Source: Gallionella sp. (lineage in GTDB: Bacteria; Pseudomonadota; Gammaproteobacteria; Burkholderiales; Gallionellaceae). Taken from it: a stretch of DNA of 64,000 nucleotides. The position numbers and the translations under genes are program-made. Below the pieces are notes generated by a model. The model was not told the origin of the DNA. It worked only from the letters and a program-made list of their open reading frames with translations, and searched no databases. Positions 1-64,000 of this stretch are shown in pieces (position 1 is the first letter of the stretch; each line of letters begins with the position of its first letter). Location of the stretch: assembly GCA_028710565.1 (NCBI GenBank), contig JAQTTV010000006.1:62001-126000 (forward strand), written 5' to 3'.

Positions 1-20
1 GTCTGTGTAAAACCGATTCC

Positions 21-1109
21 TTATGAGGGCATCACGGCAATGCGCCGTCGCCCAAACGCACTGGTATAACGTTCAAAATGACCTGCGATTTTCGCATGGC
101 AATCGGGACAATGCCCGTCTGGTGTGACTCGGTTTTGTTCAATCTCGTACCAGTCGCGCACAATGAGCGACTGTTTGCAGGCGGGACAATACGTGGAATC
201 CCCCGCCTTATCGTGCATATTGCCGATGTAAACATAGTTCAATCCCGCCGCGAGGGCAATTTCCCTTGCGCGCAAGAGTGTTGCAGGTGGGGTGGCAGCA
301 ATGTTGCTCATCTTGTAGTCGGGATGAAAAGCCGTGAAATGCAGCGGCACATCCCGCCCCAGCTCTTGACCTATCCATGCACTCATCGCGGCAATTTCAG
401 CCTCACTGTCGTTTTCCCCTGGAATCAGCAAAGTGGTTAACTCAACCCAAACTTGGGTTTCTTGGCACAGATATGTGAGCGTATCCAGCACGGGTTGTAA
501 ATGTCCGCCGCACAATTTGACATAGAACTCGTCCGTAAAGCCTTTCAAATCCACATTCGCCGCATCCATTTTGGCAAAGAAATCGCGACGCGGCGCATCA
601 TGAATATACCCCGCCGTCACCGCCACCGTTTTGATTCCCCGCGCATGACAGGCATCCGCCACATCCATCGCATATTCGGCAAAGATCACAGGATCGTTAT
701 AGGTAAACGCCACGCTTTTGCACCCCATATTTTCGGCGGTACGCGCAATCGCCTCTGGACTGGCTTGATCGGCCAGCTTATCAAAGTGCCGCGACTTGGA
801 AATATCCCAGTTCTGACAAAATTTACAGGCTAGATTACAGCCCGCCGTACCGAATGAAAGGATGCGACTGCCAGGGTAAAAGTTGTAAAGCGGCTTTTTT
901 TCCACAGGATCAACACAAAAGCCCGAAGAGCGACCATAGGTGGTCAACACCATCGCATCGCCTATCCTGCCTCGCACAAAACACGCGCCGCGCTGCCCTT
1001 CGCGCAATTTGCAGTCTCGCGGACACAGGTCGCATTGAATGCGTCCATCTGCCAGTACATGCCAGTATTGAGCGGGATAACGTTCTTCTAAACTGATGGC
1101 TTCATCCAT
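21..1109 (-). CDS. amrS: AmmeMemoRadiSam system radical SAM enzyme
   Basis: CxxxCxxC-type motif (AGCNLACKFCQNWDISK), CDLCPRDCKLREGQRG N-terminus, neighbours are amrA and amrB. Confidence 0.93.
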   Translation of the reverse strand: MDEAISLEERYPAQYWHVLADGRIQCDLCPRDCKLREGQRGACFVRGRIGDAMVLTTYGRSSGFCVDPVEKKPLYNFYPGSRILSFGTAGCNLACKFCQNWDISKSRHFDKLADQASPEAIARTAENMGCKSVAFTYNDPVIFAEYAMDVADACHARGIKTVAVTAGYIHDAPRRDFFAKMDAANVDLKGFTDEFYVKLCGGHLQPVLDTLTYLCQETQVWVELTTLLIPGENDSEAEIAAMSAWIGQELGRDVPLHFTAFHPDYKMSNIAATPPATLLRAREIALAAGLNYVYIGNMHDKAGDSTYCPACKQSLIVRDWYEIEQNRVTPDGHCPDCHAKIAGHFERYTSAFGRRRIAVMPS

Positions 1110-1671
1110 TTGAAAGCTCCCTTTCCTGCCAATTCATCACGGCATAGCGAGACAACTTGATACCATCTGCCCAGAAATCAGGGTTCAACCCCGCTTTATG
1201 CTTGAGGTGCGCCATAAATTGTTTTGGATCAGGCAATTGTTCCCAGACCTGCGGCAAAAAGGTGCTGCGATACCCGTCAAATTCAAAAATCACGCCATCC
1301 ACCAAGGGACGCAATTGCACTAAGGCATCCTTTTCTGAGCTAAATACCATAGGTTGCGCGGCGGTTAGCAATGAAATTTCGATACGCGTGATTTCCAACT
1401 CAGCGGCAGTCAGCGGCATAAAGCGCGGATCACGCAGGGCGGCGGACACCGCATTGCTTTTCACATCGTCGAGCAAGGCGCGATGAGCAACCAGCGAGCC
1501 AATGCAACCGCGCAATTTTTCGTGCTGGGTCAGGGTGACAAAACACGCCCCGTTTTCTGCTAACCAAGGCGCGCTTTCATCAGTGGTGCGGGGAAGATGC
1601 AGCGCACGCGAAATTGCCGCACGGGCAATGGGCAACAAGATGTCGCCACGATGATCCGCAACTAGCGTCAT
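1102..1671 (-). CDS. amrA: AmmeMemoRadiSam system protein A (AMMECR1 domain)
   Basis: ENGACFVTLTQHEKLRGCIGSL motif; start placed at MTLVADH with ATGA overlap to the upstream gene. Confidence 0.9.
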   Translation of the reverse strand: MTLVADHRGDILLPIARAAISRALHLPRTTDESAPWLAENGACFVTLTQHEKLRGCIGSLVAHRALLDDVKSNAVSAALRDPRFMPLTAAELEITRIEISLLTAAQPMVFSSEKDALVQLRPLVDGVIFEFDGYRSTFLPQVWEQLPDPKQFMAHLKHKAGLNPDFWADGIKLSRYAVMNWQERELSNG

Positions 1672-2501
1672 GATATTTCTCCTGAAGAGGGCTGGGTAAA
1701 TGCCAGCGCAGCATAGCCCACCACGCGATCCGCTGAACCTGCTGTATCGCCCGAATTGCGCAGATCCAGCAAATGAGACGTGAGCTGGTGATGTTTTGCC
1801 GCGAGCAACAATCCGCTGATGGGTGTGCCGCCGCAAGCGCGATCATGGTCGATGGGCTGATGTAATTTTAGAATGGCTTGCACGGTCTCGGCATCCACGC
1901 GTTGCGCGGTCTGATAAGGCAAAAAATGGGATAAATCTGAGCTGATGACAATCAAAGTTTCATCACCACCCCAGAGCTTTTCCAGCACTTCCGCGACTTC
2001 TGCCGCACTCGCCATCCCCACCGCCAACGGTAGCAACGTAAAGTCAGACAACACAGATTGTAGAAAAGGCAGTTGCACCTCCAGTGCATGCTCTTGTGCG
2101 TGTACCTCTGCGCTGACACAAACTTGCGGTAAATCGACGAGGGCATTGACTGCCGATGGATCAATGTTGACTCGCCCCAATGGCGTATCAAAAGCGTCTG
2201 CATCGGGCAAAGCCAGTCCACGAACTGCCACACGATGCGTTGGTCCTAGCAAAATCACGCGGCGGATGCGATGGGCGATGGGTTTGAGCGTGGCATAGCC
2301 TGTCGCCGCAATCGCACCCGAATAGCAGTAGCCCGCGTGCGGAACGATCAATGCTTTGGGAATTAGGGAAGAGGGAAGGGCTTGAGCCAAGAAGTCTTGC
2401 ACTTCCTGCGCGAGCGCGATGGGATTCGCAGGGTAAAATGCCCCTGCTACGGCGGGTGGCCGAATGACAGGCATAACAAGCTCCTTTTGTCGGAACAACA
2501 C
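1668..2501 (-). CDS. amrB: AmmeMemoRadiSam system protein B (Memo-like)
   Basis: RPPAVAGAFYPANP, PHAGYCYSGAIAATGY and SSDLSHFLPY motifs. Confidence 0.92.
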   Translation of the reverse strand: MLFRQKELVMPVIRPPAVAGAFYPANPIALAQEVQDFLAQALPSSLIPKALIVPHAGYCYSGAIAATGYATLKPIAHRIRRVILLGPTHRVAVRGLALPDADAFDTPLGRVNIDPSAVNALVDLPQVCVSAEVHAQEHALEVQLPFLQSVLSDFTLLPLAVGMASAAEVAEVLEKLWGGDETLIVISSDLSHFLPYQTAQRVDAETVQAILKLHQPIDHDRACGGTPISGLLLAAKHHQLTSHLLDLRNSGDTAGSADRVVGYAALAFTQPSSGEIS

Positions 2502-2556
2502 GACTTCAACAGTCTGGACGGGCTATGCTAGCGGCGCACTCCCCGTGCCGAGGATG

Positions 2557-3129
2557 TTACACCAAATTCGTCCGTGTCAGATTATCAAGCAAATGTTCCA
2601 CCTTCTTCACTTCTTCGACCGCGAAAAAGCCTTGCTTGTTGGTGCCTCTATGCCCCTCGTTGTCTTGATAAGACTCCGTTCTCAGCACCAAATCACCCGT
2701 GCCATCGGCATGTTCGGTTCGTTCGATATTGCTAATATCCGCTGCTAAATAGGTTTTGACCGTGATGGACTTGATGCCCTCAATGGAAAAAGCACGTTGA
2801 GTGGTGATGGCGTAAATCATCGAACGCGCTTTGTGGCGTAGCCAAAAGGGAGAAGCCAGCCCGCCCAAGCCGATCAACAAAAAAGGCAGTCCAAATAACG
2901 GGAAAAAACTGAATGGGCTGTCGAAAGTCGGCAAATGAAACCCCGACGCGCCCGCCATCCAAAACAAACTAAACGCCGTCCATGGGATAAAAAACAACCA
3001 CAACGCAAACCCCGTTTTCATAAAACGATTAGGATTCGGCTGCCCGACCCAAACCAGCGATTCTCCAAACTTCAATTCCGCTTGCACGCGTTGTTGCAAA
3101 TGGGGCGGTAAGTTATAAATGCTCGACAT
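2557..3129 (-). CDS. PH-domain-like membrane protein
   Basis: ORF with two hydrophobic segments followed by a YAITTQRAF-type PH-like region. Confidence 0.55.
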   Translation of the reverse strand: MSSIYNLPPHLQQRVQAELKFGESLVWVGQPNPNRFMKTGFALWLFFIPWTAFSLFWMAGASGFHLPTFDSPFSFFPLFGLPFLLIGLGGLASPFWLRHKARSMIYAITTQRAFSIEGIKSITVKTYLAADISNIERTEHADGTGDLVLRTESYQDNEGHRGTNKQGFFAVEEVKKVEHLLDNLTRTNLV

Positions 3130-3237
3130 GAAAAACTCCTTGGTGCTTGGTTAACGTGTTTGCAATGTTAGGGAAAACTGAACTCTCAAAAGTGCTGCAA
3201 GCGTAGCACAACATGGTATGTAGACCTGACACAACAA

Positions 3238-3270
3238 ATGAAAAAACCCGCTTTCGCGGGCTTTTTTCAT
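3238..3270. terminator. Rho-independent terminator (bidirectional)
   Basis: ATGAAAAAACCCGC-tttc-GCGGGCTTTTTTCAT hairpin with A and T tracts. Confidence 0.85.
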
Positions 3271-3288
3271 CTGGCATCTACATATCGA

Positions 3289-3924
3289 TTAGAACGTGTA
3301 GCCAAGGCCAACAGAAAGCACAGGATAGAAACGGAAGTTTTTCAATGCCGCATTCATATCCGCATTGGCTTTAGCGATGTCGGCAGCGGCCACTGCAGCA
3401 CCCGTTGTCGTAATATTGGCGCGAGGCGTACCTTGGAACATGATGCCAATATCGCTAGAAAAGGAAAAACCTTGGTCTTTAGCCGCACTACCCCAACCAA
3501 TACCCAAGTAAGGCACAACCTTAGAGAAATCAACGGTAGAATTTGCTGACACACCCGCATAAGCAGTATTACCCAATGTGATCGTGCCGCCCGCTGGAAC
3601 TGCATTCATGTTGAATTTATTGTTGTTGTACATCAAACCGCCACTCACGCGAAAGCTTCCATCCATAGGATGCCAATCGGCTAATGCAGCCAAACTACCC
3701 AAATTCAACTTACCCGTGAAATTAGTGCCGTTAGAGTTTTGATTAATATTGTAGCTAAAGGTATTAAACCCTATGCGCGCATCAACGGCAGCAGTCACAG
3801 GAAAAGCGACATCAATACCGAAGCCCAACGTCGATAATTTAGCCGACACGGTGGTGTCTTCAGCAAAAGCGGTTGCAGGTAACAAGACGATAGCAGCCGC
3901 CAACATGAGTGTGATTTTTTTCAT
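3289..3924 (-). CDS. outer-membrane beta-barrel (OmpW-like) protein
   Basis: signal peptide MKKITLMLAAAIVLLPATAFA, alternating beta strands, C-terminal LGYTF. Confidence 0.75.
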   Translation of the reverse strand: MKKITLMLAAAIVLLPATAFAEDTTVSAKLSTLGFGIDVAFPVTAAVDARIGFNTFSYNINQNSNGTNFTGKLNLGSLAALADWHPMDGSFRVSGGLMYNNNKFNMNAVPAGGTITLGNTAYAGVSANSTVDFSKVVPYLGIGWGSAAKDQGFSFSSDIGIMFQGTPRANITTTGAAVAAADIAKANADMNAALKNFRFYPVLSVGLGYTF

Positions 3925-4080
3925 TTTATGATCCTCCGAATGATTAAGAACTGCCTAAATTTAGATGATTTCGTCACTCGTCAAAAACATGCCCCCTATC
4001 GAGGTGAATTCCATGCACCTCGCTAAATGTTACCAGATTCTCAAAATCATATTCTGGGTATTGGGCGAAACAGCCTACTC

Positions 4081-4132
4081 CCCCGTCCTATTCAACCTCG
4101 GATCAAACGCATCCCTGACCGCATCGCCAAAG
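4081..4132 (-). pseudogene. duplicated 3'-end fragment of the adjacent ABC permease gene
   Basis: near-identical ~50 bp copy of 5296-5347 (CCTATTCAACCTCGGATCAAACGCAT..CTGACCGCATCG). Confidence 0.75.
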
Positions 4133-4475
4133 GAATTTCAGCTACCAATCGCAAGGCTAAAGGTGCAATCAAAATCCAGAATCTCACACCATACCAATAA
4201 AAAATACGCACTCGACGGAATTAAAACCTGTCACAAAGAAAAACCCAACATGGTTCGACTTGAATTTGTTTTCCTGAAACAAACTGCTGATCGAAGATTA
4301 CTGGTTGTTTTACAAGTACATTCTAAGTATTCCAATCACACAATTCGTGAATTCTTGCAGATGTGTCGAAGAAATTATTGGCTTTGAGTTTGACTATATT
4401 TATACCTGTAAAATAAGCTCGATTGGGCACTGAATTAAGCCTAGAATCGAAACGGTTTTAACTGTGTCGTCATTC

Positions 4476-4592
4476 TAGGGATGTGCTGATTTATTCGGTT
4501 TTGTGGTTTTTGCTGAAGCAAAAACACTTTTGTATCAATGGACTGGATTCCGACCTTCGTCGGAATGACGAATAAATCAGTGTCTCCCTAGT
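4476..4592 (+). repeat. MITE-like element, family A copy 1 (117 bp)
   Basis: 23-bp imperfect terminal inverted repeats CTAGGGATGTGCTGATTTATTCG / CGAATAAATCAGTGTCTCCCTAG; second copy at 16794-16910. Confidence 0.8.
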
Positions 4593-4645
4593 AATTTTCC
4601 AATTTTAACGTGACGATTTGAGTGCTGTCTTTAGGAGGGTAAATT

Positions 4646-5290
4646 ATGTTTCGTCGATTATCGCTGTTTCTGATTGTGTTATTACTTGTTGGATGTGCCG
4701 TCATCAATCCTGTTAGTTTGCCGTCTGATTTGGAGGGAAAGCCACTAGATAAGCACGGGGTAGTTTTTGGTTCCATTGGTGCTGACAGCGAAAATGGTTT
4801 TTTTCAAGATCAGGCGATTTACTATCGAAAGGTGGGTAGTGAGCAGCGTGGGGCGTTTCGATACCTACGCACCGAGTTCAGCAAAATGCCAGAAGACTTC
4901 TCAAGTACCAATGTCTCTGGTAGTGCTTTTTCGTTTAACCTCCCACCTGGAGAATATGAAGTCTTTAATTTGAGGTTGTGGAAGAACTTCGGCTATTTTG
5001 ACAAGACAACTACATCCAAAGAAGATTTCTCAGTAAAATTCACCGTAGAAGAAGGGAAGGCAATTTATCTTGGTGAGTTTATTAGCCGCCACTTTAGTGC
5101 TCAATTTAGTGGGAGTGGGTATTTTATTGTTTCAACAAACAAAATGGAACGGGATAAATCTCTTCTTAGCGGTAAAGGTGTTACATTTCCAGAAAACATC
5201 GAAAATATTTCCCCTTTATTTATCGACTTAAAACATCCAATGTTGAGAGACAAAATGATCCCATACAGTTCGCGCCCTGGAGCCCTGTGA
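4646..5290 (+). CDS. putative lipoprotein
   Basis: lipobox LLLVGC after a hydrophobic N-terminus; RBS AGGAGG upstream. Confidence 0.75.
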   Translation: MFRRLSLFLIVLLLVGCAVINPVSLPSDLEGKPLDKHGVVFGSIGADSENGFFQDQAIYYRKVGSEQRGAFRYLRTEFSKMPEDFSSTNVSGSAFSFNLPPGEYEVFNLRLWKNFGYFDKTTTSKEDFSVKFTVEEGKAIYLGEFISRHFSAQFSGSGYFIVSTNKMERDKSLLSGKGVTFPENIENISPLFIDLKHPMLRDKMIPYSSRPGAL

Positions 5291-5292
5291 TT

Positions 5293-6711
5293 TTACCCCG
5301 ACCTATTCAACCTCGGATCAAACGCATCTCTGACCGCATCGGCGAATAAATTGGCGGCTAACACCAGTACCAGCATAAAGCTAAAGGCGGCGGCGAGTGT
5401 CCACCAGACCATGGGTTCGCGTCCCATTTCGAGGCGGGCGGCGTTAATCATGGTGCCGAAGCTCATCATGGACGGATCCACGCCTACGCCGACGTAGGAC
5501 AGCACGGCTTCAGCGAGTACCAGTCCGCTAAAATCCATGACCAGCGAAATCAAGATGATGTGCATGACGTTCGGCACGATGTGGCGGGTGAGGATGCGTA
5601 AGTGGGGCACGCCGAAGGATTGCGCGGCTTGGATGTATTCCATTTCGCGCAGTTTGAGCGTTTCGCCGCGCAGCAAGCGGCATAAGCCTGTCCAACTGGT
5701 CATGCCCAAAATCAGGCATAAAAACACCAGCCGCAAGTCGGCGCGGGAGGCGGCGGTGTCGAACCATTGCGGGTGGGTGTCGATGGTGATTTGCATCATC
5801 AACACAGCGGCGGCGATCAGCAACACGCTGGGGATGGAACTCAATACGGTGTAAATGTATTGAATCACGTCATCCACCCAACCGCGAAAATACCCAGCGG
5901 CGATGCCCAAAAACAACGCCAGCGGCAGCGTGACTAAGGTCGTCACCGTGCCGATAATCAAGCCCGTGCGGATGCTTTTCAGCGACAAATACAACACATC
6001 TTGCCCGACTTTATCCGTGCCAAGGACGTGATACACCGTGGCGAGATTGGCGAGGATGCCAAGTAAAATGCACAGTAATAAAAATGCGATGATCGTAGGG
6101 GTGAAATTTGACATGTTTGTAGGAGCGCAATTTATTGCGCGATGGTTTTTTTGCGGGGTAAATCGCGCAATAAATTGCGCTCCTACGTTATTCCCAAAGC
6201 CACGAAAAGCTACAATGAGCAATCCGCCGAGCAACAACCCCGCTGCGCCGCCCTGCATACTGCGCCAAGCCATATCGCTATTTTGTGCTGATAAATCAGT
6301 CAGATGCGCGCCGCCATAGCGCAACTTGGGGTAGTCGCGCCGCACTTGTCCTGCCGCGTCGGTGTAGGTTTCTTTGGCATACAAGGTTGTGGCAAACGGT
6401 GCGGAGTAGGTTTTTTCGGTTTGGGATTTTAATTTGCCCAGCAGTTTGTCCAACACGCTGAGGACTTCGGGCGAATAGCTACCGCTTTGATTCGGCAACG
6501 CTTCCCGAAAATGCAGCGTGTCCAATCCGCCGATCAGCAAAAACACCGACAACAGCAACAAGGACACCATCGCCATGGAACTTTGCGCCACGCGTTGCCA
6601 CGGCAACAACAAATGCGGATGCCGCCGTATATGCCAAACGCCCACACCACCCGCACTCAGCAGCAAAAACACCAGCGCGTCGCTCCACAAAATCACGGGG
6701 ATAAAATTCAT
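5293..6711 (-). CDS. oligopeptide/microcin-C-type ABC transporter permease (DppC/YejE family)
   Basis: multi-TM protein with binding-protein-dependent transport signature (YIQAAQSFGVPHLRILTRHIVPN), C-terminal DAFDPRLN. Confidence 0.85.
   Translation of the reverse strand: MNFIPVILWSDALVFLLLSAGGVGVWHIRRHPHLLLPWQRVAQSSMAMVSLLLLSVFLLIGGLDTLHFREALPNQSGSYSPEVLSVLDKLLGKLKSQTEKTYSAPFATTLYAKETYTDAAGQVRRDYPKLRYGGAHLTDLSAQNSDMAWRSMQGGAAGLLLGGLLIVAFRGFGNNVGAQFIARFTPQKNHRAINCAPTNMSNFTPTIIAFLLLCILLGILANLATVYHVLGTDKVGQDVLYLSLKSIRTGLIIGTVTTLVTLPLALFLGIAAGYFRGWVDDVIQYIYTVLSSIPSVLLIAAAVLMMQITIDTHPQWFDTAASRADLRLVFLCLILGMTSWTGLCRLLRGETLKLREMEYIQAAQSFGVPHLRILTRHIVPNVMHIILISLVMDFSGLVLAEAVLSYVGVGVDPSMMSFGTMINAARLEMGREPMVWWTLAAAFSFMLVLVLAANLFADAVRDAFDPRLNRSG
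6119..6186. repeat. REP-doublet-like palindromic element inside a permease CDS
   Basis: perfect 25-bp inverted arms GTAGGAGCGCAATTTATTGCGCGAT / ATCGCGCAATAAATTGCGCTCCTAC with 18-bp spacer. Confidence 0.9.
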
Positions 6712-7685
6712 TGCAACCTCACGCGTGGGTCAACCAGTGTGTAAGACACGTCGGTCAAAATCAGCCCGATGATGTACAGCACCGAGCCTAAAAACACCAT
6801 GGCGCGCACCACGCCAAAATCTTGCGCTTGGATTGCGTCTATGGTGTAGCTGCCCAGCCCTGGCACGCCGAAAAACGATTCGGTCAATAAACTGCCCATA
6901 AACAGCGAGGGAATCACCACCACCACGCCCGTCAATATGGGAATCATGGCGTTTTTCAGCACATGGCGGAACAGCACCGCCCATTCTGACACGCCTTTTG
7001 CCCGCGCCGTGCGCACATAATCCTTGCCGATTTCTTCTAAAAAAATGGTGCGATACCAGCGCGTGCTCGCGCCTACGCCGCCGAGGATGCCGATCAAAAC
7101 GGGCAAAATCAAAAATTTCACTCCGCTCCAACCGCTGTCATAGCCTGAAATCGGCACCCAATGCCACAGCTTGCTAATCAAAAATTGCCCGCCGATAATG
7201 AAAAATAAACTGGAAACCGACATCAATAACACACATACCGCCACGCCCGCAGTATCCAAAAACGTGCCGCGCAGCAGTGTCATCACCAAGGCGAAGCTGA
7301 CGTATAACAGCAGCCCGACTAAAAAAGTCGGCAAGGCAATCGCCAAACTGGGCAACATCCGCGTTTGAATTTCCCGCGAAATGTTGCGCCCGTCGTCCGA
7401 AAAACCAAAGTCCAACACAAACATCCCCACCGATTTATCCCAAAAAATCGTGTCAGTGATTTGCGCCGTGCCGCTGTCTTTTACATTAAAAAATAAAGGC
7501 TTATCGTAGCCGTGCTGGTGTTTCCATTTGGCAATAGCTTCAGGTGTCACACGCTTCATGCCCAACTGCATCCGCGCCATATCGTCGGGCGTATTGACCA
7601 CAAAAAACAAGGTAAAGGTCAATAGATTCACCCCGATCAAAATCGGCACGGCGTACAAAATGCGGCGCAATAGGTAGGCAAACAT
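6708..7685 (-). CDS. oligopeptide ABC transporter permease (DppB/YejB family)
   Basis: MFAYLLRRILYAVPILIGVNLLTFTLFF N-terminus, DYVRTARAKGVSEWAVLFRHVLKNAMIPI motif; 4-bp overlap with next gene. Confidence 0.88.
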   Translation of the reverse strand: MFAYLLRRILYAVPILIGVNLLTFTLFFVVNTPDDMARMQLGMKRVTPEAIAKWKHQHGYDKPLFFNVKDSGTAQITDTIFWDKSVGMFVLDFGFSDDGRNISREIQTRMLPSLAIALPTFLVGLLLYVSFALVMTLLRGTFLDTAGVAVCVLLMSVSSLFFIIGGQFLISKLWHWVPISGYDSGWSGVKFLILPVLIGILGGVGASTRWYRTIFLEEIGKDYVRTARAKGVSEWAVLFRHVLKNAMIPILTGVVVVIPSLFMGSLLTESFFGVPGLGSYTIDAIQAQDFGVVRAMVFLGSVLYIIGLILTDVSYTLVDPRVRLQ

Positions 7686-7748
7686 GAGGAAATTCAGGGA
7701 ACAATGCGGATGCGCATTGTAGGGGCGACGGGAAGGGCAAGCAATGGA

Positions 7749-7955
7749 TTAACGCGGCAAGTTTTCGTTTTCCTCTGGGATCACAACCCACAGGAAGACC
7801 ACAATCAAGGCGATGGTAGCGTATCCTTCTTGGAACGAGAGCGATGCGGTCAGTTGCCACACGACGTAGGCGGCAAGCAATCCCAATGCCAGCCCGACAA
7901 GGCTTCTTCTGGTCAGCGGAAATAAATCAAACAAGGCAAGGATAAAATCGAACAT
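7749..7955 (-). CDS. small membrane protein
   Basis: short ORF starting MFDFILALFDLFPLTRR with two hydrophobic segments. Confidence 0.5.
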   Translation of the reverse strand: MFDFILALFDLFPLTRRSLVGLALGLLAAYVVWQLTASLSFQEGYATIALIVVFLWVVIPEENENLPR

Positions 7956-8017
7956 AGATCGTATCTTTCCAATCATAAACGGAGGCATCAAGCCCCCGTT
8001 TTGGAAATTCTCCGCGT

Positions 8018-9013
8018 TTATTTGCTAAACGGTTGTGAGCGCGGGGTTTTGTCGTTGGAAGGCGGCAAAATCGGCAGCGCAAAGCTAGGTTGTTTACCTG
8101 TCAATGTTTTCAAGAAAGCCACGATTTGCGCATTTTCGGCATCGGTGAATTTCTTGCCCAATTGCACGCGACCCATGGTTTCCACCGCTTGAGTCAGCGT
8201 TGCCGCTTCGCCGTCGTGGAAGTAGGGGTAGGTTAATTCGATATTGCGCAAAGTTGGGACTTTGAACAACAGACGATCTTCCTCTTTGCCTGTTACACCA
8301 AGACGACCTGTCGCGCCGCTCGCCGTTTGATAAGCGGATACCGCCCCCATTTTTTGGTAAGAATTGCCGCCTACCGCAGGACCGTTATGGCACGCCACGC
8401 AACCACTGTCTTTAAACAATTTGTAACCCGCTGTTTCATCCGCCGTTAAGGCTTTTTTATTGCCTTTCAACCACTTATCAAAACGAGAATCGGGTGTCAC
8501 CAACGTCGTTTCAAAAGCGGCTATCGCAGTGGTCACCTTATCAATATCAACCGTGTTAGAACCAAATACCTGCTTAAATTCCGCCACATAAGCAGGAATA
8601 GATTGCAACACTTCCACTGCAATGACATGAGTCGAAGCCATTTCACCAGGATTGGCGATTGGACCGCCTGCTTGAGCTTTCAAGTCTGCGGCACGACCAT
8701 CCCAGAATTGCGCCAGATTCATGCTGGAATTCAACACGGTCGGCGCGTTAATTGGCCCTTGATTCCAATTGTGACCAATGGAAGTTTTCAGATTATCTGT
8801 ACCGCCCATGGACAAATTGTGGCAAGAATTACAGGAAATAAAGCCCGATTTCGACAAGCGTGGATCGAAAAACAGCTTTTTGCCCAGCTCCACCATGGCT
8901 GGACTTTTGACTTTTGCAGCGACAATCGGTTGTATGGGTTCTTTGCTACCCGCTTGTGCGGCGGAAGCGGCAACCATCAGTGCGCTAAGCAACCAAATAC
9001 GAGAATAAGACAT
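8018..9013 (-). CDS. cytochrome-c peroxidase
   Basis: signal peptide, two CxxCH motifs (CNSCH, CVACH), APTVLNSSMNLAQFWDGRA. Confidence 0.9.
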   Translation of the reverse strand: MSYSRIWLLSALMVAASAAQAGSKEPIQPIVAAKVKSPAMVELGKKLFFDPRLSKSGFISCNSCHNLSMGGTDNLKTSIGHNWNQGPINAPTVLNSSMNLAQFWDGRAADLKAQAGGPIANPGEMASTHVIAVEVLQSIPAYVAEFKQVFGSNTVDIDKVTTAIAAFETTLVTPDSRFDKWLKGNKKALTADETAGYKLFKDSGCVACHNGPAVGGNSYQKMGAVSAYQTASGATGRLGVTGKEEDRLLFKVPTLRNIELTYPYFHDGEAATLTQAVETMGRVQLGKKFTDAENAQIVAFLKTLTGKQPSFALPILPPSNDKTPRSQPFSK

Positions 9014-9121
9014 CTGACTTCTCCTTAAGATAAAAAGATTATGACGAAAAAACGGGTGCGAATTGTAAACCCAACTGATAAGCAACCCCTAATACTCTTC
9101 ACTGCCAAGGCAAACTCAACG

Positions 9122-12100
9122 TCATGGTCGTTCCGCCGCTTTTAGCCAATCATTCACACTATTCACGCCCAAGGACAACAGCTTGTCTTGAACGGACACC
9201 ACGCGTTGCAGCATCGCGCGTTGGTCGGACTCTTCTCGCTCCTCGGCTTCGGCAAATAAACGGGTGATTAACTGTGTGATGTGATTTCCATGATCGTGTA
9301 GATATGGTTTGGCATGACGAACATAATCCAAGTAGATTTCAGTTGCCGCTAAAGCCTGTTCTGGGTCATGTTGTGCCGTGGCATTTAGCCATTCATCAAA
9401 CCCAAAGAGGCGGTGATGTTTGTTTTCGCTATCGTTCTGAAGCACGCTAAAGCACAGACGAATCAGCTCTGTTGGAACAGAAATCACGGGAGTATTGTCT
9501 CGAAAAACATGATCCATTTGCTGTGAAACCACCCGTGCATAAGGCGCATCAGCATTCAAGCCCGCCTCAATACCATCAAAACATTGTTCACGAAATTGTT
9601 TGATATTGTCAGCGTGCGTCCAAACATGAGCCGCTCCCTGCCATGCTTCCGTGCTATTCAAAGTTTTCAATTCCTCAAGCCAAACGGCAAAGTCAATGCG
9701 TTTTGACAAAGCGGCCAAGGCTGAAATCCGCCCCCATACTACCAAGTCCTTGCCGCCTCCTTCATGACGAAGGCGCGCCAAATAAGGCATGACTTGCTCA
9801 AAATGGTTGTGAGATGCGAAATAAAGACAAGGCTCGGCAATTTGCCAAAGTCCTTCGGCATCTTGCATGGCGAGATGGAATAACGCCCAGCCCAACTCAG
9901 GATTTTGGCTTTGCAGATAAGGGAGCCGCCGCAGGATTAAGGCGCGAATCACTGGGTATTCGTTGCTGGCAAAACGGCGCAAGGTGTATGGCAATAATTC
10001 AGGAAATGGCACGCCGTGTTCTTGCAATCCATTCGCTAAGATCATTAAGGATTCGACAACATGACCGCTGACCATATTGATGCCATTATTGAGCAAATTG
10101 ACGCTATCCCCTTTGATGGCGTTTTCTTCTTTAAGATTAGCAAAACCGATTGCCAGAATCACCAGCCGCGCCGCATTTTGTGTGTCTTGAATGACATGGG
10201 AACAGGCTTGCAAGGCATTAGATGCAGCACGATTAAGTTGCCATTGTTCAGGATGTCTTTCCAGTTCGTCTAGGATATGACAGCACAATGTTTGTGCATC
10301 AGGCTCTTCAAGTGGCAACCAAGTGCCATTGGTTTGCAAATTGCCATAACGATACGAAAGATAATTAGCAATCCCCTCCATGATTTCATCACGAAAAGCT
10401 TTGGTAATATCGCTCCAATGCGTTGATAACAATTGCAAGAATCGCGTGGGGTGACGGGATGAAGCTTCGCGCAGCTGCCCTCCAACTTCTCGTTCACCGC
10501 CAACCAAGTGATCAGTGCCACACCAATCGAAATAACCTGTGTAATGATCCAGCAAATGCAATACACCGTCGTCACTGGTATTCAAAAATACGTCAAATGA
10601 AAATGGTGCGATAACAGAAACCAAGTGCATTCCAATGCTTGGCTGTCGCACCAAGATGCCCTCGCTAATTTCGTAAGCGTCCAACATAGCTTGTGCTTCG
10701 GCAGCACGTAGATGACAAGGAATCGTGACAATCAATTCCACTCGATTTTTCAGTATCCAAGAACGATCATGTTCATGCCATAAAGTCAAAATGTTTGACA
10801 TCACAGCATCTTGAACGGACTCGTCGAGGTCAACAAATGCCACTTTCATCAACGTGCCGAATTCATACGCAAGGCTGGATTCTAAAAATTTCTTGATGCA
10901 CAACATACGCCCAATTAACGCGATATTGGCTTGCGGGACGGCAGTGCAAGCCAGTATGGCGAAGTAGCGTAATGCGCCTTCTGGATTGAAGCACAAGCGT
11001 TCGCGGTTGCTTTGCCACCAATCAGAATGTGTTTTTGCGTGATGAAGAATGGCAGCTTCCATTGCATCCAACAGAATGCGCTCATTGCCTATATGTCGAT
11101 ATGCGGTTTGAGTGAGGGTATCGTTGTAGGAAGTTTCGTGCAAAAACTCACTGTAGTAGTGCTTCTGAATATCGCCATAGCGGGATGACTTAATTCGACT
11201 CCACTCTTCAATAGTCGCTACTGCCAAATCCAACAATGGGACAGATTGCATCATCCGTTGTCGAATAAAGTTGTCGTTGCTATTGCTAAACTCGTGAGAT
11301 TCGCAACGTATCTTCTCCCCGAAACGCCCTTCCGAAACATCGTCTTCGCGGATGTCCCCTGTGATATAGCCCCATAGTCGATTGTCGTCTAACGCGCCCG
11401 CTGTCACACAACGGGCAAGAACTTTCCCTAAAAAGCTGTGTTCTGGTCGCGGCAGTCCAAGCAACTTTTCCAGTAAAGGGGCAAGCAATGACAAATTTTC
11501 TGTTTTGAATTCGGACAGATAAAAAGCTAATTGATGCGCAATACTATTCCCATCCACCCAATCCAGTGACAGGACTTCCTGCCAAAACGCTAATATCCCA
11601 GCAGCATCTTCGTTTTTCCACTGCGCGACCCGATGCACATGGGCGGTCAGCCCTTCGCTATCGCGTGCATCTTTTAACATCGGCAATAGATGCGCAAACC
11701 AAAAGTGATGCCACTCAATACGCGTCGCCAAGGTATAAATCACCTGAAACACCTCACGATGATCTTTGCGCAAATCACGCAGCAATGACCAATCTTCCGC
11801 CTGTGGTTGCTGCTCGGCGAAGGATTCTGCGACCAAACGGCGAATATGAAAAGGTGCGTTCCCCGTTAATACCGTTCGCAATTGTTTTCTGAATTCGCGA
11901 CGCTCCTCACTCGTCGCCAATTGCGCCACAAAACTGCGAATGCTGGGACGCACAAAAGGAACGGGCGGCAAGCCTTGAATAAACGCATTCAGCGTGATGC
12001 CTTGGCGCACCTTACCGCTAATGACCAACACATCCAGCAAAGTTTGATGCCCGAAGGTGATTTTTCCATCTTGTGTTTCTTGTAGCACATTGAGACTGCG

Positions 12101-13672
12101 CAATTGTCGTTGAACCGCTGGTGAAGCCGTAACGCGCTGATGCGGCACGGCAAGACTGCGGGACATCAACATTTCATCGGCAATCGCTTCAATCGCTTGC
12201 ATGGCAATATCCCCCAATTCAGGATTGTCTCGCACAATGGTTTTGAGATAGCGTTGTGCTAAGGCTTGGCTGTTGACGACATTGAAGCTGCCACTTTGCC
12301 GAGCGAGGTCAACAAACAGAGCTAATTCACGGGGATTCTGGATAAGCTGGCGGGTGACGGCATCAATGTTTGCTGTATCAATGTCGAGTTTATTGAGTAG
12401 CGGCGCAATTTCAGTCTCCCAACTCAAGGGCAAACATCGCAATTCGCTATCCCATTTTCGTTCGGCAATGCGGCGGTCGTAATGTCGATCAAAGTCCCGA
12501 CAGGCGGTTATCACGGTGACATTTGGTATCAAAAGCAAGCGGTCGATTTGCGCTAAAAAATACGTCAGTACGCTGTGTTCGCGGGCAATGGACAACACAT
12601 CCAAAGAGTCGATGACCACAACTACTTGCGCGTCTTCTGCCATGCGCGCCACTTTTTCAACCCACTGCTCAGGCAAACCTTGGGCTTGGCGATCTTGTGC
12701 CGTGGCAAAATCGGCGAATTCACGCGACTGAATGAACAGTGGGACTAAATCTGAGCGACTCTGTGCGCGCTGTTCCAACGCTTCTTGCAATGCCAACATC
12801 ACACAAGTTTTGCCCGAACCTGGCAGCCCCGTTAGCAAAATGGCACGCTTTTTGTCTTCAATGGCGGCAAGTAAGTTGTTCACTATCGGGCTAGAAATAC
12901 GCTCCCCTGCAATGTCCCGATGCCATGACCTGCCGATAGTTGAGGTGCTAACAAACGATGCGCGCACTTCCGCAAGATTCATACTCGGCACCAGCATTGC
13001 ACCCGCTTGGTGGAGAATATCCTTGAGATCGGCTTTGGTCAGGCGATGCTGGGCGGCAGCAGATATGCCGTTGCCCAGCATGCGCGCACCAAGCTGATCG
13101 AGCCGAACCCAAAGGACATCAAACGCGATGTTTGAATTGCTCGCCATCACTCTCAAACGCTCTCGGAGTAACTCCCCCATCCGATCCAGTTCAGGGCTGA
13201 TTTCAAACTTGGTGCGGCATAAAAAATCGTAAGTCGATAGCGAAGGCGCGAGGCGTTTCGCTAAATCAGCGTTTATTTTTTGCTGCTCTTTGCCTAAACC
13301 CGCAAGGTAATGAGCTTCATTGGCTTGTGTCGTGCTGTGTTCGCGCAACTTGGCGATTTCACCAAAATTATTACGCGAATAGAAACGCACATCCGCATTC
13401 GGATTGCTTGATAGCAAAGAAAAGGCTTTATTCAACTCATCCGCAAGATCGGCGATAGTCCATGCTTTGAAATTCTGTTGATTCTTTTTGCATTGGCAAC
13501 AAATCAGCGTACCGTCGGTTTTTCCAACCACAACGTCATCGACTGAGTACATTGTTGAATCAACCTCAATCCATTGAAAATCTGGATCGGTCAGAACAGT
13601 TAATGCCCAATCAAAGGCGACCAATGTTTGGTAACCATCACCTCGGTTAGAATAAATCCCTGCTTTACTCAT
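9122..13672 (-). CDS. large STAND-type P-loop NTPase with N-terminal Cap4/DUF4297-like nuclease motif
   Basis: N-term RGDGYQTLVAFDWAL..WIEVDSTMYSVDDVVV..LICCQCKK; Walker A LLTGLPGSGKT; Walker B VVVVIDSLD; ITACRDFD; ~900-aa helical C-terminus. Confidence 0.75.
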   Translation of the reverse strand: MSKAGIYSNRGDGYQTLVAFDWALTVLTDPDFQWIEVDSTMYSVDDVVVGKTDGTLICCQCKKNQQNFKAWTIADLADELNKAFSLLSSNPNADVRFYSRNNFGEIAKLREHSTTQANEAHYLAGLGKEQQKINADLAKRLAPSLSTYDFLCRTKFEISPELDRMGELLRERLRVMASNSNIAFDVLWVRLDQLGARMLGNGISAAAQHRLTKADLKDILHQAGAMLVPSMNLAEVRASFVSTSTIGRSWHRDIAGERISSPIVNNLLAAIEDKKRAILLTGLPGSGKTCVMLALQEALEQRAQSRSDLVPLFIQSREFADFATAQDRQAQGLPEQWVEKVARMAEDAQVVVVIDSLDVLSIAREHSVLTYFLAQIDRLLLIPNVTVITACRDFDRHYDRRIAERKWDSELRCLPLSWETEIAPLLNKLDIDTANIDAVTRQLIQNPRELALFVDLARQSGSFNVVNSQALAQRYLKTIVRDNPELGDIAMQAIEAIADEMLMSRSLAVPHQRVTASPAVQRQLRSLNVLQETQDGKITFGHQTLLDVLVISGKVRQGITLNAFIQGLPPVPFVRPSIRSFVAQLATSEERREFRKQLRTVLTGNAPFHIRRLVAESFAEQQPQAEDWSLLRDLRKDHREVFQVIYTLATRIEWHHFWFAHLLPMLKDARDSEGLTAHVHRVAQWKNEDAAGILAFWQEVLSLDWVDGNSIAHQLAFYLSEFKTENLSLLAPLLEKLLGLPRPEHSFLGKVLARCVTAGALDDNRLWGYITGDIREDDVSEGRFGEKIRCESHEFSNSNDNFIRQRMMQSVPLLDLAVATIEEWSRIKSSRYGDIQKHYYSEFLHETSYNDTLTQTAYRHIGNERILLDAMEAAILHHAKTHSDWWQSNRERLCFNPEGALRYFAILACTAVPQANIALIGRMLCIKKFLESSLAYEFGTLMKVAFVDLDESVQDAVMSNILTLWHEHDRSWILKNRVELIVTIPCHLRAAEAQAMLDAYEISEGILVRQPSIGMHLVSVIAPFSFDVFLNTSDDGVLHLLDHYTGYFDWCGTDHLVGGEREVGGQLREASSRHPTRFLQLLSTHWSDITKAFRDEIMEGIANYLSYRYGNLQTNGTWLPLEEPDAQTLCCHILDELERHPEQWQLNRAASNALQACSHVIQDTQNAARLVILAIGFANLKEENAIKGDSVNLLNNGINMVSGHVVESLMILANGLQEHGVPFPELLPYTLRRFASNEYPVIRALILRRLPYLQSQNPELGWALFHLAMQDAEGLWQIAEPCLYFASHNHFEQVMPYLARLRHEGGGKDLVVWGRISALAALSKRIDFAVWLEELKTLNSTEAWQGAAHVWTHADNIKQFREQCFDGIEAGLNADAPYARVVSQQMDHVFRDNTPVISVPTELIRLCFSVLQNDSENKHHRLFGFDEWLNATAQHDPEQALAATEIYLDYVRHAKPYLHDHGNHITQLITRLFAEAEEREESDQRAMLQRVVSVQDKLLSLGVNSVNDWLKAAERP

Positions 13673-13735
13673 TGCACCTCCCCGCAAAACATATTCGTTC
13701 TCGTAAATTTGAACCGAAGGCTGGCGTGTTGATGG

Positions 13736-14593
13736 CTACTTCCCCAGCCAATCGCGTCTGATCGCTTGTGCCTCACTGAAAATTTGGTGTAATGCTGCGC
13801 CGTCGGAATTTTGTAGCGCGAGGCGCAGGGATGCTAATTCAACTTGGTAGGCGGTGATTTCGTTGAGTAGCGCGTCGCGGTTGGCGAGGCTGATGTCGCG
13901 CCACATATCGGGCGAACTGGCGGCGATGCGGGTGAAATCGCGGAAACCGCTGGCGGCGAAGGATAGCAGTAGCTCTCGGTTGTCGCGTTGCGCTAAATCG
14001 TGTACCAGCGCGAAGGATAACAAATGGGGCAAATGGCTGACGGCGGCAAAAATTGCGTCATGTTCGGTGTGGCTGAGTTCAAAAATGTGCGCGCCGCAAG
14101 CTAACCAAGCGTCTTTGACCCGTTGCACGGCGGCTGGGGAATTCTCTGGCAAGGGCGTAATCACCACTTTTTTGCCGACATACAAATCCGCCATGGCGGC
14201 TGATGCGCCGCTTTTTTCTGCGCCTGCGATGGGATGGGCGGGGACAAATTGCCCGACTTTGTTGCCCAATTGCGCATACGCATCTTGCACTACATTGGTT
14301 TTGGTGCTGCCGCCGTCTGTGACGAGCGTGTTCGCGCCCAAATGCGGGGCGATGCGTGCCATCCATTCCGCCATGCTGCCCACGGGGGTTGCTAATAACA
14401 CCAAATCAGCATCGCGTACTTCTGTCGCAATATCCTCGCCCACGCGATCAATCACACCCAGTTGCAAGGCTTGTTGCACACTGGCGACACTGCGCCCGAA
14501 GCCCACGATTTCATTAACCACGCCCGCCCGCCGCAAGCCCAATGCAAACGAGCCGCCGATCAGCCCCACACCACAAATCACCACTTTTTTCAA
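13736..14593 (-). CDS. tyrA: prephenate dehydrogenase
   Basis: GVGLIGGSFALGLRRAG Rossmann motif, TDGGSTK, HPIAGAEKSG. Confidence 0.9.
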   Translation of the reverse strand: MKKVVICGVGLIGGSFALGLRRAGVVNEIVGFGRSVASVQQALQLGVIDRVGEDIATEVRDADLVLLATPVGSMAEWMARIAPHLGANTLVTDGGSTKTNVVQDAYAQLGNKVGQFVPAHPIAGAEKSGASAAMADLYVGKKVVITPLPENSPAAVQRVKDAWLACGAHIFELSHTEHDAIFAAVSHLPHLLSFALVHDLAQRDNRELLLSFAASGFRDFTRIAASSPDMWRDISLANRDALLNEITAYQVELASLRLALQNSDGAALHQIFSEAQAIRRDWLGK

Positions 14594-14712
14594 AATGTTC
14601 TCCTACTGCATCAAAGTGCGCAGATTATACCTGAGCACTACCATCCTCACTTTAACGCGGCGAAGAGGTTATGCCTCACAATGCGTCGCGCAAGGGAAAC
14701 ACTTATAAAATC

Positions 14713-14832
14713 TTCCGTTCATGGTGAGCTTGTCGAACCATTAACCGAAATCACAAATTAAAGCCATTCACCCTTCGACCATTCGACAAGCTCACGGCTC
14801 AGGGCGAACGGATTTAATCAGCACCTCCCTAG
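14713..14832 (-). repeat. MITE-like element, family B copy 1
   Basis: reverse complement begins CTAGGGAGGTGCTGATTAAATCCGTTCG and carries inverted GTGAGCTTGTCGAA / TTCGACAAGCTCAC; second copy at 62272-62390. Confidence 0.75.
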
Positions 14833-14877
14833 GCAAAAAGTGGGCGGTATAATCGCCGCCTAAACTTCACACGAAAG

Positions 14878-16797
14878 ATGTTTATGGCAACGCAAGCGAA
14901 TTCCTTGATTCAAAGCACGATGACTCATTTAGGGCGTTTTTCCCCTTTCGATCAAATGAATCGGCACGAAGTGCAATGGCTGGCGGAGCGGTTGCGGATG
15001 GCGTATTACGCTAAAGGCGAGGTCATCCTTGAACCCAAACATGGTGATGTGAGCCATTTTTTTGTAATTAAACAAGGGATTGTGCAAGGTGAACAGGACG
15101 TAGCACGCACGCAGGAAGATACCGCTTGGCTGGAATTGCACGAGGGAGAGTGTTTTCCACTGGGCGCGTTATTGGCGCGGCGACCTGTCAACAGCGTCTA
15201 TCGAGCGCGGGAAGATGTGTTTTGCTATGAATTGCCCGCTAAGGATTTTCATCAGCTCACCCATCTCAGCGTCCCGTTCCACGATTTTTGCACGCGGCGC
15301 ATCGCCAATTTATTGGAGCAATCCAAGCACGTGATTCAAGCGCAATACGCTCAATCCAGTCTCGAACAGCAATCTATGTCCAGCCCGTTGTCGGATCTGA
15401 TTCGTCATCCTCCTGTGACGTGCGCACCTGATACCCCGATACGAACGGTCTTGCACACCATGCAAGCCCTCGGCATAGGCTCAATGATCGCCGTAGAAGG
15501 AGAACGTGCGGTCGGGATTTTTACCTTGCATGATGTGCTCAAGCGCGTGGTGTTGGCAGAGTACGATTTGAGTTTGCCCATTATCGACATTATGAGTACC
15601 CAACTCACCACCTTGCCCCCGCAAGCCTTGGCTTACGAAGCAGCGTTGATTATGGTGAAACAAGGCATACGTCATGTACTCATCAGCGATCATAACAAGC
15701 TGCTGGGCATTATCTCTGAAAAAGATTTGTTCAGTTTGCAACGCGTGGGCTTGCGGCAAATAGGCATGTCACTACGCAGTGCAACCACCTTGGCTCATTT
15801 CCAACACGCCGCCGCAGATATACGTCAACTCGGCCAAAATATGCTGGCGCAAGGCGTGGGCGCGGAACAGCTGACCCAAATTATTTCCACTTTAAACGAC
15901 CTGTTGACCCAACGCATTGTGGAAGTTGAATGGGCGCGGGCGCAGCAGCAAGCAAACTGGCAACAGGTGGATTTTTGCTGGTTGGCAATGGGCAGCGAAG
16001 GGCGTTATGAGCAAACGCTCAACACCGATCAAGATAACGGCATTATTTTTCAAACACCTGAAGGCTGTACGCCCGATGCCATACGCGCACAATTGCTACC
16101 TTTTGCTCAAGCGGTGAATACGGTGCTGGATGACTGCGGATTCCCTTTGTGCAAAGGCAATATCATGGCGAGCAACCCGCAATGGTGCTTGAGTTTGGCG
16201 GAATGGCAAAACGTATTTTCCGACTGGATTTTCCGTGGCGATGGCATGGTGTTGTTGAATGCGTCTATCTTTTTTGACTTCCGCGCCTTGTCGGGCAAGA
16301 CTGAATTGGCGCAGGAATTGCGCACTTGGCTACACGGCAAGATCAAAGAAAATCGCTTGTTTTTGAAGAAGATGGTTGCCAACGCGTTGGATAATCGTCC
16401 GCCTTTAGGATTGCTGCGTGACTTTTTGCTCACCAAAGATGCCGATAACACTGCCACGTTAGATTTAAAATTCAATGGCATTACGCCTTTTGTCGATGCC
16501 GCACGTATTTTTGCTTTAGCGGCGGGAACCAATGAAACCAATACCGCACAGCGGCTCAGGGCAGTAGGGCATTTGTGGCAATTGGAGTCGAGTGAAATCG
16601 AAGCGTGGGCAAATGCGTTTCATTACATCCAACTGCTACGCTTGAGACTGCAACATGAACAAGCCAAAAGTAAGCTTGCTTTGTCCAATCGCGTGGATCC
16701 CAACACCCTAAATGACTTAGATAGACGCATTTTGAAAGAAACCTTTCGCCAAGGTCGAAAGTTACAAGCGGTACTGGAAAAGTATTTCACATTCTAA
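14878..16797 (+). CDS. cyclic-nucleotide-binding/CBS domain protein with DUF294-type nucleotidyltransferase domain
   Basis: cNMP-like N-term, CBS pair, WLAMGSEGRYEQTLNTDQDNGIIF. Confidence 0.85.
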   Translation: MFMATQANSLIQSTMTHLGRFSPFDQMNRHEVQWLAERLRMAYYAKGEVILEPKHGDVSHFFVIKQGIVQGEQDVARTQEDTAWLELHEGECFPLGALLARRPVNSVYRAREDVFCYELPAKDFHQLTHLSVPFHDFCTRRIANLLEQSKHVIQAQYAQSSLEQQSMSSPLSDLIRHPPVTCAPDTPIRTVLHTMQALGIGSMIAVEGERAVGIFTLHDVLKRVVLAEYDLSLPIIDIMSTQLTTLPPQALAYEAALIMVKQGIRHVLISDHNKLLGIISEKDLFSLQRVGLRQIGMSLRSATTLAHFQHAAADIRQLGQNMLAQGVGAEQLTQIISTLNDLLTQRIVEVEWARAQQQANWQQVDFCWLAMGSEGRYEQTLNTDQDNGIIFQTPEGCTPDAIRAQLLPFAQAVNTVLDDCGFPLCKGNIMASNPQWCLSLAEWQNVFSDWIFRGDGMVLLNASIFFDFRALSGKTELAQELRTWLHGKIKENRLFLKKMVANALDNRPPLGLLRDFLLTKDADNTATLDLKFNGITPFVDAARIFALAAGTNETNTAQRLRAVGHLWQLESSEIEAWANAFHYIQLLRLRLQHEQAKSKLALSNRVDPNTLNDLDRRILKETFRQGRKLQAVLEKYFTF

Positions 16798-16910
16798 GGA
16801 GGCACTGATCTATTCGTCATTTCGACGAAGGTCGGAATCCAGTCCATTGATACAAAATTGTTTTTGCTTCAGCAAAAACTACAAAACCAAATAAATCAGC
16901 ACAGCCCTAA
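16794..16910 (-). repeat. MITE-like element, family A copy 2 (117 bp)
   Basis: reverse-complement copy of 4476-4592; the tip CTAA overlaps the TAA stop of the preceding CDS. Confidence 0.8.
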
Positions 16911-17292
16911 ATGTGCAGGGTAAGGTGTTGAGTGATTGGTCGTGAGTGGGTAGTAGGTAGGCTGAAAGCATGAGTTTACCTAGATCGATATATTGAAAAA
17001 AGGGGGATGCGCTGCGCTTATCCGTCCAAAATTCGATCAACTAAAAACTAACGACTAACAGCTTATAACCGATTGTATTTATATAATAAAATAATGAATT
17101 GCTTATTTTGCTTTGAGAAAGTGCTTGCATCTCATTGTTTATGCTAACTTATTGCTTTTTCAGCCATAATGGTATCTGGAACAATGGGTACGACAATAAA
17201 TAACGGGGTAGCGTTATTGCGTGCGTTACGGTATTTTCCGCTTGGGAATGAGTAGTTATTTTTATAATGGTATACCGCAAAATGGAGAAGCA

Positions 17293-17736
17293 ATGGGATT
17301 GATGAGTTGGCTCAAAGAGCGTTTAACAGGTGATAGTGAGAATGAGTTGGTGGTAAGTGAAGAAGAAAACTCACTTTCTGGATTGAATCTGAAACAAGTA
17401 ATTGATGCACATGCTGGTTGGAAAACTCGTTTGGAAAACACCTTGCTGGGTGTCAGCATGGAACAACTGGAAGTTTCTGTTGTTGCTCAAGACAGTGTTT
17501 GTACGCTTGGACAGTGGTTGTATGGCGTGGGAAAACAACAATTTGGTCATTTGCCAGAATATGAAGAGTTGCGCAAAACCCATGCGAGTTTTCATCTGAG
17601 TGCAGGTCAGGTGCTGGTTGAACATCGCAATGGTCAAACAGCCAAAGCAATGGCGTTGCTAAAAGGTGAATTCCGCAACCTATCGGATTTGATCCAACTG
17701 GATTTAGTCAAACTGTTTGTCGCAGCCAAGCGATAA
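17293..17736 (+). CDS. CZB (chemoreceptor zinc-binding) domain protein
   Basis: HAGWKTRLENTLLG...VCTLGQWLYGVGKQQFGHLPEYEELRKTHASFH. Confidence 0.75.
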   Translation: MGLMSWLKERLTGDSENELVVSEEENSLSGLNLKQVIDAHAGWKTRLENTLLGVSMEQLEVSVVAQDSVCTLGQWLYGVGKQQFGHLPEYEELRKTHASFHLSAGQVLVEHRNGQTAKAMALLKGEFRNLSDLIQLDLVKLFVAAKR

Positions 17737-17876
17737 GCCCCTCAAATGGCTTGTGGGCGCGCATTAAGAGGTGCGCCTACACCTAACCTCAACAACTAAG
17801 CACGTGCCTTGTGCTTTACCTGCCAACCACCCCCGCCTAATGCGATAATGCGCACCGTTTTTTCGGTGTTTTCATC

Positions 17877-19028
17877 ATGTCGTCGCAAAAAAATTACTAC
17901 TGGCGCATCGCGGGATTCTATTTTTTCTATTACGCTTTCATCGGCATGTTCGCGCCCTATTGGAGTTTGTACCTCAAATCGCTGTCATTCAACGCGATTG
18001 ATATTTCTATCCTGATGTCGGTGCAACCTGTGATGCGCATGGTCGCGCCCAATTTATGGGGCTGGCTAGCGGATCATACGGGCAAGCGTTTAACCGTGAT
18101 TAAGCTCGCTGCCACGCTCAGTTTGGTGTGCTATTTGGGCGTATTTGTCACCACCCAATTTTGGGGCATGATGCTGGTGTTGAGCTTGATGAGCTTTTTC
18201 TGGAGCGCGTCCATGCCGCTGGTGGAAGCCACCACGCTGACCTTTTTGGGCAAAAAAAGTGAACACTACGGGCGCTTGCGCTCATGGGGTTCATTGGGTT
18301 TTATTCTGTCCGTGGTCGGTTTGGGCTACGCTTTTGACTACATCGCCATCGCGTGGATTTTATGGGCGGGACTGGTGTGTGAGTTAGGTATCTGGCTGTT
18401 TGCATGGCAAATTCCACCCACCCAAGCGCAAGCCCACCACACCGACCAGCATTCCATCAGCAAAATTATGACTCAACCCCGCGTGCTGGCGTTATTTGGT
18501 GCGTGCTTTTTGATGTCCGTGGCGCACGGGCCGTATTACACCTTCTATTCGATTTATCTGGTCGATCACGATTACAGCAAAGGCGCGGTGGGCGGCTTGT
18601 GGGCGTTGGGCGTGATATGCGAAATCGCCGTTTTTTTCGTCATGCCCTACCTCTCCCGACGCTTCGGTTATACCCAGATTTTGGCGGTCAGCTTTAGTTG
18701 CGCCGTGCTACGATTTTTGCTGATAGGCTGGACGGTGGATTTTCTGGTCTTGTTGTTATTCGCGCAAATTCTCCATGCCGCCACCTTCGGCGCTTACCAC
18801 GCCGCCTCGGTCGGACTGATCCACGAATTTTTTAAAGGCAAACACCAATCACGCGGACAAGCCCTGTTCGGCAGTTTGACTTACGGCGCGGGCGGCATGA
18901 TAGGCGGACTCGCCAGCGGTTCGATTTGGCAACATTACGGCGCAAGCGTGTTGTACACATGCAGTGCCGCCGTGGCGTTGTTGGGCGTGGGATTGGTCAG
19001 CAAAATCAATATGCAAGCGGCTGAGTGA
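17877..19028 (+). CDS. MFS transporter (3-phenylpropionate/HcaT-like)
   Basis: 12-TM pattern, GFYFFYYAFIGMFAPYWSLYL. Confidence 0.8.
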   Translation: MSSQKNYYWRIAGFYFFYYAFIGMFAPYWSLYLKSLSFNAIDISILMSVQPVMRMVAPNLWGWLADHTGKRLTVIKLAATLSLVCYLGVFVTTQFWGMMLVLSLMSFFWSASMPLVEATTLTFLGKKSEHYGRLRSWGSLGFILSVVGLGYAFDYIAIAWILWAGLVCELGIWLFAWQIPPTQAQAHHTDQHSISKIMTQPRVLALFGACFLMSVAHGPYYTFYSIYLVDHDYSKGAVGGLWALGVICEIAVFFVMPYLSRRFGYTQILAVSFSCAVLRFLLIGWTVDFLVLLLFAQILHAATFGAYHAASVGLIHEFFKGKHQSRGQALFGSLTYGAGGMIGGLASGSIWQHYGASVLYTCSAAVALLGVGLVSKINMQAAE

Positions 19029-19044
19029 TGTAAGTAAGGTGGAA

Positions 19045-19158
19045 TTCCCGAACGGGAAGATACTTGACTATTTTCATGCTATAAGCAAAATTATTCCTGT
19101 TCGGGAAATTTGTCTTGCGCTTTGCTGCATTCATCGGCATAATTTCCCGAACGGGAAA
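19045..19158. promoter_or_regulatory. three palindromic operator-like sites upstream of hipB
   Basis: TTCCCGAACGGGAA (19045-19058), TTCCTGTTCGGGAA (19094-19107), TTTCCCGAACGGGAAA (19143-19158). Confidence 0.8.
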
Positions 19159-19175
19159 ATTTTAGGTCTATCACC

Positions 19176-19415
19176 ATGCTCACTATCCAAACCCCCCTGC
19201 AACTTGGCGCAGCCGTGCGCGGCGCACGCAAGCAACTCGGATTGACCCAAGCGCAATTGGCCTTGGCGGCGGGCGTGGGCGCGCGCTTTGTGGTGGAGTT
19301 AGAAGCGGGCAAGCCCACCGTGCGCTTGCAACACACCTTACGCGTCCTTGCCGCCTTGGGCGGTGAATTGCAACTGGCGGGCTTGCCAGCCGAAGGCGAT
19401 GACCGTGCAGCATGA
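19176..19415 (+). CDS. hipB: HipB-like XRE antitoxin
   Basis: GAAVRGARKQLGLTQAQLALAAGVGARFVVELEAGKPTVRL HTH; followed by hipA. Confidence 0.87.
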   Translation: MLTIQTPLQLGAAVRGARKQLGLTQAQLALAAGVGARFVVELEAGKPTVRLQHTLRVLAALGGELQLAGLPAEGDDRAA

Positions 19416-20658
19416 ATTAGCGGTATGGTTGTTTGCGGAACGCGTCGGCACATTGACGTGGCAAGCGGGGCAGCTGGCGTTTGGCTACACCGACGAATGG
19501 TTGCAACAAGCGGATGCCGTACCGCTGTCCGTCACGTTGCCATTGCGCATTGAAGCCTTTGACGATGCGGCGACGCGTCCGTTTTTCGCAGGATTATTGC
19601 CCGAAGGGCGGCTGCGTGACCTGATCGCGCAGCAATTTCACTTGTCGCGCCAGAATGATTTTGCCCTATTGGATCAGCTCGGCGGGGAATGCGCGGGAGC
19701 GGTCAGTTTATTGCCTTTTGGTGCAGCTTTGCCTGTGGCGACCCAAGCGGTGGATTGGCTGGATGAGGCGCAATTGCTCGCGCTATTAGACGAACTGCCG
19801 CGTCGCCCGATGTTGGCGGGCAAAGACGGCTTGCGCTTGTCATTAGCGGGTGCACAAGACAAACTGCCCGTGGTGGTGCAAGGTGAACGCATCGGTTTGC
19901 CGCGTGCGGGCACGCCCAGCACCCACATCCTGAAACCCGCCATCGCGGGCGTGGAGGACAGCGTGGTGAACGAAGGATTTTGCCTTGCGCTCGCTGCCCA
20001 GCTCAAGCTTCATGTTGCCCGCGCTCAGATCTACCCGCTGCAAGATCAGCATTTTTTGCTGGTGGAACGCTACGACCGCCTGCACACGGGCGAAGCCGTG
20101 CAACGCTTGCACCAAGAAGATTTTTGTCAGGCATTGGGCTACGTGCCCGAAATGAAATACCAAAACGAAGGCGGGCCGAATCTGGCGCAATGTTTTGACC
20201 TGCTGCGCCTCGCCACGCGCCCCAGCGTCACACACGTTTTGCGGCTGTTGGACAACGTCATTTTCAACGCCCTGATTGGCAACCACGACGCGCACGCCAA
20301 GAATTTTTCCCTGTTGTATCAAGGAAAATCCGCCAGCATCGCCCCATTGTACGACACCCTTTGCACCGCGATTTACCCTAACTTATCACCCAAAATGGCG
20401 ATGAAACTCGGTAGTAAATACCGCTATGACGACGTGTTTCCCCGCCATTGGGATCAATTCGCCAGCGATGCAGGGCTGTCCAAAGCCCAAACCCGCAAAC
20501 GCGTGCAAACCCTCGCCAGCGCGCTCCCCCCCGCCGCCCGCCAACTTCAAACCGATCCGCGTTTTGTCGCCTCACCCGTGGTGGAAGCCATCGTGCAATT
20601 TATCGAACAACGGGCGGAAATGACCTTGCGACGGTTGAGGGGCGTAGAGGCGATGTAG
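19399..20658 (+). CDS. hipA: HipA-like serine/threonine kinase toxin
   Basis: LAGAQDKLPV, FNALIGNHDAHAKNFSLLY, PLYDTL motifs; overlaps hipB. Confidence 0.9.
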   Translation: MTVQHELAVWLFAERVGTLTWQAGQLAFGYTDEWLQQADAVPLSVTLPLRIEAFDDAATRPFFAGLLPEGRLRDLIAQQFHLSRQNDFALLDQLGGECAGAVSLLPFGAALPVATQAVDWLDEAQLLALLDELPRRPMLAGKDGLRLSLAGAQDKLPVVVQGERIGLPRAGTPSTHILKPAIAGVEDSVVNEGFCLALAAQLKLHVARAQIYPLQDQHFLLVERYDRLHTGEAVQRLHQEDFCQALGYVPEMKYQNEGGPNLAQCFDLLRLATRPSVTHVLRLLDNVIFNALIGNHDAHAKNFSLLYQGKSASIAPLYDTLCTAIYPNLSPKMAMKLGSKYRYDDVFPRHWDQFASDAGLSKAQTRKRVQTLASALPPAARQLQTDPRFVASPVVEAIVQFIEQRAEMTLRRLRGVEAM

Positions 20659-20686
20659 TGCATGGGGCGCGCACATTGCGCCGCAC

Positions 20687-20800
20687 TACTCCCCTCGCCC
20701 GTTTACGGGAGAGGGCGGTGAAACGGGAAAGGTGAAAGGTGAAACAAACCGTCGCACGCCCACACGTTTCACTTTTCACCCTTCACTTTTCACCCCCAAA
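20687..20800. repeat. palindromic repeat cluster in intergenic region
   Basis: CTCCCCTCGCCC..GGGAGAGGG followed by GGTGAAAGGTGAAACAAACC..TTTCACTTTTCACCC; related tract at 52540-52605. Confidence 0.6.
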
Positions 20801-20886
20801 ACCCTTCCCGCTTCTCCCTTAACCCTTCTCACGGCTTTTAAGGGTAAAAGGGTAAAAGTCCAAACCATAAGCTCCCTACGCTGTCG

Positions 20887-23800
20887 CTACGGGAGCGTCC
20901 TAGCGAGACGGAAACCGCCGAGGTGATCCAGTTCCGTAGGGATACTGCCGCTGCGATTGGCAGCACGACTAAAGCTAGGATAATCGATCCACGAACCGCC
21001 GCGCAACATCCTCCATACAGATTTATCCTGCCATGCACTACCGTCATTCGGTACGTCTTGGTAATTGCTATGCCATGAATCTTGTACCAATTCCCACACG
21101 TTGCCGCTCATATCGTATAAACCCCAAGCATTCTTTTGCTTGCCACCAACGGGATGCGTTTTCCTGCCGCTATTGCTGTTGTACCACGCAACCGCATTTA
21201 CGTCATCGCTACCACAGTAGTTGCTATCCTCGCCTGCGCGGCAGGCGTATTCCCATTCGGCTTCGCTGGGAAGGCGATAACCCCCTCGCGTCGCTTGGTT
21301 TAACCACGCTATCATCGCTTGACTGTCATCCCAGCTAACACATGCCACAGGATCGTTGTCCGTTTGGCTAAACCCTAGCTTGCGCCATGAGTTGCCTTGG
21401 ACACTTCCCCAATTACCTGAGCTATCCAACGAATAACATGAACCTTGCTTTTCCGCCGTGGTTTGGTAATTCGTCGCTTCCACAAAGGCGCGGAACTGCG
21501 CAACCGTCACTTCGGTTTTGCCCAATTGAAAAGCACGGATTTGAACTTTGTGCGCGGGTTTTTCGTCATTTTGACAATCCTTATCTCGCCCATCCTGACA
21601 GCCCATCACAAAACTCCCTGCGGGGATATTGACCATTTCAAAAGAAATTTTCTGGGTTGGTACTTTTTGATCTGAAATTAGTATTTCGTCAGACGCACCA
21701 TAACTACACGCATCATCTCTTCGCAGCGTTGCCAACATAGCATCACGATCATTCACGGTATTACCTCTCAAGCTTTCAATAGCTAACTGCTTTTTGCTTT
21801 CAGTTGATAATGCTTCTTGACCTGCTTTGCGATATATCCGTTTTGTACATTTACTAAATTCAGCTTCCGAAATCCTTGTAATCACGCCATCTACAGCTTT
21901 GATGTACTGAATTCCTGAAGGGAGGAGAACGGGCAATGTTTGCTGAGCTGGAGGCGCTGTCGAGATATGGTTTACAGAAGAAACGGGTGCTACGGCAGAA
22001 GCAGGTGGTGTAACATGAGGCACAGCGGACTTCACTGGCGGCACGGAACTGGGAACAGACGACGTGGGCAAAACGTCTGAAACCACAGGCGGGTTGGGTA
22101 ATGCTGGTGGGGGCTTCTGCGGTTCAACAGGCGTTTCATCCAGTTGAATTGGCACTATATTTAACTCGGCAAACCACGCGAAATATCCGACCACACCTAG
22201 AAATACCAGCTCTGCCATCAATACCACCATGCTCCGTCCAAGCGATGATTGCAATATCGCACCACGGGTACTCACCGCCAAGCGGTTCGCCATAAATGAT
22301 TGAAAAACATAGTCTTGCGATAAGGTTTCGCTGCGTTGCCACCACGCGGGCAGCAGGTGTTTGAGCAGCTTAGACGGGCTTTGTTGGGCGATGGCGAGGG
22401 TGAGGTCTTGCGCTTGGGCTGCTTGCCCTTGCAACATGGTTTTAAGCAACTCCGTCAGTTTGGCGCGAATCACTTGCTCGGCTTGCGGGGTTTTCTTTTG
22501 CAGTTGATTGAGCAATGCCAATCGCAACCAGTCGGGCATATAGCCATGCCGCAACCACGGCAAACGGGCGAGTGCTAACAACAGGGCTTCGTCTATTTTC
22601 CCCTCACCCGTTCGCCCTGATCCTTCGATTGGCTCAGGACTAAAGGCAAATGTCGAAGGGCTGGTTGCAGGGGAAGCTTGTCCTTCGACAGGCTCAGGAC
22701 GAACGGGATTTGTGGATGGTTCAACGGCACGCGCTTGTCCCAAATACAAGGTGAGTTGCCAATGCAATTCAGGATACACGGCGCAGGCGGCGAGCCAGTT
22801 GAATCCATCTGGTTGCAAATAGTCATGCAGTTGCAGCAAGAGTTCGGCAACGGTATCGTCATCTGGCGCGTGGCGTTCAATAAAGCGCAGCGGGCGTTGT
22901 TGCAGCAGCGCGGGGTAGTGGTCGGCTTGGTCGCGTTCGACTTGGGCGTGTGCTTGGTCGGATGAGACGTAGTTGACCAAAGTCGCCAAACCTTGTTGCC
23001 CCGTCGCCAATACCACAAAGCCCGCTTGGTGCAGTTGTTGTTTGTAATAGTCCCAATGCTGGGGAGATTCGGGCGTGAATAAGAAACTTTGTTGCCATTC
23101 TTGGAGTTTGGCTAACCACGGGTAAGGTTTGCCGTGGATGGGATCGACAAAATGGCGGCTGTCGCTGAAGATAATCAGGCGATGATTGGGGTAGCGGGCT
23201 TGCAGGGCATCGAGGCGGCACGGCACAGTGGGCGTGTTTTCGGCATAGCAACGGCGCGGGTCGCGGTCGAAGTAGTATTTTTCGATAAACAGCCCAAAGT
23301 CTTGTAATTCTTGCAGCAGCGATTGCACAAACGCGCTGAGTTGGTCATTAAAACTGGCGCGATCAATCAACACCAAGTATTCAGGCAAGGCTTTAATGGC
23401 TTGGTACGCGGGCGTGAATTGCCCACCCGCCGCGATGGTGCGTTTGACCGTGGCGGCGACATCCAACAAGTGCGCGTCTAGGTCGCGATGTTTGTGTAAT
23501 TGCTGCGCGGTGCGAGCAAATGCCACGGAAGAAAAGGGCTTGAGCGGCACCTTGTTGAAAAATTTCTCAAATTCAGGCGGTTCGGAGACTTGATGACGGG
23601 ATAAAAAACGCCGTGCATTGAGATACGGGACGGCGTACCACAACACGGTGGCGATGAATAATGCCAACACCCACCAGAAGGTAAGTTGGGCGGGGGGAGT
23701 CGCAGGCGGCACGGGGGGCGTAATCGGTTCTTCTGGTTTTACAGGGGGCTCATTGGGAATGTCTGGCGTTGCAGGTTTGATTTGTGGCACGTCGCTCACA

Positions 23801-24294
23801 TTTGAAGCCGAAATGATTTCGATGCTGGTAGTGGGTTTATCGGGCGAAGGTTGTATGGTTTCTTGTTGCGAGGGCACGGTCCAAATCGGGTGCAGCAACA
23901 GCCCACCCATCAACAGCGCGGGCAAGATCAAAATCAAGAAGAACAACCCCATCACAAAATGGGTGATTTTCTCTTGGTGCTGGAGTTTGTCCAGCATTTT
24001 TGCCATCGGCTTAACAGGCGCGATAGGCAGTGCAACAGGCGCAAACCGCTCGTCAAACAGCCGATAAAACTCCGCTTGCTCTTGCGGCGAACCACACAAA
24101 ATCGGCGCAATCACATTGCGCAACGCGCTGAAATCGTCCTCCAGCAACCCCCGCCCCGCCAACGACAGCAACAAGGTATAAACCGCGCAATAGCTATCCA
24201 CGCCAATGTTAAACCCCCGCCCATGCAGCTCGGCAATGAGGGTTTGTAGTTGGTCGTACAAGTGGTCAACTTGGTCGGGATTGGGTGGAAGCAT
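20887..24294 (-). CDS. vWA-like (CoxE-type), transmembrane protein with C-terminal formylglycine-generating enzyme (SUMF1/FGE) domain
   Basis: N-term LRNVIAPILCGSPQEQAEFYRLFDERF; EYLVLIDRASFN...RLIIFSDSRHFVDP...WDYYKQQLHQAGFVVL; TM segments; NIPAGSFVMGCQDG..RLPSEAEWEYACRAG..GSWIDYPSFSRAANRSG..GGFRLAR. Confidence 0.75.
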   Translation of the reverse strand: MLPPNPDQVDHLYDQLQTLIAELHGRGFNIGVDSYCAVYTLLLSLAGRGLLEDDFSALRNVIAPILCGSPQEQAEFYRLFDERFAPVALPIAPVKPMAKMLDKLQHQEKITHFVMGLFFLILILPALLMGGLLLHPIWTVPSQQETIQPSPDKPTTSIEIISASNVSDVPQIKPATPDIPNEPPVKPEEPITPPVPPATPPAQLTFWWVLALFIATVLWYAVPYLNARRFLSRHQVSEPPEFEKFFNKVPLKPFSSVAFARTAQQLHKHRDLDAHLLDVAATVKRTIAAGGQFTPAYQAIKALPEYLVLIDRASFNDQLSAFVQSLLQELQDFGLFIEKYYFDRDPRRCYAENTPTVPCRLDALQARYPNHRLIIFSDSRHFVDPIHGKPYPWLAKLQEWQQSFLFTPESPQHWDYYKQQLHQAGFVVLATGQQGLATLVNYVSSDQAHAQVERDQADHYPALLQQRPLRFIERHAPDDDTVAELLLQLHDYLQPDGFNWLAACAVYPELHWQLTLYLGQARAVEPSTNPVRPEPVEGQASPATSPSTFAFSPEPIEGSGRTGEGKIDEALLLALARLPWLRHGYMPDWLRLALLNQLQKKTPQAEQVIRAKLTELLKTMLQGQAAQAQDLTLAIAQQSPSKLLKHLLPAWWQRSETLSQDYVFQSFMANRLAVSTRGAILQSSLGRSMVVLMAELVFLGVVGYFAWFAELNIVPIQLDETPVEPQKPPPALPNPPVVSDVLPTSSVPSSVPPVKSAVPHVTPPASAVAPVSSVNHISTAPPAQQTLPVLLPSGIQYIKAVDGVITRISEAEFSKCTKRIYRKAGQEALSTESKKQLAIESLRGNTVNDRDAMLATLRRDDACSYGASDEILISDQKVPTQKISFEMVNIPAGSFVMGCQDGRDKDCQNDEKPAHKVQIRAFQLGKTEVTVAQFRAFVEATNYQTTAEKQGSCYSLDSSGNWGSVQGNSWRKLGFSQTDNDPVACVSWDDSQAMIAWLNQATRGGYRLPSEAEWEYACRAGEDSNYCGSDDVNAVAWYNSNSGRKTHPVGGKQKNAWGLYDMSGNVWELVQDSWHSNYQDVPNDGSAWQDKSVWRMLRGGSWIDYPSFSRAANRSGSIPTELDHLGGFRLARTLP

Positions 24295-24367
24295 TATTTT
24301 GTGGTTAGTTATTAGGGTAAAACACTGCGCGCATCCGCCATTGTTACCATACATTCAATTAGATGCG

Positions 24368-24468
24368 ACTCCCCTCGCCCACTTGTGGGAGAGGGGCGGG
24401 GGAGAGGGTGCGCGCCCGCCAATCAAAACTCCCTCTCCCTAACCCTCTCCCGCAAGCGGGCGAGGGAA
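24368..24468. repeat. CTCCCCTCGCCC..GGGAGAGGG palindromic repeat (family D)
   Basis: shared with 32694-32737, 48774-48870, partly 20687-20718. Confidence 0.7.
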
Positions 24469-24508
24469 TAGGTGCGCTATGTTAATGACCTGTCTGGTTA
24501 AAATCCGA

Positions 24509-25474
24509 CTAAACGTCTATGTTATATATATTCCGCACCGTTTTGCGGTCGTCTTCGTTTTTAATCAATACCGACAAGGTGTGGGTAATCGCTGCTTTTC
24601 TGTCTGCCAAAGGATTGTCTTGATGGGGATAAATACTTTGCAAGGCGATGATCCAGTTCAATAATTCAGCCGTGGCGGGCGATTTTTGCAAGTTGCTGCT
24701 GCGCAGGGTTTTAAACACACTTAACGCATCGGTCACAAATTGAGAACTGGCAACGGTTTCGCCAAGGTGAGCGGAAATAATCCGCGTCAAGTCGACATCA
24801 TTGGGGAATGACAGGTGGTAATACACGCAGCGGCGCAAAAAGGCGGCGGGCAGATGCTTTTCAGAATTGCTGGTGAGGATCAGCACAGGGCGCAAATCGG
24901 CTTGCACCTTGACATTGCTCAATTCAGGAATGCGGAAATACATGCCTTCCACTTCGTTCAAAATGTCGTTGGGAAAGTCGCGCTGGGCTTTGTCGATTTC
25001 GTCGATTAACACCACGGAACGCGTGGCTTGGTCGTGTTTGACAAAATCGTCATTCACCAAAGTCTGAATTTTCTCGTAAGGACTCGCCCGCAAAATCGCC
25101 AAGCCCAAAGCGTTGTAGGTCAAATAATCGCGGCTATTGAGCGAACCTTTTTGGGTTTGCGCGGCTTGAAAATGACGTAAATGATCGTAAAAATAAAACA
25201 AATCCTTGGCGGTGCTGTTGGATTTGGTCTCAAATTTTAACGGTTCAGGCAAGCCCAGATGATGCGCCAAGTGATACGCCAGTTGCGTCTTCCCCGTCCC
25301 CGCCTCGCCCGTCACCAGCAACGGCTGCCCCAATAACAACGCCACATTGATCGCATCCACCAAGCCTTTATCTGGAAAATAGGGCGTGCGATTGAGTGAT
25401 TTTTGATGCGGAGGCGGGGGCAATTCCACAGGGGAAGTCAGTGGTTTAGCGGGGGAATAGTAGGGGTAGCTCAT
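24509..25474 (-). CDS. MoxR-family AAA+ ATPase
   Basis: LVTGEAGTGKTQLAY Walker A, VVLIDEIDKAQRDFPNDILNEVE Walker B, LILTSNSEKHLPAAFLRRC. Confidence 0.88.
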   Translation of the reverse strand: MSYPYYSPAKPLTSPVELPPPPHQKSLNRTPYFPDKGLVDAINVALLLGQPLLVTGEAGTGKTQLAYHLAHHLGLPEPLKFETKSNSTAKDLFYFYDHLRHFQAAQTQKGSLNSRDYLTYNALGLAILRASPYEKIQTLVNDDFVKHDQATRSVVLIDEIDKAQRDFPNDILNEVEGMYFRIPELSNVKVQADLRPVLILTSNSEKHLPAAFLRRCVYYHLSFPNDVDLTRIISAHLGETVASSQFVTDALSVFKTLRSSNLQKSPATAELLNWIIALQSIYPHQDNPLADRKAAITHTLSVLIKNEDDRKTVRNIYNIDV

Positions 25475-26466
25475 GGTTTGACCTGTAGGGCGAGTTGTTC
25501 GAGGACGGGTTTGAGTTTCTTGGCTAAAAATCCTAATGCAAGTTCTTTACTTTCTTGCTGACGGCGAATGGCTTCAACTTCTTCGCACACGTCGTCATAA
25601 ATGGAGCGATTGAAAAATTTCCGCACGTCATCGCTTTCTGACCAGTTTCTGAGATGTACCTCTTTAATGGGTTCTAGCCTGTCCAATAGCGTGCAATGTT
25701 CAAATCCTGTTTTCTGCTCAAAAGCAGTTTGGATTTGCAGGTCGAGGTCTTTTTTGCCGAATAGGCTACTCATAAAATTTGGGGTGCTGGGCTGGTGATA
25801 GAAAAACAAACACACCAAAATCAAATAGTCATCGCCTTGATCCATTTCAAAATCTTGCCAGAATCGCAAGAAATAATGCAGGGTATTCACACCATCACAT
25901 TGTCGGCAGTCTTCCGTGGACAAGGCGGCATAGAGCAGAATCGGTGTTTTTATGGCGCGCATCGCGGCTTTGATTTCAGCCAGATCGGCAGTTTTATTGT
26001 GCGCAAAACTCTCGCCTAGACTGCGCCGCATATTGCGATGAAGCTGATCGGCATTCTTAAAATCTTCCGTTTTGATGAAAGATTTTTGATAACCGTCTTT
26101 GAGTTGATTTTTGGTGGCAGTCACTTGGGGCAACACATTGCGCGCAATACGCTCCACAAAGCGTTCGCTACAACAATCGTCATCGCTGCCGCGAACAATA
26201 CACAGCAACGGTTGCTGGAAGTTTTTGTGCTGCGCGATAGCCTCAATTAAGTCATCTTCCTGCTTTTGACGATTGAGCAGATAGGGGAGAAAGGACGTGT
26301 CAGGAGTGTGGCGAAGCGGGGGATTGGCTTTGTTTTCGCCGTAATGGTGATGAATTTCGGTTTTATTGCCACCGACTACATCGCCCCCTGCTTGGGTAAT
26401 ACTGCCCCCCGCCTCATTAAACTGAGCATCTCCATTCAGATTTTCGATATTTGTGGGTTGATTCAC
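25471..26466 (-). CDS. iSTAND-like (inactive STAND) protein with N-terminal GGDVVGGNK repeat
   Basis: NEAGGSITQAGGDVVGGNKTEIHHHYGE then FLPYLLNRQKQEDDLIEAI..PLLCIVRGSDDDCCSERFVERI; 4-bp overlaps on both sides. Confidence 0.65.
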   Translation of the reverse strand: MNQPTNIENLNGDAQFNEAGGSITQAGGDVVGGNKTEIHHHYGENKANPPLRHTPDTSFLPYLLNRQKQEDDLIEAIAQHKNFQQPLLCIVRGSDDDCCSERFVERIARNVLPQVTATKNQLKDGYQKSFIKTEDFKNADQLHRNMRRSLGESFAHNKTADLAEIKAAMRAIKTPILLYAALSTEDCRQCDGVNTLHYFLRFWQDFEMDQGDDYLILVCLFFYHQPSTPNFMSSLFGKKDLDLQIQTAFEQKTGFEHCTLLDRLEPIKEVHLRNWSESDDVRKFFNRSIYDDVCEEVEAIRRQQESKELALGFLAKKLKPVLEQLALQVKP

Positions 26467-26960
26467 AAAACCACTCCAAACAACGCTGCCAACGCAGTGA
26501 CGACAGGCAAGAGTTTAAGTCCGATTTCAGCTGCTTTTTCGCCAAAAGTCTGGGCTTTATCGAGTAATTCACCGGTGGTTTTGAGGCATTCGGTGACGGT
26601 GGTCGTTTGTTGGGGCGTGGCAGCATGGGCGACGGGAAGCGCGGCGGCTTGGGTTTTTACGTCGTTCAAAGCTAAAATTTGCTGAGATAGGTTTGCGCTC
26701 AGTAAGTCACGTGCATCTTGATCTTTTTCGGCGGCGGCTTCTACTGCGCTTTTAATCGTGCGCAATGCGGCGCGCAAATTGTCTAGTTCCGCGAGAAACT
26801 GCGCCTTGTCCGCTTCTTGTTGAAAGCCGTGATAAGTCGTTGAAGTGGTGGTGATTTTATCGCCATATACCACATCACCATCCGCATGGATGATATTGCC
26901 GCCCGCATTATTGATGGTCACATTGCCTGATGCAGTGCCGATATGTATGCCTTTACTCAT
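26463..26960 (-). CDS. small protein with N-terminal GNVTINNAGGNIIHADGDVVYGDKI repeat and C-terminal hydrophobic helix
   Basis: start at MSKGIHIG; C-terminus IGLKLLPVVTALAALFGVVL; overlaps next gene. Confidence 0.65.
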   Translation of the reverse strand: MSKGIHIGTASGNVTINNAGGNIIHADGDVVYGDKITTTSTTYHGFQQEADKAQFLAELDNLRAALRTIKSAVEAAAEKDQDARDLLSANLSQQILALNDVKTQAAALPVAHAATPQQTTTVTECLKTTGELLDKAQTFGEKAAEIGLKLLPVVTALAALFGVVL

Positions 26961-27170
26961 GCCACTTCCCCATTTGTACGTGCTGGGCATGGATTTTGGC
27001 GGATTCTGGCAAGGGGCGCAATCCTTATTGTGCTGAGGGTTTGTAGCTCCGAGCATATGAAAATTCGCTGTCGATTTTTGCCTGTTTCCTATGCAAAATT
27101 GCACATTCAACTCGCTGTTTATCTGGGATAATCTCGCCCCTTCCTTTTTCTGTCATCAACTGGAGTTTCT

Positions 27171-27788
27171 ATGTCAGGCAATTTATTTATTATCAGCGCG
27201 CCTTCAGGGGCGGGGAAAACCAGTTTGGTACACGCTTTATTGGACATCAATCCCGATATTGATTTGTCTGTTTCTTACACCACGCGTGCGCCACGGGCGG
27301 GTGAGCATGATGGACGGGATTACCATTTTGTAAGCCGCGAGACGTTTATCGAGATGCTGAATCACGGTGATTTTTTGGAAAGTGCGGAGGTGTATGGGAA
27401 TTTTTACGGCACATCACAAGCGTGGATTTCCAATGAGCGCGCCCGTGGACGGGATATTCTGCTGGAAATTGACTGGCAAGGCGCGGCACAAATACGTGGT
27501 TTGTTCCCAGACGCGATCAGTATTTTCATTTTGCCGCCGTCCTTAGCGGCACTGGAACAACGTTTGGTCGGGCGTGGCAAAGACAACGCAGACATTATTG
27601 CGCGCCGTATGGCAGCAGCACGTGAAGATGTCGCGCATGTGGCCGAATTCGATTATGTTATTATTAACGACAATCTGAATGACGCGCTACGCGAATTGAA
27701 CGCTGTGGTACTCTCTGCCAGAGTGCAAAGTGCGGTGCAATTGTCACGTCATCAAATTTTAATCAATCAGTTACAACAATCGGAATAA
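27171..27788 (+). CDS. gmk: guanylate kinase
   Basis: [38 protein letters not shown]. Confidence 0.95.
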
Positions 27789-27792
27789 CATC

Positions 27793-28002
27793 ATGGCTCG
27801 TATCACCGTTGAAGAATGCTTACCTTTCATCCCTAATCGTTTTGAATTAACCCTGACTGCCGCTTACCGTGCTCGCCAATTGGCAAACGGCGCGACCCAT
27901 CTGACCGATGAAGTCAGTAAAGACAAACCAACTGTTGTAGCACTGCGCGAAATCAGCGAAGGCAAAGTGGGTAAAGAAATCCTGAATCGCGGTCACGCAT
28001 AA
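27793..28002 (+). CDS. rpoZ: RNA polymerase omega subunit
   Basis: [30 protein letters not shown]. Confidence 0.95.
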
Positions 28003-28041
28003 AGCAAAACCGTCTGACACCTTGCACGATAAACACTGAAT

Positions 28042-30225
28042 ATGGCGGATATTGTTTCAGCAGAACAGCTCATAGAAGAAGTTTCATCCTACCTGAGTTC
28101 TCAAGATATCGAGATGGTTAGGCAGGCAATTGAGTTTAGTCGCGTTGCACATGTGGGGCAGACGCGACAGTCGGGTGAGTCTTACGTCACACACCCGATC
28201 GCGGTCGCTCGCATACTCACGCCATTTCGTTTGGATGTGCAGACCATTGTTGCTGCTTTGTTGCATGACGTGGTGGAAGACACGGACATTACGACAGAAG
28301 AAATTGCAGCTAAGTTTGGCAAGGGGGTCGCCACCTTGGTGGATGGCTTAAGCAAGCTGGACAAAGTATTTTTTGAAACACGGGAAGATGCGCAAGCAGA
28401 AAATTTCCGCAAAATGCTGATGTCGATGGCGCAAGATGTTCGCGTGGTGCTCATCAAGTTGGCCGATCGCTTACACAATATGCGCACCTTGGGTGCGATG
28501 TCTGATGATAAGCGTGAACGTATCGCCGAAGAAACACTACAAATATATGCCCAAATTGCTTACCGCATGGGGCTGCATGATATTTATCAAGAATTACAAG
28601 ATTTAAGTTTTAAGAATCTGCATCCAAAGATATACCAAGAATTGTCAGATGCACTCGCCATTACGCGTAATAAACGTCGTGTGGTGCTGGATGAAGTGAA
28701 AAAGAAGCTGGAAGATAGACTCAAAGAACATAATATTCTTGCCGTTGTATCAGGTCGTCAAAAAAGCTTTTTTAGTATTTACCAGAAGATGCGTGAGAAA
28801 TCGCTCGCGTTTAACGAAGTATTCGATGTTTTTGCGTTTCGGGTTTTAGTCAATACGCTACCTGAGTGCTACCTCAGCTTAGGCGCGCTGCATAGTTTGT
28901 ATAAGCCTATGCCAGGCAAATTTAAGGACTATATTGCCATTCCTAAAGAGAATGGCTATCAGTCGTTGCATAGCACGTTGATGGTGCCACCCGAAAAAAT
29001 CAGCAAAAATCATCCCACTTTCAATTCAGATGCGGTGAGCCCCTCTGAAACTCCCATCGAAATACAAATTAGAACGCACGAAATGCACAAAATTTGCGAT
29101 GTGGGTGTGGCATCTCATTGGTTGTATAAGAGCGGCGACAATACAATTCGTGAATTTCATCAGAATACGCATAAATGGTTGCAAGAGTTGTTGGATAGAC
29201 TCAACCGCAGTGGCGATTCTTCAGTGTTGATGGATAATTTGCGCGTCGATTTATTCCCAGGCGAAGTGTATGTATTTACCCATACGGGGAAAATTCGCTC
29301 TTTGCCGCGCGATGCAACCGCACTGGATTTTGCTTACAACTTGCATGAAAAAATTGGCACACATTGCACGGGCGCAAAAGTGAATCATGCCGAAGTACCG
29401 CTCGATACCGTATTGTTTAATGGCGATCGTGTCGAGATCCTGTTGGATGACGACGCCGAGCCCAAACTGGCTTGGTTAGATTTTGTCACCACCGCACGAG
29501 CACGGAGTTATATCAGCCATTACTTCAAAACCACGTACTACGATGACATGGTATCGAGAGGCAGAAGCCTGCTCGAACAAACGTGCCTTGCGATCAATAT
29601 CGTGTTGCCAGAGATCAAAGAAGCGCAGTGGCAAAAGCTCCTCAAAGACACCAAGGTCAAAACGCGGGAAGACATACTGGCTGACATCGGGATTGGTGAT
29701 CGCCACGCGGTATTGGTCGCACGTCGACTGGCGCAAGCATCAGACATCAATCTGGGTGATGTGGCACAGAAACTACCCGCTATTATCATTAAAGGTACGG
29801 AAGGTGGACCGATACGTTTTGCGAACTGTTGCAACCCGATACCAGGCGATCCTATTGTCGGCGAATTTCAACGTCGGAAGGGGTTGTTGGTGCATACGCA
29901 AGATTGCCCAAGTTTACAACGGGGCTACAGTGTGCCCAGTGCTTTAAATTTGGAATGGGATCACGACATTAAACGTCTATTCCCTGTAAATTTCAGCATT
30001 CAGGCGCACAACCAGCCTGGGGTATTGGCAAAAGTATCAGCGGCCATTGGTGATGCTGGCTTCAATATCGAAAACCTCAACATGGACAATGAAGGCAAAT
30101 ATGCTTGGTTGCATTTCACTTTGAAAGTAAGCAATACGCAGCAACTCGCTACAATCAAAGAAGGCATCCGAAAATATCCAGAAATCATCGCCGTCATTCG
30201 AGAGAAAGAAAGTCCTTCTAAATAA
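28042..30225 (+). CDS. spoT: bifunctional (p)ppGpp synthetase/hydrolase
   Basis: HD domain HDVVEDTDITTEEI, synthetase domain, TGS and ACT domains. Confidence 0.95.
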   Translation: MADIVSAEQLIEEVSSYLSSQDIEMVRQAIEFSRVAHVGQTRQSGESYVTHPIAVARILTPFRLDVQTIVAALLHDVVEDTDITTEEIAAKFGKGVATLVDGLSKLDKVFFETREDAQAENFRKMLMSMAQDVRVVLIKLADRLHNMRTLGAMSDDKRERIAEETLQIYAQIAYRMGLHDIYQELQDLSFKNLHPKIYQELSDALAITRNKRRVVLDEVKKKLEDRLKEHNILAVVSGRQKSFFSIYQKMREKSLAFNEVFDVFAFRVLVNTLPECYLSLGALHSLYKPMPGKFKDYIAIPKENGYQSLHSTLMVPPEKISKNHPTFNSDAVSPSETPIEIQIRTHEMHKICDVGVASHWLYKSGDNTIREFHQNTHKWLQELLDRLNRSGDSSVLMDNLRVDLFPGEVYVFTHTGKIRSLPRDATALDFAYNLHEKIGTHCTGAKVNHAEVPLDTVLFNGDRVEILLDDDAEPKLAWLDFVTTARARSYISHYFKTTYYDDMVSRGRSLLEQTCLAINIVLPEIKEAQWQKLLKDTKVKTREDILADIGIGDRHAVLVARRLAQASDINLGDVAQKLPAIIIKGTEGGPIRFANCCNPIPGDPIVGEFQRRKGLLVHTQDCPSLQRGYSVPSALNLEWDHDIKRLFPVNFSIQAHNQPGVLAKVSAAIGDAGFNIENLNMDNEGKYAWLHFTLKVSNTQQLATIKEGIRKYPEIIAVIREKESPSK

Positions 30226-30260
30226 CAAAACAGCCCACGAAATCCGTGGGCTGTTTTGTT
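30224..30260 (+). terminator. Rho-independent terminator after spoT
   Basis: AACAAAACAGCCCACG-aaat-CGTGGGCTGTTTTGTT. Confidence 0.9.
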
Positions 30261-30343
30261 AAGGCGTTGAGTCTATTAGTCGTTAGCCTCTAGTTTTTAG
30301 TTGTGAGGATGGATTCACCTTGCCAATGAACAGCTTATTACAG

Positions 30344-31090
30344 CTATTCTGCGCTCATCCACCCTTTTAACGCATCCATTTGTCGATATTGTGTCAGGTC
30401 GATATGTAACGGGGTGATTGAGACAGAGTTTGCGGCAAGTGCGTGGAAGTCTGTTCCCTCCCCCGCATCTTGCGCCTTACCTGCAGCCCCCACCCAATAA
30501 ACTGTTTCGCCTTGTGGATTGCTGGCTTTAATTACAGGTTCAGCTTTATGACGTTTACCTAAACGAGTGACGTGCATTCCTTGCAATGCTGAATAGGGTA
30601 CATTGGGTACATTGACATTTAACAGCCACGGTTCCGTATGAGTTTGTGCAGCAAAGCGTTGTACCAATTCCACAGCAACTTGGGCGGCTGTTTCATAATG
30701 TATCAAGTTTTTACCGACCAATGACAGCGCGATAGAGGGAATACCTAACAATAAGCCTTCCGTTGCCGCCGCAACTGTTCCCGAATAAATCGTATCATCT
30801 CCCATATTCGCGCCAGCATTAATGCCTGACACCACCATATCAGGCTGATACGCCAACATGCCTGTAACCGCGAGATGCACGCAATCCGTTGGCGTGCCAT
30901 TGACGTAATAAAATCCGTTGGCCGCTTGCCGCAATTTAAGTGGCCGATCCAAAGTCAAGGAATTACTTGCACCGCTGCGATCGCGCTCAGGGGCAACCAC
31001 CACCACTTCCGCTACTTTACTTAAATGTGCCGCAAGACAGGCTAATCCAGGGGCAAAATAGCCGTCGTCATTACTGATTAAAATACGCAT
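30344..31090 (-). CDS. surE: 5'-nucleotidase SurE
   Basis: [44 protein letters not shown]. Confidence 0.95.
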
Positions 31091-31135
31091 TTTAGTGATC
31101 CTTGCGTGAGTTTAGAAGATGAAATGGACAGAAGC

Positions 31136-31179
31136 GCGCAATTAAAAAAACCAGCCTAAGCTGGTTTTTTTAATTGCGC
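31136..31179. terminator. perfect 20-bp-arm terminator hairpin
   Basis: GCGCAATTAAAAAAACCAGC-ctaa-GCTGGTTTTTTTAATTGCGC. Confidence 0.9.
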
Positions 31180-31190
31180 TGAACAACGTA

Positions 31191-31289
31191 TTATTTATTG
31201 CTTGCGAACAACTGTGTCAACATCCATCCAGCAAATGCGATTGCCATTGCCATTGTACCGACGGCGCAGATTGTAGCGATAATACCCAT
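31191..31289 (-). CDS. 32-aa single-TM microprotein
   Basis: MGIIATICAVGTMAMAIAFAGWMLTQLFASNK preceded by GGGAGGAG Shine-Dalgarno and followed by a strong terminator. Confidence 0.65.
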   Translation of the reverse strand: MGIIATICAVGTMAMAIAFAGWMLTQLFASNK

Positions 31290-31546
31290 TTTTTTCTCCT
31301 CCCAAGAGATTACATTGAACACAACAACTAAAAAACGACTAGGCGTGAATCGTAGCATAATTTTCCATGACCACAAGGTATTTTCGTGATGCAAATTACA
31401 AATAACATGCCCATTTCCCAGTAAAAACATCGACCATTTCTCCCTCATATTCACCTTTTGACTCACTGGTTTAGTAAGGTATCGTTTAAAAATACAGCCT
31501 AATTTCGGTTAAACTGCACGCCTTACGATTGAACGAGATTAAACTC

Positions 31547-32635
31547 ATGTCTGGGAATACTTTTGGTACTTTATTTACCGTCACTTCTTTTGGGGAATCA
31601 CACGGTGCGGCAATAGGCTGCGTGGTAGATGGTTGCCCTCCTGGGCTGTCACTCTGCGAAGCAGATATTCAAGTAGAACTGGATAGACGCAAGCCTGGCA
31701 CCTCTCGTCACGTCACACAACGCCGCGAATCCGATACCGTTGAAATCTTGTCTGGAATATTTGAAGGCAAAACGACAGGCACGCCCATCGCATTACTCAT
31801 CCGTAATGAAGATCAACGCAGCAAGGATTACGGCAATATCGCCGAGACCTTCCGCCCTGGACATGCTGATTACACTTATACCCAAAAATACGGCGTACGC
31901 GATCATCGCGGCGGTGGTCGCTCTTCCGCACGCGAAACGGCGGTGCGCGTAGCAGCAGGCGCGATTGCTAAAAAATGGCTTAATGAACGTTATGGTGTCG
32001 TCATCCGTGGCTATCTGTCGCAATTGGGTGACATAGAGCTCCCCTTCCAAAGTTGGGACGGTGTGAACAGCAATCCATTTTTCTCCGCGAATGCCGACAA
32101 GATTGCTGAGCTGGAAAGCTATATGGATGCGCTACGCAAGTCAGGCGACTCCATTGGCGCGAAGCTCAGTGTCGTGGCAGAAAATGTGCCCGTCGGTTGG
32201 GGCGAACCCGTGTATGACCGCCTGGATGCCGAAATCGCCTACGCGCTGATGGGCATCAATGCCGCCAAAGGCGTGGAAATCGGCGCAGGTTTTGGGTGTG
32301 TGACGCAACGTGGTAGCGAGCACGGCGACGAAATGACCCCCAACGGTTTTTTATCCAACCACGCAGGCGGGATTTTGGGTGGCATTTCCACAGGGCAATC
32401 CATCGTGGCGCACGTCGCCATCAAACCCACCTCCAGCATCCGCATCCCGCGCCAGTCGATTAACCGATCAGGTGAGGCCGTGATGGTTTCCACCGAAGGT
32501 CGCCACGATCCTTGTGTGGCGATCCGAGCGACCCCGATTGCCGAAGCGATGTTGGCATTGGTGCTAATCGACCACGCCTTGCGCCATCGCGCGCAAAATG
32601 CCGATGTGGTGTGTACGACACCGAAAATTCAATAA
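31547..32635 (+). CDS. aroC: chorismate synthase
   Basis: [40 protein letters not shown]. Confidence 0.96.
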
Positions 32636-32693
32636 GGATAACTCGTTCACATACGCTTGAAAAACATGGGGATGAATTCGCACCTAAACCATT

Positions 32694-32737
32694 ACTCCCC
32701 TCGCCCACTTGTGGGAGAGGGGCTGGGGGAGAGGGAA
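32694..32737. repeat. family D palindromic repeat
   Basis: ACTCCCCTCGCCCACTTGTGGGAGAGGGGCTGGGGGAGAGGGA. Confidence 0.7.
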
Positions 32738-32771
32738 TTCGTGTAGATATTTGTGCCACTAGGAGAACATC

Positions 32772-33302
32772 ATGGCTTTGCCCCCACTAGATAGTTTCAA
32801 TGACGACGACTGGTCAGTCGTACCACCATTTGCCTTGATCTCCTATCTGGTCGCGGCGGTGTTGATCTTATGGCTGGCAAACACAGGCGAGGGTTGGGTG
32901 TACTTGCTGGACAATGCCAACTTGGCGTTCCACGAGGCAGGGCATCCTATTTTCAGCGTATTAGGTGAAAGCATTACGGTGTATGGCGGGACGATGGGGC
33001 AGCTGGCCTTTCCACTGGCTGCGGCGTGGACGTTTCGCCGTCAGCATGTGACCACATCGTATGCCTTTTCACTGCTGTGGCTGGGTGAGAACTTGTTCAA
33101 CATCGCCCGCTATATGGCGGATGCCCGCGCCCAAATTTTGCCCTTGGTGGGCAATGGCGAACATGACTGGACTGAAATTTTCAGTCGTTGGCACGTGTTG
33201 GGCAGCGACACCACCATTGCGGGCTTGGTGCGTTTTCTCGGCTGGGTCATTATTATCAGCACAGGGCTTTGGTTAGCCTATCGCAAACAACAAAACGACT
33301 GA
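32772..33302 (+). CDS. membrane protein with HEAGH motif
   Basis: NLAFHEAGHPIFSVLGE and several hydrophobic segments. Confidence 0.6.
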   Translation: MALPPLDSFNDDDWSVVPPFALISYLVAAVLILWLANTGEGWVYLLDNANLAFHEAGHPIFSVLGESITVYGGTMGQLAFPLAAAWTFRRQHVTTSYAFSLLWLGENLFNIARYMADARAQILPLVGNGEHDWTEIFSRWHVLGSDTTIAGLVRFLGWVIIISTGLWLAYRKQQND

Positions 33303-33402
33303 TTCCAGCCCCTTTTTCACCCTAAATACCTGAATAACTGCGCCCTTAGTTGCTCGCGGTGTTAAAATCGCGCTCCAAAAATTTTTACTGATTGAGTTTG
33401 TC

Positions 33403-35001
33403 ATGCTTGCTACCGCGAATATCACCATGCAGTTTGGGGCTAAGCCCTTGTTTGAAAACGTGTCCGTCAAATTTGGCGACGGTAACCGCTATGGGCTAAT
33501 CGGCGCAAATGGCTGCGGCAAATCGACCTTTATGAAAATTTTGGGCGGCGATTTGGAGCAAACATCGGGCAATGTGATGTTGGACAAAGACGAACGCTTG
33601 GGTAAATTACGCCAAGATCAGTTTGCTTACGAAGACATGCGCGTGTTGGATGTGGTGATGATGGGTCACGCAGAAATGTGGGCAGCGATGTCCGAACGCG
33701 ATGCGATTTATGCCAATCCCGATGCGTCCGAAGAAGATTACATGCGCGCCGCCGACTTGGAAGCCGAATTTGCCGAATACGACGGCTATACCGCCGAACC
33801 CCGTGCGGGCGAATTGTTGTTGGGCGTGGGCATTCCCATTGACTTGCACCACGGCCCGATGCGCGAAGTTGCCCCAGGTTTTAAATTGCGCGTGCTGTTG
33901 GCGCAGGCGTTGTTTTCTAATCCAGACATTTTGCTGTTGGACGAACCGACCAATAACTTGGACATCAATACCATTCGCTGGCTGGAAGATATTCTCAATG
34001 CGCGCACCTGCACCATGGTGATTATTTCCCATGACCGCCATTTCTTGAACAGCGTGTGTAGCCACATGTCCGATTTGGACTACGGTAAAATCACCACGTA
34101 TCCAGGCACTTACGACGAATATATGATGGCGGCGACGCAAGCGCGTGAGCAGCAATCTGCCGACAATGCTAAAGCCAAGGAAAAAGTCGCTGAATTGAAA
34201 GCCTTCGTGGCGCGCTTCTCGGCGAATGCGTCCAAGGCGAAACAAGCGACTTCGCGCGCACGTCAAATCGACAAAATCAAAATCGAAGACATCAAACCGT
34301 CCAGCCGCCAATATCCGTTTATTCGCTTTGAATACGACGAACGTGAAAAACTACATCGTACTGCCGTGGAAGTGCAACACATGTCCAAAGGATTCGACAA
34401 GATGTTGTTTTCAAATGTCAATTTCCGTATCGACGCGGGCGAACGCGTGGCGATTATCGGCCCAAACGGGATTGGTAAAACCACCTTGCTGCGTTGCTTG
34501 GCAGGTGACTTAGCCCCTGATACAGGCGACATCAAATGGACGGAAAAAGCCAAAATCGGTTATTACGCCCAAGATCACAGTGCAGATTTTGCCAAAGACG
34601 AACTGATGACCGACTGGATGACGTGGTGGCGCGGTCCAAATGATGACGACCAAACCGTGCGCGCCACCTTGGGACGCTTGTTGTTCTCAGGCGACGACAG
34701 CAAGAAAAACGTCAAAGTCTTGTCAGGCGGCGAAAAAGGTCGGATGTTGTTCGGCAAGCTGATGTTGCAACGCAACAACGTGTTGCTGATGGACGAACCG
34801 ACCAACCACATGGACATGGAATCCATCGAATCGCTCAACACCGCGCTGCTGGAATACAAAGGCACCGTGCTGTTCGTCAGTCATGACCGAGAATTCGTCA
34901 GCTCCTTAGCCACACGCATTATCGAAATCTCCAGCAAAGGCGTGACGGATTACCACGGCACGTATGAAGAATACTTACGTGACCAAGGGGCGACGATTTA
35001 A
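33403..35001 (+). CDS. ABC-F family ATPase (YbiT-like)
   Basis: two ABC domains: [45 protein letters not shown]. Confidence 0.92.
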
Positions 35002-35009
35002 TACTAATC

Positions 35010-35140
35010 CCCCTCGCCCGCCAGCAATAGCATTCCCTCCCCCTAGCAGGGGGAGGGTTAGGGTGGGGGTAGAAATGGTTCATTACAGCACAACGCTTCA
35101 ACCCCCATCCCAGCCTTCCCCCTGCTAGGGGGAAGGAGTT
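35010..35140. repeat. inverted repeat pair CCCCCTAGCAGGGGGAGGG..CCCCCTGCTAGGGGGAAGG
   Basis: two palindromic halves flanking an AT-rich centre, intergenic between ybiT-like gene and murI. Confidence 0.65.
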
Positions 35141-35228
35141 GCACATATATTGATTATTTTCAAATCATCATGTTAGCTCTGTTTTTTCTAGGTGCATCCG
35201 CCTGCGTGCATGAAAGGCTTATCAAGAC

Positions 35229-36032
35229 ATGCAGCAAACCATAGGTGTTTTTGATTCTGGTGTCGGCGGCTTGTCCGTGCTGCACCATATTCGCCACACG
35301 CTGCCGCATCATCGTCTCATTTATGTTGCCGATTCGGGACACGTTCCCTACGGCGACAAAACGCCTGCTTACATCACCGAACGCTCACACACCCTCACTC
35401 GCTTTCTGATTGAACAAGGCGCGCACGCCATTGTCATCGCCTGCAACACCGCCACCGCCGCTGCGGTTGCCAGCTTGCGTGACCACTTCACCTTGCCCAT
35501 CATCGGCATGGAACCCGCTGTCAAACCTGCCGTTGCAGCGACCCATCGTGGTGTCGTCGGCGTATTGGCGACCATAGGCACTTTAGAAAGTGCCCGCTTT
35601 GCGGCTTTGTTGGGGAAATATGCGGGGGCAGTTGAAATCGTCACCCAAGGTTGCCCAGGGCTGGTAGAACAAGTTGAGCGGGGCGAGTTACACACCCCCA
35701 AAACGCGAGAATTGGTTGCGCGCTATGCCTTGCCGCTATTGGCACGCGGCGCAGACACCTTGATTTTGGGCTGCACCCACTATCCCTTTCTCAAGCCGCT
35801 GATACGCGAAGTGGTGGGCGAAAACATCACCCTCATCGACACAGGCGAAGCCGTCGCCCGACACCTAAAGCTGCGTATCCAAAGCGAATTACCGCCCCAC
35901 TTTTCACCCGCCACCCTGACCCCAGACGCACAATTTTTCACCAGCGGCGACGTGGTGCGCGGCAGGGAAATTATGTCGTTGTTGTGGGGGAATGAGGTTG
36001 AGGTCAGGGCTTTACCACTACCGTTCGCCTGA
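35229..36032 (+). CDS. murI: glutamate racemase
   Basis: IGVFDSGVGGLSVL, VIACNTATAAA, LGCTHYPFLKPLI. Confidence 0.95.
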   Translation: MQQTIGVFDSGVGGLSVLHHIRHTLPHHRLIYVADSGHVPYGDKTPAYITERSHTLTRFLIEQGAHAIVIACNTATAAAVASLRDHFTLPIIGMEPAVKPAVAATHRGVVGVLATIGTLESARFAALLGKYAGAVEIVTQGCPGLVEQVERGELHTPKTRELVARYALPLLARGADTLILGCTHYPFLKPLIREVVGENITLIDTGEAVARHLKLRIQSELPPHFSPATLTPDAQFFTSGDVVRGREIMSLLWGNEVEVRALPLPFA

Positions 36033-36049
36033 GAACTTAAGGAAATTCC

Positions 36050-36232
36050 ATGGAAACCAGCGAATCACAAACTGACTTCATCACCCGCGCTTTACTTGCT
36101 CGTGATGAAGCTAAAGCCACAGACGAGTATTACAGCGCGGAACAAGTGCTACGCGAATTGGATGATTTATTGGCGGGCGTATCCACAAATCATTCAGCTT
36201 GCGAGAACTTACCCTTGCAAATCATCCAATGA
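36050..36232 (+). CDS. small antitoxin-like protein (RelB/ParD-type)
   Basis: RALLARDEAKATDEYYSAEQVLRELDDLLA; no toxin directly downstream on the same strand. Confidence 0.45.
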   Translation: METSESQTDFITRALLARDEAKATDEYYSAEQVLRELDDLLAGVSTNHSACENLPLQIIQ

Positions 36233-36577
36233 CACGCCCAACGCCCGCGCTAGAGCTTTAAGCGTTTTCACCGCCCCTTGTCGTTTGCCCGTTTCAATTT
36301 GGCACAAATAAGCGGTGCTAATCCCCGCTTGGGCTGCCAACGCGTCTTGCGTCAATTGGTGATGTTCGCGCCATGCTTTAACAGGATGCGCCCCTGCAAG
36401 CAATTGATTCACCACCGCGCTAGGCACGCGAAACCCCGTATCTGCCGCCTTGGCTTGGTCATACAAAGCCTCGTCGCCACGCTCCTCCAGCAACGCTGCC
36501 ATGCGTATAAACAAAGGCATCGGCACAATCGCATATTCGCGTTGCCCATTGCGTTCAATAAATTGGATATTTGTCAT
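36209..36577 (-). CDS. XRE-family HTH antitoxin
   Basis: VKAWREHHQLTQDALAAQAGISTAYLCQIETGKRQG. Confidence 0.85.
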   Translation of the reverse strand: MTNIQFIERNGQREYAIVPMPLFIRMAALLEERGDEALYDQAKAADTGFRVPSAVVNQLLAGAHPVKAWREHHQLTQDALAAQAGISTAYLCQIETGKRQGAVKTLKALARALGVSLDDLQG

Positions 36578-36828
36578 TTGTAAACCCCTCCGCGTGGTGC
36601 GATAGCTAACACATAAATCACCAGCTTATCTCCTTGAATTTCATAAATAATCCGCCAATCCCCCACACGCAGCCGATAACCATCACGCCCAATCAATTTT
36701 TTGACCTGAGGCATGGCAAAAGGATTTGCGGCAAGCTGTTCGATTTTGCTGACAATGCCAAGTTGCACATTGCGCGGCAAAACTTTTAAAGCCTTCACTG
36801 CATCGCGGGAGTATTCGATTTTAAACAT
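36574..36828 (-). CDS. RelE/ParE-family toxin
   Basis: MFKIEYSRDAVKALKVLPRNVQLGIVSKIEQLA..GYRLRVGDWRIIYEI. Confidence 0.87.
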   Translation of the reverse strand: MFKIEYSRDAVKALKVLPRNVQLGIVSKIEQLAANPFAMPQVKKLIGRDGYRLRVGDWRIIYEIQGDKLVIYVLAIAPRGGVYK

Positions 36829-37126
36829 GATGCACATTAGCTTTTAGCTAATAATTAGTCAAGTTTTGCTATGATGAAAAAGCACAAACTTTTTCATACA
36901 GTTTGTGTATATTGCTCCAGTCCGCCGACTATAATGCTTCGCCTGTATGCGATCACGCACCAACTCCAGCAGCATAGGGGCGTGGGGTGCTGAGTTAGCA
37001 GAAGAGAATGACCTGTTTCAATTTCGATGTACTGTTAAATCAATTGGTTGCAGTACGGCAAGATATTTTATACAGAAGAAGTTCTGTCTTTTTCATGTTG
37101 AACCATTAAAATTGAGAGGGAATTAC

Positions 37127-37375
37127 ATGAAAGATAAACACGAAAAAAAGGATGACTCTCCTGATTGGGACGAATTTTTTGAGCGAAAGCTCAAGTCATT
37201 AAGTACAAGGGAAATTGAAGAAATTATAGCGAGGGCACTTGGAGAGGCTGTTGATGCAACTTATCAAGTTGAAATTAAGACCATCAACTTTGAGCCTGTT
37301 CAGGATGCATTTTCATCTGACTCAACGGAACTAAAAATTCTAATACGCAAAAAGCCAGAGAAATTGCCATTTTGA
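37127..37375 (+). CDS. hypothetical 82-aa charged protein
   Basis: ORF with GAGAGGG RBS upstream of MKDKHEKKDDSPDW. Confidence 0.45.
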   Translation: MKDKHEKKDDSPDWDEFFERKLKSLSTREIEEIIARALGEAVDATYQVEIKTINFEPVQDAFSSDSTELKILIRKKPEKLPF

Positions 37376-37537
37376 ATACGCACATCTGGAATTATGATCC
37401 CCATAGCTTCCAGAGCTGACGCGCTATCAAGGCCTAACAAGGTCAAAGTGCTATTATAAAATTTGGCGAAACTGAGCAGATGGAAAGAATATCTTGTCGC
37501 ATGTCTGACAAAATAAAACTATGTATAGGAGGTTTTT

Positions 37538-37984
37538 ATGAATGCCGTTAATGCAGCAAGGCTGGTTGTGCTTCTTCAGTATCAAGCGGGAAAAGCGACG
37601 AGTCATCTTGCGCTTCAGAAATTATTGTTCTACTGCCATGCATATCATATGGCATTTTTGAATAAGCCGTTATTTAATGAAACTGTGGAGGCATGGGCTT
37701 ACGGCCCAGTTGTTCAATCAGTTTATCAAAAATATACAGGCTACGGCTCGCAGACAATAACTCCTGAGGACTTCGATATATCCCAAGTAGCTGCACCCCA
37801 AGAGACATTGCGTATTATGTCGCTTGTTCTTAGTCGCTACGGGTCTTTCTCCCCAATGGAATTAGTCAATATGACACACCAAGAGTCACCTTGGAAAGAA
37901 GCTTATTCTTCTGGCCAAAACAACATCATTGAAAACGACACCATTAAAAACTACTACCAACAGTTCATAACTAATGGGCAATAA
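37538..37984 (+). CDS. Panacea (DUF4065/SocA-like) domain protein
   Basis: LALQKLLFYCHAYHMAFLNKPLFNETVEAWAYGPVVQSVYQKYTGYG. Confidence 0.83.
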   Translation: MNAVNAARLVVLLQYQAGKATSHLALQKLLFYCHAYHMAFLNKPLFNETVEAWAYGPVVQSVYQKYTGYGSQTITPEDFDISQVAAPQETLRIMSLVLSRYGSFSPMELVNMTHQESPWKEAYSSGQNNIIENDTIKNYYQQFITNGQ

Positions 37985-38399
37985 ATCAGAGAGTTTCGGC
38001 ATAAATCTGAGCGAAATCAAAGAAGATTTGTCCGTTCCTGTACCTACAGAAGATATAGTCATACCGAGAACCCCATTGTATTGTTTACAGAATTTAGCTG
38101 CGAATAAGAAAAAATTAAATCTTGATGCTACTGACAAGGCTAAACTTTTTGACTTGCTCGTTGAGCTTTCTGATAGATCAGCACAACTTGGAGTAAATCG
38201 TGCGCTAACGGAGTGGACGGGAAAAGATTATAAACTGAGGGATGATTGGGAAAATAAGTATGGCGAAGGAAGAAGTTATTACTCTCTGCGCGTTCACAAT
38301 AAAAGTGCATTTAGAGTTTGTAATACGCAAAACGATCTGTCTGAAAATGCTTCATCCGTTGTTTTTCGCGTTTGGGATGTTGTAAACGAAAAAAATTAA
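37974..38399 (+). CDS. uncharacterised protein coupled to Panacea gene (candidate toxin)
   Basis: 11-bp overlap with the upstream Panacea ORF; no recognised domain. Confidence 0.5.
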   Translation: MGNKSESFGINLSEIKEDLSVPVPTEDIVIPRTPLYCLQNLAANKKKLNLDATDKAKLFDLLVELSDRSAQLGVNRALTEWTGKDYKLRDDWENKYGEGRSYYSLRVHNKSAFRVCNTQNDLSENASSVVFRVWDVVNEKN

Positions 38400-38501
38400 A
38401 ATTACCTAACCCAGCCCGCGTAGGTCGCAATCGTTATTGCGCCGTATGTGATTCGTTTTGCCATTAACCATTCGGCGCAATGCCCTTCGCTTATTGTCGC
38501 C

Positions 38502-38999
38502 CTACGGCAACTGGTTCTGCTTCGGTGATTCAGCAGCTTTCTCTGAACTCAATTGTGGGCGTTGCGCCCAGCGCACCACGAGATACAAAACCCCTAACAA
38601 CAACGCGCCACCTTCCCACAAAATCACTTCCCGCATCGGAGGGGCGACTTCCAGCACGGGTAAGGTGATGACTTTGCGCAACATCCCGACCAACGCCACC
38701 ACCACAAACGTATCGACCTCCAGTTTGCCGCCTTCCAAATAGCGAATCTCGGCGGTAATCAGTGCGGACACCGTCCACAGCAACATTAACGTCCCCAGCG
38801 CGTGCAAGAAGCCATGCACCAGATTATTCGCTTGGATGGATTCGCGTAAGTCCATGAAAAATAACCATGTAAACATCAATACCGAAATAGCCAATGCCAG
38901 CCCGATGATAATGTGCGCCACGCCGTTCAGCCACAACATCGCCGAAATCGTCACCCGATTGATGGCACGCAATTGTTTAGGAAAGTTTTCGTCGCTCAT
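38502..38999 (-). CDS. PsiE-like phosphate-starvation-inducible family membrane protein
   Basis: multi-TM; RYLEGGKLEVDTFVVVALVGMLRKVI. Confidence 0.65.
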   Translation of the reverse strand: MSDENFPKQLRAINRVTISAMLWLNGVAHIIIGLALAISVLMFTWLFFMDLRESIQANNLVHGFLHALGTLMLLWTVSALITAEIRYLEGGKLEVDTFVVVALVGMLRKVITLPVLEVAPPMREVILWEGGALLLGVLYLVVRWAQRPQLSSEKAAESPKQNQLP

Positions 39000-39078
39000 T
39001 TTCTAAAGACTCCTGTGAGGATTTTTTGGACGCAGGATCTTGTTTTACAGTGGATAAGTTTGTTCCTAACGCTGATTG

Positions 39079-39561
39079 TTATAGATGTAATGTGTGCTGC
39101 CCATTCTTTTGAAAGTTACTCTCATCAAAACCATCCACCAACTTAATCGCTTTGACCCTCGCAATGCCTTCTTTTCGTAATCGTTCGCAATATTTGTAAA
39201 ACGTCGAAGCATCCTCGGTCAATATAAATGGGATAGATTCATGTTCTGCTTGAGCAATGAGTTTGACATCGTCCCGTGCCACCGATCGAGCATCGCCTTC
39301 ATCACGCCTCAATGCATTCCACATACGAGCAGCTTGAATTGCATGAGGGAGGTTAAAGGGAATAATGCGAAAATTCTTAAGTGGAAGTTCGACAATGGGC
39401 TGCTTAATGCTAAATTCGGCTGCAACAATTGTCGAAAAATACAAGGGGTGCTGTTGCCCCACAAGCATTTGGTAATACTGTTTCGCGACCTGATGATTTG
39501 GACGATTTTCATCCACTAATGAAATCAAAAAGCTCGTGTCAAGCAACACGGAAATCGTCAT
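39079..39561 (-). CDS. PIN-domain protein
   Basis: VLLDTSFLISLVDENRPNHQVA...RSVARDDVKLIAQAEHE..ILTEDASTF. Confidence 0.75.
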   Translation of the reverse strand: MTISVLLDTSFLISLVDENRPNHQVAKQYYQMLVGQQHPLYFSTIVAAEFSIKQPIVELPLKNFRIIPFNLPHAIQAARMWNALRRDEGDARSVARDDVKLIAQAEHESIPFILTEDASTFYKYCERLRKEGIARVKAIKLVDGFDESNFQKNGQHTLHL

Positions 39562-40331
39562 GCCTTACCACCACGCAAAGATTCCAACCAAGAGGTTTGA
39601 TCCGACACGTCAGCCCAAGCTCGCGTTCCACGCGAAACCATGAGTCTAAAATCTTCTTCGTGATAACTTGGTTGGTAAGGTTCAAATGCTAACAAATTCA
39701 CGTTGCGCAATGCGCCTGTCAGCAAATTTTCTTCCGCCGTTACATGCAGCGAGGCGAAACGATATAAATGATTGTATTCTTCCTGCTCTAATAAGGATTT
39801 TTGAGCAGCGATGGTAATCGTGTCACCATTTTCTAGTGCCAGATGAACATTAGCCTTGGTCTTGCCACCTAAATCGACGATTTTACCGTACAGATACTTC
39901 TCAACCTGCACCCAAATAGGTTCGACTCTACGATAGTTAGAGGTTGAATCAACAGTAAAACCCAATTGATCCGCTCTATCCGCCACAACATACCTTCGCA
40001 TCGGGTTCTTGTAAGCAACACCTTGCCAACGCTCAACAACTGCTGCACGCTTTACATCCATCAACTCTAACGAGCCAGATGACTTCAAATGAGCCAAGTC
40101 TGCCCACAAGGAAGTCGCCGCAAGTAATCCAGAAGCAACGAACGCCAATGAACCCTGCTCCACCGAAATTTGAACATGAGCGGGGTCAATGTCGTGTCCA
40201 GATCCCTTAAGAAATTCGCTCACATCTTTTTGAAATTCGCCCAGCAACGCCAAAGGAACGTGCGCAGGATCAACTTCCACATCACGGATGCGGTCGCTAA
40301 CTGCAAAGCGTAGTTCATTGTTCGCGTTCAT
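39558..40331 (-). CDS. uncharacterised protein partner of PIN gene
   Basis: 257-aa ORF with 4-bp overlap to the PIN gene. Confidence 0.6.
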   Translation of the reverse strand: MNANNELRFAVSDRIRDVEVDPAHVPLALLGEFQKDVSEFLKGSGHDIDPAHVQISVEQGSLAFVASGLLAATSLWADLAHLKSSGSLELMDVKRAAVVERWQGVAYKNPMRRYVVADRADQLGFTVDSTSNYRRVEPIWVQVEKYLYGKIVDLGGKTKANVHLALENGDTITIAAQKSLLEQEEYNHLYRFASLHVTAEENLLTGALRNVNLLAFEPYQPSYHEEDFRLMVSRGTRAWADVSDQTSWLESLRGGKA

Positions 40332-40469
40332 TTTGAGTTGAATTGCATCAAATTAAGTGGTTCATTCTATTCCCCAAAGGCGGAAATGTCAGCTGATTTT
40401 CTTTCCAAGGTAATTACGGAAGTGATTTAAGCCGCCTGAAATTTTTGGCTCTTTAAACGGCAGAAATAT

Positions 40470-41867
40470 TCACACCACCTTCCCAGGGTTCATCAGCCCT
40501 TGCGGGTCTAAGGTGGCTTTGATTTTTCGCATCAGTTCTAATTCCAGCGGGTCTTTGTGGTCGCAGAGGGTGTCGCGTTTGAGTTGCCCGATGCCGTGTT
40601 CCGCACTGATGCTGCCGTTGAGGTCGCGAACGACCGCGTAAACAAGCGTATTGACGGCATGTTCTTGGTGTTGGATAAAGTCAGCATTGGCTGCGAGATC
40701 GGGCAAGGAGGTGTTGTAATGAATATTGCCATCACCCAAATGTCCGAAGGCGACGATGCGGATCGTGGGATAAGCGGCGCGCAGGGCGGCATTGGCGCGG
40801 GTGATGAATTCGGCGACGCGGCTAATCGGTACGGCAATGTCGTGTTTGATGCTGAGACCTTCGCGTTTTTGGGCTTCGGCGATGTTTTTGCGCAACGTCC
40901 ACCAGGGCTCGGCATCGCCCGTGGTGGTGTCGAATGCTAAAATTTCAGAGCCAAAACTTTGCAAGGCGGCGCGCAAAGCGTTTTCTAACTCGCCCGCGCG
41001 CACATCCGCCAATTTAATCAGCAAATAGTAGTCGTATTGCTGGGCGAAGGGTTCTTGGGTGTCGGGAATGTGCTCAAACACCAAGTCTAGACAACTGCGC
41101 GAAATCAATTCAAAGCCGCTGAGGGTGTCGCCACAGTGACCACGAATATGCGTCAACAGCCGCACCGCCGCTTGCAGATGGGTGATCGCCACACAAGCAG
41201 TGGCGGTGGCGTGCGGACGGGGAAACAGCTTCAGCACGGCGGCGGTGATAATGCCTAACGTGCCTTCCGCGCCGATAAATAAATGCTTAAGATCATAACC
41301 TGTGTTGTCTTTGCGCAAACTACGCAAGCCATGCCACACGCGCCCATCGGGCAACACCACTTCCAAGCCCAGCACCAAGTCCCGCGCATTGCCATAACGC
41401 AATACGCCGATGCCGCCCGCGTTGGTGGAAAGATTGCCGCCAATTTCACAATGCGGGGCTATCGCCGTTAAGCCCAATGGAAACAATCGGTTATATTCTT
41501 CTGCGACGGTGTAAATGCTAGCCAAGGTGCAACCTGCTTCCACGGTCATGGTGTAATTGGCGGCATCGACACTGCGAATGTGGTTCATGCGCGACAAATT
41601 GAGCACGATTTGATCGCCCGTTTCCAGCGGCACACCCGCGCCGCATAAGCTGGTATTGCCACCTTGCGGCACAATGGCAATGCCGCGTGCGGCGCACAAT
41701 TTCACCACTTCCGCCACTTGAGCGGTATCCGCAGGAAACACCACTGCCCATGCCGCGCCGCAGTATCGCCCGCGCCAATCACGGCAATAGGGTGCCGCCG
41801 CTTCTTCCGTTAACACCCCCGATGAACCAACCCGCGCAATGAGTTCCGCTAAGAAATCAGCGCGCAT
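40470..41867 (-). CDS. FAD-binding oxidase (D-2-hydroxyacid dehydrogenase/GlcD-like)
   Basis: IVPQGGNTSLCGAGVP, HCEIGGNLSTNAGGIGVLRYGN, FGHLGDGNIHYN. Confidence 0.9.
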   Translation of the reverse strand: MRADFLAELIARVGSSGVLTEEAAAPYCRDWRGRYCGAAWAVVFPADTAQVAEVVKLCAARGIAIVPQGGNTSLCGAGVPLETGDQIVLNLSRMNHIRSVDAANYTMTVEAGCTLASIYTVAEEYNRLFPLGLTAIAPHCEIGGNLSTNAGGIGVLRYGNARDLVLGLEVVLPDGRVWHGLRSLRKDNTGYDLKHLFIGAEGTLGIITAAVLKLFPRPHATATACVAITHLQAAVRLLTHIRGHCGDTLSGFELISRSCLDLVFEHIPDTQEPFAQQYDYYLLIKLADVRAGELENALRAALQSFGSEILAFDTTTGDAEPWWTLRKNIAEAQKREGLSIKHDIAVPISRVAEFITRANAALRAAYPTIRIVAFGHLGDGNIHYNTSLPDLAANADFIQHQEHAVNTLVYAVVRDLNGSISAEHGIGQLKRDTLCDHKDPLELELMRKIKATLDPQGLMNPGKVV

Positions 41868-41868
41868 T

Positions 41869-42600
41869 TTAGACTTTCGCCGCCGCAGGTTGCTTTAAAA
41901 ACCAGATTTGATACAGCGAGATCAACATTTGTGCCGCCATGGAGAAGCCCAACAGCGCGCCCGCTGCCACCACGACCATTGCATAATGTGAATCCCATTT
42001 GGTGAGGAACCAAGAAAGTACGTCCACAAACACCGCGAACATGGGCGAAACCACCAAAAAGCGTTTGAAATAGACGTTAATTTCGCATTGGATAAAAATA
42101 AAACCAATCATAAACAACAGCAAGCTGATACCAAACAAATGAATATGCGAGAGTTTTAACAAGCTTGCCATGGACATCCCTGTATCCACTTCAGCGTACT
42201 TGTGCAACCCTTGATAGGTACTAAAATCAGGCAAATTCATGCCTGAATCTTTGGTGTGACACGCCAAGCAAGTTTTATCCAAAATAGGTTTGATGTCATG
42301 CGCATAGTGCTCCTCTTCAGCGCCATCTTTGAGCCAAGCTACCATGATGCCGCGATCATCGTCGCTGATATTGCCTGCCATCGAACCCCGAATCGCCGCT
42401 TCCAGGCGCGTACCGCTGCGGTTGCCGTAATAGCTATTGGCAACGTCGGCAATCGACAAACCAGGTTTGCCGTCATTATTGACGTGTGTGACATACAGAT
42501 ATGAGGTAGCCATTAAATAGCCCAACCCCACCAGCAGCAAGAAGCAGGTATAGAGTAGCTTTTCGCTGACAGTACAATGATAAAAACGTTTTGCGGCCAT
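41869..42600 (-). CDS. membrane-bound c-type cytochrome-like protein
   Basis: CLACH heme motif plus five hydrophobic segments. Confidence 0.7.
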   Translation of the reverse strand: MAAKRFYHCTVSEKLLYTCFLLLVGLGYLMATSYLYVTHVNNDGKPGLSIADVANSYYGNRSGTRLEAAIRGSMAGNISDDDRGIMVAWLKDGAEEEHYAHDIKPILDKTCLACHTKDSGMNLPDFSTYQGLHKYAEVDTGMSMASLLKLSHIHLFGISLLLFMIGFIFIQCEINVYFKRFLVVSPMFAVFVDVLSWFLTKWDSHYAMVVVAAGALLGFSMAAQMLISLYQIWFLKQPAAAKV

Positions 42601-42636
42601 GTTGACATCCTTTGTGATTAACTAAAACAAGGTACT

Positions 42637-44826
42637 TTAAAACTCCAAGGGGTCAATGTCCAGTGAACAGTGGAGTTTCGCAGCGGGGAGTGCGGACAAA
42701 GCGGGCTGCCACGCACGTAAAAACTGTTGAAGCACTTTGCGGCTGTCGGCTTGAATCAATAATTGCCCGCGTAAATGGTTGGCGCGACGGGGTAGGGCAG
42801 CGGGAACCACGCCTAACACGTCCACCGCATGATTTAATGCCATTGCCGCCGCGCGTGCTTGGTTGAGAAAGTCATAAACCGCCTCTTCAACTTTACCCTC
42901 GGCGCGCAACATGGCTTGATACATAAACGGAGGAAAGCCTGCCATCCGTCGTTCCGCCAGTTGTGATGCTGCCCAACTGGTGAAATCGTGGGTACGCAGG
43001 GCTTCAAACAAAGGATGATCGGGAAAGGCGGTTTGAATCAACACTTCGCCCGCCTTGTCCGCTCGTCCAGCCCTACCTGCGACTTGCACCAGTTGTGCGA
43101 ATAACTTTTCCGCTGCACGAAAGTCGCTGCTATACAACGCGCTATCAGGATTGAGTACGCCCACCAAGGTCAAGGCAGGGAAATCATGTCCCTTCGCCAA
43201 CATTTGCGTACCCACCAAAATATCGACTTCATTGGCGTGAATTTGCGCTCGCATGGTTTGCCAAGCGCGTTTGTTTTGGGTGCTGTCTCTGTCCACCCGC
43301 AAAATCCGCGCAGCGGGGAAACGCGTTTGCAACACCTGCTCCACGCGCTGCGTGCCACTGCCGATCGGTTGCAAATCCGCTTCACCACAATCAGGACAGC
43401 GTGTCGGTACGCGCATCTGCATGCCACAATGATGACAACGCAATCGCTTGGTGTCCAAATGCAACACCATTTTGCCCGCACAATGCGGACAACCTGACAG
43501 CCAACCGCAATCCCCGCACATCAACACAGGCGCGTAGCCCCGTCGATTGATAAACAGCAAACTTTGCTCTTGCCGCTCGATACGTTGCTCAATCGCGGAG
43601 AGTAGCTTTTCGCTAATGCCTTCCACCATGCGATTTTGTTTGGGATGGACGCAGCGCACCACAGGCAAACTCGCTGCCGCCGACGCGCGCTCGGTGAGTT
43701 GCAACATCTGATAACGCCCCGTTTGTGCGTTGTGATAAGTTTCAAAAGACGGCGTGGCCGACCCCAGCACAATGGGAATGCCGCATTGATTGGCGCGAAA
43801 GATCGCCACATCCCGCGCCGAATAGCGCAAGAAATCCTGTTGCTTAAACGAGCTGTCGTGCTCTTCATCCACCAAAATCAACGCCAGCTTGGGCAATTCC
43901 GCAAACACCGACAGCCGCGTCCCCAACACAATCTGCGCCGTGCCTGCTTGCGCTTGTTGCCAATTGTCCAACCGCGCTGCATCGCTTAGTCCACTGTGCA
44001 AACTCACCAGTGCCGCATCAGGAAAACGCTGCTGAAAATAATGTTCCAACTGAGGCGTGAGATTGATTTCAGGCACCAGCAACAACACTTGCCCGCCCCG
44101 CTGCAAAATATGGTGCATCAGATGCACGTACACTTCGGTCTTCCCGCTGCCCGTGATGCCATGCAATAGAAAACAACGATAACCCTCGCTGCCTGTGACG
44201 GCACTGACCACACGTTGTTGCTCGGGGGTCAAAGTGTGAATTTCCCGAAACACGTGCGGGATCGCATTGTTCACAGCGATAAGCTCATCCGCAGGTGTGA
44301 AACGCTCAATCCAATTTGCAGCTTCTAATGCTTTCACTTGCGCGCTGGCAGTCGCCGATAGTCTTTTCAATATCGCCAAGGAACAAGGCTGCTCCGCTAA
44401 TTGCGTCAAAATTCGTCGTTGCACGGCTTTGCGTTTCGGGAAATCTGCCATCTCCAACGCCGCGCCGCACTCGGTTAGCCGAAACCACTCAGGCACTTTT
44501 CGCGTCAAGGGTTTACCTGACCGCAAGGGTGCTGGCAACGCCGCCATCACCGTTTGGCCGATAGGATAGTGATAGTAGTCACTACAAAATTGCAGCAACG
44601 CCAGCAGTTCAGACGACAACGGCGCACTATCCGCCAACACCTGAGACACAGGCTTAATGCGTTCAGGTGCAAATGTCGAGGTATCCCCGCATGCCATCAC
44701 CACCCCCACGAGTTGCCGAGAACCAAAAGGCACGACCACCCGCTGTCCGATGGCGACCTCACCCACTACGCTGTAATCAAACAGCCTAGCCAGCGGGACA
44801 TCTAAAGCAACGCGGAGGATGGACAT
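42637..44826 (-). CDS. priA: primosomal protein N' (replication restart helicase)
   Basis: LLHGITGSGKTEVY, VDEEHDSSFKQQ, zinc-binding CGDCGWLSGCPHC..CHHCG..CPDCG. Confidence 0.95.
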   Translation of the reverse strand: MSILRVALDVPLARLFDYSVVGEVAIGQRVVVPFGSRQLVGVVMACGDTSTFAPERIKPVSQVLADSAPLSSELLALLQFCSDYYHYPIGQTVMAALPAPLRSGKPLTRKVPEWFRLTECGAALEMADFPKRKAVQRRILTQLAEQPCSLAILKRLSATASAQVKALEAANWIERFTPADELIAVNNAIPHVFREIHTLTPEQQRVVSAVTGSEGYRCFLLHGITGSGKTEVYVHLMHHILQRGGQVLLLVPEINLTPQLEHYFQQRFPDAALVSLHSGLSDAARLDNWQQAQAGTAQIVLGTRLSVFAELPKLALILVDEEHDSSFKQQDFLRYSARDVAIFRANQCGIPIVLGSATPSFETYHNAQTGRYQMLQLTERASAAASLPVVRCVHPKQNRMVEGISEKLLSAIEQRIERQEQSLLFINRRGYAPVLMCGDCGWLSGCPHCAGKMVLHLDTKRLRCHHCGMQMRVPTRCPDCGEADLQPIGSGTQRVEQVLQTRFPAARILRVDRDSTQNKRAWQTMRAQIHANEVDILVGTQMLAKGHDFPALTLVGVLNPDSALYSSDFRAAEKLFAQLVQVAGRAGRADKAGEVLIQTAFPDHPLFEALRTHDFTSWAASQLAERRMAGFPPFMYQAMLRAEGKVEEAVYDFLNQARAAAMALNHAVDVLGVVPAALPRRANHLRGQLLIQADSRKVLQQFLRAWQPALSALPAAKLHCSLDIDPLEF

Positions 44827-44930
44827 GGTGAACGACGGAATTTAAAGTGCGATTATCGCAGTAAATATCGCTGTATCACCCAATCAGTGAAAAACAGCTG
44901 CAATTCACAAAGACTATGACCAATAAAAAC

Positions 44931-44948
44931 GGGACGCTTGCGCGTCCC
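44931..44948 (-). terminator. porin terminator hairpin
   Basis: GGGACGCTTGCGCGTCCC followed on the minus strand by GTTTTTATT. Confidence 0.7.
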
Positions 44949-45015
44949 ATTTATGCTCTCTATCAAGCGTAGATCAGATTAACCCAACATCGGATCAATC
45001 CCGATCTACATTCAA

Positions 45016-46092
45016 TTAGAACTTGTGAACCATACCTAAACCAAAGCCAGACAATTTAGCACCAGCAACAGAGCCAGTCACAATCGTGCCGCCGCTCAAG
45101 TTATAGTTCGCTGCTGCATCGTTGCTCAGGCTAGAGTACATACCGTACAGTTCAGTGCGTTTGGAGAAACTATAGCCATAACGCAAGGACACTTGGTTTG
45201 CGCCGTTAGCCACGACTGCTGCACCCGTATTACCCGCTTTAACATAGGCCAAACCAAAGTTGCTGTTGCCCATCGTGTATTTGCCAGCCAGTTCCCATGC
45301 AGTACGCGAGGAAGAAACACCAGCTGCGGTACCTGACAGACGTTCGTAAGTCAGACCCACAAAACTTTCAGGCGCAAATTTGTAAGCACCCACCAAACGA
45401 TTGCCGTCTGCTTTGTTGCCAGCAGTCGCAGCAGCAGTTGCCAATGTTACGTCCTTAAAGCTTTCGTAGCCATAAGCTGCATACAGCATCTCATCTTCAT
45501 ACGCAGCGGACAACGAAATAACCGACTTATTCACAGTCGTTGTAGATGCGTTATCGGTACCATAAGCCAATTTGGCTTGGAAACCATTGAAATCAGGTGT
45601 CCAGTATTGAACAGAGTTCGCCAAACGGTTGTTAAAGTTCACGCCTGCGCTACCTGTACGACCCAATACATTGATTGTTGAGGAAAAAGTAGTGTTGTCA
45701 AACAACTCAATTTTATTGCGGCTAGTTTTGTAAGGTGTATCCCAGATACCCAAGAAAGCGGTACCGAAATCACCATTCAAGCCTACATGGCTGTTACGTG
45801 TACCATTACCGAAACCATTGCCAGCGTTGCCATTCAAGTCAGCTTGGATTTCCAATTGGTAAATCGCATTCAGACCTGCGCCCAAATCTTCTTTACCTTT
45901 GATACCCAAACGGGTTGCATTTGAGGAAACACGGCTAATTGTGTTAGCTACGCCTGCACCAACGTTGCTGCTCTTAACGCTTTCAAAGTCTGCGTTCAAC
46001 AAACCATAAACAGATACATTGCTGGTGTCAGCGAATGCTGATGGTGCGACCAATGCAGAGGCGATTGCCAGAGCGATGATTTTCTTTTGCAT
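45016..46092 (-). CDS. Gram-negative porin
   Basis: MQKKIIALAIASALVAPSAFADTSNVSVYGLLNADFE, C-terminal MVHKF. Confidence 0.9.
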   Translation of the reverse strand: MQKKIIALAIASALVAPSAFADTSNVSVYGLLNADFESVKSSNVGAGVANTISRVSSNATRLGIKGKEDLGAGLNAIYQLEIQADLNGNAGNGFGNGTRNSHVGLNGDFGTAFLGIWDTPYKTSRNKIELFDNTTFSSTINVLGRTGSAGVNFNNRLANSVQYWTPDFNGFQAKLAYGTDNASTTTVNKSVISLSAAYEDEMLYAAYGYESFKDVTLATAAATAGNKADGNRLVGAYKFAPESFVGLTYERLSGTAAGVSSSRTAWELAGKYTMGNSNFGLAYVKAGNTGAAVVANGANQVSLRYGYSFSKRTELYGMYSSLSNDAAANYNLSGGTIVTGSVAGAKLSGFGLGMVHKF

Positions 46093-46375
46093 ATTTATTC
46101 CTTAAAATTCAGTTGGTGATATGACAATGTGTCATTAATTAAACAATCCCCCGTAGCGGATTGGCGGCGATTATCCAGATAGCCAGAAATCGCACAAGCA
46201 GTGTCATGCTCTTTTAACAAAAGTTTCACATTGGTGTTGTTTTTTTACCACAATAAAATTTTTACCCTGAAGAGTTGCTGACAAAAAACGCAAGCCCAGC
46301 CCTCAATACGAATCTTACGTTTTGGGAGATGCTTAAGGTCGATCTTTAAAAAAATCGGAGGTATGACCGCCTAAT

Positions 46376-46480
46376 GTGGGTATGAATCCATTCGCACATT
46401 ACCCGACAGGGCGAAATACGGTGACCAAAAAATTGTTTTGACCAGATTTACGCAAATTCGTACGAATCTGTCGTACCCAC
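46376..46480. repeat. REP-doublet-like element, GTGGGTRYGAAT family (intergenic copy)
   Basis: GTGGGTATGAATCCATTCGCACATTACCCGACAGGGCGAAA ... CGTACGAATCTGTCGTACCCAC; related to the copy in lpxK. Confidence 0.75.
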
Positions 46481-46521
46481 GTTTAGGTTTTTGAATTTTA
46501 GAGTGATCCTTCAAATACAAA

Positions 46522-46549
46522 AACGGGATGAACCGTCGTTCATCCCGTT
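46522..46549 (-). terminator. terminator hairpin after SUMF1 gene
   Basis: AACGGGATGAAC-cgtc-GTTCATCCCGTT. Confidence 0.75.
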
Positions 46550-46629
46550 AATAAGGTTACGTACCAAAAATCGTTTATGCTGTATCTAACCGCATTAACC
46601 TTGGATACGGATTCGTCGCACTATTGCGC

Positions 46630-47439
46630 TTATGGAATGCTTCTGGCAAGACGGAAACCATAGAGATCATCGCCATAAGAAGCTGCATTGAGGCTGCGAT
46701 AGGACGACCGCACAAACCGTGCAATATCATTCCATGAACCTCCGCGCAGTGCGTGCGAGGCAACGCCGCCGTGCTTAGCGGTTTCACTGGCCGTATCCAG
46801 CCACACACTGCCGTCTGTCGGCGCGCCATGATAATTCTCATGCCAGCCACCGTCCTGAACGGATTCCCACACGTTGCCACTCATGTCATGCAAGCCCCAA
46901 GCATTGGCTTGCTTACCACCTACAGGGTGGGTTTTCTTGCCACTGTTGCTTGCGTACCAAGCTACCGTTCCTGTATCGCCACCACCACAATGGGTCTGGT
47001 CTACCCCCGCACGACAAGCGTATTCCCACTCCGCCTCATTGGGTAAACGATACTGCTTACCCGTTTGCGTATTGAGTTTTTGAATAAAAACTTGGATTTC
47101 GTTCCAGCTCACATTTTCGACTGGACAGGTGTCACCACACTCTGAAAATTCACTTGGATTGGTACCCATCACGGCTTTCCATTGACCTTGTGTAACTTCG
47201 TATTTGCCCATCATAAATTCGTTGACGCGTACCGTGTGGGCGGGTTTTTCATCACCATCGCATTGAATATCGCGCCCATCACGGCAGCCCATCACAAAAC
47301 TACCTGCGGGGATTTTTACCATCTCTGGCTCTACGATAGTACTTGGTGCTGAGGCAGCGGGATTTTTATCTGCTGCGAAGGTAGGACTGCTGAATGCCAC
47401 TGCTAACAAAATCGTGGTTAAAATGGTGGATTGTTTCAT
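46630..47439 (-). CDS. secreted formylglycine-generating-enzyme-fold (SUMF1) protein
   Basis: signal peptide, IPAGSFVMGCRDGRD, YRLPNEAEWEYACRAG, LRGGSWNDIARFVRSSYRSL..YGFRLAR. Confidence 0.85.
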   Translation of the reverse strand: MKQSTILTTILLAVAFSSPTFAADKNPAASAPSTIVEPEMVKIPAGSFVMGCRDGRDIQCDGDEKPAHTVRVNEFMMGKYEVTQGQWKAVMGTNPSEFSECGDTCPVENVSWNEIQVFIQKLNTQTGKQYRLPNEAEWEYACRAGVDQTHCGGGDTGTVAWYASNSGKKTHPVGGKQANAWGLHDMSGNVWESVQDGGWHENYHGAPTDGSVWLDTASETAKHGGVASHALRGGSWNDIARFVRSSYRSLNAASYGDDLYGFRLARSIP

Positions 47440-47826
47440 GGCTTACTCCTTTGTAGAAATTGAAATGTCGAATGCAAGAACTCCGTCCTTCTTTACGCCC
47501 AAAACAACGATTAAGACCTATGATGCTCCAACCGCTTAACAACACATCGTCCTGCGATCAATCATGCCATTCTGGGTGAGTTGAAATAGTAGCAAAATTT
47601 TCTCATAGCAGGGTGATTTGAATAGGGTATTCACAAAGCGTGATCGCATGTTGCAAACGCAGTAAGACGTGAGACGTGCGCCACCTAAAATTCCCAAAGG
47701 ACACCCGCTGTAAATTCTGTACATTACCTGTGTTCCGCCACCCAAATTCATTATGCACTTCATAAAACATCGGGAAAACGCTAGAATCCACCCTTTGCAA
47801 ACCGACTTACTAAAGGAATCCAAATT

Positions 47827-48747
47827 ATGTCCATGTCTGACCGCGACGGTTTTATCTGGCACGACGGGAAACTCGTGCCTTGGCGCGATGCCACGACGCA
47901 TGTTTTAACCCATACTTTGCATTACGGCATGGGTGTTTTTGAAGGCGTGCGCGCTTATAAAGCCGAAAAAGGCACTGCGATTTTCCGTTTGCAAGAGCAT
48001 ACAGATCGTTTATTTAACTCCGCGCATATCTTCCAAATGAAAATGCCTTACGACAAGGCAACCATCATGGAAGCGCATCGTGAAGTGGTGCGTGCCAATA
48101 AGTTGGAATCCTGCTACATCCGCCCGATTGCCTTTTATGGTTCTGAAGCGATGGGCATTGCGGCGAAAACATTATCGACTCACGTTGCCATTGCGGCTTG
48201 GCCTTGGGGCGCGTATTTGGGCGAAGAAGGCATGCGTCGCGGTATTCGCATTAAAACCTCCAGTTTCACTCGCCATCACGTTAACGTGAATATGTGCCGT
48301 GCTAAGTCGGTGACGACTTACGCCAATTCGATTTTGGCACATCAAGAAGTGGCGAATGACAATTACGACGAAGCCTTGTTATTAGACGTAGATGGTTATG
48401 TCGCTGAAGGCGCGGGCGAAAACATTTTTATCGTCAAAAAGGGCAAGCTCTACACGCCAGATTTAACGTCCTGCTTGGAAGGCATTACCCGCGATTCCGT
48501 GATTACGCTGGCCAAAGAAATGGGCATTGAAGTCATCGAAAAACGCATTACTCGCGATGAAATCTACTGCTCCGAAGAAGCTTTCTTCACGGGCACAGCA
48601 GCGGAAGTCACTCCAATTCGCGAACTGGATCAACGCGTGATTGGTCAAGGTTCACGCGGCCCGATTACGGAACGCTTGCAAAAAGCTTTCTTTGATTGCG
48701 TGGCAGGTAAACACCCGCTGCATCAGGATTGGCTGGATTACGTTTAA
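47827..48747 (+). CDS. ilvE: branched-chain amino acid aminotransferase
   Basis: [38 protein letters not shown]. Confidence 0.95.
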
Positions 48748-48773
48748 TTTTTGGCGGAGGTCGAGCTGGTTTT

Positions 48774-48870
48774 ACTCCCCTCTCACATTTATGGGAGAGG
48801 GGGCGGGGGAGAGGGAAATACACCCAAAATCAAGATCCCCTAACCCTCTCCCGCGAGCGGGAGAGGGGAT
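48774..48870. repeat. family D palindromic repeat
   Basis: ACTCCCCTCTCACATTTATGGGAGAGGGGGCGGGGGAGAGGG ... CCCTCTCCCGCGAGCGGGAGAGGGG. Confidence 0.7.
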
Positions 48871-48941
48871 TGCCATGCTAAGTTGATGCCCATAGAACTT
48901 GAAACACGCATGATTTCTGAAACCCATTAGGAGATTCACAA

Positions 48942-49139
48942 ATGAACGCACCAAATACCCAACGCCATATCGACGTTACCGCACATGACCTGCCACTGAC
49001 TTGTCCTATGCCCAACATGAGCGCGTGGGATTCTCATCCTAAAGTGGCGATTCCTCTGAAAAATGGCGGTTCTGCGACTTGCCCGTATTGCGGCACGGTT
49101 TACCAGTTCACGGGTGAACCACCTAAAGGGCATCATTAG
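48942..49139 (+). CDS. zinc-finger (CHCC/NDUFS6-like) protein
   Basis: ATCPYCGTVYQFTGE, 65 aa. Confidence 0.8.
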   Translation: MNAPNTQRHIDVTAHDLPLTCPMPNMSAWDSHPKVAIPLKNGGSATCPYCGTVYQFTGEPPKGHH

Positions 49140-49140
49140 G

Positions 49141-49208
49141 GTAGGGGCGCACCTGCGTGTGCGCCCTTGTTGTTTCGACACAGGGCAGACACATAGGTCT
49201 GCCCCTAC
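49141..49208. repeat. REP-like doublet
   Basis: GTAGGGGCGCACCTGCGTGTGCGCCC ... GGGCAGACACATAGGTCTGCCCCTAC. Confidence 0.75.
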
Positions 49209-49250
49209 CATCAAATATCGCAGGTTGCCCCCTTGTTTCCGCCCCTATCC

Positions 49251-50273
49251 ATGTACAAAATCCTCGTCATCGCGCCCAGTTGGGTAGGCGACAATATGCT
49301 GATGCAGCCGATGCTCATGCGGCTAAAGCAACGTCATCCTGACAGCCAAATTGACGTCCTCGCACCGCCTTGGACGGCAGGATTGCTCAATGCCATGCCC
49401 GAAGTGGCAAAGGTGTTGATTAATCCCTTTCCACACGGCGCGTTACACTTGCTTCAACGCTATCGCCTTGGCAAACAACTCCGTGCCGAGCATTATCAAC
49501 AAGTCCTCGTATTACCGAATTCACTTAAATCCGCGCTAGTGGCTTTCTTTGCCAACATCCCCTTGCGCACGGGATTTGTCGGCGAATCGCGCTATGGCTT
49601 GTTAAATGATGCGCGCAAGTTGGATAAGCAAGCTTTGCTGCTGATGGTGGAACGTTTCGCACAACTCGCCGAGATGCCCAATGGCGAGATTCCACGCCCC
49701 CTACCCAATCCCGTATTGCAGGTCTCCGAGGCGCAATGCCGCTATACCTTGGATAAATTGGCTTTATCTTTACATAAACCTGTGACGGTGTTTTGCCCTG
49801 GCGCGGAATATGGGGCGGCGAAGCGTTGGCCGACCAGCTATTTTGCCGACATTGCCCTGCGGTTACACGCACAAGGCGAAGCCGTTTGGCTGCTAGGGTC
49901 TGGCAAAGACAAAGCCGTTGCCGATGAAATCAACCAATTGACAGGCAATCATTGCAACAACTTATGCGGACGGACAGATTTAAGCGACGCACTCGCCATT
50001 TTGGCTTGCGCGCAACGGGTCATCAGCAATGATTCAGGCTTGATGCACCTTGCCGCTGCACTGGACAAACCGCTCATCGCCCTGTTCGGTTCCAGTAGCC
50101 CGCAATTCACCCCACCGTTGTCACCCAACGCAAAGGTGGTGCAATATCCCATTGCCTGTAGCCCCTGCTTTAAGCGCGTCTGCCCGCTGGGGCATTTTGA
50201 CTGCATGATGCAACTCACACCCGATAAAGTATGGGCACAGTTGCAATCATTACCTGTACTTGCAGGTCAATGA
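49251..50273 (+). CDS. waaF: ADP-heptose--LPS heptosyltransferase II
   Basis: ILVIAPSWVGDNMLMQPM, SNDSGLMHLAAALDKPLIALFGSSSP. Confidence 0.92.
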   Translation: MYKILVIAPSWVGDNMLMQPMLMRLKQRHPDSQIDVLAPPWTAGLLNAMPEVAKVLINPFPHGALHLLQRYRLGKQLRAEHYQQVLVLPNSLKSALVAFFANIPLRTGFVGESRYGLLNDARKLDKQALLLMVERFAQLAEMPNGEIPRPLPNPVLQVSEAQCRYTLDKLALSLHKPVTVFCPGAEYGAAKRWPTSYFADIALRLHAQGEAVWLLGSGKDKAVADEINQLTGNHCNNLCGRTDLSDALAILACAQRVISNDSGLMHLAAALDKPLIALFGSSSPQFTPPLSPNAKVVQYPIACSPCFKRVCPLGHFDCMMQLTPDKVWAQLQSLPVLAGQ

Positions 50274-50376
50274 GCTTTAGCAATCCGATACACTGCAAGA
50301 TCAAAACCCTTCGCCATCGCGCTTCGCATATAATTACCTATTGTTTTACCGTCTTTATTAACCGCAAGGAGTTACT

Positions 50377-50919
50377 ATGAGTTTATTAAATGTTCGTCCA
50401 GGAAAGAATTTGCCGCACGAATGTAATGTGATTATTGAAATCCCCAAACACGCTGATCCAGTGAAATATGAAGTGGACAAAGGAGCTGGCGTATTGATGG
50501 TGGATCGGTTTATTGGCTCCTTGATGCGCTACCCTTGCAACTATGGTTTTATCCCTGAAACCATTGCAGATGATGGCGATCCTGTGGACGTATTGGTCAT
50601 TACCCCTTTCCCCGTGGTACATGGTGCTGTGATTGCTTGCCGTCCAGTGGGGATGTTGGCAATGTCGGACGAAGGTGGCGATGATGCGAAAATTATTGCA
50701 GTTCCGACCGATAAATTGACCCCTTTGTACCATGAGATCAAAAGCTACGAAGATTTGCCTGCGATTACCTTGGAACAAATCAAACATTTCTTTGAATTGT
50801 ACAAAGCCTTAGAACCAGGTAAATGGGTGAAAATCCGTGGTTGGGAAGGGGTAGAAGCCGCCCACGCCGAAATCACCAATGGTTTGGCTGCTTATCAAAA
50901 AGAAGTATCAGGACAGTAA
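50377..50919 (+). CDS. ppa: inorganic pyrophosphatase
   Basis: NVIIEIPKHADPVKYEVDK, DGDPVDVLV. Confidence 0.95.
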   Translation: MSLLNVRPGKNLPHECNVIIEIPKHADPVKYEVDKGAGVLMVDRFIGSLMRYPCNYGFIPETIADDGDPVDVLVITPFPVVHGAVIACRPVGMLAMSDEGGDDAKIIAVPTDKLTPLYHEIKSYEDLPAITLEQIKHFFELYKALEPGKWVKIRGWEGVEAAHAEITNGLAAYQKEVSGQ

Positions 50920-50934
50920 TTCGCTTGATAATTT

Positions 50935-50962
50935 GGTCGGGTGAACACACCCGACCTTTTTT
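50935..50962 (+). terminator. terminator after ppa
   Basis: GGTCGGGTGAACACACCCGACCTTTTTT. Confidence 0.85.
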
Positions 50963-51032
50963 ATTGAGGCGCTTTAGGTAGGCCTTGCGTGTTCTTGTTC
51001 TACCTAAAACTTCATTTCAAAAAGGAATCAAC

Positions 51033-51884
51033 ATGACAGCTCAAATCATAGACGGCAAAACCATCGCTCAACAAGTGCGTGCGGAATGGAAAGTGCGGGC
51101 GGACGCGCTGAAAGCACGCGGCATTATCCCTGGTATGGCGGTGATTATCGTGGGCAATGACCCTGCGTCTAAAGTGTATGTGGCAAATAAAGTCAAAGCC
51201 TGCGCGGAGTTGGGGCTGTATTCCAAACACGTTGAATTAGCCAGCGATTGCACCGAAGCGGCGTTGTTGGCGGAAGTCGAATCGTTAAACAACGACCCTG
51301 CCATCCACGGCATTTTGGTGCAATTGCCGCTGCCGAAACATCTGGATGCCAATAAAGTCATCGAAGCGATTAACCCCGATAAAGATGTCGATGGTTTCCA
51401 TCAAAAGAATGTTGGCGCATTGGTGACGGGCGAAACGCCATTTCCGTCTTGCACGCCTTATGGGGTGATGGTGTTGCTGGAAAAAACAGGCATTGCGATT
51501 GAAGGCAAACATGCGGTGGTGGTGGGGCGCAGCAACATCGTCGGCAAACCCATGGCATTGTTATTGCTGCACAAAAATGCCACAGTGACCATTTGCACCT
51601 CTAAAACGGTCGATTTAGCCAAACATACGCGGGATGCCGATATTTTAGTCGCCGCCGTGGGGCGCGCCAATTTTATTACGGGCGATATGGTCAAAGCGGG
51701 GGCGACCGTGATTGACGTAGGTATTAACCGCAACGCCGAAGGCAAATTAGTTGGCGATGTGGATTTTGCCAGCGTCAAGGAAGTCGCAGGTTACATTACC
51801 CCCGTGCCAGGCGGTGTGGGGCCGATGACCATCACCATGTTGGTTGCTAATACCGTGCGAGCAGCGGAACGGGCGAATGCGTAA
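51033..51884 (+). CDS. folD: methylenetetrahydrofolate dehydrogenase/cyclohydrolase
   Basis: [41 protein letters not shown]. Confidence 0.95.
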
Positions 51885-51887
51885 GAG

Positions 51888-52550
51888 ATGAACATGTTTA
51901 AAATACTTGCATTGGGTTTGCTTTGGTTGTCTATTCAGGCAAATGCAGCACAACTGATTGAAAAACAAGGAAATGTATTTATTCAAGCCGATACAGGACA
52001 GGTGCAGCAATTGACCCACTTAGGGCAGGATAGCCAGCCTGCCTTGTCATTCGACGGCAAGCGCATTGTGTTTGTGCGCAAACAAGCGCGCTCAAACCCG
52101 TTGATTGCCGAGGATCAGCCGAATGAATTGTGGGTGATGGATGCGACAGGCGGCAATGCCCGCGTGTTGTTGTCGCCGCATGAAGACGAAGATCCGTACA
52201 AAAATCTCACGGATTTTAATCATCCCTTGTTTAGCTTAGACGGCGCGGTGGTGTATTTTAACTGCGCGGCGTGGGTGACGTCAGGCGCGATTCATCGCGT
52301 TGAATTGTCCACACAACAAACGAATTTCGTCACTGATGGGGATAGTTTGGATGTCGTACCCGCTGGAAAATATCAGGGATATTTGATTGTTTATAAACAT
52401 AAATATCGAAAATCAGGTGGCGCGAATGATGCCTATTGGTTGGTTTCCCCACTAGGCAAAGAAATTCGCCGCATCGGGACAGAAGAAAAGCACGTCACCG
52501 CTTTTATCCGCAATAGCTTGTCTAAAGGATTTGTGAAACGAGAAAAGTGA
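51888..52550 (+). CDS. exported TolB-like beta-propeller protein
   Basis: signal peptide; TGQVQQLTHLGQDSQPALSFDGKRIVFVR. Confidence 0.6.
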   Translation: MNMFKILALGLLWLSIQANAAQLIEKQGNVFIQADTGQVQQLTHLGQDSQPALSFDGKRIVFVRKQARSNPLIAEDQPNELWVMDATGGNARVLLSPHEDEDPYKNLTDFNHPLFSLDGAVVYFNCAAWVTSGAIHRVELSTQQTNFVTDGDSLDVVPAGKYQGYLIVYKHKYRKSGGANDAYWLVSPLGKEIRRIGTEEKHVTAFIRNSLSKGFVKREK

Positions 52551-52605
52551 AACGTGAAACAAACCATCACACACCCACGCCTTTTCACCTTTCACCCTCA
52601 ATCAC
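52540..52605. repeat. palindromic tract related to 20715-20800
   Basis: GAGAAAAGTGAAACGTGAAACAAACCATCACACACCCACGCCTTTTCACCTTTCACCC. Confidence 0.55.
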
Positions 52606-53916
52606 CTGCACCGTGCTTTCACTTTGGGCAAACGTCAGGGTCAGTCGTTCGCCCTTGGTCAACTGCGCGCGATCGCTCACTACCCGCCCCTGCGCATTGC
52701 GCACTAAACTATAGCCGCGCCCCAGCACTTGCTGCGGATTGAGCAAATGGAGTTGTTGCGTGAGGTGCGCTAATTGCGCGTTTTGCTGTGTATGGCGATG
52801 TTGCCACGCGGTGTTTAAGCGTTGCGCGAGGTGATCCAGTGCCTGAGTTTGTCGCAAAAATCCACGCCGTGAGGCGTTTAATCGGTGCGCTAAACTTTGC
52901 CATAGTCCGTCCTGTTGTTGATAACGATAGACGAAAGCCCGCTGCATACGCTGTTGCAACTGGCCGAGTTGCTGGGCTTGGCGTTGTAATTGTTGCGCGG
53001 GGTGTACCAGCCGACGTTGCAAATAATCCAGCGTCTGCATGGCGTTATAGAGCCGATTGCGTTGGGCGCGTTGCAAATGTTGCGCGGTATTATCTAATCC
53101 TTTCAGCAAGGCATGGCGATCTGGCACCACGCGTTGTGCGGCGGCAGTAGGCGTGGGCGCGCGTTCGTCCGCGACAAAATCCGCAATGGTAAAATCGGTT
53201 TCATGCCCCACCCCGCTGACAATCGGCAAGGCACTGGAGGCAATGGCACGCGCCACCACTTCTTCATTAAACGCCCACAAATCTTCAATACTCCCGCCGC
53301 CGCGACACACGATAAGCACATCGCATTCCGCACGTTGATTGGCAATGGCAATCGCTTGGGCAATTTTCGCCGCGCTGCCCACCCCTTGCACGGGCGTGGG
53401 ATACAAAATCACAGGCACACTGGGCAAGCGTAGTCGCAAGGTGGAAAGCACGTCTCGCAGCGCGGCAGCTTGCGGTGAGGTGACAATGCCCACCCGACGC
53501 GGAAAAGGCGGCAGTGGGCGTTTGCGGGCGAATAAACCCTCATCAGCTAGCTGCTGCTTCAGCCGCTCGAATTGCTCATATAAAATCCCCAGCCCCGCAG
53601 GACGCGCTTGTTCCACCATCAGCTGAAACTCGCCGCGCTGCTCATACAAGGTTGCCAACGCCAACACTTCAATTTGCATCCCATTGGTGAGCGGGCGCGT
53701 CAAGGTCGAACTTTTCTGGCGAAACATCACGCAGCGCACTTGTGCTTGTTCGTCTTTGAGCGAAAAGTAGTAATGCCCCGAAGCGGCTTTGACCAAATTC
53801 GACACTTCGCCGCGCACCCACAATAGGGGAACGCTATTTTCCAACAATTGCTTCACCGCGAGATTAAGTTCTGCCACGCTGAGTACGCGAGCCTTTTCAG
53901 ACAAATCTAAAGACAT
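52585..53916 (-). CDS. xseA: exodeoxyribonuclease VII large subunit
   Basis: VLSVAELNLAVKQLLENSVPLLWVRGEVSNL, VGIVTSPQAAALRDVL, GRGYSLV. Confidence 0.94.
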   Translation of the reverse strand: MSLDLSEKARVLSVAELNLAVKQLLENSVPLLWVRGEVSNLVKAASGHYYFSLKDEQAQVRCVMFRQKSSTLTRPLTNGMQIEVLALATLYEQRGEFQLMVEQARPAGLGILYEQFERLKQQLADEGLFARKRPLPPFPRRVGIVTSPQAAALRDVLSTLRLRLPSVPVILYPTPVQGVGSAAKIAQAIAIANQRAECDVLIVCRGGGSIEDLWAFNEEVVARAIASSALPIVSGVGHETDFTIADFVADERAPTPTAAAQRVVPDRHALLKGLDNTAQHLQRAQRNRLYNAMQTLDYLQRRLVHPAQQLQRQAQQLGQLQQRMQRAFVYRYQQQDGLWQSLAHRLNASRRGFLRQTQALDHLAQRLNTAWQHRHTQQNAQLAHLTQQLHLLNPQQVLGRGYSLVRNAQGRVVSDRAQLTKGERLTLTFAQSESTVQVIEGER

Positions 53917-54109
53917 CCTGATTCCTTGTGCATAAGTGCGACATATTCGTTCGATACTTGCGTCAAAATGCAAGCCTATTCAATTCACAAATCACATGCA
54001 ACCCATTGATTTAATAATACATTCAAATTACGTCAAAATATAAGCAAGTTAGCAAAAATCCTTATGCGACAGTCTGTTACATACTGAATACACGCTTCCG
54101 CCCACAAAG

Positions 54110-54695
54110 TTATCCACAGTTTATGTGTATAAGCAAAAAAGCTGTTTCGGGACGGGAAGTTAGCAAAACACCCCAAAAAAGGGTTGACTTTCTCAAATAA
54201 CCCACAATTTCACCACCCCACCATTTTCATCAGATAGCTAATCACAGTAAAACAAAGTTTTTGTACAACCAACTGTTTATTAAAGATATTTTTTATAATT
54301 AAAAAATAAGCAGGCTAACAAAAACCCTTATGGGACATCGCTTTAAAGGGAAATCCCCAGCTTTATCCACAACTTTATCCACAGTTTCTGTGCATAAACA
54401 AAAAAACTGTTTAAGAATGCAGGGTTAGCACAGGTTTGTGACAGAAATAAGTTCAACACAGAAATTAAAATGATAAAACCTTGACAAATCACAATTCATC
54501 CACAAAACGCCGCGCACCGCTTGCATCCTGTTTCGCCATAAAAACAAACCCTCGTATTTTTATAATACATTGTTTATAAGGGATTATTTATCTTGTCAAA
54601 AAATAGATATCTTGTTAAAAAACGATATGGAACGGCGACTTAAAGCGTCTATCCCCTGACTTATCCACAAGCTTATCCACATTATTTGTGCATAA
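54110..54695. other. DnaA-box cluster (candidate oriC or DnaA-titration locus)
   Basis: TTATCCACA at 54110, 54363, 54375, 54661, 54673; inverted TGTG(T/C)ATAA at 54124, 54389, 54687; AT-rich tracts between. Confidence 0.7.
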
Positions 54696-54823
54696 ACAAA
54701 ATAATCATTTAATAACAATTAGTTATATATTGCCCGCCAAGAATAAGGCGCAGAAATCTTGCTCATTAGGGTGCGACACGCTACAGTTGCGCCCCGTCAA
54801 TTTAAGCACATTGGAGAATACGC

Positions 54824-55432
54824 GTGTTTGCTATCGTTGAAGCGGCTGGCTGGCCGATCTGGTTTTTAATTCTTGCCTCTATCATCGCCCTCGGTTTAAT
54901 CGTGGAGCGAGCTCTTTATCTGCGTCGTAGCCAAGTGGCACCCACTGGCTTGCTCAGCACGGTCATCAAAGAAATGAAACCCAACAGCACCAATGATGCT
55001 TTGGTGGAAAAACTACAAGCAGGCTCACCCATGGGGCGTATTTTTGCAGCAGGTGTCAAAAATGTCGGCAGCTCGACTGAAGTCATGAAAGAGTCGATTG
55101 AAGAAGCTGGGCGCGCCGTCACGCACGACTTGGAACGCTTCTTGACCACCTTGGGGACGATAGCCTCGATTAGCCCGCTGTTAGGGTTATTTGGCACCGT
55201 GGTGGGGATGATTGAGATTTTTGGCTCACAAAATGCAGCGGGCAATAGCCCTGCAATTTTGGCGCATGGCATTTCGGTCGCGCTGTACAACACCGGGTTT
55301 GGGCTGATCGTTGCGATTCCTAGCATGATTGCTTATCGCCACTTCCGCGCACAAGTCGATAGTCTGACCGTGGAAATGGAGCAACAAGCGATCAAACTGG
55401 TGGAAATTGTCCACGGTCAACGCAAAGGTTAG
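54824..55432 (+). CDS. exbB: ExbB/TolQ-family proton channel
   Basis: TLGTIASISPLLGLFGTVVGMIEIF. Confidence 0.9.
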   Translation: MFAIVEAAGWPIWFLILASIIALGLIVERALYLRRSQVAPTGLLSTVIKEMKPNSTNDALVEKLQAGSPMGRIFAAGVKNVGSSTEVMKESIEEAGRAVTHDLERFLTTLGTIASISPLLGLFGTVVGMIEIFGSQNAAGNSPAILAHGISVALYNTGFGLIVAIPSMIAYRHFRAQVDSLTVEMEQQAIKLVEIVHGQRKG

Positions 55433-55435
55433 ATC

Positions 55436-55855
55436 ATGAACTTTCAACGAGGGCGAAATCGGGAAGAGCCTGAAATCAACTTAATCCCGATGATTGATGT
55501 GTTGCTGGTGATCCTGATTTTTATGATGGTAACCACCAGCTACGCTAAGTTTTCCGAATTACAAATCAACTTACCCGAAGCGGGTGGCGAAGCGGTTGCC
55601 AGCACAGTCAAACCTATCAACGTATCGGTTGATGCCACGCAACACTATGCCATTAACGAGCAAACCCTACCTGCGGGAGGCGTGACCGCCCTCGCTGCCG
55701 CCCTCAAAACGGCAGCAGGCGCGCAAACCGACCCCACCATCGTCATCAACGCCGATGCCAAAGCCACCCATCAATCGGTCATCGACGTGATGGAAGCCGC
55801 CAGAGTGGCAGGATTTTCACGGATTACCTTTACCACACAGAATCAGGCGCAGTAG
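55436..55855 (+). CDS. exbD: ExbD/TolR-family protein
   Basis: EPEINLIPMIDVLLVILIFMMV. Confidence 0.9.
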   Translation: MNFQRGRNREEPEINLIPMIDVLLVILIFMMVTTSYAKFSELQINLPEAGGEAVASTVKPINVSVDATQHYAINEQTLPAGGVTALAAALKTAAGAQTDPTIVINADAKATHQSVIDVMEAARVAGFSRITFTTQNQAQ

Positions 55856-55932
55856 GTATGCTCAATGTTAATTGCGCATACCTACCACCCTGTTTGTCGC
55901 TGCGATGATTCCGTAAGGATATGGAGCACTAA

Positions 55933-57336
55933 ATGAAGATACAAATTAGCAATCTTGGCGCACTTAAACAAGCTGAATTTGAGTTAGGTGAACTCACGAT
56001 TATTTGTGGTGCGAATAATACAGGCAAAACCTATGCGACCTATGCGTTGTATGGTTTTTTAGATTTGTGGCGCAAGGCGTTACCCATAGAAGTCGCTGAA
56101 GAAAAGATAGATGCTTTGATGTCGGATGGTGTTGTACACATTGATTTATCGGAATATGTTGCCCAAATGACAACAATTCTAGAACAAGGCAGCAAGGTCT
56201 ATAGCAAGCGACTATCTTCCGTATTCGCAACATCCCCTGATAAGTTTGCGCAAGCGGATTTCTGCGTATTACTCGAACATAACACAGACACGAAATCGCA
56301 ATACCAAACACAATTTGAACGTCGACTAGGCTCTGCGAATAATGAGCAATTCTTGATTAGCAAAAGTGAAGGCAGCTCTGATCTCGTGGTCTCGTTATTG
56401 ATGGACAAAAGCCAAGTTAGAATTCCGCGTCAAATTATTGCCCAACTCATTGAAGATGCGCTAAAAGATGTGTTATTTGCGAATCACTTCCCCACTCCTT
56501 TTATTGCGAGTGCGGAAAGAACGGGTGCCGCTATTTTTAGAAAAGAATTGAATTTTGCACGTAATCGTTTGCTGGAAGAAATCAGCAAAAATGGTAAAGA
56601 AAAGGATATTGATCCATTCGATTTATTCTTTAAAACGTATGACGATTACGCACTCCCTGTCCAAAAAAACGTAGATTTCACCCGAAAATTAGAGTCTTTG
56701 GCAAAAAAAGGAAGTTTTCTCAAACACCAGCATTCAGACATTCTGATTGACTTCGCAGATATTATTGGGGGGGAATATACGGTCATAAAAGATGACGAAC
56801 TTTACTACATTCCTAAAGGGAAGAGAAAGGTTCTTTTAACGATGGATGAAAGCTCCAGTGCGGTTCGCTCGTTGCTGGACATTGGTTTTTACTTGAAGCA
56901 TCTTGCCAAAAAAGGTGATTTGCTTATGGTCGATGAGCCTGAGCTTAACTTACACCCCGAAAATCAACGACGTGTCGCACGATTATTTGCACGATTAGTG
57001 AATGTCGGCATCAAGGTTTTTATTACCACTCACAGCGACTATATTGTCAAAGAACTCAACACGCTTATCATGCTCAACCACGATAAGCCTCATTTAAAAA
57101 CAATTGCCAAAGCAGAAGGCTATAAAGCTGAAGAGCTATTGTCGGCTGACAAGGTGAAAGTGTATATCGCAGAAGAGGCTCCTATCAGAGTTAGTGGCAA
57201 TACAAACAAGACGAAATGTCACACCCTCGTTCCTGCAACAATTGACCCAGAAATGGGGATAGAAGCGAGAAGTTTCGATGTGACCATTGGAGAAATGAAT
57301 AGGATACAAAGTGCTATTGTCTGGGGAGATGAATAA
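55933..57336 (+). CDS. AAA-family ATPase (OLD/AAA15-like)
   Basis: ELTIICGANNTGKTYATYALYGF Walker A, LLMVDEPELNLHPENQRRVARLFARL Walker B/signature, FITTHSDYIVKELN. Confidence 0.85.
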   Translation: MKIQISNLGALKQAEFELGELTIICGANNTGKTYATYALYGFLDLWRKALPIEVAEEKIDALMSDGVVHIDLSEYVAQMTTILEQGSKVYSKRLSSVFATSPDKFAQADFCVLLEHNTDTKSQYQTQFERRLGSANNEQFLISKSEGSSDLVVSLLMDKSQVRIPRQIIAQLIEDALKDVLFANHFPTPFIASAERTGAAIFRKELNFARNRLLEEISKNGKEKDIDPFDLFFKTYDDYALPVQKNVDFTRKLESLAKKGSFLKHQHSDILIDFADIIGGEYTVIKDDELYYIPKGKRKVLLTMDESSSAVRSLLDIGFYLKHLAKKGDLLMVDEPELNLHPENQRRVARLFARLVNVGIKVFITTHSDYIVKELNTLIMLNHDKPHLKTIAKAEGYKAEELLSADKVKVYIAEEAPIRVSGNTNKTKCHTLVPATIDPEMGIEARSFDVTIGEMNRIQSAIVWGDE

Positions 57337-57920
57337 TGCCCGACATTCCTATTCTGAAGGAGATGTTGCAAGATAGTGCAACTGTTCCGCTAGAGCAGAA
57401 TATATACGGCAAAAAAATGGTACGGCTGTGCGAACCTAAAAAAGATGATCACATTGGCTATGAAGTGGAAATTCACGGGATGCCAAACGAAGAAAATTGC
57501 GTGGTCATTAAAACCGATGACTTCACCCCACCTTCAAAGTTCTTCCGAGGTACGAAGGGTGAACGGAAACGTGCTGACTTTGTCATCATCGCAAATACCA
57601 ACGACGTAAAAGTCATCATTTGTATCGAACTAAAAGCAACGAAGAAAACCAGTTCGTCAGTGGAAGTTATTCAGCAACTAAAAGGTGCTCAGTGCGTAAT
57701 CGAATACTGCCAGCGAATTGGTAAGCAATTTTGGAATAACGCCAATTTTTTAGCGGACTACGAATATCGCTTTGTCACAGTGAGAGACATCAGTATTCCC
57801 AAGAAGACATCGAAAACAAAAAAAGATCCCACCGCTTTGCACAACACGCCAGCAAACATGTTGAAAATTGATTCGCCTAACAAACTGTACTTAAAACAAC
57901 TTATTTCGGGTTCTTGTTAG
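57336..57920 (+). CDS. ATPase-coupled protein with ExK nuclease-like motif
   Basis: TAATG overlap with the ATPase gene; RADFVIIANTNDVKVIICIELKATKK. Confidence 0.6.
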   Translation: MPDIPILKEMLQDSATVPLEQNIYGKKMVRLCEPKKDDHIGYEVEIHGMPNEENCVVIKTDDFTPPSKFFRGTKGERKRADFVIIANTNDVKVIICIELKATKKTSSSVEVIQQLKGAQCVIEYCQRIGKQFWNNANFLADYEYRFVTVRDISIPKKTSKTKKDPTALHNTPANMLKIDSPNKLYLKQLISGSC

Positions 57921-57977
57921 CATTCGTAGCAGAAAATTGCCAAACACCACTACAGCACAACGCGCCGCAATTTAACC

Positions 57978-59060
57978 ATGTCATTCCACCTCCCCGATTA
58001 CTGGCATCGCCGCCATCCCTTACATTTGTTGCTATTGCCGATGAGTTGGCTGTTTGGCGCATTGGCGGCTGGTCGGCGGGTTTTGTATCGTGTGGGGATT
58101 TTCAAATCCGTGCGTTTGGCGGTTCCTGTGATGATCGTGGGCAATATCAGCGTGGGCGGTACGGGGAAAACGCCGTTGACTTTGGCGTTGGCGCGGCAAT
58201 TGGTTGAGCGCGGCTTTCATCCCTTGATTGTGAGTCGCGGTTATGGCGGCAATGCGCAACAGCCGCAACGTGTGCTGCAGGACAGCACAGCGGAACAGGT
58301 GGGCGATGAGCCATTGTTGATGGCGCGGCGGGGTTTGTGTCCTGTGTGGATAGGACGAGATCGTGTCGCGGCAGCACAAGCGGCGTTGGCGCAGCATCCC
58401 GAATGTGATGTGATGTTGTGCGACGATGGCTTGCAGCATTATCGTTTGCAGCGCGATGTGGAAATCGTGGTGGTGGATGGGGTGCGCGGCTTTGGCAATG
58501 GCTGGTTGTTGCCTGCGGGGATGTTGCGCGAACCGATTCGGCGATTGCAAACGGTGGATGCGGTGGTGGTAAATGGCGGGAATAGTGGGTACGAATTTAT
58601 TCGTACATCGCCCGCAAGGGCGAAAATTGACGGGGAAAGCGTGCGAATACATTCGCACCCACAAGCGGATGCACACCCACCTGCGTTTTCGATGCAGCTA
58701 TCGGGTAAGCAATTTGTGAATTTGCTTAATCCACAACAAACCGCCCAAGCGACTGATTTTCAAGGCTTGCGACTGCATGCGGTGGCGGGTATCGGCAATC
58801 CGCAACGTTATTTTGACCATCTCACTTCCTTGGGTTTATCCTTCACTCCCCACGCTTTTCCCGATCATCATCCCTATGCGAAGACTGATTTGGCGTTTGA
58901 GGCATGCGATGCGCTACTCCTCACCGAAAAAGATGCGGTAAAATGCCCCTCTTTTGCGGATGCAAGATTTTGGGTGTTGCGTGTGGAAGCCCAGATTGAA
59001 CCCGCGTTAATCGAACTTATACTGCGAAAATTACCCCCTCATGGATGCAAAACTGCTTGA
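57978..59060 (+). CDS. lpxK: tetraacyldisaccharide 4'-kinase
   Basis: [40 protein letters not shown]. Confidence 0.94.
58585..58662. repeat. REP-doublet-like element inside lpxK (78 bp)
   Basis: GTGGGTACGAATTTATTCGTAC ... GTGCGAATACATTCGCACCCAC inverted arms (3 mismatches in 22). Confidence 0.85.
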
Positions 59061-59225
59061 AATTCTGGTGTGCCCGTTGTGTAAATCCCCGTTGATTTAC
59101 CTGAAATCGGCGCAAGAGCTCGTCTGCAAAGCGGATCGATTGGCGTTCAAAATCGCCGATGGCATTCCTGTGATGTTGGCGGACGAAGCCCGTAAGCTGT
59201 CCGCTGAAGAAGTCGAAACCCTCAA

Positions 59226-59229
<4 letters not shown>
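59041..59229 (+). CDS. Trm112-family protein
   Basis: [28 protein letters not shown]. Confidence 0.92.
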
Positions 59230-60709
<1,480 letters not shown>

Positions 60710-60714
60710 ACGTT

Positions 60715-60819
60715 ATGCTAAGCAATTTCACCCTCGCGGATGCGAAACGTATCTCAGCAGCTGCGCAAGCAGAAGTGATACGCAATAATAGCGAAATGGT
60801 GATCGCGGCGTTGGCGTAA
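60715..60819 (+). pseudogene. truncated N-terminal fragment of a GlcG/HbpS-like gene (34 aa)
   Basis: LSNFTLADAKRISAAAQAEVIRNNSEMVIAALA matches the N-terminus of the intact gene at 62441 (SLAEAKSIAAAAQAEALRNDWKVVIAVV). Confidence 0.75.
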
Positions 60820-60821
60820 TA

Positions 60822-60849
60822 ACAAAGGGCACGGAGACGTGCCCTTTGT
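60822..60849 (+). terminator. terminator hairpin
   Basis: ACAAAGGGCACG-gaga-CGTGCCCTTTGT, perfect 12-bp arms. Confidence 0.85.
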
Positions 60850-60867
60850 CATAAAAAGTTAAATCCA

Positions 60868-61854
60868 ATGACCACTCCTCTTACGTCAGAGCAACGAGAA
60901 CTTTGTCAGGCGAATAAAACTGTCTCAGATAAGCTCTCACGATTTTTATCAAATGTTCCAGACGTAAAGGAAGAGTCCGTCACAGATTATCTGATGTGGA
61001 AGTGGCGAGAGTTGGATGTAAAATTCAATTACTTGAACGTTTCGAGTTTTACTCGCTACGTCGAAAATAAGGAAACGGGTGCTGACTTTGAAATGGAGTT
61101 ATGGCTAGTTGGAGACGAATTTAGTTTTCCCATTGTCTTTCAAGCGAAAAAGCTCAAGCACTCAAGAGGTGCGCACAAGGGAAAATTGAATTATCCAAAA
61201 GGGACGCAAGCGCAATTGTCGATGCTGCTTAGCTACGCGAGATCGAATAAACGTATCCCTTTTTACATTTTCTACACGCCAGAAGAAATTTACAAAACGC
61301 AGTGCTGTAGAAATTTTGGTTGCAGAGAGGCGTTCGAGGTCGAGAATAGGCAAGGTCAGAAAACTCAACCATGGCAACATCAAAAAAGTGGCATGTTCAT
61401 TATGGATGCGCATACTGTCAAAAAATTTGCGGATGGTGAGATTAAGAATAGAGACTTACTCCAGTTGTGCACCCCATTTTTCTGTATTTTTTGTTGCAAC
61501 GAAAGAGAGTACTTCTTTGAGCAACTTATCAATAAACCACCATTTGATGCAGCAAAATATCCAACTGCTTTACTCCCAAAATACGTCAAAATGTTGCTCA
61601 CGGAGAGATATTCGTATTCTCCCGAAGAATTGTCAGCAATCAAAAATGATCGGCGGGAAGAACAGCTCAAACAAGATATAACTTCAGTTATTGAAGAAAA
61701 TCAGTTACGGAAATTTCACATCGTCAGCGTTTATGATATGCGTAGTGAACAAAGTACACTCAAGCTGGGACATCAGCTTGCATCAGCTAACGAAATACCC
61801 CATCCCAATGATCTGACCCATGTGGAATACGATAAAGGCAAATGGAAAACATAA
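60868..61854 (+). CDS. PD-(D/E)XK-like nuclease-motif protein of unknown function
   Basis: EESVTDYLMWKWRELD..TGADFEMELWLVGDEFSFPIVFQAKKLK. Confidence 0.6.
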   Translation: MTTPLTSEQRELCQANKTVSDKLSRFLSNVPDVKEESVTDYLMWKWRELDVKFNYLNVSSFTRYVENKETGADFEMELWLVGDEFSFPIVFQAKKLKHSRGAHKGKLNYPKGTQAQLSMLLSYARSNKRIPFYIFYTPEEIYKTQCCRNFGCREAFEVENRQGQKTQPWQHQKSGMFIMDAHTVKKFADGEIKNRDLLQLCTPFFCIFCCNEREYFFEQLINKPPFDAAKYPTALLPKYVKMLLTERYSYSPEELSAIKNDRREEQLKQDITSVIEENQLRKFHIVSVYDMRSEQSTLKLGHQLASANEIPHPNDLTHVEYDKGKWKT

Positions 61855-61857
61855 ACA

Positions 61858-62274
61858 TTGGAGGTCATTATGAATGATATGGTCAAAAATATCGCCCAAA
61901 ATTGGAGTCCGCTCTCGCCCTTGTTGGCCGTACCTCGCACGGAGGACGAATACGATGCCCGCGTAGAATTGATGAATCAACTCATTGACGAAATTGGGGA
62001 GAATGAAACGCATCCTTTGGCTAGTTTGTTGGACACGGTGGGCGCATTGGTGGCGCATTACGAAGCCGCGCACTACCCATTGCCCGATGTGCCACCGCAA
62101 GATGTGTTGGCATATTTGATGGAAGACCACCATCTGACCCAAAGCCAATTGCCCGAAGTAGGCAGTCAGGGTGTGGTTTCAGAAATTTTGCGCGGTAAAC
62201 GCCAGCTCAATACGCGACAAATTCAAGCAGTCGCACATCGTTTTGGGGTGTCGCCTAGCGTATTTTTTCATTAA
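61858..62274 (+). CDS. HigA-like HTH protein
   Basis: DVLAYLMEDHHLTQSQLPEVGSQGVVSEILRGKRQLNTRQIQAVAHRFGVSPSVFF. Confidence 0.8.
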   Translation: MEVIMNDMVKNIAQNWSPLSPLLAVPRTEDEYDARVELMNQLIDEIGENETHPLASLLDTVGALVAHYEAAHYPLPDVPPQDVLAYLMEDHHLTQSQLPEVGSQGVVSEILRGKRQLNTRQIQAVAHRFGVSPSVFFH

Positions 62275-62390
62275 GGAAACGCTGATTAAATCCGTTCGTC
62301 CTGAGTCGTGAGCTTGTCGAATGGCCGAAGGATGAATGGATTTAATTTTCCGCTCATGGTTCGACAAGCTCACCACGAACGGAAGGTTAA
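62272..62390 (+). repeat. MITE-like element, family B copy 2
   Basis: TAAGGAAACGCTGATTAAATCCGTTCGTCCTGAG..GTGAGCTTGTCGAA..TTCGACAAGCTCACCACGAACGG; starts at the TAA stop of the HTH gene. Confidence 0.75.
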
Positions 62391-62440
62391 ATAATAATCA
62401 CCTTAAATATCAACAGGATAAAACTTTAGGAGCTTATTTC

Positions 62441-62890
62441 ATGGCACACAAACCCGTACTCTCTCTCGCGGAAGCGAAAAGCATCGCAGCAGCCGCTCAA
62501 GCGGAAGCCTTGCGCAATGACTGGAAAGTGGTCATTGCGGTAGTGGATGATGGTGGTCATTTGCTGTATCTGCAACGTGAGCACGACACGTCTTTTGGTG
62601 CAGTAGAAACCGCGATTGCGAAAGCCTACGCGGCGGTGGCGTTTCAACGTCCCACCAAGATGTCAGAAGAAGCGGTGCTCAGTGGACGATTGATTCATCT
62701 GGCATTGCCACGAGTAATTCCTGCTGAAGGCGGCGTGCCGATTACGCTTGATGGCGTGTTGGTAGGTGGACTGGGTATCAGCGGCGTGCGGGCATTCCAA
62801 GATGGGCAAATTGCCGCTGCGGGTATCACTGCTTTGGAAGCAATTCAATCCAACCCAACCCAACCAACTAATTATCTATATAATCAATAA
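62441..62890 (+). CDS. GlcG/HbpS-like heme-binding family protein
   Basis: LSLAEAKSIAAAAQAEALRNDWKVVIAVVDDGGHLLYLQR. Confidence 0.85.
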   Translation: MAHKPVLSLAEAKSIAAAAQAEALRNDWKVVIAVVDDGGHLLYLQREHDTSFGAVETAIAKAYAAVAFQRPTKMSEEAVLSGRLIHLALPRVIPAEGGVPITLDGVLVGGLGISGVRAFQDGQIAAAGITALEAIQSNPTQPTNYLYNQ

Positions 62891-62891
62891 A

Positions 62892-62909
62892 TTGTGACAA
62901 TTTTGTGAC
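62892..62909 (+). promoter_or_regulatory. Pho-box-like direct repeat upstream of pstS
   Basis: TTGTGAC-AATT-TTGTGAC: two 7-bp repeats separated by 4 bp, 113 bp before pstS. Confidence 0.5.
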
Positions 62910-63022
62910 GAAATTTCGCGCTTTTCTCGGAAAAGTTTGATAGCATAGCAATCAGCTCAAGAATAAAGTTTTCTTGAGTTTGTGCGCGATTGATTCAAAA
63001 CATACACTTATTCCGTGGAGGC

Positions 63023-64000
63023 ATGATGAACAACCTACTCAAAGCCATGCTGTTAATTTCACTGCTTGGCAACGTTAACTTCGCTCAATCCATCGAAATT
63101 AAAGGAGCTGGTGCCACTTTTCCCGCGCCTCTCTATGCTAAGTGGGCAGAGGCTTATCGAAGTAAAACTGGAATAGCCATCAACTATCAAGCCGTCGGCT
63201 CCGAGCAGGGGATTCAGCAGATTAGTGATAAAGCAGTTGACTTTGGTGCGTCAGATATTCCCCTCAGCTCTGCCGAGCTCAAGAAAAAGGGATTAATACA
63301 GTTTCCTGCCACGGTGGGTGGTGTTGTTCCCGTCATCAATGTGGAAGGTATCGCATCAGGTACCTTAAAGTTGGATGGTGCAACCTTGGGAGATATTTAT
63401 ATTGGTAAAATTACCCAATGGAATGACCCTGCCATCGCCGCGCTCAATAAAGGCGTAACCCTGCCAAATCGCCCCATCACAGTGGTTCATCAATCTTTTG
63501 GTTCGGGCACGAGCTTTATTTTTGGTCAATATCTCGCTGAAGTGAGCACTCCATGGAAAGCATTGGGCAACAAAGGAACCGCTTCTGAATGGAAAACTGG
63601 TCAACACATTGGACGTGGCAACAAAGCGGTTGTTGAACGATTGCGGCAAAGTGGCGGCGGAATAGCTTACGTGGAATATGCCTACGCGGCACAAAATAAT
63701 TTGAACATCGTGCAACTCAAAAACCGCGATGGTCAATTCGTCAAGGCTCATAGTGCCAGTTTTAAAGCTGCGGCGGCAAATGCAGAGTGGGAAAAATCTT
63801 CCGACTTTTACCAGCTTCTCGTGAATAAATCAGGCAAAGAGGCTTGGCCTATCACTTCTGCAACCTTTATTTTGATGCACAAAACTCAAGATCAAGCTCT
63901 CGTCGGCAAAGAAATTTTACAGTTCTTCAATTGGGCTTATCTCAATGGTCAAGGATTGACGGCACAACTTGAATATGTACACTTACCCAATAATGTGATT
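63023..64000 (+). CDS. pstS: phosphate ABC transporter substrate-binding protein PstS (truncated by window end)
   Basis: signal peptide then IEIKGAGATFPAPLYAKWAEAYRSKTGIAINYQAVGSEQGIQQI; reading frame open to 64000. Confidence 0.93.
   Translation, partial: MMNNLLKAMLLISLLGNVNFAQSIEIKGAGATFPAPLYAKWAEAYRSKTGIAINYQAVGSEQGIQQISDKAVDFGASDIPLSSAELKKKGLIQFPATVGGVVPVINVEGIASGTLKLDGATLGDIYIGKITQWNDPAIAALNKGVTLPNRPITVVHQSFGSGTSFIFGQYLAEVSTPWKALGNKGTASEWKTGQHIGRGNKAVVERLRQSGGGIAYVEYAYAAQNNLNIVQLKNRDGQFVKAHSASFKAAAANAEWEKSSDFYQLLVNKSGKEAWPITSATFILMHKTQDQALVGKEILQFFNWAYLNGQGLTAQLEYVHLPNNVI

Follow-up and report, generated by a model that had tools for sequence, protein, structure and literature searches.

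A MoxR-vWA-iSTAND operon of Gallionella with a C-terminal FGE domain and a small protein sharing a G/N-rich motif with the iSTAND N-terminus

Operon organization and its relation to iSTAND ternary systems

The iSTAND ternary systems, subsystem 2 of the vWA-MoxR systems, are predicted conflict systems whose vWA protein has a 4-helical N-terminal domain and carries an FGS/FGE domain in ∼22% of cases (Kaur et al. 2020, eLife, PMC7159879). Ternary systems with DGR-diversified CLec/FGE domains have been described in Thiohalocapsa PB-PSB1 (Dore et al. 2024, PMC10907252). Ternary conflict systems as a whole are predicted bacterial counterparts of apoptosome logic.

Within the window, that is, the whole 64,000-nucleotide stretch of Gallionella DNA analyzed here, four minus-strand genes follow one another in the order small protein (26960>26463), iSTAND protein (26466>25471, with a GTG start codon at 26466), MoxR ATPase (25474>24509) and vWA-FGE protein (24294>20887, start at 24294 in a frame open from 24354). 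Overlaps of 4 bp join the first gene to the second and the second to the third, and a gap of 214 bp separates the third from the fourth. The coordinates, strand, order and overlaps given in a first-pass annotation proved correct when re-derived from the sequence. The combination of iSTAND, MoxR, vWA and FGE, which that annotation did not name as a tested defence system, has already been published under the name 'iSTAND ternary systems', in the same study that bears out the placement of MoxR-vWA and iSTAND among predicted conflict systems (Kaur et al. 2020, PMC7159879). The Gallionella operon belongs to this published, predicted class, MoxR-vWA-iSTAND with C-terminal FGE, and its best reading, judged from its genes, is a predicted NTP-dependent multi-component conflict system. 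What is new is the fourth component, a small protein sharing a G/N-rich motif with the iSTAND N-terminus. PADLOC models gave no system-specific match to the operon and only weak AAA matches due to ATP-binding motifs.

A neighbourhood survey of the kind proposed in the first-pass annotation showed that the ternary core is conserved jointly, the order iSTAND > MoxR > vWA being kept in 63 of the 73 related loci, with Proteobacteria, Cyanobacteria, Bacteroidetes, Chloroflexi and further phyla represented; an FGE fusion was present in 27 of the loci surveyed. Among 61 Gallionella genomes, two carry the operon, both at one site beside gmk. MoxR is 90-92% identical to its congener counterpart and 52-64% identical to that of other systems, and the vWA region is 95% identical between the two congeners. 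The iSTAND protein reaches about 30-31% identity and the small protein 59% in the same comparison, and the FGE region is mosaic. Such fast divergence of iSTAND, small protein and FGE on a conserved MoxR/vWA background fits rapidly changing sensing and effector parts mounted on a fixed switch. An iSTAND cassette swap from another genus was considered and not adopted: the closest relative is still the congener (30%), with Thiotrichaceae at ∼29%, and at these distances replacement and fast divergence look alike. Gallionella is no textbook multicellular bacterium, while the system class is enriched in multicellular bacteria, an observation that weighs against the ternary reading.

The MoxR-vWA pair and the FGE domain

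The MoxR-clade AAA+ ATPase (321 aa, 24509..25474), identified by domain search and congener identity, has intact Walker A (GEAGTGKT) and Walker B (VVLIDEID) motifs, as previously noted. Its N-terminus contains no tryptophan and therefore lacks the WxhapG/PsWRxa motifs, and N- and C-terminal extensions of the VMAP type are absent. According to domain search and topology prediction, the vWA-FGE protein (1135 aa, 20887..24294) consists of a helical N-terminal part, TM segments at residues ∼112-136 and 204-222, the vWA domain with its linker, a third TM segment at residues ∼690-708, a Pro-rich linker and the FGE domain.

Library models gave no vWA match in the Gallionella protein itself, and when searched by sequence against the PDB, its vWA region returned nothing useful. 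For the vWA domain and helical linker (residues 240-620, 22435..23577), an AlphaFold model was obtained (m2df38a937256, pLDDT 86.8), for which the top three Foldseek matches in the PDB were NorD of NorQD (E 1e-4, probability 1.0, with a TM-score of only 0.26-0.37). Moreover, a VWA_CoxE Pfam match was found in 7/55 homologues, and an aspartate occupies the end of strand 1 in 36/55 and the end of strand 4 in 38/55 of them. Together, the model and the homologues support a NorD/CoxE-type vWA in gene 4, in line with the CoxE/vWA-like region first proposed.

NorD of NorQD being the best structural match, and the gene-4 product being predicted to cross the inner membrane, the pair might be an ordinary MoxR-vWA chaperone of the NorQD, CoxDE or RavA-ViaA type, serving to mature or remodel an enzyme of the envelope, with FGE and iSTAND as accessory scaffolds and no cell death. 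We consider this improbable, given that no neighbouring gene encodes a metalloenzyme or another plausible client, that TIR, caspase-like or trypsin-like domains occupy the N-terminal slot of iSTAND in sister loci, that presence among congeners is patchy (2/61) and that iSTAND and FGE diverge far faster than MoxR.

The C-terminal domain of the gene-4 protein (residues ∼886-1135, 20887..21639) matched PF03781 in a Pfam search (E=1.6e-55, residues 886-1132). Of the FGE/C-type-lectin-like assignment made earlier, the FGE part thus stands, PF03781 being a C-type-lectin-fold family, whereas Pfam shows nothing nearer to lectins. Formylglycine-generating enzymes are marked by a C-terminal active-site cysteine pair. 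As no cysteine lies downstream of the RGGSW motif in the Gallionella domain, this hallmark of the enzyme is missing, and FGE, predicted to be periplasmic from topology and paralogue comparison, is probably a sensor rather than an enzyme. Counting against a sensor, FGS was regarded as an effector by Kaur et al. 2020 (PMC7159879).

The FGE C-terminus may be VR-like, in that framework codons are common to the paralogues and the congener and interspersed codons differ. Paralogues in the same genome either carry signal peptides (judged by eye) or form a fusion with a STAND-like ATPase that has TIR-like genes next to it; a caspase-like gene adjoins one of the paralogues. Active DGR diversification in this genome was rejected: a search for reverse transcriptase (PF00078) found no match in it, the congener reverse transcriptases (314-324 aa) look, by eye, like those of retrons, and their surroundings contain no strong template match to the 3' end of FGE.

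A G/N-rich motif common to the small protein and the iSTAND N-terminus

The iSTAND protein (331 aa, 25471..26466) matched PF19995 in a Pfam search (E=1.1e-12, residues 61-220), which agrees with the iSTAND-like core recognized at first, and its P-loop is degenerate (VRGSDDDCCSERF), as befits the inactive STAND third component. In sister loci, the N-terminal slot of this protein holds TIR, caspase-like, trypsin-like or DUF4062-like domains (read by eye), which would be effector or signalling modules. In Gallionella the slot holds the motif alone, and the small gene would supply in trans what these domains supply elsewhere.

The small protein (165 aa, 26463..26960) is composed of the G/N-rich N-terminal motif, helices and a hydrophobic C-terminal helix; the latter, already noted in the first-pass annotation, has a hydropathy of 2.18 at residues 146-164. 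Its AlphaFold model (m6aa13aeb33ea) is of low confidence (mean pLDDT 56), with the N-terminal motif disordered in the monomer and helices predicted at residues 48-75, 81-106, 120-137 and 142-164. Searches against Pfam, NCBIfam and PADLOC gave no match above the curated cut-offs and no enzymatic domain, no relatives were found in plasmids and one marginal match was obtained among 369 class genomes, so that membership in a known family was rejected.

The motif, ∼30 residues long, comprises residues ∼5-35 of the small protein (IHIGTASGNVTINNAGGNIIHADGDVVYGDK, 26856..26948) and residues ∼6-35 of the iSTAND protein (NIENLNGDAQFNEAGGSITQAGGDVVGGNK, 26362..26451). When the small protein was searched against the 3.27-Mb genome, the iSTAND N-terminus was the sole other match at E<=1 (44% over 32 residues). 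The relatedness of the two N-termini seen earlier is thus real; it had not been read as a coupling device, and we rate it the most informative feature of the operon. The same short motif on a dead-NTPase part and on a small helper suggests how an alarm may reach the executioner.

We compared the motifs of nine iSTAND loci, which fall into four or more unrelated types, together with those of two NACHT pairs, and each iSTAND matched the motif of its own neighbour. The summed score of the cognate motifs was 907, against 468 on average (sd 70) under permutation, and none of 50,000 permutations scored as high. Against a cognate relation, the Gallionella iSTAND motif scored slightly higher with the congener small protein (76) than with its own (68). 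The motif-bearing partners include CHAT proteases, hydrophobic Bell-like proteins and small proteins with the Gallionella-type architecture. A cyanobacterial effector family with this same architecture pairs with adjoining NACHT receptors via a motif with a RHIM-like VQIG core, and the small protein can be aligned to this family through its C-terminal helix (hhalign prob 83, E 9e-6, single comparison). NACHT partners are limited to these cyanobacterial relatives, the Gallionella receptor being an iSTAND.

The partners in sister loci bear on another reading, in which the small protein inhibits or scaffolds the iSTAND protein, as an antitoxin-like or oligomerizing partner, and the FGE end of gene 4 is the executioner. 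This would agree with Kaur et al. 2020 (PMC7159879), who put effectors at the vWA C-terminus, with FGS the commonest in iSTAND systems, and with a small protein that has no enzymatic domain and whose helix is just moderately hydrophobic. It is nevertheless unlikely, as the motif is carried elsewhere by CHAT proteases or hydrophobic helical proteins, both of them effectors, and the FGE C-terminal stretch, free of cysteines and apparently VR-like in its variability, fits recognition better than catalysis.

As to its nature, the motif had no match among the published amyloid-motif profiles searched, which were other than the bacterial amyloid-signalling set BASS1-10, and a RHIM relationship was rejected at the level of detectable homology, since comparison with the VQIG motif gave an hhalign prob of 1.3. 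It could be an EAD-like homotypic adaptor that docks as a folded module, of beta-roll or hexapeptide-like form, rather than an amyloid-type sequence: EAD pairing is established logic in this system class, and the motif repeats of two relatives weakly match the beta-roll family PF21300 (E ∼0.01). We lean somewhat against a docking module, since the stretch measures only ∼30 residues and is modelled as disordered in the monomer, and the related effector family has the VQIG core that is the RHIM signature. As in EAD coupling, where a small globular domain occurs on both the core component and its partner, the stretch is duplicated; it has no EAD Pfam match.

Proposed mechanism and comparison with described systems

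In the mechanism that we propose, FGE, which the third TM helix would keep on the outer side of the inner membrane, would bind a cue, and the vWA/MoxR pair would act as an ATP-dependent threshold switch that frees or remodels the iSTAND protein. The G/N-rich N-terminal motif of the latter would then nucleate an ordered assembly with the same-type motif of the small protein, a putative helical bundle that would cluster through this coupling and, as effector, attack the inner membrane by its hydrophobic helix, so that the cell stops, in an abortive-infection type of response presumably directed at phage. FGE as sensor, MoxR/vWA as switch and the small protein as effector would fit Dore et al. 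2024 (PMC10907252) and the motif pairing. We judge the chances that the operon is a ternary conflict system working in this way to be evenly balanced. More tentatively, and with doubt outweighing confidence, we propose that MoxR-vWA-iSTAND ternary systems may reach their effectors through short, lineage-swapped amyloid motifs, for which a catalytically dead STAND protein would act as a prion-like template.

Whether amyloid signalling in bacteria extends beyond NLRs is a question raised in a review (PMC7889193). A concrete answer comes from cognate motif pairs carried by an NTPase-dead STAND, and testing it is cheap, as it takes a pair of ∼30-residue peptides and one small operon; if true, such signalling would extend past NLRs, and the small Gallionella protein would be a new effector type with an N-terminal motif.

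Compared with the NorQD/CoxDE chaperone pairs, the operon likewise joins a MoxR AAA+ to a CoxE/NorD-type vWA, but adds iSTAND, FGE and the small protein and has no metalloenzyme context. With the Thiohalocapsa PB-PSB1 systems (PMC10907252) it shares MoxR, a vWA protein with a C-terminal CLec/FGE, proposed there as antigen sensor, and perhaps a VR-like variable C-terminus; it differs in having iSTAND instead of VMAP and a genome without reverse transcriptase. The iSTAND ternary systems agree with it in the three core components, the C-terminal FGS/FGE on the vWA protein, the TM segments and a MoxR without VMAP-type extensions. Unlike these, the Gallionella iSTAND begins with the short G/N-rich motif instead of TIR, caspase, trypsin or EAD, and the operon opens with a small helical protein bearing the same motif.

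In this last respect, the arrangement resembles the BASS NLR/Bell pairs as presented in the review (Dyrka et al. 2020, via PMC7889193): adjacent overlapping genes, with a short motif on a STAND-type N-terminus and again on a small helical protein whose helices include a hydrophobic one. The Gallionella version would be built on an NTPase-dead STAND within a MoxR-vWA system, not on an NLR with active NACHT/NB-ARC, and its putative effector has the motif N-terminally and the hydrophobic helix C-terminally, the reverse of Bell. Amyloid-type motifs are mentioned in the text of neither Kaur paper (PMC7159879 among them), and motif pairs of this kind would link two literatures, on EAD-type ternary systems and on BASS amyloid signalosomes, that do not mention each other in the texts cited.

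Operon layout, domain composition and class

The first-pass annotation had proposed a four-gene minus-strand operon, and its open reading frames were borne out by ORF coordinates (small protein, 26960>26463; iSTAND, 26466>25471; MoxR, 25474>24509; gene 4, encoding a 1135-aa protein, 24294>20887), with overlaps of 4 bp at both the small/iSTAND and the iSTAND/MoxR junctions. Upstream of gene 4 lies a 214-bp gap consisting in part of palindromic repeat DNA; the corresponding gap in STC_38, a Gallionella sp. congener, measures about 76 bp (from coordinates and alignment). A HTH and HipA-like gene pair (19176-20658), by eye a HipBA-type toxin-antitoxin, converges on gene 4 from directly downstream. 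Elsewhere in the window, a 1521-aa protein (9122-13687, minus strand) and a 328-aa protein (60868-61854) have N-termini that by eye resemble those of nuclease or defence-type proteins.

The iSTAND and FGE domains named in the first-pass annotation were both matched by Pfam, as was the AAA domain of the MoxR gene; NCBIfam and PADLOC scans of the operon proteins returned nothing system-specific beyond Pfam. No profile matched a vWA domain in the gene 4 protein, and the proposed vWA fold was recovered by structure prediction: the top three PDB matches of an AlphaFold model of residues 240-620 (55 homologues, pLDDT 86.8) were NorD chains of the NorQD complex (E 1.3e-4 to 3.9e-3), although the low TM-scores (0.26-0.37) make this a fold call and not a close match. 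VWA_CoxE was matched in 7 of the 55 homologues, and an aspartate stands at the end of strand 1 in 36 and of strand 4 in 38, as described for vWA domains of ternary systems (Kaur et al. 2020, PMC7159879). The same study defines 'vWA-MoxR subsystem 2: iSTAND ternary systems', which are concentrated in cyanobacteria, proteobacteria and bacteroidetes and whose vWA protein carries FGE (FGS) in about 22% and TM segments in about 28%. By all features tested, the Gallionella locus is an iSTAND ternary system.

A MoxR alignment of three sequences, searched against about 85,000 species genomes, yielded 73 loci. At 63 of these, iSTAND, MoxR and vWA follow in order, with FGE on the vWA protein in 27 of the 63; of the other ten loci, several lie on short contigs. 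Within the genus, the MoxR gene of the system was found in 2 of 61 genomes. STC_38 carries the complete operon at the same site adjoining gmk; a yicC-like gene directly precedes gmk in 3 of 5 other congeners examined. A system remnant is present in a Methylococcaceae MAG (L025, 7008-8921), where small-protein helices are fused to an iSTAND fragment, followed by MoxR; no vWA gene was found on that stretch.

Divergence between congeners and the FGE domain

Aligned with STC_38, the DNA is about 87-100% identical over gmk and its flank. Identity drops to 60-75% in the small gene and 41-60% in iSTAND, recovers to about 80-97% across MoxR and the greater part of gene 4, and breaks up over the Pro-rich linkers and FGE of gene 4. 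Protein identities are 91% (MoxR), 95% (vWA region), 59% (small protein) and 31% (iSTAND), a pattern indicating a conserved switch flanked by changing parts. The iSTAND difference may reflect replacement or fast divergence, which these sequences do not separate. Within the vWA linker, a dispersed repeat occurs in two in-frame copies (22621-22700; TCCTTCGACAGGCTCAGGAC and a 2-mismatch copy), reading RPEPVEG and SPEPIEG (0.01 matches expected by chance in the window); STC_38 has an extra 31-aa insert beside them.

The vWA is predicted to lie inside and the FGE outside, judging by hydropathy and by the charges flanking the TM segments: arginines follow TM2 and precede TM3, and acidic residues follow TM3. 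Enzyme activity of the operon FGE is unlikely because its stretch after RGGSW contains no cysteine. Variation in this stretch resembles that of a DGR variable repeat; the genome itself holds no reverse transcriptase. In congeneric genomes, reverse transcriptases that look retron-like lie downstream of a partner gene (L119, 548-2439; L120; L121). About a dozen FGE stretches are found in the genome, some paralogues belonging to proteins with signal-peptide-like starts; a stand-alone FGE protein in the window (46630-47439), with such a start, has 57% identity to the operon domain. Also in this genome, L122 (G000:C18:132000-145000, 2520-10659) holds two tandem pairs of TIR-like gene and STAND-like ATPase, the first ATPase being fused to an FGE of the operon's type (domain assignments by eye), and at L123 (G000:C8:5000-14000, 4804-7253) a caspase-like gene adjoins an FGE protein.

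Motif pairing between iSTAND and the upstream gene

The small protein and the iSTAND protein share an N-terminal G/N-rich motif of ~30 residues. Sister loci differ in what precedes the iSTAND core: by eye a TIR, caspase-like, trypsin-like or DUF4062-like domain, or else a helical domain or a short motif rich in G/N/Q. For the motif type, the gene directly upstream usually has a matching motif, carried by the small protein (window and STC_38), hydrophobic helical proteins with a C-terminal NQGQxIGQMxGG (L032/L036/L046), CHAT proteins (L039/L040, by Pfam), a pentapeptide protein (L044) or a free-standing 158-aa protein on a Cylindrospermopsis plasmid (L125). The last has the layout of the window small protein, with N-terminal motif, helices and hydrophobic C-terminus.

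When nine iSTAND loci and the NACHT pairs L126/L127 were compared in an 11 x 11 matrix, the cognate combinations summed to 907; permuted pairings averaged 468 (sd 70), and 0 of 50,000 permutations reached the cognate sum. This describes specificity and is not a formal probability, since loci that are related lack independence and the eleven pairs were picked for matching. For an unselected set of 53 pairs (three added pairs and all loci in which an ORF lies upstream and the iSTAND N-terminus has a suitable length), the values were 2678 versus 1573 (sd 80), and 1945 versus 1416 (sd 49) after removal of four helical/EAD (homotypic adaptor domain) pairs. The pairs draw on at least four types of motif that are unrelated to one another. 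Within its own genome, the only other match of the small protein at E<=1 was the neighbouring iSTAND.

Proposed mechanism and comparison with amyloid signalling

Most likely, the FGE would act as sensor and signal to the vWA/MoxR switch, which would act on iSTAND; iSTAND would in turn trigger motif-driven assembly of the small protein, and the assembled protein would damage the membrane. Beyond the domain assignments, we infer these steps.

At both L126 and L127, a NACHT protein gene comes directly after a relative of the L125 effector, and effectors and partners have NVQIGG/DVQIGG in common, then AG(R/G)D. This VQIG motif holds the G-phi-Q-phi-G core that forms the RHIM/PP signature (PMC7885112). 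Since the window motif had no detectable relationship to the VQIG motif in our comparison, and the small protein aligned with the cyanobacterial effector family in the C-terminal helix region only, amyloid-type assembly of the window pair may be proposed only by analogy. A second possible motif pair, KIGLVVQSGGRVSIQNF / KIGIYAPQGQISIENL, occurs on an Anabaena plasmid (L130, 6588-8291), where one partner is a small helical protein and the other a protein of 417 aa without known family.

As relayed in PMC7889193, the bacterial amyloid-signalling (BASS) motifs described by Dyrka et al. 2020 occur both at the N-termini of NLRs and on 'Bell' proteins, which are small and helical and include a hydrophobic helix. 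The pair in this operon follows the same logic, but, unlike in BASS/Bell pairs, the ends of its effector are swapped and its receptor is NTPase-dead.
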